Positions 1 through 64,000 of a DNA stretch of 64,000 nucleotides are shown piece by piece. Numbering within the stretch: position 1 is the first letter of the stretch; every line of letters starts with the position of its first letter. A model generated the notes under the pieces. That model searched no databases. It was given only the letters and a program-made list of their open reading frames with translations, and was not told the origin of the DNA. The position numbers were made by a program, and so were the translations under genes. The DNA is from Loktanella sp. (GTDB taxonomy: Bacteria; Pseudomonadota; Alphaproteobacteria; Rhodobacterales; Rhodobacteraceae): the NCBI GenBank assembly GCA_017390475.1, contig JAFPBO010000036.1, positions 1 through 64,000 of the forward strand, written 5' to 3'.

Positions 1-114
1 AACAACGTCGACCCCGAAGCGTGGCTCACATGGGTCCTCCAGCGCTTGCCTGATCACAAGATCAATCGCATCGAAAATCTCATGCCGTGGAACTGGCAGG
101 CCGAAAACGCCTGA
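1..114 (+). pseudogene. IS66-family transposase, C-terminal fragment
   Basis: The first bases read as an open frame with no start in the window and a TGA at 112-114. The 37 residues carry the typical C-terminal tail of IS66 transposases: an NVDPEAWL segment, then an LPDHKINRI segment, then PWNW near the end. The fragment may be the end of an intact element that continues to the left, or an isolated remnant; this cannot be decided from the window. No clear IS66 terminal repeat was seen just downstream. It shows that the replicon edge next to ggt has been visited by mobile DNA. Confidence 0.75.
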
Positions 115-687
115 AACCGCGCCGACACCGGACGGATACGCCGCACCCGACAAAAACGCTACATCTTCAAGGGTTTCGGCCCGGACCGAGGTGACCCAGG
201 AGGGCATCCGGGGTATGGTCTCAGGGTCGCTGATGTGATCCGGTCGGGCAAGTTTCACGCCCTGAGCCTACACTTGCGCGGCGCTTTGGACCAGACATTA
301 TTGCAAAAACCGCCGCGCTTTGACGTTCCACTTTATGTCCAATAATCTTGCATTATCGGACGTAAAGAAGCACAGTACAAATCAACCGCAAATCGTAGGG
401 GTTTTCAGCCAGAAATGCCGTCACACAGGGTCAATCAGGATGTCCAAAGCCCGTTTCAGCACGTCGCGGTGATCTGCCAGCGACCCGACAGTTTCCGCCT
501 CCGCCTGACAAAGGCGGCGGGGGTTTCGCCCCCCCCCTGCCCCGCTCTTTGCCGAACGATCCGCGAATAGGTTTTCGCGCACCACACCGGTCAGCGCAAA
601 ATCAGGCACGGTACTGGTCATAACACCAGCACCATGATGCAGCGCGGTGGCCGCAAGATGTGGCGCGCTGTCAGACTGGCAGCAGCA
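115..687. other. Spacer between IS66 tail and ggt; no convincing gene
   Basis: About 570 bases without a recognisable gene. It contains the inverted repeat at 331-367 and a G-run/C-run hairpin-like stretch around 513-537. A 66-residue minus-strand frame (421-621) has no recognisable domain and covers the homopolymer C tract, so I do not call it. The stretch is probably debris between a mobile element and the ggt gene. Confidence 0.5.
331..367. repeat. 16-bp inverted repeat with 5-bp spacer
   Basis: Left arm 331-346 and right arm 352-367 are inverted copies with 14 of 16 positions matching, separated by a 5-bp spacer (347-351). The arms contain a GTCC-ATAAT core. Part of the core (GACATTATTGCAA-like) reappears just upstream near 293-306. 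The geometry fits a tyrosine-recombinase binding site or a regulator operator better than a terminator, because no T-run follows. The function is inferred only. Confidence 0.55.
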
Positions 688-2478
688 TCACTCCCCCAGC
701 GCGATCCCCTCGCGGCGTGGGTCGGCACCGCCACGCAGCGTATCACCCAGCGAGATCGCATGCAGGCCAGATGTCATCGCGGTCACATTCGTCTCGAACC
801 CCAGATCGGATAATGGCGCAGTCAGATCCTCGGCCCAGGTACCAGCCTCGATCTGATAAGTGCCAAAGCTGTTGATCAGATGCGGCATCGACACCGCCTC
901 TTGCACATCCTTGCCCCAGTCCAGATGCGCGATGATCGCCTGCGCGGTGAAACCGATGATCGTGGCACCTCCCGGGCTGCCAATGGCCAGCACCGGCGCA
1001 CCATCACGCAAAACGATGGTCGGCGACATCGACGACCGGGGCCGCTTGCCCGGCTCTACCCGGTTGGCGATGGGCCAACCATCAGCATGGGTGCGGAAGG
1101 AAAAATCAGTCAGCTCGTTGTTCAGCAGGAAACCACGCACGAAAATCCGCGATCCAAAACCGCCTTCGATCGTCGTGGTCATCGACAGCACGTTGCCGTC
1201 CCCATCCACGATGGAAATATGCGACGTGGCCGGGCGTTCTTCGTGCAGGTCATCGCCCCAAAGAAAAGCGTGGTTCCATTCCGGAGTGCCCGCCGACACC
1301 TCTGGCAAAGCGTCATCGCCGCGCAGCAGATCGGCACGGCCGGCCAGATAGTCGCGGTCGATCAATCCCTGTACCGGCACCGGAACAAAATCGCTGTCAG
1401 CCAGATACCGCCCCCGATCAGCAAAGGCGAGCCGCGTCGCGTCACCCATCAGACGCCGCGCCTCGGCATCCTGCGGACCCATACCGGCGATGTCGAAACT
1501 CTCCAACATGCCCAGGATCTGCGCAATCGCCACCGCCCCGGATGACGGCGGCCCCATGCCGCACACCTCTGCATCGTGGTAATCATAGCAGATTGCGGGC
1601 CGTTCGATCACCTCATACCGGGCCAGATCAGTCATCGACAACAGGCCGGGATGGTCGTCGGTGCGGGTCGCCGCGACGATATCAGCCGCGATTTGCCCCG
1701 TATAGAAAGCCGCCGTGCCTTGTGCCGCGATCTGACGCAAAGTGTCGGCATAAGCAGGGTTGACCAACGTGTCACCGGCGGCAAGCGGTGCCCCGTCGGG
1801 CAGGAAATAATCCGCTGTCGCGGCAAAGGTCGCGAGGCTTTCTTCGGCGGCTGCCACCGATTCTGACATCCGGGTCGAGACGATGAAACCATCCTCGGCA
1901 TGCCCGATCGCGTCGTCAAAAAGCCCGCGCCAGTTGGCCTGCCCCCAGCGGCGATGCGCCTCTTCCATTAACCTTGGCGTGCCCGGTGTCCCAACCGACC
2001 GGCCACTGACCACGGCAGTCATGAAATCCAGAGGCGCGCCGTCTTCATCCTGAAAATAGCGCGGATCAGCGGCCAGCGGCGCGGTTTCGCGTGCATCAAG
2101 GGTCGTGATCTCGCCGGTTGCAGCATCATACCAGACCAGAAATGCCCCGCCGCCAAGGCCTGACGATTGCGGTTCCACCAGCCCCAGCACCGCCTGCACG
2201 GCGACCATGGCATCGGCCGCGTTGCCGCCCTCTCGCAGCACCCGTGCGCCAGCATCAACGGCCAGCGGATGGGCTGCGGCGACCATCCAATCCTCTGCTT
2301 CGACCGGCCTGCCCTCGCGCTTTGCCTCCAGCGCTGTTGCTGCTGCGTCAGAAATACCGGGGAAATCCTGCGTGACCTGCGTTTCGGGTTCCGGCACGAT
2401 CACGTCAGAGGCCTGCTGCGCCATGACGGGTGCGGCCAAAAGAAAGGCCATAATGGCGGTGGATGTTGATCGATGCAT
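688..2478 (-). CDS. ggt: Gamma-glutamyltransferase, periplasmic
   Basis: It cleaves gamma-glutamyl bonds of glutathione and related compounds by a self-processing N-terminal nucleophile mechanism. The 596-residue protein starts with a signal peptide (about residues 1-20, ending VMAQQ). The region around residue 418 reads ATSHISIVDGDGN, so the threonine that becomes the nucleophile after autocleavage is kept (T418). A GSPGG motif, which helps form the oxyanion hole, follows in the small-subunit region. The length is normal for the family. The ATG at 2478 is preceded by a good AGGGGG ribosome site. The gene stands alone between the IS66 debris and parB. Confidence 0.93.
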   Translation of the reverse strand: MHRSTSTAIMAFLLAAPVMAQQASDVIVPEPETQVTQDFPGISDAAATALEAKREGRPVEAEDWMVAAAHPLAVDAGARVLREGGNAADAMVAVQAVLGLVEPQSSGLGGGAFLVWYDAATGEITTLDARETAPLAADPRYFQDEDGAPLDFMTAVVSGRSVGTPGTPRLMEEAHRRWGQANWRGLFDDAIGHAEDGFIVSTRMSESVAAAEESLATFAATADYFLPDGAPLAAGDTLVNPAYADTLRQIAAQGTAAFYTGQIAADIVAATRTDDHPGLLSMTDLARYEVIERPAICYDYHDAEVCGMGPPSSGAVAIAQILGMLESFDIAGMGPQDAEARRLMGDATRLAFADRGRYLADSDFVPVPVQGLIDRDYLAGRADLLRGDDALPEVSAGTPEWNHAFLWGDDLHEERPATSHISIVDGDGNVLSMTTTIEGGFGSRIFVRGFLLNNELTDFSFRTHADGWPIANRVEPGKRPRSSMSPTIVLRDGAPVLAIGSPGGATIIGFTAQAIIAHLDWGKDVQEAVSMPHLINSFGTYQIEAGTWAEDLTAPLSDLGFETNVTAMTSGLHAISLGDTLRGGADPRREGIALGE

Positions 2479-2612
2479 GTGAATTCCCCCTGCGTTGCAT
2501 TGCGGGCCAGACGCGTACCTGTCGTTCAGGTTGCGCCGCGCGGCCCGCTGCTCAATCTTAAAAGGGCATGACTGGGCGGGAAGATCAAGTGTTTGCCGAC
2601 CCGGGGCTTGTC

Positions 2613-3734
2613 TTAGCTATCCTTGTCCAGTGACGCCAAAAGCGCCTCTATCCCCTCTTGCAGCCTTGATCGGGAAATGGCGGAAAAATCCCGGTTCAGC
2701 CGCAGTTCGATCTTGCCATCCGATGCGATCACGCGCGCCTCGCCTTCAGGCCGCCCCAACCGGAGCGAGGTTTTGGACACGGTTTTCGGGGGCATCTCGC
2801 GTCGTGGCTTTTTTGGCGCAGCAAGGCTGTCACGCAACAGCTGCATTTCCTGATCCGCATCCCGGCCCGGCAGATCATTCAGCGCCGCAATGATGCTACC
2901 CGGGCGGTCAGGCTCTGCCTCGATCAGCTTGTACAGATCCAGCCCGAGCGCACGCGGAATCGCCTCCGGGTGACGGACAGCACCATCCAAAGCCTCAAGC
3001 ACGCGGGCAAATTGCCGGATATAGGTGCGCTTCTGCTTGAGCGCCGAGGCATAGAGGGTCGAGACGGCATCACCGGATGACACACCTTCATCGCGCGCGT
3101 AGGAAAGCGCCAATTGTGCCATTTCACCAAAAGAAAGATCTTTGCGGATCAGGTTTTCATCGACCATCTTGCGGTACAATGTGACCAGTGGTTCCCCGCG
3201 GGGAACCATCGCCGCAGGAATGCGGGTATAACGCGGATCGCCGGTTTCCTCTGCCAGTTCACGAAACGCCATCAGGCGGCGATAGCCCTGAATAAGCTCG
3301 AACCGATCACCGGTCTGCTCAACACGGATCGGGTTGGAAAGGCCGACCGATTTGATGGATTCCTTCAACTCTGCCAGATCGGGGTCCGCATTCGCCGATC
3401 TGTCGCGTGTCAGCTTTGACATCAGCACGTCAGAGGTCTGGATCAGATCAGTGATCAGCCCCAGCTTTTTCAGCCGCACATGTTCATGCGCCAGCGCGTC
3501 ATTTTCTGCCCGGATCGCGGCCTCTGCCGAGGCGCGTTCTGCCGTCGCATCGGCGGTTTCGGCAATCGCGCTGGCCATCGGGCCACGACGCGGCGGCACC
3601 GGTTCGCGGTTCTGCAACGGATGACCTTGCACGTTGAACGATTTGGTTTCCAGCGGTGGCATGTTCTCCGCGGGGAACTCTTCATCGTCTTCGGGTTCAA
3701 AATTGATATCAAAGACGGAGCGTTTCTTAACCAT
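2613..3734 (-). CDS. parB: ParB-family plasmid partition protein (RepB-type)
   Basis: Centromere-binding partner of the ParA ATPase encoded 3 bp upstream. The 373-residue protein has a charged N-terminus, a predicted helical stretch at about 65-90, and the ParB N-terminal domain with GYRR at 150-153 (CTP-binding motif) and ENLIRKDL at 193-200. A helix-turn-helix region follows at about 205-260 and a basic C-terminal part ends the protein. The reading frame contains one perfect 18-bp palindrome (3190-3207) and one degenerate copy (3662-3679), which are the likely sites it binds. Co-transcribed with parA. Confidence 0.9.
   Translation of the reverse strand: MVKKRSVFDINFEPEDDEEFPAENMPPLETKSFNVQGHPLQNREPVPPRRGPMASAIAETADATAERASAEAAIRAENDALAHEHVRLKKLGLITDLIQTSDVLMSKLTRDRSANADPDLAELKESIKSVGLSNPIRVEQTGDRFELIQGYRRLMAFRELAEETGDPRYTRIPAAMVPRGEPLVTLYRKMVDENLIRKDLSFGEMAQLALSYARDEGVSSGDAVSTLYASALKQKRTYIRQFARVLEALDGAVRHPEAIPRALGLDLYKLIEAEPDRPGSIIAALNDLPGRDADQEMQLLRDSLAAPKKPRREMPPKTVSKTSLRLGRPEGEARVIASDGKIELRLNRDFSAISRSRLQEGIEALLASLDKDS
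3190..3207. promoter_or_regulatory. Candidate parS site 1 (inside parB)
   Basis: A perfect 18-bp palindrome, GGTTCCCCGCGGGGAACC, lies inside the parB reading frame. The identical 18-mer occurs upstream of parA at 5073-5090. Two exact copies of a long palindrome near a parAB operon are the classical layout of a plasmid centromere. The assignment is inferred. Confidence 0.75.
3662..3679. promoter_or_regulatory. Degenerate parS-like site (5' end of parB)
   Basis: This 18-bp window matches the parS-like palindrome at 15 of 18 positions; the differences are the two outer bases and one inner C. It lies near the start of parB. It could be a weak ParB site or a by-product of coding sequence. Confidence 0.4.
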
Positions 3735-3737
3735 TCA

Positions 3738-5033
3738 TCAATCCTCCAGCTTGTCCCATGCATCGACCAATGTGGCCTGAAATTCGTCATAGGCGCGATC
3801 AAACGACATCCGCGCGCGCCGCCAAGTTTCGCGTGTCATCTGACGATAATCCATTTCATAGATCGACGACAGGAACCGCCCGGATTGTTCAACCGCGCGG
3901 GTCATCTCAATCGGGTTTGCGGTGACATGTGATTTGAAAACCTGCGCAAAGGCTTTCTGCATCGCCCGGTGCAAATCATTGTTCGGTTCAAACCGTGTCA
4001 GCAGGAAACGGATATCGGCAAAGACCTTTTCCGGATTAGTGCCGGACGGCAGACGCCCGCGGAACCGGCCAAGATCCTCCAGTGCTTCGGATAGCTGACC
4101 GATGAAACTGGTGGTGCTGTCATATTCCCAATACCCGGGGCCGGACGGCACATAAAGCACATCTGCCGCGAACACCGCGTTCATCGACTGATACCCAATC
4201 GCTGGCGGGCAATCAAAGATGATCAGGTCATAGGCGTCTGCGGGGATCTGATCGAGGTAACGCGCCACCGCCGCAAAGAACGACCATTCAGGGTTCAGGT
4301 GCCGGTATTGCGCAGAGGCAAATTCGACGAAGGCGGCATTGGCGCAGCTAGGGATGATGTCAATTGTCGGCCAGCTGGTGGATTTGATGAAATCCGTCAC
4401 GCGCAATTCGTTCAGGCCCATGCCAGTGACAGCGGCAGGCAGTTTGCGCTGGGGCAGGGCGGTGCCGCTTTCAGCACCGGCGGATTGAGCGTTCATCCGT
4501 TCCGTCTCTCTGATCAGGTCGCGGGCCATGATACCCCAGACGGTCACTTCCTCCGAGACATCGGACAGGCCCATGGAATGGCTGAGCGTCGCTTGCGGGT
4601 CGAAATCGACAGCAAGCACGCGATAGCCATTCAGCGCCGCCGCATGGGCGAAATGCAGTGCAACAGTAGACTTGCCAGCGCCACCTTTGAAATTCGCGAT
4701 GGCTGCGCGGATTGCACGCTTGCCAGCAGGGCGCGGCGGCATCAGGGATTTGCCTTTGATCTTCACTTTGCGGCGCAGCTCATTGATCTCTTCCAGGGTG
4801 TACCAGCGCTGGCGGCCGTCTTCTTCGACCAGACCTTCGGGCAGGGCAGGGTCTGCCGCCAGCCGCCCGCGGAATGTGGACGGATTGATCTTGAGGATCA
4901 GTTCCGCGACCTCCCAACTGGAAAACCGGCGCAGCGTTTTTTCCAGCTCTGGGGAATAGGTTTGCTGGCGGATGAAACCCTGCATCTTAAGCGACTGCGC
5001 TTGCAGTTTTGCCAGATCATCGTGTGTGTACAT
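3738..5033 (-). CDS. parA: ParA-family partition ATPase (RepA-type)
   Basis: Walker-type ATPase that drives plasmid segregation with ParB. The start is set at the ATG at 5033 (protein begins MYTHDDLAKL, 431 residues) because GAGG lies about 8 bp upstream; a longer frame to 5105 would read through the palindrome at 5073-5090. An N-terminal DNA-binding region with a MerR-like TLEEINELRR segment (about 79-88) precedes the deviant Walker A KGGAGKS at 116-122. Aspartates of the A' box (VDFDPQ) and Walker B (IIFDCPP) are present. The length and the N-terminal extension match RepA/ParA proteins of Rhodobacterales plasmids. Confidence 0.92.
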   Translation of the reverse strand: MYTHDDLAKLQAQSLKMQGFIRQQTYSPELEKTLRRFSSWEVAELILKINPSTFRGRLAADPALPEGLVEEDGRQRWYTLEEINELRRKVKIKGKSLMPPRPAGKRAIRAAIANFKGGAGKSTVALHFAHAAALNGYRVLAVDFDPQATLSHSMGLSDVSEEVTVWGIMARDLIRETERMNAQSAGAESGTALPQRKLPAAVTGMGLNELRVTDFIKSTSWPTIDIIPSCANAAFVEFASAQYRHLNPEWSFFAAVARYLDQIPADAYDLIIFDCPPAIGYQSMNAVFAADVLYVPSGPGYWEYDSTTSFIGQLSEALEDLGRFRGRLPSGTNPEKVFADIRFLLTRFEPNNDLHRAMQKAFAQVFKSHVTANPIEMTRAVEQSGRFLSSIYEMDYRQMTRETWRRARMSFDRAYDEFQATLVDAWDKLED

Positions 5034-5072
5034 AAACGGACCTCGGTCGTTGAACCTTGTGGAGGGTGGACT

Positions 5073-5090
5073 GGTTCCCCGCGGGGAACC
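5073..5090. promoter_or_regulatory. Candidate parS site 2 / parA operator
   Basis: Second exact copy of the 18-bp palindrome found in parB, 40 bp upstream of the parA start. From this position it could serve both as a centromere and as an autoregulatory operator of parAB. Confidence 0.78.
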
Positions 5091-5557
5091 GATGCCAGAA
5101 AACAAATCGAACGTTAATTCTTCTTCTTTCTTGATTTACGCCGAAACTGTGCGAGAAAGAAAGTGAAATTTTCAAGACTTGGCAATTCTGCAGGACGGCC
5201 CCATCGAATCGCAGGTGCGGAGGATCAGCCGGCGCCATAAGGTGATGGCAGATTGCGCAAGGCACCATGATATAGCGGGACAGCACGACGGCTATCGCTA
5301 AGTATTGGGGGACAAAATGCGCCGATTAGGGGACGATCAGGATGGCCCCTTATACCTATATACCTGAAAATCTAAATTGAATGAGGGGGTTTGCAGGGCG
5401 ATGCCGAAACAGGGCCTTGACAGAATCGCATTCTTGGACGCAAATCACGGAACAGGACGGAAAGGCGTTGTCGCTTTTCATCGCCGCTGATGATCCACCA
5501 AGAGATCATAGCAAGAGATAGAGCAAAGCTGCGCAATCTGTGCAGTAGAGGGCAGCC
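5091..5557. other. Origin-like spacer between parA and the initiator
   Basis: About 470 bases with no gene, between divergent parA and initiator genes. The middle part holds two ATT(G/A)GGGGAC repeats 21 bp apart (5304-5313, 5325-5334), a partial inverted copy near 5345-5354, and an AT-rich run (5353-5379) immediately after. Repeats at two-helix-turn spacing beside an AT-rich tract fit a replication origin with short iterons. The role is inferred from position and pattern only. Confidence 0.5.
5304..5354. repeat. Iteron-like repeats, putative oriV
   Basis: ATTGGGGGAC (5304-5313) and ATTAGGGGAC (5325-5334) are direct repeats spaced 21 bp. An inverted version, GGCCCCTTAT, follows at 5345-5354. 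They sit about 200 bp before the initiator gene. Confidence 0.45.
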
Positions 5558-6238
5558 ATGCAGATTGTCAAATATGCGCGTCAACGCGATGCTGCGCAAA
5601 AATATGATATCATCACCGCTTTGGGCACCTATGCGCTGGCGCGCGACAAACATGACCAACGCCTCATCCTGCGGCTAATCACATTGATCACTGCGCGTTA
5701 CAATTGGGCCCATGATGATCTGGCGGTAGGGCAACGCGAAATTGCCCGGCTGTGGACCGTCGATGAACGCACCGTGAAACGCGAAATGGCCAAGCTGCGC
5801 GGGCTGGGGTGGCTGGTGGTCAAACGGCAGGGCGCGCGTGGGCGGGTCACCGAATATGGTCTGAACCTCGACCGCATATTGGAAATGACGCAAGAGAACT
5901 GGTGCAACGTCGGCCCGGATTTTGACCTGCGAATGAACGGCAAGCCGGACACATCCGATGTGGTGCCCTTGCCGGTGAAAGGCACGCTGCCGCCGCCGGA
6001 TGTCAGTTCTGGGACGGAATGGGCGCTGGCCCAGGCGATTTTGCATGTCGAGGCACCGGATAAATATGGCAGTTGGCTGCGCAACTTGGTGCGCGTTGAC
6101 AGGGCAGGGGGGCGGTTGACGCTGAAGGCGCCGAGCCGGTTTCACTGTAATTATGTCCAGACGCATCTGGTCAAACATGTGCTGCTTGCCTGCCAGGCGG
6201 TCGATCCCGATGTGACGGATATTGCGCTGGTGATCTGA
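5558..6238 (+). CDS. DnaA-like plasmid replication initiator
   Basis: Likely replicase of this replicon. The 226-residue protein has a winged-helix-like N-terminal half (about 20-110; WTVDERTVKREMAKL resembles a recognition helix region) and a C-terminal part (about 155-226) resembling domain I of chromosomal DnaA, with W-x-x-AQAIL and YGSWLRNL segments. It has no AAA+ ATPase domain. This combination, next to parAB, matches the 'DnaA-like' replication type described for Rhodobacterales plasmids. The ATG is preceded by AGAGGGC. The family call rests on the C-terminal similarity, which I judged by eye. Confidence 0.72.
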   Translation: MQIVKYARQRDAAQKYDIITALGTYALARDKHDQRLILRLITLITARYNWAHDDLAVGQREIARLWTVDERTVKREMAKLRGLGWLVVKRQGARGRVTEYGLNLDRILEMTQENWCNVGPDFDLRMNGKPDTSDVVPLPVKGTLPPPDVSSGTEWALAQAILHVEAPDKYGSWLRNLVRVDRAGGRLTLKAPSRFHCNYVQTHLVKHVLLACQAVDPDVTDIALVI

Positions 6239-6342
6239 TATGGGCGATATTTCGATAGAAGATGCTAAGAAAAAATGTTTTTTTTCAGATAGTTACTGAA
6301 AATCCCACATGTTTTGACTGATCGGATCAGGGGGGATTCATC

Positions 6343-7194
6343 ATGGAACAGACGGCCCGCATGGATGCGCATCAGCATTTCTGGCAGATCGCGCGCGGTG
6401 ATTATCATTGGATGAATGATGATGTCGCCGCAATCCGGCACGATATTCTGCCGCCCGACCTGGTCCCTGTGCTGCGCCGCCATGCGATCGCAGGCACGAT
6501 TGTCGTGCAGGCTGCCGCGACTCTGGCAGAGACTGAATTCCTGCTGCAGCTGGCGCAGGACAATGCCTTTATCAAAGGCGTTGTCGGTTGGGTCGATCTG
6601 CGCGATCCGGCAACCCCGGACACATTGAACCGTCTGGCCGGTTCTGCCGTCTTCAAGGGCGTGCGCCCGATGTTGCAGGATATTGCTGACACGCGCTGGA
6701 TTGCACAGCCCGAGGTGATTGCCAATCTACAGGCGCTGGCCGATGCCGGATTGCGGCTGGATGCGCTGGTCACGCCGCGGCATCTGGCGGTGCTGGCAGA
6801 GGTTGCCGCACAGGTGCCGTCGTTGCCGATTGTCATCGATCATTGCGCCAAGCCGGTCATTGCTGACAGTGCCGATCCGGGCGAGGACTGGCGGCAAGGG
6901 ATGACCCGGCTGGCTGGACTGCCGCAGGTGATGTGCAAAGTATCGGGCCTTGCGAATGAGGCCGGGCGGGGCTGGTCGGCGGAAAGTCTGCGCCCGGTGG
7001 TGGATCATGTGCTGGCCACCTTCGGCCCGGAACGGGTGATGTGGGGCAGCGACTGGCCCGTGTTGAACCTTGCCGGGGATTATGATGCCTGGGTTGCGGC
7101 GTCAGATCAGCTTTTCCTCGGCCTGTCAGCCCCTGAGCGGGCGGCGGTCTATGGCGGTACCGCGCGGGCTTTCTATGGGATCACGTCCCGATGA
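6343..7194 (+). CDS. L-fuconolactonase, amidohydrolase superfamily
   Basis: Hydrolyses L-fucono-lactone to L-fuconate, the second step of non-phosphorylating fucose breakdown. The 283-residue protein has the COG3618 pattern: an N-terminal metal-binding HQHFW (about residues 10-14), VIDHCAKP in the middle and a WGSDWPV segment near 235 carrying the catalytic aspartate. AGGGGGG lies about 12 bp before the ATG at 6343; an internal ATG at 6361, just before the HQH motif, is an alternative start. The gene converges with fucU, and their ends overlap by 14 bp. The substrate is inferred from the neighbouring fucose genes. Confidence 0.85.
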   Translation: MEQTARMDAHQHFWQIARGDYHWMNDDVAAIRHDILPPDLVPVLRRHAIAGTIVVQAAATLAETEFLLQLAQDNAFIKGVVGWVDLRDPATPDTLNRLAGSAVFKGVRPMLQDIADTRWIAQPEVIANLQALADAGLRLDALVTPRHLAVLAEVAAQVPSLPIVIDHCAKPVIADSADPGEDWRQGMTRLAGLPQVMCKVSGLANEAGRGWSAESLRPVVDHVLATFGPERVMWGSDWPVLNLAGDYDAWVAASDQLFLGLSAPERAAVYGGTARAFYGITSR

Positions 7195-7612
7195 CGCCTT
7201 TTTTCAGGATGATATTGCCATAAAGCCGGGTTTCCCCGGTCTGAACGATGGCAAAGGCGTCCTTGGCCCGGGCATAGAAATCGAACCGGTCGATCCGTGA
7301 CAGGGTCACAGGCTGCGCGGCCCGGTTATTGAGGATGGTCTGAAACGCCGCAGTGACCGGCGGCACCGCGTCGGGATCATCCACCACCTGCATCACGATG
7401 GCGGGGTCGGGCACGAATGTATCTAGCGGCAGCAGGGTCAGGATCGCATTCAGCAGATCGGTGGCGCTGATCCCGTCAAGCCGGTAGCAGCGCTGCGCCA
7501 GGCTGGTGGCGGGGAAATTGGCATCGGCGATGACGATGTCATCACCATGGCCCATCGCCCGAAGGCTATGCAGCAGGTCGGGTGACAGGATCGGGGGGAT
7601 ATTATGCAGCAT
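7181..7612 (-). CDS. fucU: L-fucose mutarotase, RbsD/FucU family
   Basis: Interconverts the anomers of L-fucose so that the dehydrogenase receives its substrate form. The 143-residue length is normal for FucU. The N-terminal stretch with GHGDDIVIADANFP (about 21-34) contains the conserved histidine and aspartates of the RbsD/FucU fold. The start overlaps the end of the upstream aldo-keto reductase by 11 bp, showing translational coupling in a gntR-AKR-fucU operon. Confidence 0.9.
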   Translation of the reverse strand: MLHNIPPILSPDLLHSLRAMGHGDDIVIADANFPATSLAQRCYRLDGISATDLLNAILTLLPLDTFVPDPAIVMQVVDDPDAVPPVTAAFQTILNNRAAQPVTLSRIDRFDFYARAKDAFAIVQTGETRLYGNIILKKGVIGT

Positions 7613-8651
7613 CTGGGGCCTCTTGCGGGATGGGGGCGTCGGATCTGATCAGCCCTTCGGATTTCAGGTCACGCCACAGGGCGTGGGGGATCGCGGTTTC
7701 AAAGATTGCGACGTTCTGGCCGACCTCTTGCGGGGTCGCGGCACCGGGGATCACGGTCTTGACCGCCGGATGTGCCAGCGGGAATTGCAGCGCCGCGGCG
7801 ATCAGATCGGTATCATGCGCAGCACAGATGGCGGCGATCCGGTCGACGCGGGTGCAGATATCCGGCGGGGCAGGGGTGTAATTGTACCGCGCGCCGGGCA
7901 CCGCACCGGTGGCGAGGATGCCGGAATTATACGGACCGCCCAGAATGATCCCGACATCCCGTGCCAAACAGAGCGGCAGAAAGCTGTCGAGTGGGTCCTG
8001 TTCGAGCAACGTATAGCGGCCTGCGATCAGGAAACCGTCAAAATCGGCCTCTTGCAGCAGCCTTTCGCAGATCTGCCAGGTATTGACCCCGGCACCGATG
8101 GCGCTGATCTGGCCGCTGCTGCGCAATTCGGTCAGGGCGCGGTAACCGCCGTGGGTGAAAAGCTCCCGCAGCTTATCCTCGACCCCGGTATCGCCATGGG
8201 TGGCGGCGTCAATGTCATGCAACAGCAGGATATCGATCCGGTCGGTGCCCAGCCGGGTGCGGCTATCGGCAAGGCTGCGCATGATCCCGTCATAGGTATA
8301 GTCAAAGATGATGCGCTTCTGTGGCACATCGACAAAAGATTGTGGGTCGACCTCTGCTGCAGTGCAGTCCAGCAGTATCCGGCCTGCCTTGGTCGACAGG
8401 ACCAATGTGTCGGGGTCAAATTGCGGCAGGGCCTGGGCGAAACGCAGTTCTGACCGGCCCAGCCCGTATTGCGGTGCGGTGTCGAAATAGCGGATGCCTG
8501 CATCCCAGGCCGCCTGCAGGGTTGCCTGCGCTTCGGTGTCCGACCATTTGCGGTAAAGATTGCCCACCGATGCGCCGCCAAAGCCCAGACGGGTCAGCAT
8601 GACCGGATCGGTGGTGCGGCCGTTCAAACGACAGGTCGGGATCAATGGCAT
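7602..8651 (-). CDS. Aldo/keto reductase, probable L-fucose dehydrogenase
   Basis: Probably oxidises L-fucose to L-fucono-lactone with NAD(P). The 349-residue protein has the AKR barrel pattern of D-threo-aldose 1-dehydrogenases: YFDTAPQYGLGRSE (about 55-68) with the catalytic aspartate and tyrosine, LSTKAG with the lysine, and LLLHDID with the histidine. AAGGA precedes the ATG at 8651. The specific substrate is inferred from the mutarotase, lactonase and other fucose genes around it. It lies in an operon with the GntR regulator (13 bp gap). Confidence 0.82.
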   Translation of the reverse strand: MPLIPTCRLNGRTTDPVMLTRLGFGGASVGNLYRKWSDTEAQATLQAAWDAGIRYFDTAPQYGLGRSELRFAQALPQFDPDTLVLSTKAGRILLDCTAAEVDPQSFVDVPQKRIIFDYTYDGIMRSLADSRTRLGTDRIDILLLHDIDAATHGDTGVEDKLRELFTHGGYRALTELRSSGQISAIGAGVNTWQICERLLQEADFDGFLIAGRYTLLEQDPLDSFLPLCLARDVGIILGGPYNSGILATGAVPGARYNYTPAPPDICTRVDRIAAICAAHDTDLIAAALQFPLAHPAVKTVIPGAATPQEVGQNVAIFETAIPHALWRDLKSEGLIRSDAPIPQEAPDAA

Positions 8652-8664
8652 GCGGGCATCCTTG

Positions 8665-9363
8665 TCAGCTTGGGCGGAAATAGGTCGGGTGCTGCTGTTC
8701 CAGCGGTGTCAGCCGGGTAATCAACTGGCCCAGATGCGCCGACATCGCGGCGCGTGCGGCCTGCTGGTCCTGCGCCCGGATCGCATCGAGGATGGCCTGA
8801 TGTTCCTGCACGGTTTCTTCTGGCCTTCCTTCCTTGGGCAAAAGCAGGATCCGCGCGCGGCGCAGTTGCAGTGATAGCTGGCCTGCGGCGGCGGCGACTT
8901 TCGGATAGCCGGTGAATTCCATGATCAGGCTGTGAAAATCGACATCCGCTTCGAAGAAGCCCTGATAATCGCGATCCTCGGCCAGCAGGGCCTGAAGTCG
9001 CAGATTACGTGACAGGCGGGTCAATTGGTCATCGTTTCGGTCGGCGGCCACCTTGGCGACGGCTGCAACCTCGACCGCTTCGCGCAGGAAACTTTCTTCG
9101 CGCAATTCGCTTAGCGAGAGCTGCGATACACGGGTGGCGGATTGGGGGATGATATCTACCAATCCTTCGGAGGACAGTTTGCCCAAGGCTTCTGCCACGG
9201 GGGATCTTGAGACACCCAGCTGTTCACAGAGCGCCCCCTTGCGCAAAATCATGCCGGGATGAAACGTCAGATCAAGAATGCCGTTGCGCAGCACGCTGTA
9301 GACGCGGTGCCCCAAAGGGCCATCAAGACTGTCGATATCGACGACAAGATTTTCCACGGTCAT
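8665..9363 (-). CDS. GntR-family regulator (FCD subfamily) of the fucose genes
   Basis: Transcription factor, 232 residues, with an N-terminal winged helix (about 15-80; EQLGVSRSPVAEALGKLSSEG is the recognition region) and a C-terminal FCD ligand domain with REESFLREAVEV. It heads the gntR-AKR-fucU operon and is divergent from the UxaA-SDR-ABC operon, so it most likely controls both from the 100-bp region between them. AAGGAG lies 7 bp before the ATG at 9363. The effector is unknown; fuconate or a keto-deoxy intermediate would be typical for FCD proteins in sugar-acid operons. Confidence 0.86.
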   Translation of the reverse strand: MTVENLVVDIDSLDGPLGHRVYSVLRNGILDLTFHPGMILRKGALCEQLGVSRSPVAEALGKLSSEGLVDIIPQSATRVSQLSLSELREESFLREAVEVAAVAKVAADRNDDQLTRLSRNLRLQALLAEDRDYQGFFEADVDFHSLIMEFTGYPKVAAAAGQLSLQLRRARILLLPKEGRPEETVQEHQAILDAIRAQDQQAARAAMSAHLGQLITRLTPLEQQHPTYFRPS

Positions 9364-9384
9364 TCATTGCTCCTTCAACTGGCA

Positions 9385-9419
9385 TGTTAGTTGACAGGTG
9401 TGTTTAGTCAAGCTACCGT
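9385..9419 (+). promoter_or_regulatory. Promoter/operator upstream of the fucose operon
   Basis: TTGACA at 9391-9396 is followed after 17 bp by TACCGT (9414-9419), a plausible -35/-10 pair reading toward the dehydratase gene. The -35 box is embedded in TGTTAGTTGACA (9385-9396), whose ends are inverted (TGT and ACA) and may be part of the GntR operator. Confidence 0.4.
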
Positions 9420-9464
9420 TCGATCATACCGCAGGGTCGTTTGTTGACCAGAGGAGAGCGATCG

Positions 9465-10988
9465 ATGTCCCAGAGTCCACGGCTGATTCATCTACATCCA
9501 CAGGATAATGTGGCCATTGCCCTGGCCGATATCGCGGCAGGCGAGTCGGTGCCGCAGCCGGGGGTGACGGTGCTGCAATCGGTCAAGCAGGGCCACAAGA
9601 TCGCGTTGCAGCAGATTGATGCGGGCAGCAATGTCATTCGCTATGGGCAGATCATCGGTCAGGCGAAGACAGAGATTGCAGCGGGTGAACATGTGCATGT
9701 CCAAAATCTTGGCATGGGCGAGCACGCGCAGGATTATGCCTATGCCAGCCAGGCGATTGCGCTGGCACCAGTGGCAGAGACCCGGACATTCAACGGCTAT
9801 CATCGCGCGGATGGCAGGGTCGGGACGCGCAATTATCTGGGCATTCTGACCTCGGTGAATTGTTCCGGGTCAGTTGCGAAATTCATTGCCGAGGCGGCGG
9901 AGAAATCCGGCCTGTTGGATGAATTCCCCAATATCGATGGGATCGTGCCGATCACCCATGGCACCGGCTGTGGGATGGCCAGCGACAACGAAGGCTATGC
10001 CACATTGATGCGGACCCTGTCGGGCTATGCGCAGCATCCGAATTTTGGCGGCATTCTGCTGATCGGGCTGGGCTGTGAGGTGATGCAGGTATCGGCCCTT
10101 GTCGGCGGACGCCCGATCCGTGCGGATGGCGCTTTACGCTATATGACGATCCAGCAGGAAGGCGGCACGCGCAAGACGATTGAAAAGGGTCTGGAGGAAT
10201 TGCGCGGCATCGCGGAACTGGCGAACAAGGCGACCCGCCGGCCTGCGCCGGTCTCGCAGCTGATGCTGGGGATGCAATGTGGCGGGTCTGACGGCTATTC
10301 CGGGATCACGGCGAACCCAGCATTGGGCAAGGCGTCGGATCTGTTGGTGCAGCATGGTGCGACCACCATCCTGTCGGAAACATCCGAGATCTATGGCGCG
10401 GAACATCTGCTGACCCGACGCGCCGCATCAGAGGATGTCGGCCGCAAGCTGATCGACCGCATTCATTGGTGGGAAGATTACACCGCCCGCAATCAAGGCG
10501 AGATGGACAATAACCCCAGCCCTGGCAACAAACGTGGTGGGCTGACGACGATCCTTGAAAAATCGCTGGGTGCTGTTGCCAAGAGCGGCGCTGCACCACT
10601 GGCAGAGGTTTACCTGTTCGGCGAGCAGATCAAGACCAAGGGGTTCGTGTTTATGGACAGCCCCGGCTTTGATCCCTGTTCGGTGACTGGTCAGATCGCA
10701 TCAGGTGCCAATCTGATTGCCTTCACCACCGGGCGCGGGTCGGTGTCGGGCTATATGCCCACCCCCTGCATCAAGCTGGCCACCAATTCCGAGATGTATG
10801 GTCGGATGTCCGAGGATATGGACATCAATTGCGGCGATATCATCACTGACGGTGTCAGTCTGGATGACAAAGGCCACGAGATTTTCGAGATGTTTATCCG
10901 CATCGCCTCGGGTGAGCAGACCAAAAGCGAGGAACTCGGCTATGGCGGGGTTGAATTCGTGCCCTGGCAGATTGGTGCGGTGATGTAG
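9465..10988 (+). CDS. UxaA-family dehydratase, probable L-fuconate dehydratase
   Basis: A full-length UxaA/altronate dehydratase-type protein (507 residues): an N-terminal SAF-like domain (about 1-95) joined to the core, which carries GYHRADGRVGTRNY and conserved cysteines in CSGSVAKF, HGTGCGM and GLGCEVM that could bind an Fe-S cluster or iron. The start is placed at the ATG at 9465 behind GAGGAG, rather than the TTG at 9441. By position it should convert L-fuconate to 2-keto-3-deoxy-L-fuconate; UxaA-type proteins occupy the same place in the Campylobacter fucose locus. Altronate or galactarate remain possible substrates. Confidence 0.8.
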   Translation: MSQSPRLIHLHPQDNVAIALADIAAGESVPQPGVTVLQSVKQGHKIALQQIDAGSNVIRYGQIIGQAKTEIAAGEHVHVQNLGMGEHAQDYAYASQAIALAPVAETRTFNGYHRADGRVGTRNYLGILTSVNCSGSVAKFIAEAAEKSGLLDEFPNIDGIVPITHGTGCGMASDNEGYATLMRTLSGYAQHPNFGGILLIGLGCEVMQVSALVGGRPIRADGALRYMTIQQEGGTRKTIEKGLEELRGIAELANKATRRPAPVSQLMLGMQCGGSDGYSGITANPALGKASDLLVQHGATTILSETSEIYGAEHLLTRRAASEDVGRKLIDRIHWWEDYTARNQGEMDNNPSPGNKRGGLTTILEKSLGAVAKSGAAPLAEVYLFGEQIKTKGFVFMDSPGFDPCSVTGQIASGANLIAFTTGRGSVSGYMPTPCIKLATNSEMYGRMSEDMDINCGDIITDGVSLDDKGHEIFEMFIRIASGEQTKSEELGYGGVEFVPWQIGAVM

Positions 10989-11741
10989 ATGGAGCATATA
11001 TTGCAAAACAAGGTCATTCTGATCACGGCGGCGGGGCAGGGTATTGGGGCGGCCAGTGCGCGCGCCTGTGCCGCCGCGGGTGCGCGGGTGATCGCCACCG
11101 ATGTGAATGCTGGTTTGCTGACGGCGCTTGATGGTGTGCCTGGCATTGAGACCCGGCAGTTAGACGTGACTGATGCGGGCGCGATTGCGGCGCTGGCGGC
11201 TGATCTGCCGGACCTTGACGGTTTGTTCAATTGCGCGGGTGTCGTGCATCACGGTTCTATTCTGGAGCTGAGTGATGATGATTGGGCCTTTGCCCTGGAT
11301 CTGAATGTCACCGCGATGGTGCGGATGTGCCGCGCCTTTGTGCCGGGGCTGCTGCGGCAGGCGGATCAGACCGGCTCTGCCGCGATCCTGAACATGTCCT
11401 CGATGGCGTCTTCGGTGAAAGGATTTCAGAACCGGACCGCCTATGGCGCGACCAAGGCGGCGGTGATCGGGCTGACGAAGGCGATTGCCGCCGATTTCGT
11501 GACGCGGAACTTGCGCTGCAACGCGCTTTGCCCCGGCACGGTGGATACGCCGTCCTTGCAAGGGCGGATTGCGGCGGCACCGGACCCGGTGCAGGCGGAA
11601 AAGGATTTCATCGCGCGTCAGCCGATGGGTCGGTTGGCGACGGTCGATGATCTGACGCCGACGATCGTGCATCTGTTGTCGGATGGCAGCCGTTTCGTGA
11701 CGGGCCAAGCGGTACTTGTGGATGGTGGCGTGACGATCTGA
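10989..11741 (+). CDS. SDR oxidoreductase, probable 2-keto-3-deoxy-L-fuconate dehydrogenase
   Basis: Short-chain dehydrogenase of 250 residues. The nucleotide-binding segment TAAGQGIGAAS (about 13-23) replaces the usual first glycine with alanine. The catalytic serine lies in ILNMSSMASS and the tyrosine/lysine pair in AYGATK (about 153-158). It begins directly after the dehydratase stop codon, so the two are co-translated. In the known pathway such an enzyme makes 2,4-diketo-3-deoxy-L-fuconate, which the FAH-type hydrolase downstream can split. The substrate is inferred from context. Confidence 0.83.
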   Translation: MEHILQNKVILITAAGQGIGAASARACAAAGARVIATDVNAGLLTALDGVPGIETRQLDVTDAGAIAALAADLPDLDGLFNCAGVVHHGSILELSDDDWAFALDLNVTAMVRMCRAFVPGLLRQADQTGSAAILNMSSMASSVKGFQNRTAYGATKAAVIGLTKAIAADFVTRNLRCNALCPGTVDTPSLQGRIAAAPDPVQAEKDFIARQPMGRLATVDDLTPTIVHLLSDGSRFVTGQAVLVDGGVTI

Positions 11742-11783
11742 CGGCAAAGCGGGAGGAGGTAAGGCTTGGGAGGGCCGCAGAAC

Positions 11784-13307
11784 ATGACATTTCTGGTCGA
11801 GATGCGGGGGATCGAAAAACGCTTTCCGGGTGTTCACGCGCTCAAAGGCGTGCAGTTCGATCTGCGCGCGGGTGAAGTCCATGCCCTGATGGGCGAAAAC
11901 GGTGCTGGCAAGTCGACCTTGATGAAGATCATGGCCGGTATCTATACCCCCGACGGTGGCGAGATATTCGTGGATGGTGCAGCCGTGACCCCCGACAGCC
12001 CACGCGCGGCGCAGGATCTGGGGATCGGGATCATCCATCAGGAACTCAGCCTAATGAATGACCTGACAGCGGCGCAGAATGTGCTGATCGGGCGCGAACC
12101 ACGCCGCAGTTTCGGCCGGCTCGATGAGGCGGCGCTGAACCGGCAGACGGCAGAGATTTTCGCCTCGCTCAGCCTGGCGCTGGACCCGCGCACCATGGTC
12201 GGCACCCAGACCATCGCGCGCCAGCAATTGATCGAGATTGCCAAGGCCTTGTCCTATAACCCCCGCGTGCTGGTGATGGATGAACCGACCGCCGCGCTGA
12301 ACGATGCCGAAATTGCCGAGCTGTTCGCGGTGATCAACAAGCTGAAGGCGGATGGCGTTGGCATCGTCTATATCAGCCACCGGATGGATGAGATCAAACG
12401 CATCGCCGACCGTGTCACCGTGCTGCGCGACGGGGCCTATATTGATACGGTGGATGCGGCGACGACACCTTTGGACAAGATCATTCAACTGATGGTTGGC
12501 CGCGATCTGGCGCATGTGATCCCCGATTTTCCCGATACCAGCCGGAACGCGGTCGCGCTGGAAGTTCGCAACCTGTCGCGCGGCCGGGATGTACGCGGCG
12601 TCAGCTTTGATGTGCGCAAGGGCGAAATCCTTGGCTTTGCCGGGCTGATGGGCGCGGGCCGGACCGAGGTGGCACGGATCATCTTTGGCGCGGATAAACG
12701 CGACGCGGGCGAGATTTTGGTGGGCGGTCAGCCGGTCGATATCCGCAGCCCCTGCGACGCTGTTGCCGCCGGGATCGGTTATCTGTCGGAGGATCGCAAA
12801 CATCTGGGGCTTGCCGTAGATATGTCGGTGCGGGCCAATATTGCAATGTCGAGCCTTTCGACATTCACCAGCAAGGCAGGCATCCTGAACGAAGCCGCCA
12901 TGCAGAAAACTGCGCTGTCCTATATCGACAAGTTGCGTATCCGCACGCCGTCTGACCTGCAGGATGTGCGGCTGTTGTCGGGGGGTAATCAGCAAAAGGT
13001 GGTCATCGCAAAATGGTTGTTGCGTGATTGCGATGTGCTGATCTTTGATGAGCCGACGCGCGGCATTGACGTGGGCGCAAAGTCCGAAATCTACGCCCTG
13101 CTGGAAGAACTCGCCGCGCAAGGTCGCGCGATCATCGTCATCTCATCGGAATTGCCGGAGGTGATGCGCCTGTCGCACCGGATCGCGGTGATGTGCGAGG
13201 GACGTCTGACTGGCATTCTGCCCGGCGGCGCAGGCACCAGTCAGCAGGACATCATGACATTGGCCACGCAGCGCGAAAGTGCTGTGGTCGAAGCGGAGGA
13301 CGCATAA
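11784..13307 (+). CDS. Sugar ABC transporter ATP-binding protein (RbsA/MglA type)
   Basis: Energises a monosaccharide importer. The protein (507 residues) has two ATPase halves: the first has Walker A GENGAGKS and a VMDEPTAAL Walker B; the second has the degenerate Walker A typical of the family (GLMGAGRTE) with LLSGGNQQK signature and FDEPTRGID. The ATG at 11784 is chosen over the TTG at 11766 because GGGAGGG precedes it. The stop codon overlaps the start of the permease gene (TAATG). The substrate is probably L-fucose, judging from the operon. Confidence 0.9.
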
Positions 13308-14314
13308 TGAGCATATCAACCCAGGACGCCCCGAAATCTGTCGCCGCAAGGATGATCGCGACGGGGACGCATCAGCGGGTGCTGGCCTTTGCCAGTTTGA
13401 TCATCCTGCTGATCGGTTTCTCGATAGCCTCGCCGAATTTCATGCAGACGTCGAATATGATTGCGATCCTGCAGGCGACATCGGTCAACGGGGTGTTGGC
13501 CATTGCGGTGACGCTGGTGATCATCACCGGCGGGATTGATCTGTCGGTCGGGACGATGATGACCTTTTGCGCGGTGATCACCGGGGTGGTGCTGACCTAT
13601 GCGGGGCTGCCGCTGTGGCTGGGCGTGATAGCGGCGATTGCCACGGGTGCGGGCTGCGGGCTGTGTTCCGGCACATTTGTCGCCAAGATGAAGATCCCGC
13701 CGTTCATTGCCACATTGGGGATGATGCTGATCCTCAAGGGGCTGAGCCTTGTGATCTCCGGCACCCGCCCGATCTATTTCAACGATACGCCGGGATTCAG
13801 TGAAATCTCGCGCGGGTCGTTGATTGGGCAGATATTCCCCGCCGTGCCCATCCCCAATGGCGTGCTGATCTTGTTCGTCGTGGCCGGTGTCACCGCCTAT
13901 ATCCTGAACCGCACGGTGCTGGGGCGCTATTGTTTTGCACTGGGATCGAACGAGGAATCGGTGCGCCTGTCGGGTGTGAATACCGACCGGTGGAAGATCG
14001 CTATTTACGCCTTGTCCGGTGCCATTGTCGGCATCGCGGGACTGCTGATCGCATCGCGGCTGAATTCGGCGCAACCGGCGTTGGGGCTGGGCTATGAGCT
14101 GGAAGCGATCGCCGCTGTCGTCATCGGCGGGACGTCGCTGTCCGGTGGGCGCGGGTCCATCCTTGGGTCGCTGATCGGCGCCTTGATCATGGCGGTGCTG
14201 ACCAACGGCCTGCGGGTCCTGTCCGTCGCGCAGGAATGGCAGACCGTTGTCACCGGCGCGATCATTATTCTGGCGGTCTATGCGGATATGCTGCGCCGCA
14301 GACGGTCGGCCTGA
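13307..14314 (+). CDS. Sugar ABC transporter permease (RbsC type)
   Basis: Inner-membrane channel of the probable fucose importer, 335 residues. It has many hydrophobic segments and the RbsC-family signature GGIDLSVG (about residues 79-86), with the loop sequence LGSNEESVRLSGVN before the last membrane segments. The start is the ATG at 13307, which overlaps the ATPase stop by one base; a longer frame upstream is only overlap with the ATPase gene. Only one permease gene is present, so a homodimer is expected. Confidence 0.9.
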   Translation: MSISTQDAPKSVAARMIATGTHQRVLAFASLIILLIGFSIASPNFMQTSNMIAILQATSVNGVLAIAVTLVIITGGIDLSVGTMMTFCAVITGVVLTYAGLPLWLGVIAAIATGAGCGLCSGTFVAKMKIPPFIATLGMMLILKGLSLVISGTRPIYFNDTPGFSEISRGSLIGQIFPAVPIPNGVLILFVVAGVTAYILNRTVLGRYCFALGSNEESVRLSGVNTDRWKIAIYALSGAIVGIAGLLIASRLNSAQPALGLGYELEAIAAVVIGGTSLSGGRGSILGSLIGALIMAVLTNGLRVLSVAQEWQTVVTGAIIILAVYADMLRRRRSA

Positions 14315-14333
14315 CCACCAGTTTACCACGAAC

Positions 14334-14354
14334 CCCGGCCAGGAGGAGGCCGGG
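14334..14354 (+). other. Hairpin before the binding-protein gene
   Basis: CCCGGCC (14334-14340) and GGCCGGG (14348-14354) form a 7-bp stem with a 7-base loop, with no T-run. It lies between the permease and the binding protein and may protect or process the mRNA so that the binding protein is made in excess. Confidence 0.4.
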
Positions 14355-14382
14355 ACAACCGACAACCAAGGGAGGAAACCAC

Positions 14383-15330
14383 ATGTTGTCACGTCGCGTA
14401 TTATTCGGCGCTTTTGCCGCCGGTTTGACCATGAGCACGGCACCCGCTGCCTTTGCCCAAGACGAAATCTACATCCCGCTGATCTCGAAAGGCTTTCAGC
14501 ACCAGTTCTGGCAGGCGGTAAAAGCCGGTGCCGATCAGGCTGCCGCCGAAGAAGGGGTAAGGATCACCTTTGAAGGGCCGGATAACGAGACCATGGTGGA
14601 CCGCCAGATCGACATGCTGTCTGCCGCTTTGGCCAATAACCCCTCTGCCATCGGCTTTGCCGCATTGGACAGTCAGGCCGCTATTCCGTTGCTGCGTCAG
14701 GCCGCCGATGCGGGGATCGCGGTTGTTGCTTTTGACAGCGGTGTAGACAGCGATATCCCTGTCACCACGGCCACAACAGATAACGTCGCTGCCGCCGCTT
14801 TGGCTGCCGACAAGATGGCCGAACTGATCGGCGGATCGGGCACTGTCGCAGTTGTGGCGCATGATCAGACCAGCCGTACCGGGATTGACCGGCGCGACGG
14901 GTTTCTGAACCAGATGGCGGCTGCCTATCCCAATATCACCATTGTCAGTGTGCAATATGGGGCAGGCGATCAGCTGCAATCGACCGAAGTCGCCAAGGCG
15001 ATGCTGACCGCCAATCCTGATCTGGACGGGATGTTCGGCACCAATGAAGGATCAGCCATCGGGATCGTGAATGCGGTTCGCGAGATGGGCACAGAAGGTG
15101 TCACCATCATCGGCTATGATTCCGGCAAGGCGCAGACTGATGCGATCCGCGATGGGCTGATGGCCGGGGCGATCACGCAGAACCCGGTGGGGATCGGCTA
15201 TGAGACGGTGAAGGCTGCGATTGCGGCGATGAACGGAGAAGAATTGCCGGAAATCATCGACACGGGCTTTTACTACTACGATCAGTCCAATATCGATGAT
15301 GCTGAAATTCAGGCGGTTCTTTACGATTGA
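14383..15330 (+). CDS. Periplasmic sugar-binding protein (RbsB type), probable L-fucose
   Basis: Delivers the sugar to the ABC importer encoded just upstream. The 315-residue protein begins with a signal peptide (MLSRRVLFGAF to PAAFAQ, cleavage about residue 26). It then has the type 1 periplasmic-binding fold, with SKGFQHQFWQAVKAGADQA near the start, VVAFDSGVDSDIP in the middle and an ITQNPVGIGYETVK hinge segment near the end. The ATG at 14383 follows GGAGG at 14371-14375; longer frames begin inside the permease. The last transporter gene before the FAH hydrolase. Confidence 0.9.
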   Translation: MLSRRVLFGAFAAGLTMSTAPAAFAQDEIYIPLISKGFQHQFWQAVKAGADQAAAEEGVRITFEGPDNETMVDRQIDMLSAALANNPSAIGFAALDSQAAIPLLRQAADAGIAVVAFDSGVDSDIPVTTATTDNVAAAALAADKMAELIGGSGTVAVVAHDQTSRTGIDRRDGFLNQMAAAYPNITIVSVQYGAGDQLQSTEVAKAMLTANPDLDGMFGTNEGSAIGIVNAVREMGTEGVTIIGYDSGKAQTDAIRDGLMAGAITQNPVGIGYETVKAAIAAMNGEELPEIIDTGFYYYDQSNIDDAEIQAVLYD

Positions 15331-15347
15331 TCTGAAACAGCGGTGAG

Positions 15348-15368
15348 GCCCCGGATCAGGTCCGGGGC
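15348..15368 (+). terminator. Strong hairpin after the binding-protein gene
   Basis: GCCCCGGA and TCCGGGGC pair perfectly over 8 bp with a 5-base loop. No T-run follows, so it is more likely an attenuator or an mRNA-stabilising stem than a full terminator; the hydrolase gene follows on the same strand. Confidence 0.55.
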
Positions 15369-15398
15369 TGCGCCACATGAAATGAAGAAAGAGAGCAG

Positions 15399-16256
15399 AT
15401 GAAACTATTGCGATACGGCCCGCGTGGTCAGGAAAAACCCGGATATCTGGATACGGATGGCCGCGTCCGCGATCTGTCTGCTCATGTGCCAGATATCGCC
15501 GGTGCGGCGTTGCTGCCCGATACGATTGCGCGGCTGAAGGCGCTGGATATCGACAGCCTGCCGGTTGTTGCTGGCACGCCGCAGGATGATCTGCGCCTTG
15601 GGCCGTGCGTCGGGCAGGTGGGTAAATTTATCTGCATCGGCTTGAACTATGCCGATCATGCCGCCGAAAGCGGTCTTGACGTGCCGCCGGAGCCAGTGAT
15701 TTTCAACAAATGGACCTCGGCCATCTGCGGGCCTGACGATGATATCCAGATCCCGCGTGGATCGGTCAAAACCGATTGGGAGGTCGAACTGGGTGTCGTG
15801 ATCGGGCAGGGCGGTGCCTATATTGAAGAAGCCGATGCGATGAACCACGTCGCCGGTTTCTGCGTGATTAATGACGTGTCTGAACGCGAATATCAGATCG
15901 AACGCGCCGGCACCTGGGACAAGGGCAAGGGCTGCGATACTTTCGGGCCGACAGGGCCGTGGTTGGTGACGCCGGATGAAATCGCTGATCATGACGCCCT
16001 GGGGCTGTGGCTGGAGGTGGACGGCAAGCGCTATCAGGACGGCAGCACCGCGACGATGGTCTACAAGGTGCCGCATTTGATCGCCTATTGTTCACGGTTC
16101 ATGAGCCTGCAACCGGGTGATATCATCTCAACCGGGACGCCGCCCGGCGTCGGGATGGGGCAAAAGCCGCCACATTACCTCAAAGGCGGCGAGGTTCTGC
16201 GCCTTGGCATCGACGGGTTGGGCGTGCAGACGCAAAAGGTCAGACCGGGTTTGTGA
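15399..16256 (+). CDS. FAH-family hydrolase, probable 2,4-diketo-3-deoxy-L-fuconate hydrolase
   Basis: Probable last enzyme of the fucose route, splitting the diketo acid into pyruvate and L-lactate. The 285-residue protein has the FAH core: GLNYADHAAESG (about 85-96), FNKWTSAICGPDDDI, DWEVELGVVIG with metal-binding glutamates, and TGTPPGVGMG near the end. A good GAGAG ribosome site precedes the ATG. Its 3' end overlaps the convergent LacI gene by 17 bp. The exact reaction is inferred from the preceding SDR gene; the fold is clear. Confidence 0.85.
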   Translation: MKLLRYGPRGQEKPGYLDTDGRVRDLSAHVPDIAGAALLPDTIARLKALDIDSLPVVAGTPQDDLRLGPCVGQVGKFICIGLNYADHAAESGLDVPPEPVIFNKWTSAICGPDDDIQIPRGSVKTDWEVELGVVIGQGGAYIEEADAMNHVAGFCVINDVSEREYQIERAGTWDKGKGCDTFGPTGPWLVTPDEIADHDALGLWLEVDGKRYQDGSTATMVYKVPHLIAYCSRFMSLQPGDIISTGTPPGVGMGQKPPHYLKGGEVLRLGIDGLGVQTQKVRPGL

Positions 16257-17334
16257 TCTCGCCCGATGATGCGGCACCGGGGCGGATCGGGACCACAGTG
16301 GCCTGCCCGGTCATGACCCCGGCGCGGTAGATTTCCGGCTGCACCTGTTCAATGACAGGCGGGCTGTTGGATTCAAGCAGGGCAAAGGCGCGTTGCACCA
16401 GCATCTTGTGGCGTTGCCGGATCATATGCACCGGGAACCGCAGCAATTGGCCGAATGGTTCATAGTCGAAACAGCCGAAGGCGCAGGCGTTCAGTTCATC
16501 CTCTGGCAGGGTGGCCAGAAACCGCAGAGCGCCTTCAAAGACGGAATCGGAATTGATGAACAGCCCGCGTGGCAGGCCGCCAAGACGCTCGTAAAGGTCC
16601 GATATCGTCTGCGTCGCCACATCCATGTCATAGGTCGTCGCCAGCACCTGACCGGGATCGAGCCGACCGAATTGTGCAATCATTTCGTCGCTGAACCCTG
16701 CCACCCTGTTGCGAGTCGAGGGCAGCGACCGGTCACCACCCAGAAAATAGATCGTGTCACGCGGTCCGGTGCCAATACCACCGGCAAGCCGCATCATGGA
16801 ACGGCTGATTTCCTGCGTCAGAATGCGCGCGCCATTGCGGTTATCGGTGATGACCGAAGGGGCCAGGGCGCAGGGTTGGTCGACAAAGACATGCGGAATT
16901 TCGGCGGCCTGACATTGCAGGCTCAGCTCTTCTGGCGCGACAGAACCGACAAAGAACAGGGCGTCGATGGACCATGATGTCAGATCCGCCACCGTTGCCC
17001 TTTCTTCGTCTGGGTTGCGTTCGGTCGAGATGATGATCGGGCATTGGTTGCGGGCGCGTACTTCACGCGAAAACGTCTGCGCGATATTCGAGAAGAAACG
17101 GTTATATTCCGGCATCAGCAATGCCACCAGACCGGACCGCGATGTGCGCAGGGCGCGGGCCTGAAGGTTGGCGGAATAGCCGTCGTCGTTGGCGATTCCG
17201 ATGATCCGTTCGGCGGTGGCCTGTGCGATGCGTCGCTTTTTCCACGTGCCATTGAGCGCCGCGCTGACCGTAGAGGGTGAGGCCCCGGCGCGCAGGGCGA
17301 TGTCATAGATGGTCTTTTTGTTTTTTTCCGTCAT
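16240..17334 (-). CDS. LacI-family transcriptional regulator
   Basis: Repressor-type protein of 364 residues. The N-terminal helix-turn-helix (TIYDIALRAGASPSTVSAAL, about 8-27) is followed by the hinge region and a sugar-binding domain. It is divergent from the second ABC importer operon, and two LacI-like palindromes with central CG lie in the gap (17414-17429, 17482-17497), so that operon is its likely target. The C-terminal end overlaps the fucose FAH gene on the other strand. The inducer is unknown, probably the sugar transported by the neighbouring importer. Confidence 0.88.
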   Translation of the reverse strand: MTEKNKKTIYDIALRAGASPSTVSAALNGTWKKRRIAQATAERIIGIANDDGYSANLQARALRTSRSGLVALLMPEYNRFFSNIAQTFSREVRARNQCPIIISTERNPDEERATVADLTSWSIDALFFVGSVAPEELSLQCQAAEIPHVFVDQPCALAPSVITDNRNGARILTQEISRSMMRLAGGIGTGPRDTIYFLGGDRSLPSTRNRVAGFSDEMIAQFGRLDPGQVLATTYDMDVATQTISDLYERLGGLPRGLFINSDSVFEGALRFLATLPEDELNACAFGCFDYEPFGQLLRFPVHMIRQRHKMLVQRAFALLESNSPPVIEQVQPEIYRAGVMTGQATVVPIRPGAASSGEITNPV

Positions 17335-17382
17335 ATGCCAAGCGGCCCCAAACAGCAGTTACAAAAATTATATAAAGGTATG

Positions 17383-17411
17383 TTGACAGAATGCGCAGAA
17401 GGCACAATGGT
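17383..17411 (+). promoter_or_regulatory. Candidate promoter of the second sugar operon
   Basis: TTGACA (17383-17388) and AATGGT (17406-17411) are 17 bp apart and read toward the binding-protein gene. The first LacI-like operator lies immediately downstream, a good place to block transcription. Confidence 0.45.
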
Positions 17412-17413
17412 GT

Positions 17414-17429
17414 GCAACATCGATTGTGC
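17414..17429. promoter_or_regulatory. LacI-type operator 1
   Basis: GCAACAT-CG-ATTGTGC is a 16-bp imperfect palindrome (5 of 7 arm pairs) with the central CG typical of LacI-family operators. It sits just downstream of the candidate -10 box. Confidence 0.6.
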
Positions 17430-17481
17430 AAACTCCTGAAAACCGCATCTCTTCAGACATGCGATTCCTTTCGGACAAGCT

Positions 17482-17497
17482 GCACAATCGGTTGTGC
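17482..17497. promoter_or_regulatory. LacI-type operator 2
   Basis: GCACAAT-CG-GTTGTGC is a 16-bp palindrome with 6 of 7 arm pairs and a central CG. It is 68 bp from operator 1 and 46 bp before the binding-protein start. Two sites at this spacing would allow looping. Confidence 0.7.
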
Positions 17498-17542
17498 TAT
17501 GGGATGAGATCGCGCAGGGATTCTGCGTATAGGGAGGAAATG

Positions 17543-18526
17543 ATGAATAGAATGACTGGATTGGTCAGCGCGCTGGCGTTGACTGTTGGTTTTGCCTCGG
17601 CAGCCACCGCCGAAACGACAATGGGCATCGTCGTCAAGATCGGCGGTATTCCGTGGTTCAACGCTATGGAAGACGGCATCACCCGCCGCGCCGCCGAACT
17701 GGGCGTCACGGCCGAGATGATCGGCCCGGTGTCGGCTGACCCGGCGCTGCAGGTGCAGGCGATCGAGGATCTGATCGCGAAAGGTGTCGATGTGATTGGC
17801 GTCGTGCCAAATGATGAGGCCGCTCTGGAACCAGTGCTGGCCAAGGCGCGTGAAGCGGGGATCATCGTGATCTCGCATGAAGGGCCGGGTTTGCAGAATG
17901 TGGACTGGAACTTTGAACTGGCCTCGGCCGAAGGGTTTGGCGAAGCCCATGCCAGGCTGCTGTCCGAGCGGACCGAAGAAGGCGGCACCTATGCGGTCTA
18001 TGTCGGTTCGCTGACGGTGCCGCTGCATAATGCCTGGGCCGATGCTGCCATCGCCTGGATGGAAGAAAACCGTCCTGATCTGGTGCCGGTCGGTGACCGT
18101 TACGGTGTGGCGGAAAACGTTGATAACAGCCGGTCCACCGCGCTGGACCTGATCGGGGCGAATGCGGATCTGCGGGGCTTTCTGGCCTTTGGCAGTCAGG
18201 GCCCCATCGGTGCCGGCCGTGCTGTCGAAGAGCGCCGCAAGACCGGTGAGATCCATGTGATGGGGCCGTTTTCACCGGGGCAGGGGCGTTCTATGATCCA
18301 TAGCGGCGTGCTGACTGGTGGCTATATGTGGAACCCGGCGCAGGCTGGTGAAGTCTTTGTCACCCTGGGACAGATGCTCGCTGATGGCGAAGCCATTGAG
18401 GCGGGTATGGATATCCCCGGTCTGGGCGTTATTGAGCCTGATTTCGACAACAAGGATATCATCACTGATAACCTGTTGGAAATCAACGCAGAGACCGTTG
18501 ATAATCTGGCTGAAATGGGTCTCTGA
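17543..18526 (+). CDS. Periplasmic sugar-binding protein of the second ABC importer
   Basis: Substrate-binding protein (327 residues) of the RhaS/LsrB-like branch of sugar-binding proteins. A signal peptide (MNRMTGLVSALALT to ATAET, cleavage about residue 22) is followed by IVVKIGGIPWFNAMEDGI, ADPALQVQAIEDLIAKGVD and VVPNDEAALEPVL, all typical of the fold. GGGAGGA at 17532-17538 favours the ATG at 17543 over the upstream in-frame starts, which would include the operator region. It is followed by a terminator-like hairpin that probably makes this protein more abundant than the rest of the importer. The sugar is unknown. Confidence 0.88.
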   Translation: MNRMTGLVSALALTVGFASAATAETTMGIVVKIGGIPWFNAMEDGITRRAAELGVTAEMIGPVSADPALQVQAIEDLIAKGVDVIGVVPNDEAALEPVLAKAREAGIIVISHEGPGLQNVDWNFELASAEGFGEAHARLLSERTEEGGTYAVYVGSLTVPLHNAWADAAIAWMEENRPDLVPVGDRYGVAENVDNSRSTALDLIGANADLRGFLAFGSQGPIGAGRAVEERRKTGEIHVMGPFSPGQGRSMIHSGVLTGGYMWNPAQAGEVFVTLGQMLADGEAIEAGMDIPGLGVIEPDFDNKDIITDNLLEINAETVDNLAEMGL

Positions 18527-18535
18527 TCCGGCCAT

Positions 18536-18570
18536 TGGGCGGGTGTTTTTGAACGCCCGCCCAGTTTTTT
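18536..18570 (+). terminator. Rho-independent terminator/attenuator after the binding protein
   Basis: TGGGCGGGTGTT (18536-18547) pairs with AACGCCCGCCCA (18552-18563, one G-T) and is followed by GTTTTTT. This is a full intrinsic terminator shape placed between the binding-protein and ATPase genes, so partial read-through would set their expression ratio. Confidence 0.8.
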
Positions 18571-18589
18571 CATGCAACAGAGGTGTCCC

Positions 18590-20095
18590 ATGACAGCTGC
18601 CCCGGCAGAGCGGTTTGCGCTGCGTCTTCACAAAGTGTCCAAGGCCTTTGGTGGCGTGCAGGCCTTGAACAAGGTCGATTTCGAGGTGCGGGCGGGTGAA
18701 ATTCATTGCCTTGCCGGTGAAAATGGTTGCGGCAAGTCGACCCTGATCAAAGTGGTTACAGGTGTGCATCAGCCCGAAACGGCAGAGCTGATCGAATTGT
18801 TCGGTGAAGCTGTTGATCGGATCAATCCGGTGCAGGCCCGTCAGATGGGTGTTTCGGTGATCTGGCAGGACCTTGCGCTGTTCCCGCATATGAGTGTCGC
18901 TGAAAACATTGCCTTTGACAGTCTGGTCGGGCTGAAACCCCGGACTGTCAGCTATCGCGACATGACGGACCGGTCGAAAGCGGTGCTGGACAGTCTGGGT
19001 GTGCAGTTGGACCTGTCAGCGCCGTTGCAGGATCTGCAGATCGCACAGCGGCAGGTGGTGGCAATCGCGCGGGCGCTGATGAATGACGCGAAGCTGATTT
19101 TCATGGATGAACCGACGGCGTCCTTGACCCAGTCGGAAACCGACCGGCTGCTGGATATTGTGCGCAAACTGTCGGCCAATGGTGTCGCCATCGTTTTTGT
19201 CAGCCACCGTCTGGCCGAAGTGCTGGATATTGCCGAACGTGTCACCGTCGTGCGGGATGGCAATCTTGTCGGGGTATATCCCACTGCCGGAATGACGCAG
19301 GCTCGTCTGGGCGAATTGATGACCGGCCAGTTGATCGAAGCCGAGGTAACCGCCCGCGACCGGTCTGACGGGCCGGTTGTATTCGCGGCAGAGGGTTTGT
19401 CGCGGCATGGGGAATTCACTGATGTATCATTCCAGATCCGCGCCGGTGAGGTGCTGGGCCTGACGGGGCTGATCGGGGCCGGGCGCACCGAGCTGGCGCA
19501 TGTGATGATGGGAATGCGCCGGTCTGACGCTGGCCAGATGTGGCTGAATGGGGCCAGCTATCGCCCCGCATCAATCCGCAAGGCGATTGCGCAGGGTATG
19601 GCCTATGTGTCCGAGGATCGGCTTTCGCTGGGACTGCTGCAAAAACAACCTATCGCCGATAACACGGTGATTTCGGTGCTGCGCAAGCTAACAACAGCGA
19701 CAGGCCTGATTTCAGAGCGACGCAAGGCCGATATGGTGCAGCATTGGATCCGGGAACTTGGCGTCAAAATCGGGTCACCTGATGATGCGATTTCGACATT
19801 ATCGGGAGGCAATCAGCAAAAGGTCGTTCTGGCCAAATGGCTTGCCACCGAGCCGAAGCTTTTGATCCTCGACAGCCCGACGGTCGGCGTTGATGTCGGC
19901 GCGCGTGCCGGGATTTTCCGCATTGTGCGCGCGTTGGCGGATCAGGGGCTGGCGATCCTGCTGATCTCTGACGAGGTCACCGAGGTGATGTTCAACGCTG
20001 ACCGCATCCTGCACATGGCCGATGGGCGGCTGATCGAGGAATACGATCCCCGCAAAATCAAGGTCACCGAACTGGAGGAGCAGATCTATGCGTAA
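18590..20095 (+). CDS. Sugar ABC transporter ATP-binding protein (second importer)
   Basis: Two-domain RbsA-type ATPase, 501 residues. The first half has Walker A GENGCGKST and MDEPTASLTQ; the second has [20 protein letters not shown] and the LILDSPTVGVDVG segment, in which serine replaces the usual glutamate-proline context (DSPT instead of DEPT). GAGG at 18580-18583 supports the ATG at 18590 rather than the one at 18572. It overlaps the next permease gene by 8 bp. Confidence 0.9.
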   Translation: MTAAPAERFALRLHKVSKAFGGVQALNKVDFEVRAGEIHCLAGENGCGKSTLIKVVTGVHQPETAELIELFGEAVDRINPVQARQMGVSVIWQDLALFPHMSVAENIAFDSLVGLKPRTVSYRDMTDRSKAVLDSLGVQLDLSAPLQDLQIAQRQVVAIARALMNDAKLIFMDEPTASLTQSETDRLLDIVRKLSANGVAIVFVSHRLAEVLDIAERVTVVRDGNLVGVYPTAGMTQARLGELMTGQLIEAEVTARDRSDGPVVFAAEGLSRHGEFTDVSFQIRAGEVLGLTGLIGAGRTELAHVMMGMRRSDAGQMWLNGASYRPASIRKAIAQGMAYVSEDRLSLGLLQKQPIADNTVISVLRKLTTATGLISERRKADMVQHWIRELGVKIGSPDDAISTLSGGNQQKVVLAKWLATEPKLLILDSPTVGVDVGARAGIFRIVRALADQGLAILLISDEVTEVMFNADRILHMADGRLIEEYDPRKIKVTELEEQIYA

Positions 20096-21080
20096 TGTCA
20101 TGCGAAGCTACACGATCGAACTGCGGCTGGCTGTCGTGCTGGCCACGATCTGCATCGTCTTGTCGCTGACCGCGCCTCAATTTGCGACGCTGTCCAACGC
20201 GACATCGCTGCTGAACAATTCCTCGGTCAATTTGATCTGGGCCGTGGGCCTGCTGGTGGTGTTAATCGCAGGTGGGATCGACATCTCTTTTGCGGTGGCG
20301 TCGTCTGTCGTGCAATATCTGGCCGCAAAGCTGCTGCTGGGCATGGGCGGCGGCAATTGGGTGCTTGGCTTTTTGTTCTGCGGATCGCTTGGCATCTTGC
20401 TGGGGCTCCTGAATGCCTGGCTGATCCACGGGTTTCGCATCATTTCCATCGTGGTGACGATTGCGACGTTTAACGCATTCTTTGGGCTGCTGATGTATTT
20501 CAGCGGCGGTCGGAATATCTACGGCCTGCCAGATTGGTGGACGGCGCGTATCTTTATCTTTGAATATCAGAATGCGCAGGGGGTCTGGTCGGAACTGACC
20601 CTGGCAGTCGCGGTGATGGTGGCCTGCGTTTTCGCCACTTGGGTGCTGATCCAGCGCAGTAACATCGGCCGCCAGCTTTATGCTTTTGGCGACAACCCCG
20701 AAGGGGCGCGCCGTGCCGGTGTCAATATCGCCGTCATGCAGGGCGTGGCCTTTGGCTGGATGGGTCTGATGGCGGGGATCGCCGGGCTGATGCAGGTCAA
20801 TATCGTCAAGGAAGTGGTGCCCAACGCCCTGTATGGGCGCGAGTTGGAAGTGCTGGCCGCCGTGGTTCTGGGCGGTGCCCGGCTGGGCGGGGGCAAAGGC
20901 ACGATACTGGGTTGCATTCTGGGGGTGATGTTCGTGGCGATCACGCAGAACGGGCTGAACCTGTTGGGCGTGTCGCCCTTTGCCTTCCAGATGATCATCG
21001 GTGCCGCGATCCTGATTGCCATCTCGACATCAAACATTGACCTGTCGCAGATCCTGCGCAGCAAGGAGGCCCGCTCATGA
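20088..21080 (+). CDS. Sugar ABC transporter permease 1 (second importer)
   Basis: Integral membrane component, 330 residues, RbsC family, with VVLIAGGIDISFAVA (about residues 57-71) matching the GGIDLS signature. The loop AFGDNPEGARRAGVN precedes the final membrane segments. GGAGGAG lies 7 bp before the ATG. It overlaps the ATPase gene upstream (8 bp) and the second permease downstream (ATGA), so the four transporter genes are translationally coupled. It probably forms a heterodimer with permease 2. Confidence 0.9.
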   Translation: MRNVMRSYTIELRLAVVLATICIVLSLTAPQFATLSNATSLLNNSSVNLIWAVGLLVVLIAGGIDISFAVASSVVQYLAAKLLLGMGGGNWVLGFLFCGSLGILLGLLNAWLIHGFRIISIVVTIATFNAFFGLLMYFSGGRNIYGLPDWWTARIFIFEYQNAQGVWSELTLAVAVMVACVFATWVLIQRSNIGRQLYAFGDNPEGARRAGVNIAVMQGVAFGWMGLMAGIAGLMQVNIVKEVVPNALYGRELEVLAAVVLGGARLGGGKGTILGCILGVMFVAITQNGLNLLGVSPFAFQMIIGAAILIAISTSNIDLSQILRSKEARS

Positions 21081-22087
21081 CTGCGCTGACCGAACGTCTG
21101 GCCCGGCTGAAAAACGGCCCGACCGCAGAGAATATCGGCCTGCTGATCATGCTGGCCGTGCTGGTGGTGGGCTTTTCGATCCTGTCGCCGCGCTTTTTGA
21201 CGGCGGCCAATCTGGGGTCCATGGGGTTTCAGATGCCACTGCTGGGGCTTTTGACGCTGGCGATGCTGGCACCGATCCTGTCGGGCGGGCTGAATCTGGC
21301 GATTGTGTATACCGCCAATATCTGCGGGCTGACGCTGGCCTGGACGATGATGCAATTCGGCGGCGCCGAGGCGGGGATTGCCGCTTTTATCCTGGGGGCT
21401 GTGCTGGCCCTGATCGTTGGCGCGCTGTCGGGTGCGGTAATGGGGGCCGTGGTGGCCTATGTCGGCGCGCATCCTATTCTGGTATCGCTGGCGATGATGA
21501 TTTTCCTGCGTGGGTTGGGCGAATTTCTGACCCGCGGCGGCGATATTTCGGGATTTCCTGATTATATGCGGGTGCTTGGCCATGGTTCCCTGTGGGGAAT
21601 TCCGGTGCCGCTGGTGCTGTTTGCCGTCGTGGCATTTGCCTGGCATGTCCTGTTGCGGCGTACGCCACATGGCTTTTCCGTCTATATGACCGGATCAAAC
21701 CAGCGCGCGGCGCAATATGCCGGGCTGGATGCGAAACGGACGCTGGTTCTGATCTATGCGCTGTCCGGGGTGCTGTGCGCCATCGCCGGAATCCTGATGG
21801 CGGCCCGGTTCAATTCTGTCCGCGTTGGCCATGGAGAGGCGATGTTGCTGATCACCGTGCTGGCCTGTTTTCTTGGTGGGATCGACCCGTTCGGCGGGCA
21901 TGGCCGGGTCGTTCCGGTGATCATCGCGCTGGTCATCCTGCAGGTGCTGTCATCGGGGCTTAATCTGATCGGGGCGAACCAGCATCTGGCGACAGCTGTC
22001 TGGGGCCTGTTTCTGATTGGCGTGATGGTTTTGCGATCAGGGCGGCTCGGACAATTGATATCTCTCATCACTCGAAAGGATAAATGA
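21077..22087 (+). CDS. Sugar ABC transporter permease 2 (second importer)
   Basis: Second RbsC-type permease, 336 residues. The signature is altered to LSGGLNLAIVYT (about residues 70-81), with asparagine for the usual aspartate; such variants are common in the second permease of heterodimeric sugar importers. The loop MTGSNQRAAQYAGLDAKRT is well conserved. ATGA overlaps exist at both ends (with permease 1 and with the epimerase gene). Confidence 0.9.
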   Translation: MTALTERLARLKNGPTAENIGLLIMLAVLVVGFSILSPRFLTAANLGSMGFQMPLLGLLTLAMLAPILSGGLNLAIVYTANICGLTLAWTMMQFGGAEAGIAAFILGAVLALIVGALSGAVMGAVVAYVGAHPILVSLAMMIFLRGLGEFLTRGGDISGFPDYMRVLGHGSLWGIPVPLVLFAVVAFAWHVLLRRTPHGFSVYMTGSNQRAAQYAGLDAKRTLVLIYALSGVLCAIAGILMAARFNSVRVGHGEAMLLITVLACFLGGIDPFGGHGRVVPVIIALVILQVLSSGLNLIGANQHLATAVWGLFLIGVMVLRSGRLGQLISLITRKDK

Positions 22088-22935
22088 TGGAAGGCTTTGG
22101 CGTACACACAAGCATGTGGACAATGAACTGGGACCGTGAGGGGGCTGAACGCGCTGTCGCCGCCGCCAAAGGCTATGGGCTGGATTTCATCGAAATCCCT
22201 ATGCTGCGCCCATCGGAAATTGATACCGCCCATACCGCCAAGCTGATCGAACAGAACGATCTGTGCGCGGTCTGTTCGCTGGGTTTGCCGGAACAATATT
22301 GGGCGTCGGTCAACCCCGAAGGTGCGATCGACTATCTGAAACTGGCGATCGACAAGACCAAGGCCTGCGGCGCAGAGGCCCTGTCCGGTGTGACCTTCGG
22401 TGGCATTGGTCAGCGCACTGGCACATGGCCGTCTGAGGGCGAGTATGACAATGTCGCCCGCGTGCTGGATGCAGGTGCGACCTATGCGAAATCGGTTGGC
22501 CTGCTGTTTGGGATTGAGCCGGTCAATCGCTATGAGAACCATCTGATCAACACCGGCTGGCAGGCGCGGGACATGATCGAAAGGGTCGGGTCTGACAATA
22601 TCTTTATTCACCTTGATACCTACCACATGAATATCGAGGAAAAGGGAGCAGGGAATGGTATCCTTGATGCCCGCGAGTACCTGCGCTATATCCATTTGTC
22701 GGAAAGCGACCGTGGCACGCCGGGTGAAGGCTGCTGCGACTGGGATGAAATTTTCGCGACACTCAAGGCGATTGATTTCAAAGGCGGGCTGGCGATGGAA
22801 AGCTTTATCAACATGCCTCCAGAGATTGGCTTTGGCCTTGCGGTCTGGCGTCCTGTTGCCAAGGATCAGGAAGAGGTCATGTCCAAAGGTCTACCATTCC
22901 TGCGCAACAAGGCCGCGCAGTACCGGTTGATCTGA
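22084..22935 (+). CDS. Ketose 3-epimerase, D-tagatose/D-psicose 3-epimerase family
   Basis: TIM-barrel isomerase of the sugar phosphate isomerase/epimerase superfamily, 283 residues. The four metal ligands of the tagatose-3-epimerase group can be placed: Glu in LFGIEPVNRYE (about 141-151), Asp in HLDTYHMNIEE, His in YIHLSESDRGTPGEG and Glu in AMESF (about 239). The enzyme inverts C3 of a free ketose such as D-fructose/D-allulose or L-ribulose. It shares ATGA overlaps with the permease and kinase genes, so the epimerised sugar is probably the one imported and then phosphorylated. Confidence 0.85.
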   Translation: MMEGFGVHTSMWTMNWDREGAERAVAAAKGYGLDFIEIPMLRPSEIDTAHTAKLIEQNDLCAVCSLGLPEQYWASVNPEGAIDYLKLAIDKTKACGAEALSGVTFGGIGQRTGTWPSEGEYDNVARVLDAGATYAKSVGLLFGIEPVNRYENHLINTGWQARDMIERVGSDNIFIHLDTYHMNIEEKGAGNGILDAREYLRYIHLSESDRGTPGEGCCDWDEIFATLKAIDFKGGLAMESFINMPPEIGFGLAVWRPVAKDQEEVMSKGLPFLRNKAAQYRLI

Positions 22936-23570
22936 TGCTGCCGCAGCCTACAACAATGGAGGGTCTGGTGCGCCAGGCCCTGTCCTTACTGGATCAGCCC
23001 GGCCGCCGGTGTCTTGCCATGGCCGGGGCACCCGGATCGGGCAAAAGCACGAGTGCGGCAACCTTGCAGGACGCAGTGAATGCGACGGCCCCCGGTGCGG
23101 CAGCGATCCTGCCGATGGACGGGTTCCACTTTGACGATGCCGTGCTGGAGGATCGCCGCCGCCGCCCGTGGAAAGGTGCGCCTGACACCTTTGATGTGGG
23201 TGGTCTGATCTCTGTCATCATGCGGTTGCGCCAGCAGGATGATATCGTCGCGGTACCGGTCTTTGACCGCGATCTGGAGATTTCGCGCGGCTCTGCCCGG
23301 CTGATCCCACAGGACACGCGGCTGATTATCGTTGAGGGTAATTATCTGTTGCTGGACGAGGCACCCTGGTCCAGTCTTGCCCCGTTGTTTGATCTGACGG
23401 TGATGATCGATGTCCCAGAGATTGTTTTGGCCGAACGGCTGCGGGCCCGTTGGGCGCATTACGACATGAGCAGCGACCAGATCATGCAGAAACTGGAAGA
23501 CAACGATCTGCCTAATGGACGCCGGGTGCGCCAGCACAGCCGACCCGCTGATTTTATCTTGCAGCAGTGA
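22935..23570 (+). CDS. FrcK-like sugar/nucleoside kinase
   Basis: P-loop kinase of the uridine kinase/phosphoribulokinase type, 211 residues. The Walker A is AGAPGSGKST (about 31-40); PMDGFHFDD follows at about 60, as in the pantothenate kinase/FrcK group, and VEGNYLLLDEAPW forms the second conserved element. FrcK-type proteins accompany the fructose importer of rhizobia. Here the gene overlaps the epimerase by one base (TGATG) and closes the operon, suggesting that it phosphorylates the imported or epimerised ketose. It converges with the HipA-like gene 6 bp away. Confidence 0.8.
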   Translation: MLPQPTTMEGLVRQALSLLDQPGRRCLAMAGAPGSGKSTSAATLQDAVNATAPGAAAILPMDGFHFDDAVLEDRRRRPWKGAPDTFDVGGLISVIMRLRQQDDIVAVPVFDRDLEISRGSARLIPQDTRLIIVEGNYLLLDEAPWSSLAPLFDLTVMIDVPEIVLAERLRARWAHYDMSSDQIMQKLEDNDLPNGRRVRQHSRPADFILQQ

Positions 23571-23576
23571 ATGACG

Positions 23577-25412
23577 TTAGTGCCATGCCGCAAGTCGTTC
23601 GCGGCACAAATCCAGCATCTGCTCTGCCTTGGTCAGTATGTCTTTTCCAAGGTTTGGAACCTGCGGAATCACAACCTGATCCAGCGCATTGGCAAATCTG
23701 CTGGTGAGTTCATCAATCGCGGCATCGGCGGCGTGCGCGGGAATGCCAGCGATTGCCGCCATGCGCAGGAAATCGGCACGCCGCAGTCGGTCATCTTTGC
23801 CATCCAGCTTGAGCGCCATGCGGTCATGTCCCAGCCCGGGAAAGATACGGGTGGTTACGGCGTCATATAGTGGCGCGATCCGCACGCTTTCAAAACCGCC
23901 CGCACCGGCGGGCGCGATTTTGAGCAAGGACAGGTTCTTGAGATGCATGTCGCCATCGGCAATGAGCCAGGCAAACAGCGCGCGTTTGAGAAGCATCAGC
24001 AGATCTGCTTGCGGCGCGGTCGAAAGCGGGCGCAGAGCGCGCGCGATCCTTTCGATTGTGCCGTCATATTTGGCCTCTGGCGGCAGATCGAGAACAGAAC
24101 ACATATCTTCCAGAGCAATGCGATGACCGTCGTTTTCGCCGTCGCGGATATCAAATCGTTCCACAATCAATGCAGGCGGCATGCCATCGGGCATATGGGT
24201 CAATGCAATGGCGGGCACGTCAAGTCCTGTGGCGCGTCCCAAGGTCATCGCCAGATATTCGATCAGCGGTAAGGCCTGAAAGCCACTTGTCCCCGCAGGT
24301 TTCAGAATATGTGTGAAAGGCGCAGTGGTACTGGGAACAAGGCGCCCTTGCGGGTCAAGAAACATCGGTGCCTTGATCTGCACGCCGGACAGGCGCGGTG
24401 TCTGGGTATCTGTGAACAGGCGCGCAAGGTTGTCTTCAAAGCCTTGCTCGATATCACCGCGGCCCGGCCCGGCATAGCGACCGGTAAAGACACCTGCCGT
24501 GCAGAATGTATCCAGCCGGGTTGATAGGTGATCAGCGGGCAGATTTGTTATCTCGGCGGGGTCTGTGCTGATGGTGATATTCGACATGTAGCGCTTGCCG
24601 GATTGTAGCAGCGCGCGTTCATCGTTTTGGTTCAGTACGCGTTCCAGCCAGCCTTCGGGCAAGAGCGAAAGGATGAAGGCGGGCAGTTTTCCCGGGCTGC
24701 GCTGCTGGACCAATGGCAGATCGAAACCCTTGTCCGGCTGCCAGCGCCATTCAAAACCGTCATGACGTAACGCGCCGATCCTTTGACCATGCCAGGCCAC
24801 GACGCATTCAAAGGCGGCTTCGTTGTGCAGTGCAATCAGCGATGGCGATTTCAGCAGGTAACGTTCTGCCTGTTCACCTTCGCGGTACCATTCATTTTCA
24901 CGTGCAAGCGCCCAGAGTGCGTCAGCAGCGCCTTTGGGGCCGCCATAATCTGCGATCAGTCGGTCCGCCAGTGAGGCGCGCATCTCTTCACTGATCGAAG
25001 CGGCATGTTCGCTGCGCAGACGAAAGGCTTCAAGGAAACGCTGACGCGGAGAGGAAATATTGACCCTGAACTCCCCCAACCCATCTGCGACAAATGCCTG
25101 CGCGGTTGAAGGGCGGGTCGGCGCTGCGTTCTGAATGATCTCCAGCGTCCTGATACGGGTGCGCTGCGAGCGCGGACCGCTGAGGAATAACCGTCCGTCG
25201 CGGGTCGGTGTCAGCTGGCTCGCGCTGGCCGCAGACAAATAGGCGCGGGGATAAAGATAATGGGCAATGCGCACGGCGTGCCGCAGCAATGTGCCATCGA
25301 CATCGTCATCTGCATCGGCGTAGATCCCGCGCATTAGCTGCACGATCCGGCCTTTTTCAGCCTGATAATGCGCGCGCGCCTTGTCCAGATTCTCGCCAAC
25401 GAGGTAGAGCAT
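23577..25412 (-). CDS. HipA-like Ser/Thr kinase fused to an AbiEi-like N-terminal domain
   Basis: A 611-residue protein, much longer than HipA (about 440). Residues 1-95 resemble the winged-helix and following region of AbiEi-type antitoxin regulators (MRGIYAD, then YLYPRAYLSAASAS). From about 190 the HipA kinase fold appears: LPEGWLERVL (251-260), SGVQIK (342-347, the phospho-regulated loop), THILKP (367-372), ERFD (418-421), the catalytic loop DGDMHLKN (486-493) and metal-binding YD (516-517). All key catalytic positions are kept, so it should be an active kinase. No separate HipB gene is adjacent. A palindrome lies 3 bp upstream of the start, suggesting self-repression. The AbiEi likeness is by eye. 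Confidence 0.8.
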   Translation of the reverse strand: MLYLVGENLDKARAHYQAEKGRIVQLMRGIYADADDDVDGTLLRHAVRIAHYLYPRAYLSAASASQLTPTRDGRLFLSGPRSQRTRIRTLEIIQNAAPTRPSTAQAFVADGLGEFRVNISSPRQRFLEAFRLRSEHAASISEEMRASLADRLIADYGGPKGAADALWALARENEWYREGEQAERYLLKSPSLIALHNEAAFECVVAWHGQRIGALRHDGFEWRWQPDKGFDLPLVQQRSPGKLPAFILSLLPEGWLERVLNQNDERALLQSGKRYMSNITISTDPAEITNLPADHLSTRLDTFCTAGVFTGRYAGPGRGDIEQGFEDNLARLFTDTQTPRLSGVQIKAPMFLDPQGRLVPSTTAPFTHILKPAGTSGFQALPLIEYLAMTLGRATGLDVPAIALTHMPDGMPPALIVERFDIRDGENDGHRIALEDMCSVLDLPPEAKYDGTIERIARALRPLSTAPQADLLMLLKRALFAWLIADGDMHLKNLSLLKIAPAGAGGFESVRIAPLYDAVTTRIFPGLGHDRMALKLDGKDDRLRRADFLRMAAIAGIPAHAADAAIDELTSRFANALDQVVIPQVPNLGKDILTKAEQMLDLCRERLAAWH

Positions 25413-25415
25413 GAT

Positions 25416-25450
25416 CTAACCTTTGCGTATTTAAGATACGCGAAAGTTAG
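25416..25450. promoter_or_regulatory. Palindromic operator at the HipA-like gene start
   Basis: A 35-bp imperfect palindrome from CTAAC to GTTAG with inner arms TTGCGTAT and ATACGCgAA. It begins 3 bp before the start codon and covers the candidate -10 box, so a bound protein would block transcription and translation. Confidence 0.7.
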
Positions 25451-25472
25451 ATTTATTCACTGTCAGTGTCAA
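25444..25472 (-). promoter_or_regulatory. Promoter of the HipA-like gene
   Basis: On the minus strand TTGACA (25472-25467) is followed after 17 bp by TAACTT (25449-25444). The -35 box is a perfect consensus. The -10 box lies inside the operator palindrome. Confidence 0.55.
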
Positions 25473-25481
25473 TATTTTATA

Positions 25482-25506
25482 ACTTTTGCGTATTTTAAGA
25501 GCGCGA
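25482..25506. promoter_or_regulatory. Second, degenerate copy of the HipA operator
   Basis: ACTTTTGCGTATTTTAAGA followed by GCGCGA repeats the sequence TTGCGTATTTaAGATACGCgAA of the first palindrome with a damaged right arm. It is on the other side of the -35 box, so the promoter is flanked by two sites. Confidence 0.55.
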
Positions 25507-25812
25507 TCGTCACATTCCCTGTGCTGTTGGGCCAGCTTCCAGCAGGGGGAGCCGTCAAAGGCATCCATCGTAATTATCCAGTCTCTCGATCGGTCAAATT
25601 GGGTTCTGGATTGCTTGCTTGTGATCATCTGTTCCAAAACATCATGACAACGGGCCTCTTGGGTGCGGATCACGGGGAAAAGCAATGCCGCAGTATCAAC
25701 GACCATCAAGACACATATGAATGCTGGATCGCAATTTCACTGAACCTGCTTGACCTGCTTTGGTTGACCGGGCCATCTCTGGCACCGAACGATCTGATCA
25801 GGGGAAAGAACC
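25507..25812. other. Spacer before the FGGY kinase; no gene seen
   Basis: About 300 bases between the HipA operator region and the FGGY kinase. I found no supported gene. A GGGGAAAG ribosome site lies just before the kinase start at 25813. No copy of the GntR palindrome at 27377-27392 is present, so the kinase is not obviously under that regulator. Confidence 0.5.
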
Positions 25813-27309
25813 ATGGCCTATGTTCTGGGGCTGGATGCCGGTTCAACCGTCGTCAAGGCTGCGTGTTTTCATACCGATGGCAGATTGGTGTCGGTGGCGT
25901 CGCAGCGTACACCGCTGCTGCGATCCGGTGCCGGGCGGGTCGAGGCGGACCCGGAACTCTGTTGGCAGGCGACCTGCGCCGTTTTGCGCGAGGCAGTGGC
26001 GCGCAGTGGCGTGGCCTCGGATCAGATCATCGGGCTGGGCATCACTGCGGCGATGGTGGGGCTGTGGCTGCTGGATGAAAACGGCGCCCCGCTGCGCCCT
26101 GGCATCAATTGGGAAGACAGCCGCAGCCAGCCGATGCTGGACCGGATGATCGCGGCACAGCCCGGGCTGATGTCGGATATCTTTGCGGTTTCGGGGTCGG
26201 TTATGCAACAAGGCTGCACCTTGCCGCTGCTTGCTACATTGGCGCAGGAAGAACCGGCGATTGTGGCCCGGGCCAGCGCCGCAGTGTCGTATAAGGACTT
26301 TCTGCGCGCCCGTCTGACCGGGGTGATCGCCATCGACCGGACCGAGGCTGCCGTGGCCCCCGGCGATGCAGCCGCACAAAGCGGCAGCGACAAGATACGC
26401 CGTCTGTTCGGGCTGGATCATCTGGCGCATCTGTTCCCCAGTCCATCGGACAGCACCGATCACGCTGGACAACTGACGGCAGAGGCCGCCGCCGTGACTG
26501 GTCTGCCCGTGGGTCTGCCGGTGGCGGTCGGTGCTGGCGATGTGCCCGCGACGGTGATCGGGGCCGGGGGGCTGCTGGCGGGATCGGCAACGGCGGTACT
26601 GGGCACCACCTGCATGGTGGGCCGGGTATCGGACGGGCCGGTGTTCACCCCGGTTGATCTCGGGCTATTGTTTTCGCTGCCCGGGCAGATGTGGTATCGG
26701 GCGATGGTAAATGTGGCGGGGACTCTGAACCTTGACTGGGCGATGCAGCTGCTGGCGCCTGATCTGGTCGCGGCGCCGGATGGGTTTGACCGACTGAATG
26801 CCGAAGTTGCGGCGGTGCCGGTCGGCGCGCGGGGCGTGACCTATCTGCCGTATCTGAGCGAAAGCGGCATCATCGCCCCGGTGGCCGATCCGGCTGCGCG
26901 GGCCCAGTTCGTCGGGTTGGCACCGGGTCATGGGCGTGCGGACTTGCTGCGCGCCGTTTTTGAAGGCGTGGCCTTTGCCATTGCCGATCTGACTGATGCG
27001 CTGGCGCTTGCCCCTGATGCGCAGGTCACGCTGACCGGTGGCGGCAGCAACAGCCATCTGTGGTGTGATATGATTGCGCAGGTTCTGGGTCGCCGTATCG
27101 CGGTGCCGGAAGGGTCTGAATTCGGGGCGCGCGGTGCGGCGATGCTGGCTGCGGTCATGGCGGGCGCGCATCCGGATATCGCGACAGCCAGCCTGGGATT
27201 GCGGCAATTGGGTGCGCGGGTTCATACGCCGACGCCCGGTCAGAATGCAGCCTGGCAAGAGGCACGTGGCCGGTTTGCTGCGCATCGAAAGGCTCTTTTG
27301 GGCCGCTGA
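25813..27309 (+). CDS. FGGY-family carbohydrate kinase (xylulokinase-like)
   Basis: Sugar kinase of 498 residues. The N-terminal phosphate-binding LGLDAGSTVVKAA (about 4-16), a GINWEDSRS substrate loop (about 97-105) and the second ATP loop LTGGGSNSHLWCDMIAQ (about 405-421) give a clear FGGY protein, closest in pattern to xylulokinases. It lies between the HipA-like gene and the amino-sugar operon without overlapping either, so its sugar is uncertain: a ketose from the epimerase operon is possible. It ends 90 bp before the GntR gene. Confidence 0.85.
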   Translation: MAYVLGLDAGSTVVKAACFHTDGRLVSVASQRTPLLRSGAGRVEADPELCWQATCAVLREAVARSGVASDQIIGLGITAAMVGLWLLDENGAPLRPGINWEDSRSQPMLDRMIAAQPGLMSDIFAVSGSVMQQGCTLPLLATLAQEEPAIVARASAAVSYKDFLRARLTGVIAIDRTEAAVAPGDAAAQSGSDKIRRLFGLDHLAHLFPSPSDSTDHAGQLTAEAAAVTGLPVGLPVAVGAGDVPATVIGAGGLLAGSATAVLGTTCMVGRVSDGPVFTPVDLGLLFSLPGQMWYRAMVNVAGTLNLDWAMQLLAPDLVAAPDGFDRLNAEVAAVPVGARGVTYLPYLSESGIIAPVADPAARAQFVGLAPGHGRADLLRAVFEGVAFAIADLTDALALAPDAQVTLTGGGSNSHLWCDMIAQVLGRRIAVPEGSEFGARGAAMLAAVMAGAHPDIATASLGLRQLGARVHTPTPGQNAAWQEARGRFAAHRKALLGR

Positions 27310-27376
27310 ACCACTTCTTTGTCATGGCATCCAGAAAAATCCATGCAGGGGAAAGAAAGATGCTTGCAGTTTTTAA

Positions 27377-27392
27377 ATTGGTAGGTACCAAT
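27377..27392. promoter_or_regulatory. GntR-type operator of the amino-sugar operon
   Basis: ATTGGTA (27377-27383) and TACCAAT (27386-27392) form a perfect 7-bp inverted repeat with a 2-bp gap, only 6 bp before the regulator's start codon. The TGGT/ACCA core resembles operators of NagR/DasR-type HutC-family regulators. Confidence 0.75.
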
Positions 27393-27398
27393 ATTTAA

Positions 27399-28145
27399 AT
27401 GGACAGGACCGATCAACCGACTTTGCCCCGCTACCTAGCCGTGGCCCGCGATATCGAGGCGGATATCCGCGCCGGGCGGCTGACCGATGGTGAACGCTTG
27501 CCGTCGGAACGTGACATGGCCCGCGACCGGCAGATCAGCCGGACCACCGCCCGGCTGGCGATCCAGCAGCTGACCCAACGCGGATTGCTGGAGGCGCAGG
27601 TGGGCCGGGGGACTTTTGTCCGGTCAGGGGCAATTCAGCAGGTGTTGACCACGCTGACGGGTTTTTCCGAAGAGATGGAACGTCAGGGGCGCGAAACCGC
27701 ATCCATCGTGATCGAGGCGGCAACCCGCGTGGCAGAGCCGGAGATCGCGATCGCGCTTGGCCTGGCGCAGGGCGTTTTGGTGCATCGTCTGACGCGGGTC
27801 CGGCTGGTGGACGGGGCCCCGGTCGCGATTGAGATCAGCGAAATAGACGCAGCGGTCACGCCCGGATTTTTTGACGGCGCCGATTTCAGCAGACAATCGA
27901 CCTATGCCTTTCTGCGCGAACGGTTCGGCATTGTGCCGACCAGTGCCGAACAGACGCTGGAGGCCGCCGCCGCAGAAGGTGAAACCGCGCATCGGCTGGG
28001 CCTGCCCGAAGGCGCGCCGATCCTGCGCCTGACCCGCCTGACCCGCGATGCCGATGGCCGCGCGTTTGAATTTGTCCGTTCACTGTACCGGGGTGACGCA
28101 TTCAACATGAAGGTTCACCTGACACTGGAGCATCCGAGCCAATGA
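27399..28145 (+). CDS. GntR/HutC-family regulator with UTRA domain (NagR-like)
   Basis: Regulator of 248 residues. Winged helix at about 10-75 (LPSERDMARDRQISRTTARL contains the recognition region), then a UTRA ligand domain (about 95-245) with PVAIEISEIDA and ILRLTRLTRDADG. It is the first gene of the amino-sugar operon and overlaps the SIS gene by ATGA, so it controls its own operon, probably responding to glucosamine-6-phosphate or GlcNAc-6-phosphate as NagR does. The palindrome just upstream is its likely operator. Confidence 0.87.
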   Translation: MDRTDQPTLPRYLAVARDIEADIRAGRLTDGERLPSERDMARDRQISRTTARLAIQQLTQRGLLEAQVGRGTFVRSGAIQQVLTTLTGFSEEMERQGRETASIVIEAATRVAEPEIAIALGLAQGVLVHRLTRVRLVDGAPVAIEISEIDAAVTPGFFDGADFSRQSTYAFLRERFGIVPTSAEQTLEAAAAEGETAHRLGLPEGAPILRLTRLTRDADGRAFEFVRSLYRGDAFNMKVHLTLEHPSQ

Positions 28146-28873
28146 CTGGGGCCAATACCTATCTGTCGCTGTTGGGCGATTATCTTGACCGGCTCCAAAG
28201 TGGCGAGACCGCCGCAGCGATTCAATCTGCGGCCAGCGCTGTGATACAGGCGGCGCGCGCTGACCGGCAGTTGTTTGTCTTTGGTACGGGGCATTCGCAT
28301 ATGCTGGCCGAAGAAGTGCTGTATCGCGCCGGTGGGCTGGCCTGTGCAGTGCCGATCCTGTCGGCGGCTACCATGCTGCATGAGGGCGCGGTGTCGGGAT
28401 CAGCGCTGGAACGGACCGAAGGGCTGGTTGCACCGATTATCGGCCGCTACGGGCTGGGTGCGGGCGATGTGCTGATGGTGATATCCAACAGCGGCGTTAA
28501 CGCGGCCCCGCTTGAAGCAGCACGTGCCGGGCGCGCTGAGGGGGCGACCATTATCGCGCTGACATCGCTGGCCTATTCGACATCTGCCGCGCAGGGTGGA
28601 ACCCGGCTGGCCGATCTGGCCGATATCGTGATCGACAACGGGATAGAAGCGGGCGATGCGATCACGGCGCTGCCCGGGTCTGATTTGCGGGCGGGGCCTG
28701 CCTCGACCGTTGTCGGGGCGGCTATCGTCAATGCCATCGTTGTCGAAGTTGCCCATGCCCTTGCCAAGGACGGCGATCCGCCGGTGTTTCGCAGCGCCAA
28801 TATGGCGGGCGCAAAAGAAAATAACGCGCGGCTTGTTGCCCGCTTCCGCGACCGCAATCCGCATTTGAGATAA
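28142..28873 (+). CDS. SIS-domain sugar-phosphate protein
   Basis: A 243-residue SIS-domain protein. The FVFGTGHSHMLAEEVLYRAGG segment is the phosphosugar-binding part, and VISNSGVNAAPLEAARAGR the second. In related operons such proteins act as sugar-phosphate isomerases or as handlers of amino-sugar phosphates. It sits between the UTRA regulator and the ABC importer, so a phosphorylated amino sugar is the likely substrate. The exact reaction cannot be read from the sequence. Confidence 0.8.
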   Translation: MTGANTYLSLLGDYLDRLQSGETAAAIQSAASAVIQAARADRQLFVFGTGHSHMLAEEVLYRAGGLACAVPILSAATMLHEGAVSGSALERTEGLVAPIIGRYGLGAGDVLMVISNSGVNAAPLEAARAGRAEGATIIALTSLAYSTSAAQGGTRLADLADIVIDNGIEAGDAITALPGSDLRAGPASTVVGAAIVNAIVVEVAHALAKDGDPPVFRSANMAGAKENNARLVARFRDRNPHLR

Positions 28874-28921
28874 TACCAAGGGCCAGCAAGAGCCCCCATC
28901 CCAACGCAGAGAGGAAAGACA

Positions 28922-30205
28922 ATGATGACCTACCGGAAACATTATTTACTTGCCACCATCGCATCTGCCACGTTGCTGCCATTTGCCGCTGCGGCACAGA
29001 CCGAACTGACGCTGTGGCATATGGAACAGCCGCCCCACCGGGTGGAACGCGTACAGATGCTGCTGGACGAATTCAACGCAAGCCATCCAGAGATTCAGGT
29101 CCGCCAGGAACCCCAGAACTGGGGCGAGGTCTATGCTAAGGCCCCGGCTGCGCTGGCGGCCGGGATCGGCCCGGACCTGCTGTTCGCGATCCCAGATTTC
29201 ACCCCGGTCCTGAAGGATATGGGCGCGCTAAGCAATATCAGCGATTTCGTGGCAGAGCTGGATGAAGCCCATGATTTCATCCCATCGGCTGTCGAAGCTT
29301 ATTCCTATGATGACGGCGTCTGGGCCGTGCCGTTGTACAATATGTCGATGAACCTTTGGTACCGTCCATCGGTGCTGGAGGCTGCCGGGATCGCGGTGCC
29401 GCAGACATGGGATGACTGGCAGGCCGCCGCTGCAGCGCTGACCGGGGACGGCAGCTATGGCATGGGTCTGCCCGCAAACAAGCAGCTGTATACGGACCAG
29501 ACAGTCTATTCTGTCATGGTGAATGGCGACGCGGCCGAGATTTACAATGCCGACGGTACATTGCGTTTCGATAATCCGCAGACGGTCGAGGCTTACCGTT
29601 TCTATAACGACATGTTGCAATATTCGCCGCCGGATGCCCCTTCCTGGACCTGGGGTGAGGCTGAAGCCTGTTTTGCATCGCAGGCTTGCGGTATGATCAT
29701 GCAATTCTCGGTCATTTCAACCTATGAAACCCAGGCTGGTGGCGATGCAGATGATCTGGGTGTGGCACCTATCCCGTCGCAGTCCGGTGATGAGCATAAT
29801 GCCATCGCCTATGCCAATGCCGTTATGCTTCTGAGCCGCGATGAGGAAAAGACTGAAGCGTCGAAAACCTTTGTACGCTGGTTGTTGCAGCCTGAAAACT
29901 ATGGACGGTTTCTGAATATGGAACCCGGCCTGTTCATGCCAGTCACCGCCGATGGGGCCGAGGCAGAAAGTTTCTGGTCTGATCCGATTGTCGAAAAATA
30001 CCGCAGCCAGATCGAAACGGTGATCGACAATTCGCAAAATGGGATGTTGTTCGGTTTCACCTCTGGGCGCGTTTTCCCGGCAATCGGTGCGATTTCGGCG
30101 CAGAACGTGCTGGCAGAGACGCTGCAGACCGTTGCGATTTCCGGCGTTGATCCGGCGCAGGCCGTGGCTGATGGGCAGACCCGGATGCAGCAGCTGACCG
30201 AATGA
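28922..30205 (+). CDS. Extracellular solute-binding protein, family 1 (amino sugar/oligosaccharide)
   Basis: Binding protein of a CUT1-type ABC importer, 427 residues with a signal peptide (MMTYRKHYLLATIASAT to AAAQ, cleavage about residue 25). ELTLWHMEQPPHR follows the cleavage site, and AVPLYNMSMNLWYRPSVLEAAGI (about 131-153) is the family's sugar-site region. GAGAGGAAAG precedes the start. The position between the SIS protein and NagB/NagA suggests GlcNAc, chitobiose or another amino sugar. Confidence 0.88.
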   Translation: MMTYRKHYLLATIASATLLPFAAAAQTELTLWHMEQPPHRVERVQMLLDEFNASHPEIQVRQEPQNWGEVYAKAPAALAAGIGPDLLFAIPDFTPVLKDMGALSNISDFVAELDEAHDFIPSAVEAYSYDDGVWAVPLYNMSMNLWYRPSVLEAAGIAVPQTWDDWQAAAAALTGDGSYGMGLPANKQLYTDQTVYSVMVNGDAAEIYNADGTLRFDNPQTVEAYRFYNDMLQYSPPDAPSWTWGEAEACFASQACGMIMQFSVISTYETQAGGDADDLGVAPIPSQSGDEHNAIAYANAVMLLSRDEEKTEASKTFVRWLLQPENYGRFLNMEPGLFMPVTADGAEAESFWSDPIVEKYRSQIETVIDNSQNGMLFGFTSGRVFPAIGAISAQNVLAETLQTVAISGVDPAQAVADGQTRMQQLTE

Positions 30206-30224
30206 ACTGATCGGAGCCGGGGCC

Positions 30225-31103
30225 ATGAAATCGCCAAAGAATATCCTTCCTTTTGCATTCATCGCCCCGGCCATTTTGTTCCTGTCGGCGCTGCTGATCT
30301 GGCCATTGGTGCAGGCGGTCATTCTGTCGCTGCAGGATGTCCGGTCTGTCGGCACATCAGGCAGCTGGGTTGGACTGGCCAATTACCGCAAGCTGTTGAC
30401 CAGTCCGATGTTCTGGGATTCCGCCTGGCTTAGCCTGGTGTGGGTTCTGACCAATGCCGTCTTGCAGACGCTGCTGGCGCTGGGGGCCGCATTGGCGCTG
30501 AACCAGTCCTTCCCCGGAGTGCGGATCGCCCGGACCTGGATCGTGCTGACATGGATCATTCCGACTGTCGTCGTGGTGATGATCTGGCGCTGGCTGTTTT
30601 CGACATCTGGCGGCATCGTTATTCCGGTGCTGATGCAGACCGGGGTGATTGATCAGCCGGTTGGCTTTTTCGCGCAGCCCAACATGGCTTTTGCCACGCT
30701 GGTATTCATCAATTCATGGCGGTGGTTTCCGTTCATCACCCTGATGATGCTGGCGGGGCTGACCCGGATCCCGCGTGATCTGTATGAGGCGGCGCGGATT
30801 GATGGGGCAGGCGCGTGGAAACGGTTCACGCGGATCACCTGGCCGCTGCTGGCACCGACGCTGGGTGTCTTGCTGGTGATCGGCACATTGCTGAGCTTCA
30901 ATGTCTTTGACATCATCTGGCTGTTGACCGCTGGCGGTCCGGCAGGTGGCAGCCGCACCCTGCCGGTCTTGATCTATGAAACCGCGTTCAAATCTTACCG
31001 GATGTCCGAAGCCGCGGCGATTGCGGTGATGGCAACCCTGTTCCTGATGGCCTTTGCGGTGATCGCGACCCGCTGGCTGGCCCGTCCGCCGGAGGCAAGA
31101 TGA
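30225..31103 (+). CDS. ABC sugar permease 1 (CUT1, MalF type)
   Basis: Membrane permease of 292 residues with about six hydrophobic segments. The EAA loop reads DLYEAARIDGAGAWKRFTRITWPLLAP (about 184-210), the docking site for the ATPase. The gene starts 19 bp after the binding protein and overlaps permease 2 by ATGA. Probably pairs with permease 2. Confidence 0.9.
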   Translation: MKSPKNILPFAFIAPAILFLSALLIWPLVQAVILSLQDVRSVGTSGSWVGLANYRKLLTSPMFWDSAWLSLVWVLTNAVLQTLLALGAALALNQSFPGVRIARTWIVLTWIIPTVVVVMIWRWLFSTSGGIVIPVLMQTGVIDQPVGFFAQPNMAFATLVFINSWRWFPFITLMMLAGLTRIPRDLYEAARIDGAGAWKRFTRITWPLLAPTLGVLLVIGTLLSFNVFDIIWLLTAGGPAGGSRTLPVLIYETAFKSYRMSEAAAIAVMATLFLMAFAVIATRWLARPPEAR

Positions 31104-31927
31104 AACGTCCCTTGCGCTGGAACCTGATACTTGTCGCGGTGCTGCTGTTGCTGGTCGCGCTGATTGCGCTGCCGTTCTGGTTCGTGCTGACCGGATCGAT
31201 CAAAGCTCCCGCCGAGATCATTGCCCGCGAACCCACGCTGGTGCCGCAAAGCTTTACGCTGGAACATTATGTCAAGCTGCTGGCCGCATCCGACTATCCG
31301 CTTTACATGATGAACAGTCTTATCGTGGCCTCTGTGTCGACAGTGCTGACGCTGGCCCTGGCGATCCCGGCGGGCTATGCATTTTTTCGCATGTCCTTTC
31401 GCGGTCGCGAGACATTGTATCGCGCGATCCTGTTGGCCTATGCGTTTCCATCCATCGTGATCCTGATCCCGTTGTTCGGGATTTTTGCCAAACTTGGGCT
31501 GGTGGACAGCCGTGTTGCGCTGGTGCTGGTGAATGTGGCGTTTTCGCTACCTTTTGCGATCTGGCTGCTGCGGTCGTTTTTCGCAGGTATTCCTACCGAG
31601 ATTGAAGAGGCCGCGCGGCTGGATGGCGGTGCCCCGTTCACGGTGCTGCGTCGGATCATGATCCCACTGGCGGCACCGGGCATTGCCGCCGTCGCGGTCT
31701 TTGCCTTCGTCACCGCCTGGACGGAATATGTTTTTGCCTCGGTGATGATCCTGTCGGATGCGAAACGTACTGTGCCGGTCGGGTTTTCGGGGATCATTGG
31801 GCAATATCAGATCGACTGGGGTTTGCTTTTGGCGGGGGCAAGCCTGTCGATCCTGCCAGTGGTGATCCTGTTTGCCTTTGTCGGGCGCTGGTTTGTGGCA
31901 GGGTTGACCGAGGGCGCAGTGAAATGA
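31100..31927 (+). CDS. ABC sugar permease 2 (CUT1, MalG type)
   Basis: Membrane permease of 275 residues. It has six hydrophobic segments and an EAA loop, EIEEAARLDGGAPFTVLRRIMIPLAAPG (about 171-198). The periplasmic loop between the first two segments (SIKAPAEIIAREPTLVPQS) is typical of MalG-like proteins. It overlaps permease 1 by ATGA and is followed after 12 bp by the ATPase gene. Confidence 0.9.
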   Translation: MKRPLRWNLILVAVLLLLVALIALPFWFVLTGSIKAPAEIIAREPTLVPQSFTLEHYVKLLAASDYPLYMMNSLIVASVSTVLTLALAIPAGYAFFRMSFRGRETLYRAILLAYAFPSIVILIPLFGIFAKLGLVDSRVALVLVNVAFSLPFAIWLLRSFFAGIPTEIEEAARLDGGAPFTVLRRIMIPLAAPGIAAVAVFAFVTAWTEYVFASVMILSDAKRTVPVGFSGIIGQYQIDWGLLLAGASLSILPVVILFAFVGRWFVAGLTEGAVK

Positions 31928-31939
31928 GAAAGGTCCAAG

Positions 31940-33028
31940 ATGGGTAACGTGACATTGCGCGGCTTGCGCAAATCCTTTGACAAAACCGAAGTGATCCCGC
32001 CATTGGATCTGTCGATCAATCCGGGTGAATTCGTCGTTTTTGTCGGACCGTCGGGCTGTGGTAAATCCACCTTGCTGCGGTTGATTGCGGGGCTGGAGGC
32101 ACCGTCCGGTGGCACGATAGAGATTGCCGGACGCGATGTCACAACAGCTGAACCCGCCGACCGGGGGCTGGCGATGGTGTTCCAGACCTATGCGCTTTAT
32201 CCGCATATGAATGTGGCCGACAATATGGCCTTTGGGCTGGAAATGGCCAAGGTGCCCAAAGCCGGGCGCGATGCTGCCGTGCAGCGGGCCGCCGAAATCT
32301 TGCAGATTACCGACCTGTTGCACCGCAAACCGCGCGAGTTGTCCGGGGGGCAGCGGCAACGTGTGGCGATTGGCCGTGCCATCGTGCGTGAACCGGTGCT
32401 GTTCCTGTTCGACGAACCTTTGTCAAATCTTGATGCCGAATTACGGGTGCAGATGCGGCTTGAGATCGCCCGCCTGCATGCACGGCTGGCAGCGACGATG
32501 ATCTATGTCACCCACGACCAGACCGAAGCGATGACCATGGCTGACCGGATCGTGGTGCTGCGCAAAGGGCTGATTGAACAGGTCGGTCGCCCGGCTGATC
32601 TGTACCGTGACCCCGACAATATTTTCGTCGCCGGTTTCATCGGCAGCCCGCGGATGAATTTTCTGCCTGCACGGATCACTGGATATGGTTCGGACGACAC
32701 TGCGCTGGTCGATGTGCCACGACTGGGCCTGACCGGGCTTTCGGTACCGCTGCGCCATGTCGGAAAGGACCTGCCTGCCGATGTCACGCTTGGCTTGCGG
32801 CCCGAAGATTTCATGACCCCCGCCGAGGGCGATCAGCAGCTTGCGCTGACGGCGCAGGTTGTCGAAAATCTGGGCGGGACGGTCTATATCTATGCAGATG
32901 TCGGCGGTGATGATCCCGTCGTGGCCGAAGTGCCGCGCCGTGAACTGCCCGCGGTCGGCGACAATGTTCCGGTCGGGGTGCGCGGCGCGGATTGTTTCGT
33001 TTTCGGTGCGGATGGGGCCCGGCTCTGA
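31940..33028 (+). CDS. ABC transporter ATP-binding protein (UgpC/MsmK type)
   Basis: Single-domain sugar-importer ATPase of 362 residues. Walker A GPSGCGKST (about 34-42), the signature LSGGQRQRVAIGRAI (about 134-148), Walker B FLFDEPLSNLD and a switch histidine in VTHDQTEA. The C-terminal TOBE/OB region (about 235-362) is of normal length. The stop codon overlaps the nagB start (TGATG), tying uptake to catabolism in one transcript. Confidence 0.92.
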   Translation: MGNVTLRGLRKSFDKTEVIPPLDLSINPGEFVVFVGPSGCGKSTLLRLIAGLEAPSGGTIEIAGRDVTTAEPADRGLAMVFQTYALYPHMNVADNMAFGLEMAKVPKAGRDAAVQRAAEILQITDLLHRKPRELSGGQRQRVAIGRAIVREPVLFLFDEPLSNLDAELRVQMRLEIARLHARLAATMIYVTHDQTEAMTMADRIVVLRKGLIEQVGRPADLYRDPDNIFVAGFIGSPRMNFLPARITGYGSDDTALVDVPRLGLTGLSVPLRHVGKDLPADVTLGLRPEDFMTPAEGDQQLALTAQVVENLGGTVYIYADVGGDDPVVAEVPRRELPAVGDNVPVGVRGADCFVFGADGARL

Positions 33029-33807
33029 TGCGCGTATTGATCTGCGAAGATGGGGCAGCGGCGGCGCAACGCACGGCTGATATCCTGTGCGCCAGTGTTG
33101 CCAACCGGCCTGATGCTGTGCTTGGGCTTGCTACCGGTGGCACGATGGAACCTGTCTATGCTGTATTGCGCAACCGGATCGCGGCGGGTTCGCTGGATCT
33201 GTCGGGTGTGACCACATTCAACCTTGATGAATATGTCGGCCTGGCTGTGACCCATCCGCAAAGTTACCGCGCGACGATGCAGCGGCTGTTGTTTGATGCC
33301 GCAGGATTACCCCCGGCCCGCTGTCACTTGCCTGACGGCAGCGCCGCCGACCCGGTCGCAGAGGCGCGGGCTTATGAGGCGGCGATCGAGGCGGCGGGCG
33401 GGATTGACCTGCAATTGCTGGGTATCGGACATAACGGCCATATCGGATTTAACGAACCGACATCCAGCCTTGGGTCGCGCACGAGGGTGAAAACCCTGAC
33501 CGGGGAAACCCGCCGTGCCAATGCACGGTTCTTTGGCCCGGATGAGGAGGCACCGCAATTCGCCATCACCATGGGGATCAAAACGGTACTGGAAACCCGT
33601 GCCTGTGTCCTGCTGGCGACCGGGCCGAGAAAAGCTGCGGTCGTGGCCGCCGCCATCGAGGGGCCGCTGGCCGCTGCCTGCCCGGCCTCGGCGCTGCAAT
33701 TGCACCCCCAGGCGACATTCGTCCTTGATCCTGCAGCGGCGGCAGGGCTTAAGCTGCGCGATTATTACGAAACGGTGCATCCCGGCGGCGGCGAGGCCCG
33801 ACTGTGA
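33028..33807 (+). CDS. nagB: Glucosamine-6-phosphate deaminase
   Basis: Converts glucosamine-6-phosphate to fructose-6-phosphate and ammonia. The 259-residue protein has GLATGGTMEPVYAVL (phosphate loop, about 35-49), FNLDEYVGL with the catalytic aspartate (about 70-78) and GIGHNGHIGFNEP (about 134-146) with the ring-opening histidine. The start is the ATG at 33028, overlapping the ATPase stop; a longer frame upstream lies within the ATPase gene. It overlaps nagA by ATGA. Confidence 0.94.
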   Translation: MRVLICEDGAAAAQRTADILCASVANRPDAVLGLATGGTMEPVYAVLRNRIAAGSLDLSGVTTFNLDEYVGLAVTHPQSYRATMQRLLFDAAGLPPARCHLPDGSAADPVAEARAYEAAIEAAGGIDLQLLGIGHNGHIGFNEPTSSLGSRTRVKTLTGETRRANARFFGPDEEAPQFAITMGIKTVLETRACVLLATGPRKAAVVAAAIEGPLAAACPASALQLHPQATFVLDPAAAAGLKLRDYYETVHPGGGEARL

Positions 33808-34931
33808 CCGTCCGTTTCATTCATGCAGATGTCCTTTACGATGGTAGCGGGGCTGCGCCGCGCCGCGATTGTCTGATTGAAATCCGCGAGGGACGTATCC
33901 GCAGCGTAACCCGTGCTGCCGCACCGAAAGGCGCAAGGCGGGTCGAGATTGCGGCCCCCGGCTTTATTGATCTGCAGATCAACGGTGCCGCTGACGTTCA
34001 GTTCAATGACGACCCTTCGGTCGCGGCGCTGACCCGGATCGCGGAAGGGGCCCGCCGGGGTGGCACGACTCATCTGTTGCCAACCTTCATCACCGCAGCG
34101 GATGACGCCTATCGTCAGGCGCTGCATGCTGTGCGCGAGGCGCTGGCGCAAAAAGTGCCGGGCGTACTGGGCCTACATCTTGAAGGGCCGTTCCTATCGC
34201 CACACCGGCCAGGCATTCACCCGGCAGCCGCCATTCGCCCTGCAACGGCGACCGATCTTGCCGCGCTGGAACAGGCGGACATTCCGCTGCTGCTGACACT
34301 GGCCCCAGAAGAACACCCCGCCGGGACGGTTCAGCGGCTGACGGACGCGGGGGTGGTGGTTTTTGTCGGCCATAGCGTGGCGACCGCACAAGAGTTGAAC
34401 GCCGCAGTTGCAGAAGGCCTGCGCGGGGTCACCCATCTATGGAATGCAATGCCGCCGCCACAGGGCCGGGCACCCGGGATCGTCGGCCGGGTGCTGACAC
34501 ATCCGCAATTATTCGCGGGGATCATCGCCGATGGATACCATGTCGATCCGCTGAACCTAACCCTCGCCGCCAGAATGATGCCTGACCGGTTGTTTCTTGT
34601 CAGCGATGCAATGCGGACATTTGCAGGCAAGGTCACGGCGTTTGATCTGATGGGCACCGATGTCAGGCTTTGTGATGGCAGGCTGACAGGGCCTGACGGA
34701 ACGCTTGCCGGTGCGCATCTGGGGATGGATCAGGCGGTGCGGGTGATGGTCAAGGCTGCGGGGATCAGCCCACAAATGGCGCTGATCATGGCGAGCACCA
34801 CACCGGCGCGGGTTATGGGGCTGGACAGAGAGCTGGGGCGCATTGCGGCTGGGTTTCGCGCCAGCCTGACCTTTCTAAGCGCGGATTTCAGGGCGCAGGG
34901 TGGCATGGTTGACGGGATCGCCTTTGGCTGA
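33804..34931 (+). CDS. nagA: N-acetylglucosamine-6-phosphate deacetylase
   Basis: Removes the acetyl group from GlcNAc-6-phosphate, feeding NagB. The 375-residue amidohydrolase has the N-terminal GFIDLQINGA segment (about 52-61), LHLEGPFLSPHRPG with the metal-binding glutamate (about 126-139), GHSVATAQELNAAV and THLWNAMPP with the metal histidines, and LVSDAMRTF with the catalytic aspartate (about 267-275). It is the last gene of the operon. No GlcNAc kinase of the ROK type is present in the window. Confidence 0.93.
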   Translation: MTVRFIHADVLYDGSGAAPRRDCLIEIREGRIRSVTRAAAPKGARRVEIAAPGFIDLQINGAADVQFNDDPSVAALTRIAEGARRGGTTHLLPTFITAADDAYRQALHAVREALAQKVPGVLGLHLEGPFLSPHRPGIHPAAAIRPATATDLAALEQADIPLLLTLAPEEHPAGTVQRLTDAGVVVFVGHSVATAQELNAAVAEGLRGVTHLWNAMPPPQGRAPGIVGRVLTHPQLFAGIIADGYHVDPLNLTLAARMMPDRLFLVSDAMRTFAGKVTAFDLMGTDVRLCDGRLTGPDGTLAGAHLGMDQAVRVMVKAAGISPQMALIMASTTPARVMGLDRELGRIAAGFRASLTFLSADFRAQGGMVDGIAFG

Positions 34932-35266
34932 CGGACATCTGCGGTCGGGGTCCGTGTGGAATTCCCTTGTTTGGCAGGCGTAGCTGTCCCGGGTCCGGAT
35001 TTCGGTGCTTTTTCCTTTCGCGGGTTCAGGTCACACCATCCGTTATTTTCCTGCTTTGTTGAAACTGGCCAGATCATCGGGGCAACTACAAAGGTCGCTA
35101 GTGGTTGATGCACCCCACCGCCAAGGGTAATGTTTCCAGGATTTTAGAGCAAAGAGATGGGATGAATAATGGCACTTCTCCGGCGATTGGACCGCAGCGG
35201 AAACAAGAGTGAAATGTTATTGGCAACGCATAATTTCTATCAAATCCGGATCAACGAGGTGTTGGT
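34932..35266. other. Spacer between nagA and the AraD1-like gene
   Basis: About 335 bases without a supported gene. ACGGAC and GTCCGT near 34932-34957 could form a short stem after nagA but no T-run follows. The end of the stretch must hold the promoter of the downstream gene; I could not fix convincing -35/-10 boxes. GAGG at about 35254-35257 is a ribosome site for the next gene. Confidence 0.4.
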
Positions 35267-36370
35267 ATGAATCTAGATCTTCCTGAGCATGGCACATTTG
35301 TGGGTCGGGTTTTGCGCCCTGATATCGGGCCCGCAGTTGTCGTGTTGCGCGACGGCGTGCTGGTCGACATTACATGTCGCGATATGCCGACATTGCGTGA
35401 CCTCATCGAACGGGACGATCCTGTCGGCTTCGTGCGTGAGGCGCAGGGCGAGGCGTTGGATACATCTGATGTGACGTTCCTGGCACCTTGCGATTTGCAG
35501 GCAGTCAAGGCCGCCGGTGTGACCTTTGCTGCATCCATGGTGGAACGCGTGATCGAAGAGCAAGCCGCAGGCGATCCGGCGCGAGCGGCGGAGGTGCGTG
35601 CCCGCGTCTCGCAGGCAATCGGTGACAGTTTGTCGGGGCTGGTGCCGGGTTCGCCGCAAGCCGCCAAAGCCAAACGTGCCTTGCAGGCAGAAGGGTTGTG
35701 GTCACAATACCTGGAAGTTGGCATTGGCCCAGATGCCGAAGTTTTCACAAAGTGCCAGCCTTTGGCGGCCGTCGGGCATGGCGCGCAGATCGGGTTGCAT
35801 CCTGACTCCCACTGGAACAATCCTGAACCCGAAGTTGTGCTGGCGGTCAGCTCTGCCGGAGAAATCAAGGGTGCTACGCTGGGCAATGATGTCAATCTGC
35901 GCGATTTCGAGGGACGTTCAGCCCTGCTGTTGAGCAAAGCCAAGGACAATAACGCATCCTGCGCGATTGGCCCGATGTTGCGCCTGTTCGACGAGACATA
36001 CGGCATCGAAGATGTGCGCGATGCAGAGGTGCGACTGCGGGTCGAGGGGGCAGATGGGTTCAGCCTTGATGGGGTTTCGTCGATGCGACAGATCAGCCGG
36101 GATCCGACGGATATCGTCGCCCAGACGATTGGTCGACATCACCAATACCCTGATGGTTTCATGCTGTTTCTGGGAACGCTTTTCGCACCGACCCAGGATC
36201 GCGATGCACCTTCTGCAGGGTTTACGCATAAGGTCGGCGATATCGTGACGATCAGTGAATCCCGGCTGGGCAGTCTGCAGAACGTGGTCACACTGTCGAC
36301 GCAAGCACCTGAATGGGTGTTCGGCACCGGTGCCTTGATGCGAAATCTGGCGACGCGGGACCTGCTTTAG
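35267..36370 (+). CDS. FAH-superfamily sugar-acid dehydratase, AraD1-like
   Basis: A 367-residue member of the FAH superfamily, longer than the fucose hydrolase because of an N-terminal domain (about 1-110). The core contains FAASMVERVIEEQ, WSQYLEVGIGPDAEVFTK (about 144-161), HWNNPEPEVVLAV with metal-binding glutamates and LGNDVNLRDFEGRSALLL. This pattern is that of AraD1-type proteins, which act on 2-keto-3-deoxy sugar acids. With the DgoD-like gene converging on the other side of the terminator, a sugar-acid route of dehydratase plus dehydratase is likely, ending at a keto-semialdehyde. The substrate is unproven. Confidence 0.78.
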   Translation: MNLDLPEHGTFVGRVLRPDIGPAVVVLRDGVLVDITCRDMPTLRDLIERDDPVGFVREAQGEALDTSDVTFLAPCDLQAVKAAGVTFAASMVERVIEEQAAGDPARAAEVRARVSQAIGDSLSGLVPGSPQAAKAKRALQAEGLWSQYLEVGIGPDAEVFTKCQPLAAVGHGAQIGLHPDSHWNNPEPEVVLAVSSAGEIKGATLGNDVNLRDFEGRSALLLSKAKDNNASCAIGPMLRLFDETYGIEDVRDAEVRLRVEGADGFSLDGVSSMRQISRDPTDIVAQTIGRHHQYPDGFMLFLGTLFAPTQDRDAPSAGFTHKVGDIVTISESRLGSLQNVVTLSTQAPEWVFGTGALMRNLATRDLL

Positions 36371-36380
36371 TGTTGCGGAC

Positions 36381-36410
36381 GCGCCAAGCCCCCCACCGGG
36401 GGCTTGGCGC
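36381..36410. terminator. Bidirectional terminator-like hairpin
   Basis: GCGCCAAGCCCCC pairs with GGGGGCTTGGCGC across a short loop, a 13-bp G+C-rich perfect stem. It sits exactly between two convergent genes (AraD1-like and DgoD-like). No long T-run on either side. Confidence 0.75.
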
Positions 36411-36468
36411 AACGGTAGTTTCAGCGTCCGTAACTAGCGGATGTCGGTGTTTGGCAGGTCTGGAACAT

Positions 36469-37641
36469 CTACCAGTTGGCAATTGTGCCGTCGGGTAGAC
36501 GGGCGTCTAGCGCTGGGATGATTTCGGGTTCAAAGGGGTGGCGGGCGGCGGCGGCTTCATTGATTTCGACCCCAAATCCGACGCCCTGAGGGATTTCCCA
36601 GTGGCCATCCACCAGCCGCATAGGATGCGTGAAAATGTCGTCAAACCAAGGAACAAGGCCGACGGCCTCTTCCTGGATAACAAAGTTTGGCGTCGCGGCG
36701 TCAAAGTGCAATGCGACGGCACCGGCAACCGGGCCCATCGGATTGTGCGGGGCGATCCCCATTTGCGCAGCTTCCGCAATGGCTGCAATCTTGCGCCCGC
36801 CAGTCAGCCCGCCGCAGTGGCTGAGGTCTGGCTGGATATGGGCGACGGCCCGGAGTTCGGCGAGTTCTGCAAATTCGCGAGGCGTGAACAGCCGTTCGCC
36901 AGTGGCTAAGGGGCAATCAACGCGGCGTGCAAGTGCGGCCATGGCCGTCGCGTTGCCCGGTTGGATCGGTTCTTCGACAAACAAGGGCTGGATCGGCGCT
37001 ATGACATCAATGTAGGCCTTCGCAACCTCAGGAGAGGCTGGCCGGCCGTGAAAGTCGGTCATGATTGCGACATCCGGTCCGACCCGTTCGCGCACAGCAT
37101 GGGCGAGCTTTTCGACGTGCAGAATATCAGGCAGTGGTGCGTCGTAGCCCGAGTAGGGCACAAAACCCAGTTTGACGGCACCATATCCCATCTCGACCGT
37201 TTCTTGGACGGCGTCGCAGAAGGCGGTGATATCCGCTGTCCCCACCTGCGCGCCGATCTGCGCGCGGCGCAGATGTGTGTAGACCCTGACCTTGTCGCGT
37301 ACCTGCCCGCCCAGCAATTGCCATACCGGCACGCCCAGATCCTTGGCCTTGATGTCCCAAAGCGCCTGATCAATGGCTGAGACAGCCGTCATCCCGATTG
37401 ACCCTAGCGGCCAGAAGCTGAACTTCGTTAATTTGCCGAAAATATGTTCGATCCTGCGCGGGTCTTCACCCACAGCGAATTGCGCCAGATCCTCAATCGC
37501 ACCAAGCACAGCACGGGTCTTCCACTCCAGGGTTGCCTCGCCCCAGCCATGCAGGCCGGGCTGATCGGTCTGGACTTTGACGAAGATCCAGTTCCGGTGA
37601 ATGGCATTCACGACGACCGTAGTGATAGCAGTGATTTTCAT
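36469..37641 (-). CDS. Enolase-superfamily sugar-acid dehydratase (DgoD-like)
   Basis: Removes water from a sugar acid to give a 2-keto-3-deoxy acid. The 390-residue protein has the mandelate racemase/D-galactonate dehydratase pattern: MKITAITTVVVN at the start, MTDFHGR (about 195-201) with a metal-binding aspartate and catalytic histidine, FVEEPIQPGN (about 220-229), ATGERLF and HNPMGPV (about 297-303) with the second histidine. It is the last gene of a minus-strand TRAP operon. Galactonate is the family's best-known substrate; arabinonate, fuconate or others are equally possible here. Confidence 0.82.
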   Translation of the reverse strand: MKITAITTVVVNAIHRNWIFVKVQTDQPGLHGWGEATLEWKTRAVLGAIEDLAQFAVGEDPRRIEHIFGKLTKFSFWPLGSIGMTAVSAIDQALWDIKAKDLGVPVWQLLGGQVRDKVRVYTHLRRAQIGAQVGTADITAFCDAVQETVEMGYGAVKLGFVPYSGYDAPLPDILHVEKLAHAVRERVGPDVAIMTDFHGRPASPEVAKAYIDVIAPIQPLFVEEPIQPGNATAMAALARRVDCPLATGERLFTPREFAELAELRAVAHIQPDLSHCGGLTGGRKIAAIAEAAQMGIAPHNPMGPVAGAVALHFDAATPNFVIQEEAVGLVPWFDDIFTHPMRLVDGHWEIPQGVGFGVEINEAAAARHPFEPEIIPALDARLPDGTIANW

Positions 37642-37682
37642 GGTCAGTTCTTACCTTGGTTATGTCCGGCGCGGTCGGGACA

Positions 37683-38957
37683 TCAGTTTAAAAGATTGGG
37701 CAAATAGCTGGAAATCCCGGGGATCAGACAAATCAGCCCAATGACCACAAGCTGGGCCAGTAGAAACGGGATCAATGCGCGGATCAACGGGAAGAGCCGG
37801 ACGTTTCCGACACGCATCATGACAAAAAGCACAACCCCGACTGGCGGCGTCACCAGCCCCATGGCGAGGGTCAGCATGATCACCATGCTGGCCTGCATCG
37901 GATCAATGCCCAGCTGATAGACGACGGGCATCAGGATCGGCGCGAAGATCAGGATTGCCGCTCCGATGTCAAGGAACGTGCCCAGTATCAGCATCAAACC
38001 CGCCACAGCGAACAAGAACAGCAAGGGATTTTGCTGAAAGATGCCCGCTGCTGACGACACCCAGGATGCAATTCCCAGAAGGTTAAGCGCATAGGACAAG
38101 ATCGTCGCTGCGGCGACCAGTAAATAGATCGTCGCCGAGGTGCGTGCCGCTCGCAGGAAGGCAAGCCACAGGCCTTTCATATCCATCACCCTGAATACGA
38201 AGACAGACAGGAAAATCGCATAAGCGACTGCGACGCCGCCCCCTTCTGTTGCGGTGTAGATACCAGCCAGCATGCCGCCGATGATGATCACCGGTAGGGT
38301 CAGGACTGCGATACCTTCGATGATCATTCTGGGTATGCCACTGCGGTCGATGGCCATGCGTCGCGGTTTTGGGACCCGCTTGCGCAGGGCGTCTATGGCG
38401 ACGACGGCGGCACAGGCACCGCCCAGTAGCAGGCCGGGCAGAATGCCTGCAAGAAACAGGTCAATCACCGACAACCCCGTCACAGCGGCCATGATGATGG
38501 CAAGCCCGGATGGTGGGATGATCGGGCCCACGATTGACGACGCAGCTGTCACGGCGGCGGAATATTCTTTGGTATAGCCTTCCTTGGGCATTTCCTCGGT
38601 GAAGACGCGCCCCAAGGCGGCCGCATCAGCGACTGCCGATCCCGAGATACCGGCAAACAGGACCGAGGTGCCGATATTGGCAAATGCCGTGCCGCCACGT
38701 AGCCAGCTTGTCATGGCTGAGGCGATCGAGATCAGTCGGGCGGTGATGCCGCCCTGGCTCATGATCTCTGCGGCGAGGATGTAAAACGGCACAGCCAGAA
38801 AGACGAATGAATCCACACCGGTAAAGAGCCGTGTCGCGGTGACGGACAGCGGGATACCGGTCATCCAGACACCGAGCATTCCGGCAAGTCCGATGGCGAA
38901 AGCGACGGGGATGCCGATGAACAAAAGTCCCAGGCCAAGAATTGCAACCCAGATCAT
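37683..38957 (-). CDS. TRAP transporter large permease (DctM type)
   Basis: Main membrane channel of a TRAP importer, 424 residues with about twelve hydrophobic segments. Typical motifs are GIPVAFAIGLAG near the start, SGSAVADAAALGRVFTEEMPKEGY (about 106-129) and PPSGLAIIMAA (about 152-162). The start overlaps the small-permease stop by ATGA. It imports the sugar acid used by the dehydratase downstream, driven by an ion gradient. Confidence 0.93.
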   Translation of the reverse strand: MIWVAILGLGLLFIGIPVAFAIGLAGMLGVWMTGIPLSVTATRLFTGVDSFVFLAVPFYILAAEIMSQGGITARLISIASAMTSWLRGGTAFANIGTSVLFAGISGSAVADAAALGRVFTEEMPKEGYTKEYSAAVTAASSIVGPIIPPSGLAIIMAAVTGLSVIDLFLAGILPGLLLGGACAAVVAIDALRKRVPKPRRMAIDRSGIPRMIIEGIAVLTLPVIIIGGMLAGIYTATEGGGVAVAYAIFLSVFVFRVMDMKGLWLAFLRAARTSATIYLLVAAATILSYALNLLGIASWVSSAAGIFQQNPLLFLFAVAGLMLILGTFLDIGAAILIFAPILMPVVYQLGIDPMQASMVIMLTLAMGLVTPPVGVVLFVMMRVGNVRLFPLIRALIPFLLAQLVVIGLICLIPGISSYLPNLLN

Positions 38958-39493
38958 TTGCTCGATCCATTCAGTTCAGTATCGGTGCCAAGGGCGTTGA
39001 TGCTCGTGGTGCCATGGGTATCAGGCTCGAAACCCGACACCCAACTGAGCGCGATCTGCACCAGCATCAATGCTGATCCGACAGGCAGGGCGGCATAGGG
39101 GATAATCATCGGGATACCCGATGCAGGGGCCGTCTGCGCCGCGTTGCGCAGGGTCAGCGGCAATCCGTAATAAAGGATGATCACACAAAAAACCGCCGCT
39201 ACGGTATAAAGCGCGGATTTGACATAGCGGGCGTAATCATCGGGCACCAATCCTTCCAGCGCCTCGATCCCCATATGTTCAACCCGGAAGATGCAGGCGA
39301 CACTGCCCAGCATCATCAGCCAGATCATGGCATAGCGCATGACCTCTTCGGTCCAGGAAAAACCGGTACTGAAAAAATAGCGGCCCCCCACCTGCATCAG
39401 ATTGAGCAGGGTGACTGTAATCATCAGCAGGGCGGCGGAAATCTCTGTGCTCCGGGCTAGTCCCCGGGCAGCCATCAGGGCGGTGCGCCTCAT
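38954..39493 (-). CDS. TRAP transporter small permease (DctQ type)
   Basis: A 179-residue membrane protein with four hydrophobic segments and the DctQ pattern RYFFSTGFSWTEEVMRYAMIWLMMLGS (about 33-59). It pairs with the large permease, with which it overlaps by 4 bp. It lies 105 bp after the binding-protein gene, with a strong hairpin in between. Confidence 0.9.
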   Translation of the reverse strand: MRRTALMAARGLARSTEISAALLMITVTLLNLMQVGGRYFFSTGFSWTEEVMRYAMIWLMMLGSVACIFRVEHMGIEALEGLVPDDYARYVKSALYTVAAVFCVIILYYGLPLTLRNAAQTAPASGIPMIIPYAALPVGSALMLVQIALSWVSGFEPDTHGTTSINALGTDTELNGSSK

Positions 39494-39549
39494 CTGAGCC
39501 TCTCTGGTTATACTCTTGCAGTGCCAGCCTTGTCTTGGGCAACGACGTC

Positions 39550-39589
39550 GCGTGGTCCGGTTGCTTTGCGTGCAGCAACCGGATCACGC
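39550..39589 (-). terminator. Long hairpin between TRAP binding protein and permeases
   Basis: A 16-bp stem (39550-39565 with 39574-39589; 15 of 16 pairs) with an 8-base loop. It is on the transcript just after the binding-protein stop. It probably acts as attenuator or 3'-end protector, so that more binding protein than permease is made. Confidence 0.7.
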
Positions 39590-39598
39590 GTGTCACGA

Positions 39599-40627
39599 TC
39601 ACTCGCCGTAAAGCTGCGATCGCGCCTCATCCACTGTCGCGAAAAGTTCATCGACCAGTTCATCACCGACATTGCCACGGATGAAGTCCAGAACAACAGG
39701 TTGCGTGGCGTCCCGGAACGCTGCCTTTTCTTCAGGGGTCGAGACGTGGACCTGCATGCCCAGTTCTTCTTCCAGCATGCGGCTGAACCGCCAGTCACCT
39801 TCGGTTTTCTGCAGGTTCTCGGTCCAGGCCATCAGATAGGCCGCATCTTGGATCACTTGCTGGTGGCCGGGTTCAAGCGAGTTGAACCAATCATCGTTCG
39901 CGATAATGACATGCAGACCGAATGTATGTTCGTTCAGCGTGTAGTAATCCTGCACCTCGCCATGGCCACCGCCATAAACAACCGCGGGTGGGTTTTCCTG
40001 CCCGTCGACCACACCCTGCCGCAGGGCCATGACCACCTCTGCGCCGCTGATTGGCACGGCGGTTGCGCCAAGGGCGTTCACCAGTTCCATATAGACTGGA
40101 CTTTCCATCGTGCGGATTTTCAATCCGGCCATATCTTCGGGGTTGATCACCGGACGCACATTATTCGTGAACGAACGGAAACCATTCTGCGAAAAGGCCA
40201 GCGCACGGATGCCGGTCTGTTCCAGAATATCGTTTCGCATATTGCTGGCGAAATCGCTTTCGAGGACGCGCCAGGCCAGCGGGGCAGATTCAAAGAGATA
40301 GGGAATCGACCAGACCTGCATCGGGGCATAAAATCCGGACATCGCGCCATCGGCGGGAAAGCTGAGTTCCAGACTGCCCTGCTGGACCATCTCGATCATC
40401 TCGCGTTCGCCGCCCAGCTGGTTGTTGGGGAACAGGCGGACGGTGATTTCGCCGTTTGTTTTGAATTCAACATAGTCCTTGAACCGGACAAGGGCGTTGT
40501 ATTCGGGGAAGTCACCCTCGGGGATGCCGATGCCGAATTTTATCTCCATCGCGTCTGCATCAGTCGCGCTCAGGCTGAACGTCAATGTCGCCAGCGCAGC
40601 AGCGCAAATTGCACTTTTCATATTCAT
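39599..40627 (-). CDS. TRAP transporter substrate-binding protein (DctP type)
   Basis: Periplasmic protein of 342 residues that captures the sugar acid. Signal peptide MNMKSAICAAALATLTFSLS to TDADA (cleavage about residue 26). GLKIRTMESPVYMELVNALGA (about 158-178) includes the arginine that binds the carboxylate, and DGQENPPAVVYGG is the other family hallmark. The ATG at 40627 is chosen because GGAGGAGG precedes it; a start at 40642 would swallow that site. First gene of the minus-strand operon. Confidence 0.92.
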   Translation of the reverse strand: MNMKSAICAAALATLTFSLSATDADAMEIKFGIGIPEGDFPEYNALVRFKDYVEFKTNGEITVRLFPNNQLGGEREMIEMVQQGSLELSFPADGAMSGFYAPMQVWSIPYLFESAPLAWRVLESDFASNMRNDILEQTGIRALAFSQNGFRSFTNNVRPVINPEDMAGLKIRTMESPVYMELVNALGATAVPISGAEVVMALRQGVVDGQENPPAVVYGGGHGEVQDYYTLNEHTFGLHVIIANDDWFNSLEPGHQQVIQDAAYLMAWTENLQKTEGDWRFSRMLEEELGMQVHVSTPEEKAAFRDATQPVVLDFIRGNVGDELVDELFATVDEARSQLYGE

Positions 40628-40714
40628 TTGATCCTCCTCCAATCACGGCAGGGAACCTGAGCATAAACTGGTGTCCTCTCCAGCCCAGGCGTTGCCAGTG
40701 TAGGCCGAGTGGCG

Positions 40715-40729
40715 CTACATAGGATGTAG
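40715..40729. promoter_or_regulatory. Candidate GntR operator between TRAP operon and regulator
   Basis: CTACAT and ATGTAG form a perfect 6-bp inverted repeat around AGG, in the 143-bp gap between divergent genes. Its position fits autoregulation and control of the TRAP operon by the neighbouring GntR protein. Confidence 0.5.
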
Positions 40730-40770
40730 ACTGCCTATCTCTAGATCATATGTAAAGGAAAATCAGACCT

Positions 40771-41550
40771 GTGGAAATGACTCCCTCTGACAATGGCAGC
40801 CCATCGCGCCGATACCTTAATCTGACGATACCGCATGAATTCGACTCTTCTTTGCCAAAGGGGGCCGCTAGACGGACGGTCGAGACCTTGGGCCGCAGGA
40901 TTACCAGCGACATCTATCCTCCTGGCGAGGTCATGCCGACCGAAGAGGAATTGGCGGCCTCACTAGAGGTCAGCCGCGCGACTGTTCGGGATGCGATCAA
41001 GGTTTTGTCTGGAAAGGGTTTGGTGCGGACCGCGAGAAGATATGGCACGCGGGTCCGGCCAGTTGAGGAATGGAGCCTTCTTGACGGTGATGTCATCACC
41101 TGGCACGAGCCATCCCATCCCAGGATCAAACGGATTTTCGCCGAAACCACCGAATTGCGGACCCTGATTGAACCGGCGGCGGCTGAAATGTCGGCCCGAC
41201 GGGCGACCGATGAGCAGGTGCAAGAATTGCTTGCAGCCGCCTATGCCATTCATCCCAGTGAATTGGACGTTGAAGCATTATTTGCCGCTGACTGCCAATT
41301 CCACGTGACTTTGTTCGACATGACCCAAAACAATGTTCTGCGCCAGATGCGTCAAATCATCCTGACGATGTTGCGCGTATCGTATGAATTTGGTGTTGTG
41401 AATCCCGAGAACGACAAGGTCAGTCGGGAAGGGCACATTGCGGTCGCTGAAGCGATAGCGGCCCGTGACCCCGAAGGTGCCCGGCAAGCTATGGCAGAGA
41501 TGCTTGAACTCAACCGGTCAATCGCGGCCGATTACTGGGTTGGCTCTTGA
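40771..41550 (+). CDS. GntR-family regulator (FCD subfamily) of the sugar-acid genes
   Basis: Regulator of about 259 residues. Winged helix at about 30-100 (YPPGEVMPTEEELAASLEVSRATVRDAIKVL), then an FCD domain (about 115-250) with TELRTLIEPAAAEMSARRA and a metal-binding histidine in FHVTLFDMTQN. It is divergent from the dctP-dctQ-dctM-dgoD operon and probably controls it in response to the sugar acid or its keto-deoxy product. The start is a GTG at 40771, with AAGGA 11 bp upstream; the ATG at 40777 is the alternative. Confidence 0.85.
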   Translation: MEMTPSDNGSPSRRYLNLTIPHEFDSSLPKGAARRTVETLGRRITSDIYPPGEVMPTEEELAASLEVSRATVRDAIKVLSGKGLVRTARRYGTRVRPVEEWSLLDGDVITWHEPSHPRIKRIFAETTELRTLIEPAAAEMSARRATDEQVQELLAAAYAIHPSELDVEALFAADCQFHVTLFDMTQNNVLRQMRQIILTMLRVSYEFGVVNPENDKVSREGHIAVAEAIAARDPEGARQAMAEMLELNRSIAADYWVGS

Positions 41551-41565
41551 GGCGATCTTTCATCA

Positions 41566-41776
41566 TCATGTGTGGCGGCCTTGCTGCCGACGGCGATCTG
41601 AGGTGGCGGGGTTCGCCTGGCCAATGATCGCAGGCGTGGTGATCGCGACGGCATCATCGCTCTTTGTTGCAGGACCGGTACTGGCTTGGTTGGCAAACAA
41701 GGCAGGCTGGGCGTCAATGCGATTTTTTGAAAGTTTGTGGATGCGCATGCATGCGATGGTGGGGACGCAAGGGTAA
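41566..41776 (+). pseudogene. Decayed C-terminal fragment of a SecF-like protein
   Basis: Two pieces in different frames resemble the end of SecF. VAALLPTAI ends at a TGA (41599-41601); then, in another frame, AGFAWPMIAGVVIATASSLF and FVAGPVLAWLANKAGW follow and end at TAA 41774-41776. In intact SecF proteins these pieces are joined by a short GG-containing loop. The frame change, the stop and the missing first 80 percent of the gene show a dead remnant, probably moved here from a chromosome. It was identified by pattern only. Confidence 0.5.
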
Positions 41777-41811
41777 AGACCTATGCGTCCGATCATGGTT
41801 TACAACAGCGC

Positions 41812-42636
41812 TCAGACCAATCCTTCCCGTTGCGCGACATGCATGATTGCGTCCACGAATCCCTTGACGGAACCGCAGTCAAAACGCTGCCCCTTCAATG
41901 TGACAGCCTCGACATTGCCCCTGCTGGCCTGCGTATTGATTGCATCAGCCAGCTGAATCTCACCGCCGGCACCGGGTGGCTGGTTGCGGAGAATATCAAA
42001 GATGTCCGGTGTCAAAACATAGCGGCCAATTGATGCGAGGTTCGAAGGTGCATCAGCAAAATCTGGTTTTTCGACCAATCCAGCGACACTGCCGGCAACC
42101 TTCCCATGCCGCACGACACCATATTTGGAAATCTCTGGCGAGTTCACTTCCATCACAGAAAGCTGAGTGAGACCCGAGTTTTCATAACTTCTGACGAGAT
42201 CAGCGGTTACGCCAGCACCTTCATAGGTCAGGAAATCATCGGCCAGAAGTACGGCAAACGGTGAATCGCCCACAGCGCGTTCAGCACATAATACTGCATG
42301 CCCCAGTCCAAGCTGTTCGGGCTGACGCACAAAGATACATTCCACCCCCCGCGGCAGGATAGTGTGTACCATGTCGGCCTGTTCGTTCTTGCCCTTTGCG
42401 CGCAACGCAGCTTCTAGCTCCTGATTGCTGTCAAAGTGATCCTCGATTGCGCGTTTGTTGCGCCCAGTCACGAAAATAAGTGTATCAATACCCGCCAAAA
42501 TCGCTTCTTCTGCAGCATATTGGATCAGGGGCTTGTCAACGATGGGCAGCAGTTCTTTCGGCATTGCCTTTGTTGCGGGCAGAAAGCGTGTGCCAAATCC
42601 TGCAACGGGAAAAACGGCTTTACGAACAGTTCTCAT
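41812..42636 (-). CDS. galU: UTP--glucose-1-phosphate uridylyltransferase
   Basis: Makes UDP-glucose from UTP and glucose-1-phosphate. The 274-residue protein starts with VFPVAGFGTRFLPATKAMPKE (about 8-28), the nucleotide-binding loop of GalU, and has FAVLLADDFL (about 127-136) and LVEKPDFADAPSNLASIGRYVL in the sugar-binding half. It is the last gene of the minus-strand glycosyltransferase group and would supply the activated sugar for it. A chromosomal galU copy probably exists too, so this one looks like a dedicated supply gene. Confidence 0.94.
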   Translation of the reverse strand: MRTVRKAVFPVAGFGTRFLPATKAMPKELLPIVDKPLIQYAAEEAILAGIDTLIFVTGRNKRAIEDHFDSNQELEAALRAKGKNEQADMVHTILPRGVECIFVRQPEQLGLGHAVLCAERAVGDSPFAVLLADDFLTYEGAGVTADLVRSYENSGLTQLSVMEVNSPEISKYGVVRHGKVAGSVAGLVEKPDFADAPSNLASIGRYVLTPDIFDILRNQPPGAGGEIQLADAINTQASRGNVEAVTLKGQRFDCGSVKGFVDAIMHVAQREGLV

Positions 42637-42792
42637 ATCAAATTTCCTTTTGGTCAGACTTCGTTCTTGTATCGTATCCGGCAGATGCTGGCTGTAGCAA
42701 AGATGGCCTTGGTCGAATTTCTGCGGGATGCCAGGTCGTATGAGCCCAGCAGAGCGCCGCTATTGTGGGCTACTTTTCCAGGCGTCACCATC

Positions 42793-43188
42793 CTATAGGC
42801 CAAAGATATCACTGGTGAGTGACATGGCCTTTTCAAGCCGTGGATCAGGTTCCTCGATCATCGAGAGATTTTCGATTATCGCGCCTGCTTCCCGCCGGAG
42901 TTCATCAAAATTTTCAGTCGATTGTATCCCTATGGATGACAAGGCCAGCAACACTGCCAGCTGATCAGCCAAACTGGCTGACATCAAAAGGTCAGGGTTG
43001 GTACGTAATTCATCAAGCCGCTGTTGTGCTGCCGCATCCGGCGCGCTTAATCTTGGCGAATCCAGTGTAGAGAGGCGCGACCCCAGTTCCAGCCTTTCAA
43101 GCTGAATAACAACACCAGTCGATACCAGAAGTCCTAAAATCCAGGCGATCTGGCCGCGCGCCAAAACCCATCCATCACTTAGCATCAT
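42793..43188 (-). CDS. Hypothetical membrane-anchored protein in the glycosyltransferase operon
   Basis: A 131-residue protein of unknown family. A hydrophobic segment at about 11-30 (QIAWILGLLVSTGVVIQLER) is followed by a polar, mostly helical region with leucine-rich stretches (SLADQLAVLLALSSIGI). Its start overlaps the end of the glycosyltransferase gene by 14 bp, so the two are co-translated and it may be a small partner of the synthase in the inner membrane. No enzymatic motif was seen. Confidence 0.65.
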   Translation of the reverse strand: MMLSDGWVLARGQIAWILGLLVSTGVVIQLERLELGSRLSTLDSPRLSAPDAAAQQRLDELRTNPDLLMSASLADQLAVLLALSSIGIQSTENFDELRREAGAIIENLSMIEEPDPRLEKAMSLTSDIFGL

Positions 43189-45043
43189 GCTGATACGTCT
43201 CCATCACGGGCACATCAAACTCGGAATCCGGGGACCACAGAGCCGCCCGGATGATCACTCCAAGCGACATCATATTATTAAGACTCCAGAACGTGTTCAC
43301 GATCATTGCTCCAAGCGTGTACCCGGACACTTGTTGCGTATACAGCCCCCAACCATAGATCAGCGCCACAAGGTTCAATACGACGATGAATATCTGCCAT
43401 CGCACCAGTTTAAGATAGCGACCTGATGCGCGATCTTTCGGGGTAACAGTAAATGAAATCCGCTTACCTTGTACAACCGCCCATAATGCACTGAGCGTCA
43501 GTGGGAACATTGCCAGATACCATCGTCGCCCTTTCATGACCGGTGTGCCCCATAATCCGACCATTTGAGAAAATTCATTGAGCAATAGAAAAGGGATGAT
43601 ATGCAGGAAAAAATCCAAAGAATAGGTCGCCACCGGGGCTATACCTGAAAACAGAAAAATGATCGGTGCAATCAAAAATATTATATTCCACAATGGAGAC
43701 AAATATGAATAAAATGTTGCACCATACATAAGTTTTTGAGGGAGAGTCAGGCCACGACGAAACAGCGGGTTGTCATTGCGCAGAATGTCCAGCGTGCCAC
43801 CGGCATATTTATACCTTTGGATTGTCCAGCTCAGAAGATCTGTGGGCGAGATCATGCGTGACACCACGTCGGGATGCATCACCGATTTCCAGCCCCGCTC
43901 GCGATCACTATGCAAAACAATTGAAGTATAGAGATCTTCGGAGACGTGTAGCTTGAAAGGTGTAAATTCAATCTCACGGGCCCTGCTCAGGCGGGAGGTT
44001 TGGCGTACAGATTCAAATAGTGAGGTTTCCCCCGTCATGGACATCACGCGCTTGTCTTCGCGTGCAGACATGGCTTCAATCTCACCTGTCCAGGACCGGA
44101 TTGCGACTTCCATAATCGCTTCACGCCGGTGAATCGAGCCAGCTCCACAACAAAAAGAAGCATTTGCCCAGTTTCGACGATGCTGGACGAAATCGTAAAA
44201 CATCTGCGGATCGTTGCCAAATGGGTCTTCGCCAAGACGGACAGGGCCAAGAACATTTTCAACCCGCCGCCCGATCCAGCCGCCAAACCGGCCTAGCCGA
44301 CGCTGCAAAGATGCCTCTAGTGGTACACCGGGGGGTATGTCCCAGAACCATTGCGGGGTTTGCACCCAAGCGACCTTTGGATCTGTGAAATACCCTAATG
44401 TCTGTGACAGGAAGTCAGGGAAAGGGCGGGTATCGGCATCCAAGATTACAACGAAGTCACCGCTGGTAAGATCCATAGCATTCCGCAGATTGCCCGCCTT
44501 GTAGCCTATATTATTGTTACGGGTGATATAGTTCACATTCTCGTCGGCCGCGACAGCGGCCATGGCCGGCCGCCGCCCATCGTCGAGAACGTGGATTCTC
44601 AAATCCAACTTGTGCGGATATTGGATGTTTCTGGCATCTTGTAGGCCTAGGCGGACAAGCTCCGGGTCTTCGTTATAGGTTGCGAAGAAAATATCGACAA
44701 CAATTGGTCTGTCTTGTTCCGGTGGCTCGATCAATGTTTGTGAAATCAACTTTGGTGGCGGGACGCGTTTGGGCGACTTTGGTGACCATAAATTTACCGT
44801 GAACAGCACCAATCCGAAGAACGCTGTTGTTTCAGCAACAACCAACGTTACCGAAAACCATGCAGCGTCCCAGTTAATCGAAACTGTCCAGCGCCACCAA
44901 AGGTACCACAACCCGAAAACCAGGCTGGACGTGCCCAGAAACTGCCATATAGCGACATGCAAAGGCCCATGATTTGCATGTGGCCACGGCACCTGGCGAT
45001 CAAAACGCGTGCCGTTCTGGCGGGGAGGTTGATGTTCTGACAT
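43175..45043 (-). CDS. BcsA-like processive glycosyltransferase (GT2) without PilZ domain
   Basis: Probably polymerises UDP-sugars into an extracellular beta-glucan-type chain and exports it. The 622-residue protein has two N-terminal membrane segments (about 33-50, 60-85), a cytosolic GT2 domain with DDG (154-156), DAD (202-204), SFCCGAGS (296-303) and SED (368-370), then further membrane segments from about 445. The usual QxxRW reads QRYKY (409-413), an atypical version. The protein ends after the last membrane part without a PilZ domain, so direct c-di-GMP control as in BcsA is not expected. It is followed by a small membrane protein and galU, with a GH5 gene nearby. Confidence 0.87.
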   Translation of the reverse strand: MSEHQPPRQNGTRFDRQVPWPHANHGPLHVAIWQFLGTSSLVFGLWYLWWRWTVSINWDAAWFSVTLVVAETTAFFGLVLFTVNLWSPKSPKRVPPPKLISQTLIEPPEQDRPIVVDIFFATYNEDPELVRLGLQDARNIQYPHKLDLRIHVLDDGRRPAMAAVAADENVNYITRNNNIGYKAGNLRNAMDLTSGDFVVILDADTRPFPDFLSQTLGYFTDPKVAWVQTPQWFWDIPPGVPLEASLQRRLGRFGGWIGRRVENVLGPVRLGEDPFGNDPQMFYDFVQHRRNWANASFCCGAGSIHRREAIMEVAIRSWTGEIEAMSAREDKRVMSMTGETSLFESVRQTSRLSRAREIEFTPFKLHVSEDLYTSIVLHSDRERGWKSVMHPDVVSRMISPTDLLSWTIQRYKYAGGTLDILRNDNPLFRRGLTLPQKLMYGATFYSYLSPLWNIIFLIAPIIFLFSGIAPVATYSLDFFLHIIPFLLLNEFSQMVGLWGTPVMKGRRWYLAMFPLTLSALWAVVQGKRISFTVTPKDRASGRYLKLVRWQIFIVVLNLVALIYGWGLYTQQVSGYTLGAMIVNTFWSLNNMMSLGVIIRAALWSPDSEFDVPVMETYQHDAK

Positions 45044-45221
45044 GGTACTTTGCTGACGCCGCCAAGGCTCTATTAAGGATTCATCGTGATGCGCCAGGGC
45101 CAGTAGTCATTTGATTAAGCGCAGGTTTGACGGTTACGGTACGGCAGGCGTACTTCAAAAAGAAGCCCTTTAGTTAGGTGGTCGATTGATATGTAATCAC
45201 GACATCGGGAGCGTTATCAAC

Positions 45222-45809
45222 ATGAATAATCTTGCGATATGGTCAGCTGGGATTGTCGCTTTCACAACAGTACTGTCCAGTGCCGCCCCAGCGATGGCTG
45301 ATGGAGAGTTCCTCCAGTTTGATCTTTCACCGGACTCGAGCACCCTGGTTGGGAGCGTTGTTCGGGGCGATATCGGCACAGCTTTGAGTTTGTCCCTATT
45401 TGACGGAGGTGGCGCACTTAGCGCAAACACGACTTACAGCTGGAACTTTCCTGCGTTGGGAGAGGGGGCCTTGATCCGCCTTGGTCCCACGGCGCGGCTG
45501 GATCAAAGTGATGATTTCAATCTGGGTGCCAAGGTTGTCTTTGAACGTTGGTCCCCGACAGATTGGGGCGGCGTTTTTATGTTGGCCGACTACAACACCA
45601 TTCAAAACGAATACCTTCTTCTGACCGAGGTGTCGGGCGGACAAAATGGGCTGAGCGCTTCATTTGCCATTCAGGGGGATGATGACAGTTTTCGCGAAAA
45701 CACTTTGATGTTTGGATACAATATTATGGGATCCGATCTGAGGCTTAGACTGGGGTATAAATTTGAATCTGAACAGGTCGTCTTTGGCTTCTCGATCAAC
45801 ACATTTTAA
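45222..45809 (+). CDS. Putative outer-membrane beta-barrel protein
   Basis: A 195-residue protein with a signal peptide (MNNLAIWSAGIVAFT to APAMA, cleavage about residue 26) and alternating polar/hydrophobic strands ending in SINTF. A C-terminal phenylalanine is the usual recognition signal for barrel insertion. I know no exact family. GGGAG lies 10 bp before the ATG at 45222. It is divergent from the glycosyltransferase and convergent with the regulatory module, so it may be an export pore or a surface component of the polysaccharide system. Confidence 0.6.
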   Translation: MNNLAIWSAGIVAFTTVLSSAAPAMADGEFLQFDLSPDSSTLVGSVVRGDIGTALSLSLFDGGGALSANTTYSWNFPALGEGALIRLGPTARLDQSDDFNLGAKVVFERWSPTDWGGVFMLADYNTIQNEYLLLTEVSGGQNGLSASFAIQGDDDSFRENTLMFGYNIMGSDLRLRLGYKFESEQVVFGFSINTF

Positions 45810-45827
45810 GGCCAGATCGTACCGGCG

Positions 45828-46274
45828 TCAGTGGTTAATATATTTCACCATGCTCAAGACATATTGGTCATTGGCCGTGTGCAATGTCACCTCATCCATG
45901 GCCAGAACCATGATGGACAGACCACGACCGTCTTCCTCAAGCGAGGCAATGTTGTCGATATCGAGCGGAAATGGCTGCAGCTTTGCCCTGTCGAGTCTTT
46001 CTTGCGGAACCATTGGCAGGGTATCAACCAACTCAACCACGAACGATTGATCATCTGCGCGGGCCGTTACCGTTATTTGACCATGCGCACGTCCACGGAT
46101 ACTTCCGTGTTTGATCGCATTGGTCAAAGCTTCGACAAACGCAAGTTCGACTGCCGCCGCGCTGTTTTCATCAAGGATCGTTGCGGCGAAGTCTTTCACT
46201 TGCATTGCGATATCTGAAACTGCATTCAGGTCGCGATCAACTTTTTGATGAATGACTTTTGGCTGAATGTTCAC
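45828..46274 (-). CDS. RsbW-type anti-sigma/serine kinase (HATPase)
   Basis: A 148-residue histidine-kinase-like ATPase of the anti-sigma type. The N-box EALTNAIKHGS (about 69-79) and DGRGLSIMVLAMDE (about 116-129) form the ATP site. In partner-switching modules such a protein phosphorylates the STAS protein and binds a target when released. Its start overlaps the STAS gene by 4 bp, and the phosphatase gene is just before that, so the module is complete. The target protein is not visible here. Confidence 0.87.
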   Translation of the reverse strand: MNIQPKVIHQKVDRDLNAVSDIAMQVKDFAATILDENSAAAVELAFVEALTNAIKHGSIRGRAHGQITVTARADDQSFVVELVDTLPMVPQERLDRAKLQPFPLDIDNIASLEEDGRGLSIMVLAMDEVTLHTANDQYVLSMVKYINH

Positions 46275-46615
46275 TCTTTCGACACCATTTCGATTAAAGC
46301 GGCATCTGCTGAAGGATAAAGTCGAAAGACCTTATCCATCCGCGTTAATTGCATGAGCTGCGACACCGCACCAGATGCACCAGCAAGCGCCAAAACTCCC
46401 AAGGGACCGATTTTTTTCAATCCCCCAATCAAGGCGCCAAGTGCAGAACTATCCATGAATTTCACATGCTTCAGATCAAGAATAATCTGTTCCTGGCCAT
46501 TCTCTATCCGCCCAAGGAGCAACTCTCTCAGATCAGGGGCGTTGCTTGCCTCCAACCGCGGCTCTGCGATTTCAAGGACGAGAACAGCTCCTTCAAGTTT
46601 TTCTGAAAATTTCAT
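46271..46615 (-). CDS. STAS-domain anti-sigma factor antagonist
   Basis: A single STAS domain of 114 residues. VKFMDSSALGALIGGLKKIG (about 51-70) contains the serine that the partner kinase phosphorylates and the phosphatase restores. It lies 6 bp after the PP2C gene and overlaps the kinase gene by ATGA. Known relatives pass the phosphorylation state to a sigma factor or directly to an enzyme complex. Confidence 0.88.
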   Translation of the reverse strand: MKFSEKLEGAVLVLEIAEPRLEASNAPDLRELLLGRIENGQEQIILDLKHVKFMDSSALGALIGGLKKIGPLGVLALAGASGAVSQLMQLTRMDKVFRLYPSADAALIEMVSKE

Positions 46616-46621
46616 GATTGT

Positions 46622-48565
46622 TTATAACCTTTCGACCACCATGAGGCTGACGTCATCTGACAGATTGTCGATGCCGCTCCAAGCCTTCAACAGCTCACGA
46701 ACATTATGCACCAAGTTATTCGTGTCGCAAGCCACGTTGTCAGTCAGGAATTGAAGAAATCGTTCTTCAGTATATATCTCGTTGTTTTTGTTAGCATTCT
46801 CATATGCACCGTCTGTGAATATGATCAATCTGTCACCCGGGTGGAAGGGGAATTCAATCTCTTCAAACTCGGCGTCCGAGACCACCCCGACGGGCAGTCC
46901 TCCGTTCCCAAGACGGGTTAATGGCCCGTCTTTCTTAAGTAAAAGAGGATGTGGATGCCCAGCTTGCACCAGTTTGCCGGTGTTGGACGTGGCATCCAGC
47001 TCGGCCATGACCATTGTAAAGTAAGTCAGTTCCGAGTTCCAATGGGCGTTGAGGGTGCTCATAGCGTCAGCCAGGTTGATATGTGGCTTTAGGCTGCGCA
47101 AAGCTCTGCGCGCGGCGATCTGGGCGGCAACTGAGACCAAACCAGCAGCGGCGCCGTGGCCGGCGACATCAATCTGGAACAACCCGACGCGGTTCTCTGA
47201 AAGCCGAAAATGATCGAATGTGTCCCCAGCCAACATCTTTGACGGTTCGAAGAATGTCGAAAAGTAAAAGTCCGCGATCTTCCCCGGTCTCGGTAACAGC
47301 GCTAGCTGCACTTGCGCTGCCGACTTCATATCTGATTGAAGCATCTGATGTGTTTCAGATATCTGTGCGTATAATTTGAGCTGTGTATGCCTAGAGCGAT
47401 CCCGTTGAACTTCTGCAATCCGAAAGACTCTGAGCGCATCTGCAATCGCATGAATGTCTTTCAGTAAGAAGTCGCCCTTGGCGAAGGGTTTCAGATTACC
47501 GTCAACGATGTTCTGCATCCTGCCGCGCAGTTCATCGAGCGGTGAGACAATGTGCCTGACAATAAAGAAAAGAGAAAATCCAAGCGTAAGGAACACAAAA
47601 AACGAGATGGCCAAAGATCTTCGCAACGTCGAAAGCGCATCATTGCGGTCACTGGTGAGGGTCATCTGAGACCGCTCAAAGATCGAAACAAGCGCGTTCT
47701 CAATGAGCTGATCGACCTGTTCCGTTGCACCAAGCCACGCGTCCTGCACCGCTTCCAACTCGGCCGATGTTTCCAACCCAAGAAGCAATCTGTCCTGTGC
47801 TGGAACGTAGAAGGTGGTGAGAGTGTCTGACAGACTCTCCGCTGACCTCCGAATGTCATCATCAACCAACTCAACAACATTGGAATACATGATATCAAAA
47901 GCTAACAAAGATTGCGTTTGGTCTCTGATGTTTTCAATTCCGCGGGCCCGCAAACCAATATCTTCTTGTAGCTCTTGCAGAATACCTACCCGGATATCAT
48001 GAAAGTAGCTGTTTACTGTCACAACGTAAGTGCGCACCAAATGCAGGCTTGCCATGGTCGTGGTAGTGAACCCGGCTTCTTGAAGCAGGGCCTGTCGAAT
48101 ATCCAATAGTCTGTTTCGAACAAGGTCCAGTTTTGCCAGTAGCTGAAAAAGTTGAACTGACTGAATGTCACGATCCTGCAATGCAACGGTGTTTGCAAAC
48201 TCAGCAGCGTAAAGAGATATGATATCGACTTCGCGAAGTAGTGCCGCACTCAATCTACGCAGTTCCACATCGCCGGTTTCATTCAGAACCCGGGCCACAT
48301 TCCGTAGCTGATCAGCTGCTGCATTCAATATGACATCTGACGAAGAAAATTCAGATACAGCGCTACCAAGCTGGGCGATCTTGTAGCTATCATCCTGAAG
48401 TCGGACAGTCGCGGCCAACAATGAATTTCGCGCAGAATCAATCGTCAGCTGTTCCGAGACCCGTTGATAATTTTTGTATGCAACGGTGCCTTGAGACCAA
48501 GAAAACAAAACCAGCGACAAGCTAAAAAACGCCAGTACCACTGAAAGAGCGTTACGAATATTCAT
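46622..48565 (-). CDS. Membrane PP2C/SpoIIE-type phosphatase with sensor and HAMP domain
   Basis: Input protein of the partner-switching module, 647 residues. It has an N-terminal membrane segment (about 6-25), a long helical periplasmic sensor (about 30-310), a second membrane segment (about 313-335), a HAMP region, and a SpoIIE/PP2C domain (about 420-645) with QIDVAGHGAAAGLVS, IIFTDGAYE and LSDDVSLMV, which hold the metal-binding aspartates. It should dephosphorylate the STAS protein when the sensor is active. First gene of the three-gene operon. Confidence 0.88.
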   Translation of the reverse strand: MNIRNALSVVLAFFSLSLVLFSWSQGTVAYKNYQRVSEQLTIDSARNSLLAATVRLQDDSYKIAQLGSAVSEFSSSDVILNAAADQLRNVARVLNETGDVELRRLSAALLREVDIISLYAAEFANTVALQDRDIQSVQLFQLLAKLDLVRNRLLDIRQALLQEAGFTTTTMASLHLVRTYVVTVNSYFHDIRVGILQELQEDIGLRARGIENIRDQTQSLLAFDIMYSNVVELVDDDIRRSAESLSDTLTTFYVPAQDRLLLGLETSAELEAVQDAWLGATEQVDQLIENALVSIFERSQMTLTSDRNDALSTLRRSLAISFFVFLTLGFSLFFIVRHIVSPLDELRGRMQNIVDGNLKPFAKGDFLLKDIHAIADALRVFRIAEVQRDRSRHTQLKLYAQISETHQMLQSDMKSAAQVQLALLPRPGKIADFYFSTFFEPSKMLAGDTFDHFRLSENRVGLFQIDVAGHGAAAGLVSVAAQIAARRALRSLKPHINLADAMSTLNAHWNSELTYFTMVMAELDATSNTGKLVQAGHPHPLLLKKDGPLTRLGNGGLPVGVVSDAEFEEIEFPFHPGDRLIIFTDGAYENANKNNEIYTEERFLQFLTDNVACDTNNLVHNVRELLKAWSGIDNLSDDVSLMVVERL

Positions 48566-48723
48566 AAAATTTTGCTAACCGTATATTCTAAATTTTACGT
48601 TTGCTGCTGAAACTCTTACCGTGCTCACTTTCAAATCGTGGTGTCGATGACATCACTTGTGACGTTGTAAGCTTAACCCGCAGAGCGGTTTTCGTCTCCC
48701 ATATTTTAAAAAGTAACTAATTT

Positions 48724-49236
48724 TCAATCATTCTGGACAAGCTGTTCGACCATTATCTGAACGGCTTGGTCTGCGTAATCCGTCAGCTCGGCCATATCAC
48801 CGCGGCTAAAGTCTGCCCGTGGGTTGCTATCCAGCAGACAGAAAGCTCCGAGGTGAACGTCGGTAAGGTAGGTTAAAGGCGCACCGGCGTAAAAGCGGAT
48901 GAACGGGTCATTTTTCGTGTAGGGATGCTCGTTGAACCGTTCGTCATTGAGGGTGTCCAAAACAACAAAAACCCTGTCCTCAAGGATGGTGTAGTTACAG
49001 AATGCAAGGTTGCGTGGTGTCTGATCCACATCAATTCCGATCCGGGACTTCAGTACCTGGATATCCTTGGTCAGCAATGTCACAGCTGCCATTGAGGTCC
49101 CAAAATGGGCTTTTGCTTCTATACACAGCTCATCCAAAGCCGGTATCTTGACGGAAGAGGCAAAGCCCGCTTCAGCAAGCTTTCGTAGTCTTGTATCTTC
49201 TCGCGGTCCCAGTGGCGGTATGATATCGTCGTCCAA
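48724..49236 (-). CDS. GAF-domain protein
   Basis: A 170-residue protein that is almost entirely one GAF domain (about 25-165), with SRIGIDVDQTPRNLAFCNYTI, FIRFYAGAPL (about 123-132) and LGAFCLLD. No output domain is attached. It is divergent from the GH5 gene and lies behind the phosphatase gene, so it may feed signals into the same system. Its ligand is unknown. Confidence 0.8.
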   Translation of the reverse strand: MDDDIIPPLGPREDTRLRKLAEAGFASSVKIPALDELCIEAKAHFGTSMAAVTLLTKDIQVLKSRIGIDVDQTPRNLAFCNYTILEDRVFVVLDTLNDERFNEHPYTKNDPFIRFYAGAPLTYLTDVHLGAFCLLDSNPRADFSRGDMAELTDYADQAVQIMVEQLVQND

Positions 49237-49369
49237 TATGGTACCTTACCCGTCTGTGCTGCAAAGAAATATTTGGTCAGCCTCTTCAAAGGTTATCGGT
49301 CGTTGGTGCGGAATAGTCAAGAAATGGCAGAAGATGTCCTGGAGCCGGAAAGCCGCACATTTTGTCTTG

Positions 49370-50323
49370 ATGAAGCGGCTATGGTTCAAGTCCCTGCTTG
49401 TACTATTTGTGTTGATTTTCAGCCTCAACACACCTGTTTTTGCTGATATGCAAGTAAAGCGGTGCTTGAACTTGGGCAACGCACTTGATGCCCCCTTTGA
49501 AGGGGCATGGGGCCCAAGCATTACCGAATATGATCTGGAATGGATTGCAGGTGCTGGTTTTGACACGGTCAGATTGCCCGTACGTTTTGGCGGACACTGG
49601 AACGGCATGATCTGGCCTGGTTTTTTGGCCCGCGTCGAACAAGTGATAGGTTGGGCCTATGATAACGATCTCAAGGTCATCTTGGATTTGCACCATTTTG
49701 ATGAGCTGATGGCCGACCCCGAGACCTATGGCCCTGTCTTTATTGCAATTTGGACCGAGTTGTCAGAACGGTTTGCAAGCCACGATGACCGACTGATCTT
49801 TGAACTGCTCAATGAGCCTCATGGCGCTGTTACAACGAACCGGGCTGTTGCGCTCTACCAGGATGTTCTGCCGATCATTCGCGCCAAGCATCCAGAGCGG
49901 TGGATCATCCTGGGTGGAGGCAATATGAACAGTCTTGATGAAATGCTTACCCTTCCAGATTTTGGCCCTCGAATTGCTCTGACATTTCATTACTACGATC
50001 CCATACACTTCACCCACCAACAATCAGAATGGACGCAAAGATATTATCCTGCGACCGAATGGGGGCTTGAGTTTGAGAAAGCGCGTGTCCGTGCTGACAT
50101 CGCGCGGGCGGGCCAAGCCGACCGACCTATATTTCTGGGGGAGTTCGGGGTGGTACGAGATGCTGACAGTCTCAGCCGGAACGCTTGGATCGAAACGGTG
50201 CGCCGCGCTGCGGAAGAGCATGATATTAGCTGGTGCTATTGGGCTTATGCAGCAGGTTTTGATCTGCGCGACTTTGGCGGATATGAATGGTATCCGGGAT
50301 TATTCAGCGCACTGATGGAGTGA
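49370..50323 (+). CDS. Secreted GH5-family endoglucanase
   Basis: Glycoside hydrolase, 317 residues. Signal peptide MKRLWFKSLLVLFVLIF to PVFA (cleavage about residue 25); RCLNLGNALDAP (about 31-42) is the usual GH5 start. The acid/base Glu lies in ELLNEPHG (E149) and the nucleophile Glu in IFLGEFG (E258). HYYDP is also conserved. A start at 49370 is chosen for the signal peptide; the ribosome site is weak, and 49334 is an alternative. Cellulose-type synthase loci often carry such a hydrolase to trim the chain, which agrees with the nearby GT2. Confidence 0.88.
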   Translation: MKRLWFKSLLVLFVLIFSLNTPVFADMQVKRCLNLGNALDAPFEGAWGPSITEYDLEWIAGAGFDTVRLPVRFGGHWNGMIWPGFLARVEQVIGWAYDNDLKVILDLHHFDELMADPETYGPVFIAIWTELSERFASHDDRLIFELLNEPHGAVTTNRAVALYQDVLPIIRAKHPERWIILGGGNMNSLDEMLTLPDFGPRIALTFHYYDPIHFTHQQSEWTQRYYPATEWGLEFEKARVRADIARAGQADRPIFLGEFGVVRDADSLSRNAWIETVRRAAEEHDISWCYWAYAAGFDLRDFGGYEWYPGLFSALME

Positions 50324-50467
50324 TGTCCACCACAGGATAGTGGACATCATTGCTGTTTGATCGCGCTTTAGGCAAAGCGGCATTGAAACGACGTAACGGA
50401 TTGACCGATCGTCTGCAGAGTGCGGTAGCCGATGTATTCGTTGCGAGCGAGCCGCAACGATCCACAT

Positions 50468-50755
50468 TTATTCCTCGGCGGGAGTATCATTCGGTGCCGT
50501 TTCGGTGGCCGGCGCTTCAGCAGCCGGGGTAGGGGACGTTTCGATGTTCACGGAAACGTCTCCGCCAGCTGGTGTTGGCGAAGCGCTTGATGGCATGCCG
50601 TCGCCCATGACGAAATAGCCGACAACGACGATTGCAACAACCAAGCCACCCACCAGGAACCAGATCATGGAGCCCGCACCTGTCGGCTTGGCCTCTGTGT
50701 GGTTGATTGTGGTATGTGTAGATGTTGGGTTCTTATCTGTCTTTACTTCATCCAT
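50468..50755 (-). CDS. Small single-pass membrane protein with Pro/Ala/Thr-rich tail
   Basis: A 95-residue protein from the ATG at 50755 (AAAGGA 6 bp upstream). A polar N-terminus is followed by a membrane segment (about 33-51, WFLVGGLVVAIVVVGYFVM) and a low-complexity C-terminal tail of repeated SPTPA, APATETAP and PAEE units, probably periplasmic. I recognise no family. Its frame continues upstream through a signal-peptide-like sequence that has no usable start (see findings). Confidence 0.6.
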   Translation of the reverse strand: MDEVKTDKNPTSTHTTINHTEAKPTGAGSMIWFLVGGLVVAIVVVGYFVMGDGMPSSASPTPAGGDVSVNIETSPTPAAEAPATETAPNDTPAEE

Positions 50756-51251
50756 GTTTTTTCCTTTGGGTTCTTTATATTGAAATACTGGTCCGTAGAA
50801 GCCTGCCACTATGCCTGTTTCGAGCAGACGATGACGAAAGGCTTTGGGCGCTTGTGCAAACGAGGGCGCGGCCGCAGACAAAAGTATCGCCGAAGCGATA
50901 GCCAGCGCGGGCCTAAGATGTCACAGAACGTCCTTTCGAGACGCGGTGCGCTGACCTGACTTTCAGGGGCTGCACGGCGATCTATCCCCTTGTTATCAGG
51001 AACAAGGCGAGAAATACTCGATACATTGCACGTGCTTTTGGCGACGGCCATTTTCCGCCTGTTGGCTGGATATCTAGATCAACGCAGCAGCCACAAGCGC
51101 AACGGCTCATTTGTGAGCCTTCTTACCAGAAATTTAGGGTTTTCAAGGCTGATTGCGTCGCCCCTGCTTATGGCGATTGATGATCCAAATTTTGGACAAG
51201 CTTGTCTGCATCAACAATCTGCGGGCGGCTTTGCCAAGGTGCACTTGGCGG
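50756..51251. other. Spacer upstream of the small membrane protein; possible gene remnant
   Basis: About 500 bases without an intact gene. On the minus strand at 50924-50756 there is a broken frame: AAAGGA, a GTG at 50924, then a frame change, then RPALAIASAILLSAAAPSFA as a perfect signal peptide. The rest (50930-51251) shows no supported gene. It may hold debris of a secreted protein gene. Confidence 0.45.
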
Positions 51252-53714
51252 TTATCGGATTTGCTTCATCCTAGACGCGTCTGTCAACAATACAGGTGTG
51301 GCTGGTTTGCCCGCCGACAACGTCGCATCATCGCTGCCTAGCACAAGAAGTGTATACCGCATGATCCCGGCGCGGTAGCTTTCGGTCAGTGCATTGCCAC
51401 CGATCATGTTGTCGAAAAACGGCTGACCAGACAGCCCGGCCCTGTCCGCAAGCGGGCCAATCACGCGCAAGGCATGGTCACGCCACCGGTTCAACCGCAG
51501 CAGGGGTGTCAAGTCCGCAGTGTCCAGATGAACATATCCAAGTGCTTGCGCCTGCAAAATGAGCCCGTCCCGCGTTGGCACATGACCAAGCCGCCAACCG
51601 CGCCGGAAGGCGGCAATCAGGTGTGACTGTGCTTGTGTCAGCCGCGCATCGGGATGTGAAAGCAGATCATCGACCACGATCAACACACCGCCGGGGCGGA
51701 GATGGCGACGCGCAGCGGTCAGAAATGTGGCCGCATCCGGTGCGTGGACATGGCTTTCGACGGCGATGACGAGATCAGCGCCAGATACTTTCATGGGCTG
51801 TGTGAAGTCTGCGCAGAGAAATTGACATCGGGCGTCCAACCCGCTGCCTGCGGCAAATTTGCGGGCAAGTGCTATCTGTTCTGCGCTGATGGTCACGCCG
51901 CAAAATGTGGCCTTCGGCCACCGGCGGGCAAGCTGAAAAACCGTGCCCCCAACCCCGCAGCCCAGATCATGGACACGCGATGGCGGTTGGCCGATTGCCT
52001 GTTCAGCAGCCAGCGCGATCAATGTATTGACATGACCTGCGGCTTGTTCGGCGTTTGTTACCCCTTCAGCCCAAAGCGGGCGGTGGATCGCCAATGCGGC
52101 ACCGCTGCCGCCGGTTGCAAGAAACCGCCGCGTGCTGGCATTGTAATAATCCGCAACGGTATTGGCGGCACGGGGGCGGTCAAACCACCGATAAAGCAAA
52201 GGGGCAACGACCAAGGGCAGCACGATCGGCATTACCAACAGCCCTGACAGCAGCGCATTGGTGCTGGTGCCAATCAGCGCTTGTGGCAGTGTCACCGCCA
52301 GAAGAATGCCCATGCCGACACTGCTTTCCATCCATCCGGCTGGACCCAAACCGCCAGCGCTCTGCCCCGACGGGACCCAACCGCTGGTCCGCCCCACCAG
52401 GACAGACACCACGAACCCCGTTCGCCGGACCATGCTAATCGGGGCAAACAATGTCGTCAGTGCAAGCTCTGCCGTGAAGGCCCGCTGCAAGACACGCTTT
52501 TGGTTTGCAGAGCGGTACTTTATCCCGCGTGCTCGTAGCCCCGCAAATTTCGGCATCAGTAGCGCCAAAAGCACCCCGAACAGAGGAATGAGTACGCCCG
52601 CCGTTGCATGCACCGCACCTGAACCCGTCAGCACAACCAACGTCAGCCAGATGGGTGCGGACAGATAAGATTGAATACCAGCGATCAGATGCATCCGGCT
52701 GACCGCATAAAGACCACGCGCACCGACCAGCCGCAGATGCTGCAAATTGCCCTGTGCCCATCGCCGGTCGCGCCGCAAATGCGCCCCGATGGTTTCGGGC
52801 GCATCCTCGAAACTGCCTTTGCCGGACGGGTCGATGACGACCTTCCATCCGGCCCGGCGCAAGAAAGCGGCCTCGACAAAATCGTGGCTCAGGATAGGTC
52901 CGCCGAATGGGGGAGGCCCAGACAAGACCGGCAGCGGCGTCACTTGTTGAAATGCGGTGACACGGATCAGCGCATTATGGCCCCAATAGTTCCCGTTGTC
53001 GCCTGTCAATGCGGCCATGCCACGCTCGAACACAGGGCCGGATATGCGTGCGGACAGGCGCTGCATCTGGCCAAAACGGGTTTGCGAGGGGCGCAGACGG
53101 ATGGCCGATTGAATCAATCCCAGCCTGTCATCTGCCGCCACGCGTGCCCGCATGCTGGCAAGCCGCCGGGCGCTGAAACCGCTGTCGGCATCCAGAACCA
53201 ACATTGAATCGAACTGCGCACCATGCGCTGTCAGCCAATCGCCTATGTTGCCGTTCTTGCGCCCTGTTGGCTCTGGCCGGTTGCGATAGATGATACGGCC
53301 ATCAAGCCGCGCCAGCGCCGCTGCTTCTTGTTGTCGTTCCACTTTGCCTTGGGTATCAGACAGCACAAACACAGTCGCGTGGGGTGTCAGGTTATATGCT
53401 TCCTGATCATCGAGGAACTGGCTGATCCGTCGCGCCAACGGTCCTGGGGGTTCGCCGCAGACAAGCCACAGGACTGCGCATCTATCGGTCAGCTGTTCTG
53501 TCGGATCATCCGGCGCCTGCGCCACTGTTGCGCCAATGATCGCAATTCCTGCCGCAGAAATCAGAGTATAGGTGCTAATGCCGAACAGAACCAGAAGAAC
53601 GGCCGCCAGTGCAGGCGCGGTGGCGGTGGTATCTAGGCCGAGCCACAGCAGAACAGTCATCAACGCTGTCAGCAATGCCGATATTACGATATGCGCAAGC
53701 GGGGCCTGAAACAT
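51252..53714 (-). CDS. OpgH-like glycosyltransferase fused to a SAM methyltransferase
   Basis: An 820-residue fusion. Two membrane segments (about 7-27, 35-60) are followed by a GT2 domain like the OpgH/MdoH glucosyltransferase: LDADSG (174-179), GHNALIRVTAF (about 245-255), SHDFVEAAFLRRAGW (276-290) and RRDRRWAQGN (314-323). More membrane segments follow at about 350-505. Residues about 515-800 form a methyltransferase with motif I HDLGCGVGG (582-590). OpgH alone does not carry such a domain. It ends a six-gene operon with RibA and RibD-like genes, so it may glycosylate and methylate a lipid or a GTP-derived product at the membrane. The function is not established. Confidence 0.85.
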   Translation of the reverse strand: MFQAPLAHIVISALLTALMTVLLWLGLDTTATAPALAAVLLVLFGISTYTLISAAGIAIIGATVAQAPDDPTEQLTDRCAVLWLVCGEPPGPLARRISQFLDDQEAYNLTPHATVFVLSDTQGKVERQQEAAALARLDGRIIYRNRPEPTGRKNGNIGDWLTAHGAQFDSMLVLDADSGFSARRLASMRARVAADDRLGLIQSAIRLRPSQTRFGQMQRLSARISGPVFERGMAALTGDNGNYWGHNALIRVTAFQQVTPLPVLSGPPPFGGPILSHDFVEAAFLRRAGWKVVIDPSGKGSFEDAPETIGAHLRRDRRWAQGNLQHLRLVGARGLYAVSRMHLIAGIQSYLSAPIWLTLVVLTGSGAVHATAGVLIPLFGVLLALLMPKFAGLRARGIKYRSANQKRVLQRAFTAELALTTLFAPISMVRRTGFVVSVLVGRTSGWVPSGQSAGGLGPAGWMESSVGMGILLAVTLPQALIGTSTNALLSGLLVMPIVLPLVVAPLLYRWFDRPRAANTVADYYNASTRRFLATGGSGAALAIHRPLWAEGVTNAEQAAGHVNTLIALAAEQAIGQPPSRVHDLGCGVGGTVFQLARRWPKATFCGVTISAEQIALARKFAAGSGLDARCQFLCADFTQPMKVSGADLVIAVESHVHAPDAATFLTAARRHLRPGGVLIVVDDLLSHPDARLTQAQSHLIAAFRRGWRLGHVPTRDGLILQAQALGYVHLDTADLTPLLRLNRWRDHALRVIGPLADRAGLSGQPFFDNMIGGNALTESYRAGIMRYTLLVLGSDDATLSAGKPATPVLLTDASRMKQIR

Positions 53715-53726
53715 CGGCGTCTGCGT

Positions 53727-54539
53727 CTAAGTCACGGTATGCGGCGGGATGGTCGCGGCATGGGCGGCTTCTGTCAGCCCGCAATCAAAAACGACGTCCG
53801 TGCCAAGCCCGAACACGCGTGTATCGGGCCGTAGACAATCAGCCAGCCTGGCATGCTGAACATTGCGGGTCAGCGCGATTGGTCCGCTACCGATGACCAA
53901 AGGTGACACTGCGACCTGCAGCCGAACAAGCGTGTCGGCATCAAGGAAATTGGCAATCGTGATCCCGCCGCCTTCGATGAGAAGGCTATTCAACCCGGCC
54001 TCGCGCAAGCCTTGCAAGATCTCCCTCGGGTCGAACTTGCCGTCAATCAGTTGCAGCTGCAACACTTCGACATGGGCCGGACGCGGTTGTTTCACAGCCT
54101 GAATGATCATGCTGCGTGTGCCATCTTCCCGCAGGATGGGTGCATCATCCGCCAATCGACCTTTGGGATCAATCACGATCCGCGCCGGGCTTTGGCCTGA
54201 GCAAAGCCGGACAGTCAGGCGGGGAAGGTCGTGAAGCGCCGTGCCAATACCGATGACGACACCATCCACCAAGGCCCGCATCCGGTGCAGATGTGCGTGG
54301 CCGTCAGGGCCAGATACGTCGCTTGCATCACCCGCGAGGGTAGCAACCCGGCCATCAAGTGACTGCCCAATCTGAGCCACAACTGCCGGTCCCAGATCGC
54401 GGCGCGCCAGAGGCGCGTAAAGATCCAGTGCGCCACGCTCGCCTGTCGACCAAGGCCCACCGCAACATGCGCAGGCTTTGCCCGCACGAATAGCTAGAAG
54501 ATGGTCCCAGACCCTGTCGGTGACATCCACATTCTGCAT
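53727..54539 (-). CDS. RibD C-terminal reductase-domain protein (no deaminase)
   Basis: A 270-residue protein with the dihydrofolate-reductase-like RibD reductase fold: QIGQSLDGRVA (about 57-67), GIGTALHDLPRLTVR (about 96-110) and LLIEGGG (about 186-192). The first 45 residues contain a cysteine-rich CACCGG but no cytidine-deaminase zinc motif. Reductase-only versions act on the diamino-ribosylamino-pyrimidine made by GTP cyclohydrolase II in archaea and fungi, which would fit the ribA gene of the same operon. It lies 12 bp before the glycosyltransferase fusion. Confidence 0.83.
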   Translation of the reverse strand: MQNVDVTDRVWDHLLAIRAGKACACCGGPWSTGERGALDLYAPLARRDLGPAVVAQIGQSLDGRVATLAGDASDVSGPDGHAHLHRMRALVDGVVIGIGTALHDLPRLTVRLCSGQSPARIVIDPKGRLADDAPILREDGTRSMIIQAVKQPRPAHVEVLQLQLIDGKFDPREILQGLREAGLNSLLIEGGGITIANFLDADTLVRLQVAVSPLVIGSGPIALTRNVQHARLADCLRPDTRVFGLGTDVVFDCGLTEAAHAATIPPHTVT

Positions 54540-54559
54540 TCATTCACTCCTGTTAGGCA

Positions 54560-55333
54560 TCACTGGTAGCCGGGCGGCAGGGCCAGAAAATCCCGATGTC
54601 CGATGTGGCAATGGCCGTCCCCGACAAGGGCGTGCCGCCGTGCCGCCCATTGCTGTGCGCCCGCGATGCCCATCTCCGCTGCGGCATTGGCGATACCGGC
54701 GCATAATTGTTGTTGCAGCTCAGCCTGATCGGGGCCAAGCACCCAGACGCTGTCAGCCTGGGTCACTGTGAATCCAGCTTTGGCAAACACATCAGCAGCG
54801 CTGCTCGCGCAGTCAGGCCCAAGCGCTGGCCCGAACCCTTTGTCGCCGCGTTGGTGGCGGTTGAATGCTGCGGTAATCGTTTCGTCGTCATCGTCAGGTG
54901 ACGTCCATGTCATCACACCGTCGTAGTTCAGCGCGGCATAGAACGCGACCGGTTGTTCTGTAAGACGGGCAGCCAATCGCGTCAGCCAATCGCGAGAACA
55001 CAGGTCCAGCAAGGCCGATGCTGTCACAAGGCTCGCCCCCTGCAACGGCAGGGCGGCGAGTGTTCTGAGGTCAAGTCTATGCAGCGCAACTTCTGGCCCG
55101 GCACTCAACGCGGCCTGCGCCAGAAGTGCAGGATCGCTATCAACCAAGCGCCATGCGGCAGTCCCGCCAAGCACCGGCGCAAAAGCTCGTAACGTCGAAC
55201 CCGTGCCTGACCCAAGATCAACGATCACTGGCAATGGACCGGCGGCTCTCACCGCTGCGGCCAGCAAGCCATCATCGCGTGCGGCAAGGTCTGCCGGTTC
55301 ACGCAGGGCCAGCCATGAGGCAGTAAACCCCAT
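54560..55333 (-). CDS. Class I SAM-dependent methyltransferase
   Basis: A 257-residue Rossmann methyltransferase: motif I VDLGSGTGS (about 38-46), LVDSDPALLAQA for the acidic ribose-binding loop, and ASALLDLCS as motif IV region. The substrate cannot be read from the sequence. It is 3 bp after the PTPS-like gene and 20 bp before the reductase gene, so it is part of one transcription unit and probably methylates the pathway intermediate. Confidence 0.82.
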   Translation of the reverse strand: MGFTASWLALREPADLAARDDGLLAAAVRAAGPLPVIVDLGSGTGSTLRAFAPVLGGTAAWRLVDSDPALLAQAALSAGPEVALHRLDLRTLAALPLQGASLVTASALLDLCSRDWLTRLAARLTEQPVAFYAALNYDGVMTWTSPDDDDETITAAFNRHQRGDKGFGPALGPDCASSAADVFAKAGFTVTQADSVWVLGPDQAELQQQLCAGIANAAAEMGIAGAQQWAARRHALVGDGHCHIGHRDFLALPPGYQ

Positions 55334-55336
55334 TGA

Positions 55337-55732
55337 TCAGATCTCTGCCTCGAACCAGCCGCGCGCCAGATGGCTTTCATGCAGCGTGATTCGCAAACGC
55401 TTGACGCGACCTGCATCCTTCAGTTCGCCCGCCCGGACCTTTTCGGCCAAAGTCCGGAAGACATGGCCGGACAAAAATTCAGTTGTCGTGAAAATGCCCT
55501 TGAACTGGCTTTCATCATCAAGGTTTTTATAGCGCAATGGTTCCAGAACCTGTGCCAATGCGTCAATCGCCAAACCGATATCAACAACCAGCCCGTGTTC
55601 ATCGATGTCATTAGCGAAAAACGCCGCATCCACGGTGAAGGTGGCACCATGCACGCCCTGTGCCGGCCCAAAAAGTGGCGACGGGAAAGAGTGAGCAATC
55701 ATGATGTGGTCACGAACTTCTACAGCGTACAT
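55337..55732 (-). CDS. PTPS/QueD-fold protein with altered active site
   Basis: A 131-residue protein of the 6-pyruvoyl-tetrahydropterin synthase fold. The first zinc histidine (H14, in IMIAHSF) and the HG pair (H28) are present, but the HGH motif reads HGA (A30), the catalytic cysteine position is A24 and the DHHYLND segment reads LRYKNLDD. The glutamate in LHES (E119) remains. It therefore is unlikely to do the classical PTPS or QueD reaction. It lies in the RibA-RibD operon, where a modified reaction on a GTP-derived pterin, or a binding role, is plausible. Confidence 0.8.
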   Translation of the reverse strand: MYAVEVRDHIMIAHSFPSPLFGPAQGVHGATFTVDAAFFANDIDEHGLVVDIGLAIDALAQVLEPLRYKNLDDESQFKGIFTTTEFLSGHVFRTLAEKVRAGELKDAGRVKRLRITLHESHLARGWFEAEI

Positions 55733-55775
55733 TTGGGGTCCTTTAGATTACTGGGGAGGGGACAGAGAGCATCGA

Positions 55776-56720
55776 TCAATATCTGATCCGGTGACACAGC
55801 GTATCAGGGTCGGCGAGGATGTCGGCATAGTGGTCCGGCAGATGTGCGAACGCAGTTTCGCCCGAAATCAAGGCGTCAAGGCGGTCGTCACACAGCAGAT
55901 CCAACGCTTTTGCCATGCGTCTGGCATAAGACCAGCGCGGCAGGCGGTCAGGCGGCAGATGACCCACCTGCGATGCGATCAGGCGCAGACGGCGGCTGTG
56001 AAACGCACCGCCCAATGCGACAGGGATGGTTTTGTCGCCATACCAGCTTGCCTCGACAATCGTGGCATTGTTCCCGGCAATCGACAGGCCAAGCGCCAGT
56101 CCCGCAGGATTTGCGCTGGCATGGATCACGACATCGCAATCGTGCTGGGCGGTATCCGGTGCAGCAAAGCCAACCCCCAAAGTCGCTGCCAGTTTTGCCC
56201 GCGCAGGGTTGATGTCAATCAGAACCACCTCTGCGCCCGGCATCCGTGCAGCAAGATACCCGACAAGCGCGCCGACGACACCCGCGCCGATCACGGCGAT
56301 CCTGTCGCCTGCGCCTGCGCCGCTGTCCCAAAGGATGTTCAGTGCAGTTTCCATGTTGGCCCCAAGAACAGCCCGTTGCGCAGGCAAGCCATCGGGAAGG
56401 ATATTGAGGTTTTCCTGCGCCAGCCGGAAATGGGTCTGATGTGGAAACAGGCTGAACACATGCTGCCCCGCCAGCGGACCGTCCTGCACTTCGCCGACGT
56501 TGCAATATCCGTATTTCACCGGAAACGGGAACGCGCCTTCCATGTTGGGGCCGGTCATCCTGTCATATTCTGATACCGGCACGCTACCTTCGGATACCAA
56601 CCGTTCTGTGCCGCGGCTGATCGCCGAAAACAGCGTCGTGACAGGCACACCGGTGCTGGTCAGCGCGGGCCGGATTTCAACCTGTCCGGGTCCCACGAAC
56701 CAGAGTGCCTCTGCGCTCAT
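55776..56720 (-). CDS. Alcohol-dehydrogenase-family oxidoreductase, BchC-like
   Basis: Medium-chain dehydrogenase of 314 residues. The Rossmann motif is VIGAGVVGALVG (about 142-153), with VLIDINPARA as the second strand. The N-terminal ISRGTERLVSEGSVP segment and the absence of the four-cysteine structural zinc site resemble BchC-type enzymes of this family. It overlaps the ribA stop by ATGA. The substrate is unknown; a hydroxyl group in a side chain of a pterin or sugar is possible. Confidence 0.8.
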   Translation of the reverse strand: MSAEALWFVGPGQVEIRPALTSTGVPVTTLFSAISRGTERLVSEGSVPVSEYDRMTGPNMEGAFPFPVKYGYCNVGEVQDGPLAGQHVFSLFPHQTHFRLAQENLNILPDGLPAQRAVLGANMETALNILWDSGAGAGDRIAVIGAGVVGALVGYLAARMPGAEVVLIDINPARAKLAATLGVGFAAPDTAQHDCDVVIHASANPAGLALGLSIAGNNATIVEASWYGDKTIPVALGGAFHSRRLRLIASQVGHLPPDRLPRWSYARRMAKALDLLCDDRLDALISGETAFAHLPDHYADILADPDTLCHRIRY

Positions 56721-57853
56721 GTCAACAGGTGTCCCGACTTTACCGCCTTGGTTGTCAGATAGCGGGTATTCTGCACGGTCTTGCCGACCTGCAATGGTAC
56801 TCTTTGCGTCACATCAATGCCTTGCGCCTTCAGTATCGCCATTTTGGCGGGGTTGTTCGTCAGCAGCCGAACGGCGCCGATCCCCAGTTGTTTCAAAATC
56901 GCTGCGCCATTGCGGAAATCACGTTCATCGTCATTGAAACCAAGGTGGTTATTGGCGTCGACCGTGTCAAAACCCTGATCCTGCAACGCGTAGGCCCGCA
57001 TCTTGTTGGCCATACCGATCCCGCGACCTTCCTGATTCAGATACAGCAATACACCGCCGCCTGCCGCCGCCATTGTCGTACAGGTCGTCTGCAGTTGTGC
57101 GCCACAATCACATTTCAGGCTGCCCAGAACGTCACCAGTGAAACAGGCCGAATGAAGCCGCGTCAGAACGGGTTGGGACAGGTCAGGGCTGCCGATCTCG
57201 ATGGCGTAATGTTCGATGCCACCATCGTCTGGCCGGAAAACGTGCACGCGCCCAGCGGCATGAGCCGACATCGGCAGGCTCGCCGAGGAGACCAACGCCT
57301 GAAAACGCTCTGCCGAAAGTTCAGCGACAACGTCCGTGGCTTCGACGAGACATAGCTCATTGTCGCGGGCAAAGGCATGGCCATCGTCGATAGCAACGAC
57401 CAGCGCAGCGGGTAGAAGCTGCGCTGATTTGGCCAGTGCGATGGCGGCGTCATGTATCGGATCGGATGATCTCGGATCAGCAGCGTGTTTGGGCAACTCG
57501 GACGGTTGGGCAGGGTCCGCCAGGGAAATGAGCCAATCCAGCCCGGCATCTTGCGGCAGCGTCATCGCCACCACAGAACTGCCGGTCTTGTGCCCTTCGA
57601 CGGCAAGTGCATCTGCCCGGTGCCGCGTCAGCAGCAATTGCGCTTGCTGCGCGCCCCCTGTCAGCGCTGTGAAACGCGCATCCGTCAGCGTTTCAACCGC
57701 GACCATCGCGACAAATGCGCCTTGATACGACAAAATGACAGGTACGCCGATCCTGACGTCGCCTCTGGCCCGCATGACGCGTTCCATGCTGCACGGCGAA
57801 ATCGCAGAAGCCAGCGGGTCTTGGGTTCCAAAGGCAGGTTTCAGATTATTCAT
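56717..57853 (-). CDS. ribA: GTP cyclohydrolase II (RibA)
   Basis: Opens GTP to formate and 2,5-diamino-6-ribosylamino-pyrimidinone phosphate. The 378-residue protein has a degenerate N-terminal DHBP-synthase-like region (about 20-190) and the cyclohydrolase domain with HSACFTGDVLGSLKCDCGAQL-type zinc cysteines (about 231-250), YLNQEGRGIGM (about 270-280) and NNHLGF. The ATG at 57853 follows GGGAG and is preferred over the longer frame. It is the first gene of the operon; the rest of the riboflavin genes are absent, so it probably serves another pathway. Confidence 0.9.
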   Translation of the reverse strand: MNNLKPAFGTQDPLASAISPCSMERVMRARGDVRIGVPVILSYQGAFVAMVAVETLTDARFTALTGGAQQAQLLLTRHRADALAVEGHKTGSSVVAMTLPQDAGLDWLISLADPAQPSELPKHAADPRSSDPIHDAAIALAKSAQLLPAALVVAIDDGHAFARDNELCLVEATDVVAELSAERFQALVSSASLPMSAHAAGRVHVFRPDDGGIEHYAIEIGSPDLSQPVLTRLHSACFTGDVLGSLKCDCGAQLQTTCTTMAAAGGGVLLYLNQEGRGIGMANKMRAYALQDQGFDTVDANNHLGFNDDERDFRNGAAILKQLGIGAVRLLTNNPAKMAILKAQGIDVTQRVPLQVGKTVQNTRYLTTKAVKSGHLLT

Positions 57854-58017
57854 GATGCTCCCAGAAAAACGTCCCAAGGAGTTTAGCGCGCCACTGCGAA
57901 GGGCAAGCTGCCACATGTCTTTGCGGGCATTGTTCGATGCACGATAGCGATTTTATTCGCCACACATGAAATTTGCTTTAGATATAACGCGCTGCGTCGT
58001 TTTGGCGCTTTTGTTAA
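57854..58017. promoter_or_regulatory. Divergent promoter region between ribA and fkbM-type gene
   Basis: A 164-bp gap between two divergently transcribed genes, so it must hold two promoters. No confident -35/-10 pair or palindrome was found. Confidence 0.35.
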
Positions 58018-58782
58018 GTGAATAAGATTGGAATACCGGTTTTGACCATTGGAAAGTGGCTTGGATTTTTCCGCTCGGTTGTGATTTATCACAATCCTGT
58101 GAATTCGGCCCCGATACGCAAGTTTTACCGCAATCTTCTGAAACCGGGTGACCTTGCTTTTGATGTGGGTGCCCATGTTGGCACGCGCGCCCGCGCAATG
58201 CGGGCCGCTGGCGCACGGGTTGTTGCGCTTGAACCGCAGGCACCATTTTCGACCTATCTGCGTCTGACATTGCCGCGCGATGTCCGACTGGTCGAAGCGG
58301 CCGCAGGGGGCAGCCAGTCAACCGCGCAGATGGCCGTATCATCGCGTCATCCCACCGTGTCGTCGCTCAAGCCCGGATTTGTGGCGGCGGCGGGGGCCGC
58401 ACCCGGTTTTGAAATGGTGAAATGGGACACGGTGCAGAATGTGCAGGTGACAACGCTGGACGCGCTCATCGCAGAGGAAGGCGTGCCGCGCTACATCAAG
58501 ATCGATGTCGAGGGTTTCGAGCTTGATGTCCTGGCTGGCCTGTCGCAGCCCGTTGCGATTATCTCGGTGGAATATCTGCCGGGATTGCCAGATCTGACAA
58601 ACGCGGTGATCGACCGGTTACTGGAACTGGGGCCGTATCAGTTCAACCCCGTGCGCGGTGAGGAAGGTGAATTCCTATGGGAACAATGGGCTGACGCCGC
58701 GACTGCCAGACACTGGCTTGCCAGCCTTTCCGCTGACGACAAATCAGGTGACCTTTACGCCATGTTGCCGGATTCCGCCTGA
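58018..58782 (+). CDS. FkbM-family methyltransferase
   Basis: SAM-dependent methyltransferase, 254 residues. DVGAHVGTRARAM (about 47-59) is motif I, VVALEPQAPF (about 68-77) the acidic loop, and RYIKIDVEGFELDVLAGL (about 158-175) the FkbM signature. Such enzymes often O-methylate sugars or lipids. The start is a GTG at 58018 with only a weak ribosome site, so the N-terminus is uncertain. It converges with the inositol-monophosphatase-like gene, overlapping it by 28 bp. Confidence 0.82.
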   Translation: MNKIGIPVLTIGKWLGFFRSVVIYHNPVNSAPIRKFYRNLLKPGDLAFDVGAHVGTRARAMRAAGARVVALEPQAPFSTYLRLTLPRDVRLVEAAAGGSQSTAQMAVSSRHPTVSSLKPGFVAAAGAAPGFEMVKWDTVQNVQVTTLDALIAEEGVPRYIKIDVEGFELDVLAGLSQPVAIISVEYLPGLPDLTNAVIDRLLELGPYQFNPVRGEEGEFLWEQWADAATARHWLASLSADDKSGDLYAMLPDSA

Positions 58783-59564
58783 CCGCGCAGCGCTTCGGTA
58801 AAGGCAGCGAACAAAGGTTCTGGCGCGGCCAGAACCGTGCCGGAAACCTCTGGCTGATCGTCCTTGTCAAACGCGGTGACATGCGCCCCTGCCTCGCGCA
58901 GGATCACAAGGCCAGCGGCTATATCCCACTGCTGCAGGCGGCGTTCCCAGAACCCGTCCAGCCGCCCCGCCGCCACATAGGCCAGATCAAGCGCGGCTGC
59001 CCCCATACGGCGCACACCGGCGCAATGTGGCATCAGATTGGCGATATCAGCGGCATGTGCGTCGATGTCCTTCATGCCACCAAACGGGATACCCGTACCA
59101 AACAGCGCATCCGACAGCTGTGTCGTATCGGATACCACAATCGCCGATCCGTTCAGAAAAGCACCCCCGCCAAGGATCGCTGTGAATGTTTCACCCTTCA
59201 GAGGGTCATGGATTACGCCCAAGCGGCGGGTTCCGTCTACTTCAAGTGCGATGGAAATGGCCCAATGCGGGATGCCGCGCAGAAAATTTGTCGTGCCGTC
59301 CAAAGGATCAACGATCCAGCGCCGGGACGATTGGTGAGAGGCCGGCGTTTCCTCGCCAAGCCAGCCATCATCTGGACGCGCGGTCAGCAGCAGGTCGCGC
59401 AGGCACATTTCTGACGCAACATCAGCCTGCGACACGAAATCACCTGCGCGTTTGTTGCTGACGGTCAGCGATGTTTTGTCGTGCCAATACCGGGTCAGAA
59501 TGTCGCCAGCGGCCTGCGCCGCCGCAACTGCAAGATCCATATCGGGCAAATCCTGCGCATTCAT
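58755..59564 (-). CDS. Inositol-monophosphatase-family phosphatase
   Basis: A 269-residue metal-dependent phosphatase. GWLGEETP (about 72-79), WIVDPLDGTTNFLRGIPHWA (about 88-107) and the C-terminal WDIAAGLVILREAGAHVT (about 218-235) give all metal ligands of the family. It overlaps the upstream glycosyltransferase gene by ATGA. The substrate may be inositol phosphate, histidinol phosphate or a sugar phosphate; the operon suggests a sugar or polyol phosphate of the neighbouring cluster. Confidence 0.88.
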   Translation of the reverse strand: MNAQDLPDMDLAVAAAQAAGDILTRYWHDKTSLTVSNKRAGDFVSQADVASEMCLRDLLLTARPDDGWLGEETPASHQSSRRWIVDPLDGTTNFLRGIPHWAISIALEVDGTRRLGVIHDPLKGETFTAILGGGAFLNGSAIVVSDTTQLSDALFGTGIPFGGMKDIDAHAADIANLMPHCAGVRRMGAAALDLAYVAAGRLDGFWERRLQQWDIAAGLVILREAGAHVTAFDKDDQPEVSGTVLAAPEPLFAAFTEALRGQAESGNMA

Positions 59565-60625
59565 ATCGCCACCTGTGCTGCATCAATAGCCTGCATAGCG
59601 ACGCGTGCTGTGTCTTGCCAGGTTGGCAATGCCTTGCCAGCCACTCGCGCTGCATTGTGCATTTCGGTGGCAATGGCTTTGTCGGTCAAAACCTTTGCCA
59701 TGGCAGCGCCAAATGCCGCAGGATCATCACAAGCGGTCAGCAGACCGGCAGCTTGCGGCACCGTGTCCGGCACCGCCCCCGTGGCACAGGACACGATCGG
59801 CAAGCCGTGAAGCAATGCTTCGTTGAATACCATGCCGTAGCCTTCGTATCGCGTCGCCAGCGCAAACAAGCTGGCCTGTTGATAGAGTGTTAATAGCGTG
59901 TCCGAGTCCACACGCCCCGCTAAATGAACACGCCCGGTCAGCCCCAGCTGGTCGATCCGGTCTTGCAAGGCGACATCATACCCGTCTTGCCAAAGGCTAC
60001 CGACAATGCAGGCATTCCATTCCAGCTGTGCAATCCGGTCAAGCGCATCAATCAACACATCATGGCCTTTGCGCGGATGCAAAATCCCGACCGACAGGAT
60101 CAACGGCACAGCCGGGGGCGGTACACTGGCTGCATTCTGCGGCAGTTGCGCGATACCGGGCAGGGCGATGTGGATACGGTCTGCGCCAACCCCGTAATGT
60201 TTGATCAGCGTTGCTTTGGTATGGGGGCTTGGGACCAGGACCTGCGCGGCATAGCGCAGATTTTCACGTTCATTCAGCAACAGCTGCGCCTGCTGATCCT
60301 TTGGCAACGCACTTTCGAAAGCAAGTGGATGATGCACTAGCGCGATGATCCGGGCATTGATCTTTGCCACCTCTTGCGGCGGCAGCGCGCCAAAGGCCAG
60401 ACCGTCGACAATGACTGTCGTTGCTGCTGGCAAGGTCTGCAATTGTTCGCAGGCAAGCAACATATCGGCCGCTGGTGGAAAGGGGAAACCGTCTGGCAAC
60501 GTCACCAGTGTCACGTCCCGTCCTGCGTCGCGCAATTCCTGAAACAGGCGACGGTCGTAGATATAACCTCCTGTCAGGGTCGCTATGTCGCCCGGAACGG
60601 CCAAGGCAATCGGTGGCTGCGTCAT
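59561..60625 (-). CDS. Glycosyltransferase family 4
   Basis: GT-B fold glycosyltransferase, 354 residues from the ATG at 60625 (AGGGAA upstream); the N-terminal TGGYIYDRRLF resembles family 4 proteins. LHPRKGHDVLIDAL (about 184-197) and ATRYEGYGMVFNEALLHGLP (about 261-280), with the EX7E-type glutamates, form the nucleotide-sugar site. The only overlap is ATGA with the phosphatase gene downstream. It is divergent from the glpD region. With the fusion glycosyltransferase, this cluster has two sugar-transfer enzymes. Confidence 0.86.
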   Translation of the reverse strand: MTQPPIALAVPGDIATLTGGYIYDRRLFQELRDAGRDVTLVTLPDGFPFPPAADMLLACEQLQTLPAATTVIVDGLAFGALPPQEVAKINARIIALVHHPLAFESALPKDQQAQLLLNERENLRYAAQVLVPSPHTKATLIKHYGVGADRIHIALPGIAQLPQNAASVPPPAVPLILSVGILHPRKGHDVLIDALDRIAQLEWNACIVGSLWQDGYDVALQDRIDQLGLTGRVHLAGRVDSDTLLTLYQQASLFALATRYEGYGMVFNEALLHGLPIVSCATGAVPDTVPQAAGLLTACDDPAAFGAAMAKVLTDKAIATEMHNAARVAGKALPTWQDTARVAMQAIDAAQVAI

Positions 60626-61140
60626 GTGATATTCCCTGCGCCAGAATGGCGGAACGCCATATCTGATGCATCCATTTAGTCCGGAGGTCACTCTTGTCGA
60701 TTTGTTTCATCGCTGCGCAGATATCGCGCAGCGCATGACGAGGCAAAATAGCTTTTGGTCAGCACGATACATACGATCGCCCTTGCTGTAATACGACGAA
60801 TTATGAGGGCGGTGATACATCCGTCTCTGCTTTGCCAAAGGGCCATGGGGCTGTGTTGATGGCGCAGGATGATCCGGATATCGCACCACGTTTGTTGCCG
60901 TGATATGAGCCCATCCTTCACCGGGTGTATCAATTTTCGCAGCGCTGCCGAATCAGATGTCATAACTGCAATGTTCGTTTTGACAATATTCTGCATCGCA
61001 GCGAACAGATGGAGGGGAACAAAATAGAAACAAAGCGCTTTAATTTTTTCGTTTACAAAGAAACGAATATTTTTAACCCCTAAAACGAAAAAACTTGCGC
61101 ATCAACGCTGGTGCCGTCTAGCTTTTCCAACGACACAGTG
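60626..61140. other. Spacer between GT4 gene and glpD
   Basis: About 515 bases between divergent genes. A 102-residue minus-strand frame (60688-60996) has no recognisable domain and unusual composition, so I do not call it. The right end becomes AT-rich (61020-61105) and holds the palindrome at 61048-61067. The left part shows nothing I can support. Confidence 0.5.
61048..61067. promoter_or_regulatory. DeoR/GlpR-type operator upstream of glpD
   Basis: TTCGTTT (61048-61054) and AAACGAA (61061-61067) form a perfect 7-bp inverted repeat with a 6-bp spacer. Another AAACGAAA half-site follows at about 61083-61090. TTTCGTTT/AAACGAAA repeats are typical of DeoR-family GlpR operators, fitting the glp operon downstream. 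Confidence 0.7.
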
Positions 61141-62769
61141 ATGACCCTGACGGACAGAACAATCATGCCACAATCTGCGCAAAATCTATCAGCGACACAG
61201 CACGTGCATGACTTGCTTGTGATCGGTGGCGGCATCAATGGCTGCGGCATTGCGCGCGATGCTGTGGGGCGTGGGTTGTCGGTGGTGCTGGCGGAAAAGG
61301 GCGATTTGGCGGGGGCGACGTCATCCTCGTCAACCAAGCTGTTTCATGGTGGTCTGCGCTATCTGGAATATTTCGAATTCCGGCTGGTCCGCGAGGCATT
61401 GATCGAACGCGAGACACTGCTGCGCGCGATGCCGCACATTTCCTGGCCGATGCGTTTTGTGCTGCCTTATCATAAGGATATGCGGTTCGACAGCGACACG
61501 CCAACGTCGCGCTTGCTGGGGATTTTCATGCCCTGGATGAAGGGGCGCAGACCAGCCTGGCTGATCCGACTGGGCCTGTTCCTTTACGATAATCTGGGTG
61601 GTCGCAAGATTCTGCCCGGCACGGCGACGCTCGCGCTGGATGGCAATGAAGGCACACCGCTGCATGATCGTTTTGCCAAAGCCTATGAATATTCCGACGC
61701 ATGGGTCGAGGATTCACGCCTTGTCGTGCTGAACGCCCGCGATGCCGAGGCGCGCGGTGCGACGATCATGACCAGGTCAGAGGTTGCGTCGGCCGCTGTC
61801 GTCGATGGCATCTGGCATGCCACGATCCGGACCGATAACGGCGAAAAGACAATTGCAGCGAAGATGCTGGTCAATGCCGCAGGTCCTTGGGTCGGTGATA
61901 TCATTCACGGCAAGCTGCGCCTGAACAGCCGCGAGGATGTGCGGCTGGTGCGTGGCAGCCATATCGTGACGCGCAAGCTTTATGATCACGATAAATGCTA
62001 TTTCTTCCAAGGTACCGACGGACGGATCATTTTCGCCATTCCCTATGAGCAGGATTTCACCCTGATCGGCACGACCGATGCGGAACATGATGATCCTAAC
62101 GTCAAACCCGTCTGCACGGATGAAGAACGGGATTACTTGTGCAATTTCGCCAGCCAGTATTTCAAACAACCCGTCACGACAGATGATATCGTCTGGACCT
62201 ACTCCGGTGTGCGTCCGTTGTATGATGATGGTGCCAGTTCCGCGACGGCGGCGACCCGTGACTACACCTTGAAGGTTGATAAATCTGCCGGTGCGCCGGT
62301 GCTCAATATCTTTGGTGGCAAGATCACGACCTATCGGCGGCTGGCGGAATCAGCGCTCGAAAAGATCGGTGCGGTGCTGCCGCTGGACAAAGGCAAATGG
62401 ACCGCAGGGGTGGCCTTGCCGGGGGGAGATTTTCCACATGACGGTGTGGTTGCACTCGTGGAGGGATTGCAGCGTGACTACCCGTTTCTGTCCGATTTCT
62501 GGGCGCGCCGCTTGGTCCGCGCTTATGGGACAGAAGGCCGCGCTATTCTGGGCGACGCCAAAACCGCTGCCGATCTGGGCCGCGATTTCGGATCGACCCT
62601 GACCGAGGCCGAGGTCAACTGGCTGATCACCCGCGAATATGCCCGCAGTGCCGAGGATATTCTTTGGCGACGGTCAAAACTCGGGCTGCGGCTCGACAAG
62701 GATCAGGTGGCGGTTCTGGAGGAGTGGATCGCCAACCATGCAAAGGAAGTCATCCGCGCCGCTGAATAG
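61141..62769 (+). CDS. glpD: Aerobic glycerol-3-phosphate dehydrogenase
   Basis: FAD enzyme that oxidises glycerol-3-phosphate to dihydroxyacetone phosphate and passes electrons to quinone. The FAD-binding motif LVIGGGINGCGIARDA follows the start by about 25 residues; TSSSSTKLFHGGLRYLEYFEF, VNAAGPWVGD and GTTDAEHDDP are typical GlpD segments. The start is placed at the ATG at 61141 (543 residues); 61165 is an alternative, and both lack a strong ribosome site. It begins the glp operon, followed after 24 bp by glpS. Confidence 0.93.
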   Translation: MTLTDRTIMPQSAQNLSATQHVHDLLVIGGGINGCGIARDAVGRGLSVVLAEKGDLAGATSSSSTKLFHGGLRYLEYFEFRLVREALIERETLLRAMPHISWPMRFVLPYHKDMRFDSDTPTSRLLGIFMPWMKGRRPAWLIRLGLFLYDNLGGRKILPGTATLALDGNEGTPLHDRFAKAYEYSDAWVEDSRLVVLNARDAEARGATIMTRSEVASAAVVDGIWHATIRTDNGEKTIAAKMLVNAAGPWVGDIIHGKLRLNSREDVRLVRGSHIVTRKLYDHDKCYFFQGTDGRIIFAIPYEQDFTLIGTTDAEHDDPNVKPVCTDEERDYLCNFASQYFKQPVTTDDIVWTYSGVRPLYDDGASSATAATRDYTLKVDKSAGAPVLNIFGGKITTYRRLAESALEKIGAVLPLDKGKWTAGVALPGGDFPHDGVVALVEGLQRDYPFLSDFWARRLVRAYGTEGRAILGDAKTAADLGRDFGSTLTEAEVNWLITREYARSAEDILWRRSKLGLRLDKDQVAVLEEWIANHAKEVIRAAE

Positions 62770-62793
62770 CAGCGCAATTTGGGAGGAGAAAAT

Positions 62794-63882
62794 ATGTCGC
62801 TCGTCTTGGACGGGGTCAGTAAGGTGGTGGATGGTCAAAACCATATCTACCCGACTGACCTGACGCTGGAACGTGGCACGATGAACGTGCTGTTGGGGCC
62901 GACCCTGTCGGGTAAAACCACGCTGATGCGCCTGATGGCCGGGCTGGATGTGCCTGCAACCGGGCGTATCCTGTGGGAAGATCGCGATGTCACCGGTATG
63001 CGCGTACAGGACCGCAAGGTCGCGATGGTTTACCAGCAATTCATCAATTACCCGTCGATGAGCGTCTATGACAATATCGCCTCTCCCTTGAAACTGATAG
63101 GGCTGAACCGGGCCGAGATTGACCGCAAAGTCCGCGAAACCGCTGATCTGATGCAATTGGGTTCGATGCTGGACCGCAAGCCGCTGGAATTGTCGGGCGG
63201 CCAGCAGCAACGCTGTGCACTGGCGCGCGCCTTGGTCAAAGATGCGGGGCTGGTGTTGCTGGACGAACCGCTGGCGAACCTTGATTATAAACTGCGCGAG
63301 GAATTGCGCGCCGAAATCCCCCGGATATTCGAAGAATCCGGTGCGATTTTCGTCTACGCCACGACAGAACCGGAAGAAGCCTTGTTGCTGGGCGGCAATG
63401 TCGCGACCATGTGGGAAGGCAAAATCACCCAATTCGGCCCGACCCCATCGGTTTATCGCCAGCCCAAAGATGCGACCACCGCACGGGTGTTTTCCGACCC
63501 GCCGATGAACTTCACCAAGATCGTCAAAGCAGGCAACGGGATCAGTTTTGGCGCGGGCCAGACGGCGGCCGCGACCGGCGCTTTTGCACAATTGCCCGAT
63601 GGCACCTATCGCGCGGGTTTCCGGCCTGACCATTTGCACCTGACAGCGCAGGCGCGGGACGGTCTGCAATTCGCCTGTACCTTGCGGGTGACGGAAATCA
63701 CCGGGTCGGAAACCTTTGTGCATCTGGATCATGCCGGCGACCGCTGGGTCGGGTTGATCCATGGTGTGCATCATCTGGAATTTGGGACGCCGATCCATGT
63801 TTGGCTGGACGCAGCGCATGTCTACGTCTTTTCCGAAACCGGCGAACTGATCGCCCCCGCGTCCTATGCGGCAGCGGCCTGA
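62794..63882 (+). CDS. glpS: Glycerol ABC importer ATP-binding protein GlpS
   Basis: ATPase of 362 residues, UgpC/MalK-like. Walker A is the unusual GPTLSGKTT (about 34-42), the signature ELSGGQQQRCALARAL (about 133-148) and Walker B LLDEPLANLD. The switch histidine is replaced: YATTEPEEAL instead of the usual THD, as in GlpS proteins of the GlpSTPQV glycerol importer. GGAGGAG precedes the ATG at 62794. A second, similar ATPase gene follows 10 bp later, matching the two-ATPase layout of that importer. Confidence 0.87.
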   Translation: MSLVLDGVSKVVDGQNHIYPTDLTLERGTMNVLLGPTLSGKTTLMRLMAGLDVPATGRILWEDRDVTGMRVQDRKVAMVYQQFINYPSMSVYDNIASPLKLIGLNRAEIDRKVRETADLMQLGSMLDRKPLELSGGQQQRCALARALVKDAGLVLLDEPLANLDYKLREELRAEIPRIFEESGAIFVYATTEPEEALLLGGNVATMWEGKITQFGPTPSVYRQPKDATTARVFSDPPMNFTKIVKAGNGISFGAGQTAAATGAFAQLPDGTYRAGFRPDHLHLTAQARDGLQFACTLRVTEITGSETFVHLDHAGDRWVGLIHGVHHLEFGTPIHVWLDAAHVYVFSETGELIAPASYAAAA

Positions 63883-63892
63883 GGGGGGACAA

Positions 63893-64000
63893 ATGGCACA
63901 GATCACACTTGATAACCTGGCACATTCCTATTTTCCCAATCCGCAGTCAGAGGATGATTTTGCCCTCAAACAGCTCGACCATGTCTGGAAAGATGGCGAG
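63893..64000 (+). CDS. glpT: Glycerol ABC importer second ATPase GlpT (5' part)
   Basis: Open at the window end after 36 residues (MAQITLDNLAHSYFPNPQSE and on). GGGGGGAC lies just before the ATG. The start resembles ABC ATPases, and its place after glpS fits GlpT of GlpSTPQV. The Walker motifs lie beyond the window, so the call rests on context. Confidence 0.7.
   Translation, partial: MAQITLDNLAHSYFPNPQSEDDFALKQLDHVWKDGE

Follow-up and report, generated by a model that had tools for sequence, protein, structure and literature searches.

A conserved non-riboflavin gene set in Loktanella that may make a GTP-derived, glycosylated envelope compound

A conserved set of genes that is not a riboflavin operon is present at positions 51252..60625 in Loktanella sp. 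(Rhodobacteraceae; GCA_017390475.1, contig JAFPBO010000036.1, positions 1–64,000 of the forward strand, this whole stretch of 64,000 nucleotides being the window). Sequence comparison gives about even confidence to the reading that the core of the set turns GTP into a 2-amino-4-oxopyrimidine or pterin aglycone, which would be glycosylated and most likely placed on the envelope, and that relatives import the aglycone. Gene content, conservation, co-occurrence, and residue patterns are the observations on which this reading draws, and from which the reactions and the product are inferred. No published description of the cluster was found in literature searches covering few subscription journals.

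Table 1. Genes of the locus, with positions in the window
Gene product	Position	Strand	Family match
GT4 glycosyltransferase, 354 aa	59561..60625	-	PF00534 1.8e-27
Inositol-monophosphatase-family phosphatase (IMPase), 269 aa	58755..59564	-	PF00459 (Inositol_P) 1.2e-61
FkbM-family methyltransferase, 254 aa, GTG start	58018..58782	+	PF05050 8.9e-16
GTP cyclohydrolase II (RibA), 378 aa	56717..57853	-	GTP_cyclohydro2 2e-56
MDR-type dehydrogenase, remote BchC relative, 314 aa, core	55776..56720	-	NCBIfam bchC, below cut-off
PTPS-fold protein, SCO6650 type, 131 aa, core	55337..55732	-	PTPS domain 2.4e-18
Class I SAM methyltransferase (MT), 257 aa, core	54560..55333	-	PF13649 3.5e-6
RibD C-terminal reductase without deaminase, 270 aa	53727..54539	-	RibD_C 4.8e-32
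MdoH/OpgH-like GT2 fused to SAM methyltransferase, 820 aa, accessory	51252..53714	-	NCBIfam MdoH match

Each of the nine genes is an open frame at its position in Table 1, and a domain scan matched the families that had been named for them in an earlier, sequence-only reading. The six minus-strand genes between 57853 and 51252 are separated by successive gaps of -4, 43, 3, 20, and 12 bp, the GT4 and IMPase genes overlap by 4 bp, and the plus-strand FkbM gene overlaps the IMPase gene by 28 bp. SAM methyltransferase domains were identified in two of the nine proteins by family scan. No inverted repeats of at least 14 bases within 60 bases were found.

The gene set recurs well beyond this genome. 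With the dehydrogenase as bait, the best 80 of 337 loci, a sample that favours close relatives, were searched by tblastn, and the PTPS-like protein was present in 79 and the core methyltransferase in 78, both on the strand of the dehydrogenase wherever present. The RibD reductase was found in 73 of these best 80 loci, the cluster GT4 in 64, FkbM in 52, a local RibA in 48, and the IMPase in 34. Among 198 genomes of the host's family, the identical 16 carry the dehydrogenase and the PTPS, which together with the PTPS and methyltransferase counts means that the association is not due to chance. The possibility that a neighbourhood search would show no conservation is thereby removed. The search had been proposed for the Rhodobacteraceae, where the set is conserved, but Rhizobiaceae, Methylosinus, Thiodictyon, Streptomyces, and Microbacterium carry the core as well.

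The locus shares with the riboflavin pathway the enzyme families of the first step and of the reduction step. It is not a riboflavin operon, as had been concluded from the letters alone: the domain scan found no RibE, RibH, RibB, or deaminase among the nine proteins, and a set with these enzymes and a deaminase-reductase RibD is on another contig of the host genome (C54, nrdR-ribD(bifunctional)-ribE-ribBA-ribH-nusB, translations read by eye). There are three RibA-domain proteins in this genome, including the locus copy and one on contig C19. The window RibA has the PF00925 domain and retains three zinc cysteines and the catalytic tyrosine, and it can be assigned as a GTP cyclohydrolase II. These canonical residues are what spare riboflavin genes would have, with the extra RibA and RibD raising flavin supply, but this is extremely unlikely, with the operon elsewhere, the other riboflavin enzymes missing from the nine proteins, and the genes found with PTPS, MT, GT4, and dehydrogenase across phyla. 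In one study (PMC2853524), the expression of SCO6655, there named GTP cyclohydrolase II, correlates negatively with predicted flux (r -0.61); this is weak evidence against spare riboflavin genes, since the paralogue SCO2687 is likewise anticorrelated (r -0.52).

The RibD reductase reaches 111.8 bits against the PF01872 cut-off of 24.1 and therefore belongs to the RibD-type family, although it does not reach the cut-off of any of the NCBIfam RibD models. Its nearest solved relatives are the stand-alone reductases 2azn and 6p8c, the best match, 2azn, being named for the deaminated substrate, a point against the main reading. As the reductase has no deaminase partner, the 2-amino group would be retained.

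RibA had been included in the set and is present here, but a local RibA is optional: 48 of the best 80 of 337 loci have it, as do 3 of the 15 other core-bearing genomes of the family. The RibD reductase is local in 8 of these 15, three loci being cut by contig ends in both counts; a second RibD_C is elsewhere in 3 of the 15, and at least two (G017, G194) have a single RibD_C. One of RibA or RibD is missing nearby from each of the clusters of S. fungicidicus, Methylosinus, and Microbacterium. Neither RibA nor the RibD reductase is universal, an observation against the main reading.

The PTPS-fold protein has the PF01242 domain of the PTPS/QueD family and matches SCO6650 (PDB 3d7j) over residues 1–128 of 131 (phmmer 2e-35), with identical altered motifs, such that it is of the SCO6650 type over its full length. 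In alignments, from which all active sites were read, HGH has become HGA and the catalytic Asp-His is replaced, while a conserved glutamate is kept in the C-terminal part. HGAT is present in all 80 of the PTPS sequences (79 loci and the window) and HGH in none. The signatures of PTPS-I, -II, and -III are CxxxHGH, CxxxxxHGH, or ExxHGH (PMC5041015), and a queuosine or folate PTPS of these classes, to which the comparison extends, is ruled out by motif. The protein described earlier as an altered PTPS has the fold but lacks the motifs of classes I–III. On three Streptomyces plasmids, among 11 regions read of 20 PTPS plasmid records, the PTPS homologue stands alone, which counts against the main reading.

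The S. fungicidicus cluster has the order PTPS, GT4, MT, flippase-like, creatininase, RibA. RibA is thus five genes after the PTPS, as the numbers SCO6650 and SCO6655 would place them in S. coelicolor. Both of the Streptomyces cluster RibAs have Met at the tyrosine of RAYALQ and an adjacent creatininase (2/2), whereas the window RibA keeps the tyrosine and there is no creatininase among the window's nine proteins. In work of 2006 by Spoonamore, SCO6655 is said to have this Met and to stop at FAPy. The Streptomyces cluster creatininase scores 218 bits with PF02633, 37/180 bits with the ArfB model, and 141/172 bits with the MftE model, and BrbF, also of the creatininase family, is a proven deformylase of this formylamino intermediate (PMC9478397). 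This would suggest that in Streptomyces the Met-variant RibA stops at the formylamino form, which the adjacent enzyme may then deformylate. The creatininase does not serve as a general marker: there are homologues in 11 plasmid records, two of which carry the clusters of S. fungicidicus and S. globisporus, and five others list no RibA nearby (7 of the 11 records read). At locus L072 the creatininase is accompanied by a Tyr-type RibA; this, like the five plasmids without a listed RibA, counts against the main reading.

The scattered presence of RibA, at the locus in 48 of the best 80 of 337 loci and in only 3 of the 15 other core-bearing family genomes, and the loss of the PTPS catalytic residues could also be explained if the PTPS-like and RibD-like enzymes had been recruited to a sugar, polyol, or other non-GTP pathway, with RibA an occasional hitch-hiker. 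This is unlikely. RibA accompanies the core in differing gene orders in Rhodobacteraceae, Rhizobiaceae, Streptomyces, where it comes with the creatininase, and a Marinimicrobia MAG; a RibA-domain protein is present in each of the 19 searched genomes whose locus is RibA-free; and the binding protein of the importer described below is THI5/ThiY-like.

The dehydrogenase had been called BchC-like, and it is a relative, but only a remote one: at 39.3 bits against the NCBIfam TIGR01202 cut-off of 291 it is not a BchC equivalog. The core methyltransferase has no NCBIfam match and its known and solved relatives are weak only. The glycosyltransferase half of the fusion is an MdoH family member, with 413.6 bits against the NF003962 cut-off of 328, and is below the cut-off of each of eight other listed MdoH models. 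The fusion had been counted in the set but does not belong to the core, since just 1 of the best 80 of 337 loci has the fused part; the fusion and the local RibA are accessory. In two relatives (L041, L139) a GT2-methyltransferase fusion is near the envelope module described below.

An osmoregulated periplasmic glucan (OPG) or exopolysaccharide locus, in which the MdoH-like GT2 would be the key enzyme, would account for this family score and for the presence of such a GT2 near the dehydrogenase in all nine of the family's core-bearing genomes from which the envelope module is absent. However, this is very improbable as the main reading: an MdoH-like GT2 is in just 12 of the best 80 of 337 loci, and the opgG partner is not beside the fusion, which differs from MdoH/OpgH in its methyltransferase part. 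The genome's own opgG, its sole MdoG match, lies on contig C39, adjoined by a separate MdoH-like glycosyltransferase.

The locus is often adjoined by an envelope module of a CDP-alcohol phosphotransferase, a sulfatase-like membrane protein, a flippase-like protein, and cytochrome b561, which in the host genome is on a different contig. Near the core, the best 80 of 337 loci have the phosphotransferase in 58, the sulfatase-like protein in 54, the flippase-like protein in 49, and cytochrome b561 in 39. In all 58 phosphotransferases of these loci the CDP-alcohol phosphotransferase motif, DGxxAR(x8)GxxxDxxxD, is intact. The sulfatase-like protein, for which a single-sequence search found no solved relative at E <= 0.05, and the phosphotransferase are carried by the identical 24 of the 198 family genomes. 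The module is not dedicated to this product, since the search did not find it in 9 of the 16 genomes with the core, and 17 of the 24 genomes that have it are without the core.

These last counts would be expected if the core made a soluble, secreted GTP-derived glycoside (a pigment, signal, or antimetabolite), the envelope genes being unrelated neighbours or export aids. Such a compound could be scavenged by the importer in relatives, and locus SC52 has just the dehydrogenase, PTPS, MT, and RibD together. This is rather unlikely, the CDP-alcohol phosphotransferase being near the core not only in 58 of the best 80 of 337 loci but also in Streptomyces, Microbacterium, and Thiodictyon, with the flippase-like protein likewise within the Streptomyces and Microbacterium clusters.

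The GT4 is the hub of the system, occurring with either the biosynthetic core or an importer. At E <= 1e-40 the cluster GT4 is in 31 of the 198 family genomes, of which 30 have the core or the importer SBP (Fisher p 3e-33); in the 31st (G147), a permease fragment of the importer precedes the GT4 at the start of a contig. GT4s from the two contexts intermingle in a tree. The importer SBP is of the NMT1/THI5 family and its best solved match is the formylaminopyrimidine-binding protein 3ix1 (E 7e-12), as for ThiY/THI5-like pyrimidine importers, but it differs from these in adjoining this GT4 in 14 of the 16 SBP genomes. It counts against the main reading that SBPs of the NMT1 family bind many different ligands, and that for this SBP and its permease the closest NCBIfam models are of sulfonate/Sao types, with scores far short of every cut-off. 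Mutual exclusion of core and importer, with p 9e-7 within the 31 GT4 genomes, was rejected, as conditioning on GT4 would give such a value if the GT4 just accompanied one or the other; in the full set of 198 genomes, one has both where 1.3 are expected (p = 1).

In the favoured reading of a glycosylated aglycone placed on the envelope, RibA, whether local or housekeeping, would open GTP to 2,5-diamino-6-ribosylaminopyrimidinone 5'-phosphate, and the RibD reductase would make the ribityl form, the 2-amino group being left in place. The PTPS-fold protein would bind the 2-amino-4-oxo ring without canonical PTPS chemistry, the dehydrogenase may oxidise an alcohol, the orphan methyltransferase may methylate, and the IMPase may possibly remove the ribityl or ribosyl phosphate, before a sugar is added, presumably by the GT4. 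Where present, the CDP-alcohol phosphotransferase, sulfatase-like, flippase-like, and/or MdoH-like GT2 proteins could attach or move the product, which would be destined for a membrane lipid or periplasmic glycan. Relatives with the GT4 but no core would take up the aglycone through the THI5/ThiY-like ABC importer.

The sequence-only reading had proposed GTP opening, reduction, oxidation, methylation, and glycosylation, perhaps to a flavin- or pterin-like glycoside. The families fit these steps, but that reading placed the non-core fusion and the optional local RibA in the set, and missed the envelope module and the importer, which together suggest an envelope conjugate rather than a mere glycoside. 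With cytochrome b561 so often nearby (39 of the best 80 of 337 loci), such a conjugate would be a candidate membrane-bound redox cofactor. A multi-phylum envelope conjugate with a GTP-derived, undeaminated ribityl-pyrimidine or pterin head group, glycosylated by the GT4, made or scavenged by importer, and a candidate for such a redox cofactor, is suggested only tentatively.

The cluster would give a context to SCO6650 and SCO6655, two orphan proteins that have been studied individually, and it sets out a pathway open to testing, in which the compound is either made or imported. An envelope-bound product would be a kind of head group that is not known from any bacterium, perhaps with a role in redox or light responses. 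The link between the GT4 and the importer turns the metabolite into a bindable ligand for the importer's binding protein.

All nine genes named in the sequence-only reading are present as intact frames, and the gaps between the six minus-strand genes from RibA through the GT2-methyltransferase fusion are -4, 43, 3, 20, and 12 bp. The family names agree with Pfam and NCBIfam, with two refinements. The dehydrogenase, called BchC-like, is a remote relative of BchC, as it scores 39 bits against the NCBIfam bchC model, where the cut-off is 291, and the GT2 half of the fusion is MdoH/OpgH-like, exceeding the cut-off of one MdoH model (413.6 vs 328). By eye, glpD-like and ugpC-like genes begin on the plus strand right beyond GT4 (window 61111-63882). 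Just past the cluster (window 45828-49236) are, again by eye, genes for anti-sigma kinase-like, STAS-like, HAMP/SpoIIE-phosphatase-like, and GAF-like proteins, which may be a partner-switching set.

Positions and strands of the nine cluster genes in the window
Gene	Coordinates	Strand
GT4 glycosyltransferase	60625-59561	minus
IMPase-family gene	59564-58755	minus
FkbM	58018-58782	plus
RibA	57853-56717	minus
Dehydrogenase	56720-55776	minus
PTPS-like	55732-55337	minus
Methyltransferase	55333-54560	minus
RibD reductase	54539-53727	minus
GT2-methyltransferase fusion	53714-51252	minus

A scan of a species-genome collection, with the dehydrogenase as query, yielded 337 confirmed relatives, and gene content was counted over the best 80 of these (tblastn E <= 1e-6; 67/80 with at least 9 kb each side). 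The closest fetched loci are from a Loktanella MAG (89% dehydrogenase identity) and Yoonia vestfoldensis (78%). Among these best 80 loci, PTPS is found in 79, the methyltransferase in 78, the RibD reductase in 73, GT4 in 64, FkbM in 52, RibA in 48, IMPase in 34, the MdoH-like GT2 in 12, and the methyltransferase part of the fusion in one. Between Rhodobacteraceae and Rhizobiaceae the gene order differs while the content is kept, which means that the conservation exceeds shared synteny. In a less biased sample of 198 genomes drawn evenly across the family Rhodobacteraceae, the dehydrogenase (E <= 1e-20) is present in 16 and PTPS (E <= 1e-15) in the identical 16. A lack of neighbourhood conservation, which would have refuted the sequence-only reading, is thus not what these loci show.

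PTPS is also present in 20 plasmid records, of which 11 regions were examined. The core is whole or largely whole on plasmids of Methylosinus, Candidatus Thiodictyon (Gammaproteobacteria), Rhizobium, Microbacterium, and two Streptomyces, and is reduced on those of Rhodobacteraceae SC52 (dehydrogenase, PTPS, methyltransferase, RibD) and Arthrobacter (dehydrogenase, PTPS, GT4). On three Streptomyces plasmids the PTPS homologue is alone, and the fold may serve another purpose there; these SCO6650-type copies (loci L112, L113, L159) have similar surroundings, with an MBL-fold hydrolase, a cupin, sigma-70, and a BTAD regulator.

There are three RibA-domain matches in the genome of the window. That the cluster is not a riboflavin operon is borne out by contig C54, where the riboflavin gene set was recognised by eye in translations: nrdR, a bifunctional ribD, ribE, ribBA, ribH, and nusB. 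The cyclohydrolase half of this RibBA (L104:8053-9225) is degenerate and its zinc cysteines are gone, so the RibA copy on contig C19, 54% identical to that of the window, is probably the housekeeping cyclohydrolase, with riboflavin supply resting on this separate RibA. In the window, RibA and the RibD reductase are additional copies. By eye, two capsule-export-like genes (KpsS/KpsC) lie between ribD and ribE in the C54 operon (L104:10537-13873).

The window RibA has lost neither its three zinc cysteines nor the RAYALQ tyrosine. This tyrosine is present in 51 of 53 RibA sequences compared; one, from the S. fungicidicus cluster, has methionine, and the remaining one is the degenerate RibBA. By eye, the S. 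globisporus cluster RibA has methionine as well, and in both Streptomyces clusters a creatininase-family gene adjoins RibA. The Met-type SCO6655 was reportedly found by Spoonamore in 2006 to stop at the formylamino intermediate. BrbF, of the creatininase family, has been shown to deformylate that intermediate (PMC9478397). Two routes, one through a Tyr-type RibA and one through a Met-type RibA with its creatininase, would therefore lead to the same entry compound, 2,5-diamino-6-ribosylaminopyrimidinone phosphate. On the limiting side, the Streptomyces-cluster creatininase reaches 37 of 180 bits with the ArfB model, compared with 141 of 172 for the mycofactocin MftE model, and a Marinimicrobia MAG has a creatininase together with a Tyr-type RibA. 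A RibD reductase was not found in the S. fungicidicus stretch examined; S. globisporus has one.

In S. coelicolor, SCO6655, under riboflavin metabolism, is one of the genes listed with a negative correlation between expression and predicted flux (r -0.61), but the list also has its paralogue SCO2687 (r -0.52; PMC2853524). SCO6652, which from gene order would be the cluster methyltransferase, is up 4.3 and 4.1 log2 units in the second mycelium at 48 and 72 h, in a table that covers genes conserved in five Streptomyces only (PMC3610822).

The window RibD reductase has no deaminase, which fits a product that would keep its 2-amino group. Of the solved structures that it matches, the best, 2azn, carries a name that refers to the deaminated substrate, and the names of 6p8c, 4ha7, 9l1f, and 9l1h refer to action on the undeaminated one. 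Among the 15 other core-bearing family genomes, RibA is local in 3 and the RibD reductase in 8. Where the reductase is not local, a further strong RibD_C protein is encoded on another contig or at a distance in G101, G083, and G122; G017 and G194 have a single RibD_C protein only, and G162 and G008 add to theirs just one that is weak or different. The assemblies of G122 and G008 are incomplete, with loci cut by contig ends. At least one RibA-domain protein is present elsewhere in 19/19 genomes searched that lack RibA at the locus. This suggests a committed core of dehydrogenase, PTPS-like protein, methyltransferase, and GT4, with RibA and the reductase frequent and otherwise perhaps supplied by housekeeping genes.

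Among solved structures, the PTPS-like protein is closest to Streptomyces coelicolor SCO6650 (3d7j, E 2e-35; profile 2e-49), with true PTPS structures far behind (2e-5 to 5e-5). PTPS classes I-III carry the signatures CxxxHGH, CxxxxxHGH, or ExxHGH (PMC5041015). Membership of these classes is ruled out, since HGAT is present in 80/80 sequences and HGH in 0/80. The DH of human PTPS DHKNLD aligns with RY in the window, where the Y but not the R is invariant, and Ala stands at the position of the FGKC cysteine. All 22 aligned sequences share the C-terminal glutamate. In such enzymes this residue anchors the 2-amino-4-oxo ring, so the protein may bind the same ring as PTPS.

Clustering the neighbours of the dehydrogenase loci revealed a second gene group, an envelope module: a CDP-alcohol phosphotransferase (58 of the best 80 loci of 337, motif complete in 58/58), a sulfatase-superfamily membrane protein (54), a flippase-like LPG_synthase_TM protein (49), and cytochrome b561 (39). 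In the genome of the window these genes are on contig C37, where, by eye, Mu-like genes (transposase, ATPase, head protein) lie between the EEP-phosphatase-like and cytochrome b561 genes (L101:1454-7672), and another sugar-type ABC transporter lies between the sulfatase-like and flippase-like genes. Across the 198 family genomes, one set of 24 contains both the phosphotransferase (E <= 1e-15) and the sulfatase-like protein (E <= 1e-30), and neither is present outside it. Seven of these 24 also have the core, against 1.9 expected (p 9e-4), yet 17/24 have the module without the core and 9/16 the core without the module, and the two are therefore associated but separable. In all nine core genomes without the module, an MdoH-like GT2 is near the dehydrogenase. 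The GT2-methyltransferase fusion occurs near the module in two relatives, L041, where the core is present, and L139, from a genome without it.

The module occurs without the core in 17 family genomes, and 12 of these have the binding protein of one particular ABC importer, THI5/ThiY-like. Among the first 12 loci fetched from genomes with the module and no core, the binding protein is within the locus in 9, mostly between the flippase-like gene and GT4 or directly before GT4. It belongs to the NMT1/THI5 family, and among solved proteins a formylaminopyrimidine-binding protein matches it best; the closest NCBIfam models, of sulfonate and Sao types, are far under cut-off. With limits set before searching, the binding protein (E <= 1e-70) is present in 16/198 family genomes and window-type GT4 (E <= 1e-40) in 31/198, the weakest GT4 matches being near the limit (G008 4e-42, G017 1e-41). 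GT4 is present in 16/16 importer genomes and in 15/16 core genomes, being absent from G194. Conversely, 30 of the 31 GT4 genomes have the core or the binding protein (p 3e-33, phylogeny uncorrected). The one exception, G147 (73% complete), has a fragment of the importer permease at the start of a contig, with GT4 after it. GT4 adjoins the importer permease in 14/16, and is on another contig in G048 and G125. In G118 the core contig has no GT4; the gene instead comes last in the envelope module, where the importer is absent. The G054 GT4 frame has two TGA. The counts do not establish that core and importer exclude each other, with one of the 198 genomes having both against 1.3 expected; in this genome, G063, the binding protein frame (C7:14469-15350) has an internal TGA. 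In a tree of 90 GT4 sequences, those from core and importer contexts are intermingled. Most simply read, GT4 has as its substrate a compound that can come from either source, synthesis by the core or uptake through the importer.

No paper describing the cluster was found in the literature searched, most subscription journals being outside its coverage. The gene set first noted in the window is confirmed in its frames, families, and conservation, while its interpretation as a GTP-derived metabolite pathway is sharpened. The enzyme-level chemistry and the product are inferred. In the sharpened reading, a widespread GTP-linked biosynthetic core would serve one glycosyltransferase, with import as an alternative and with frequent envelope partners.
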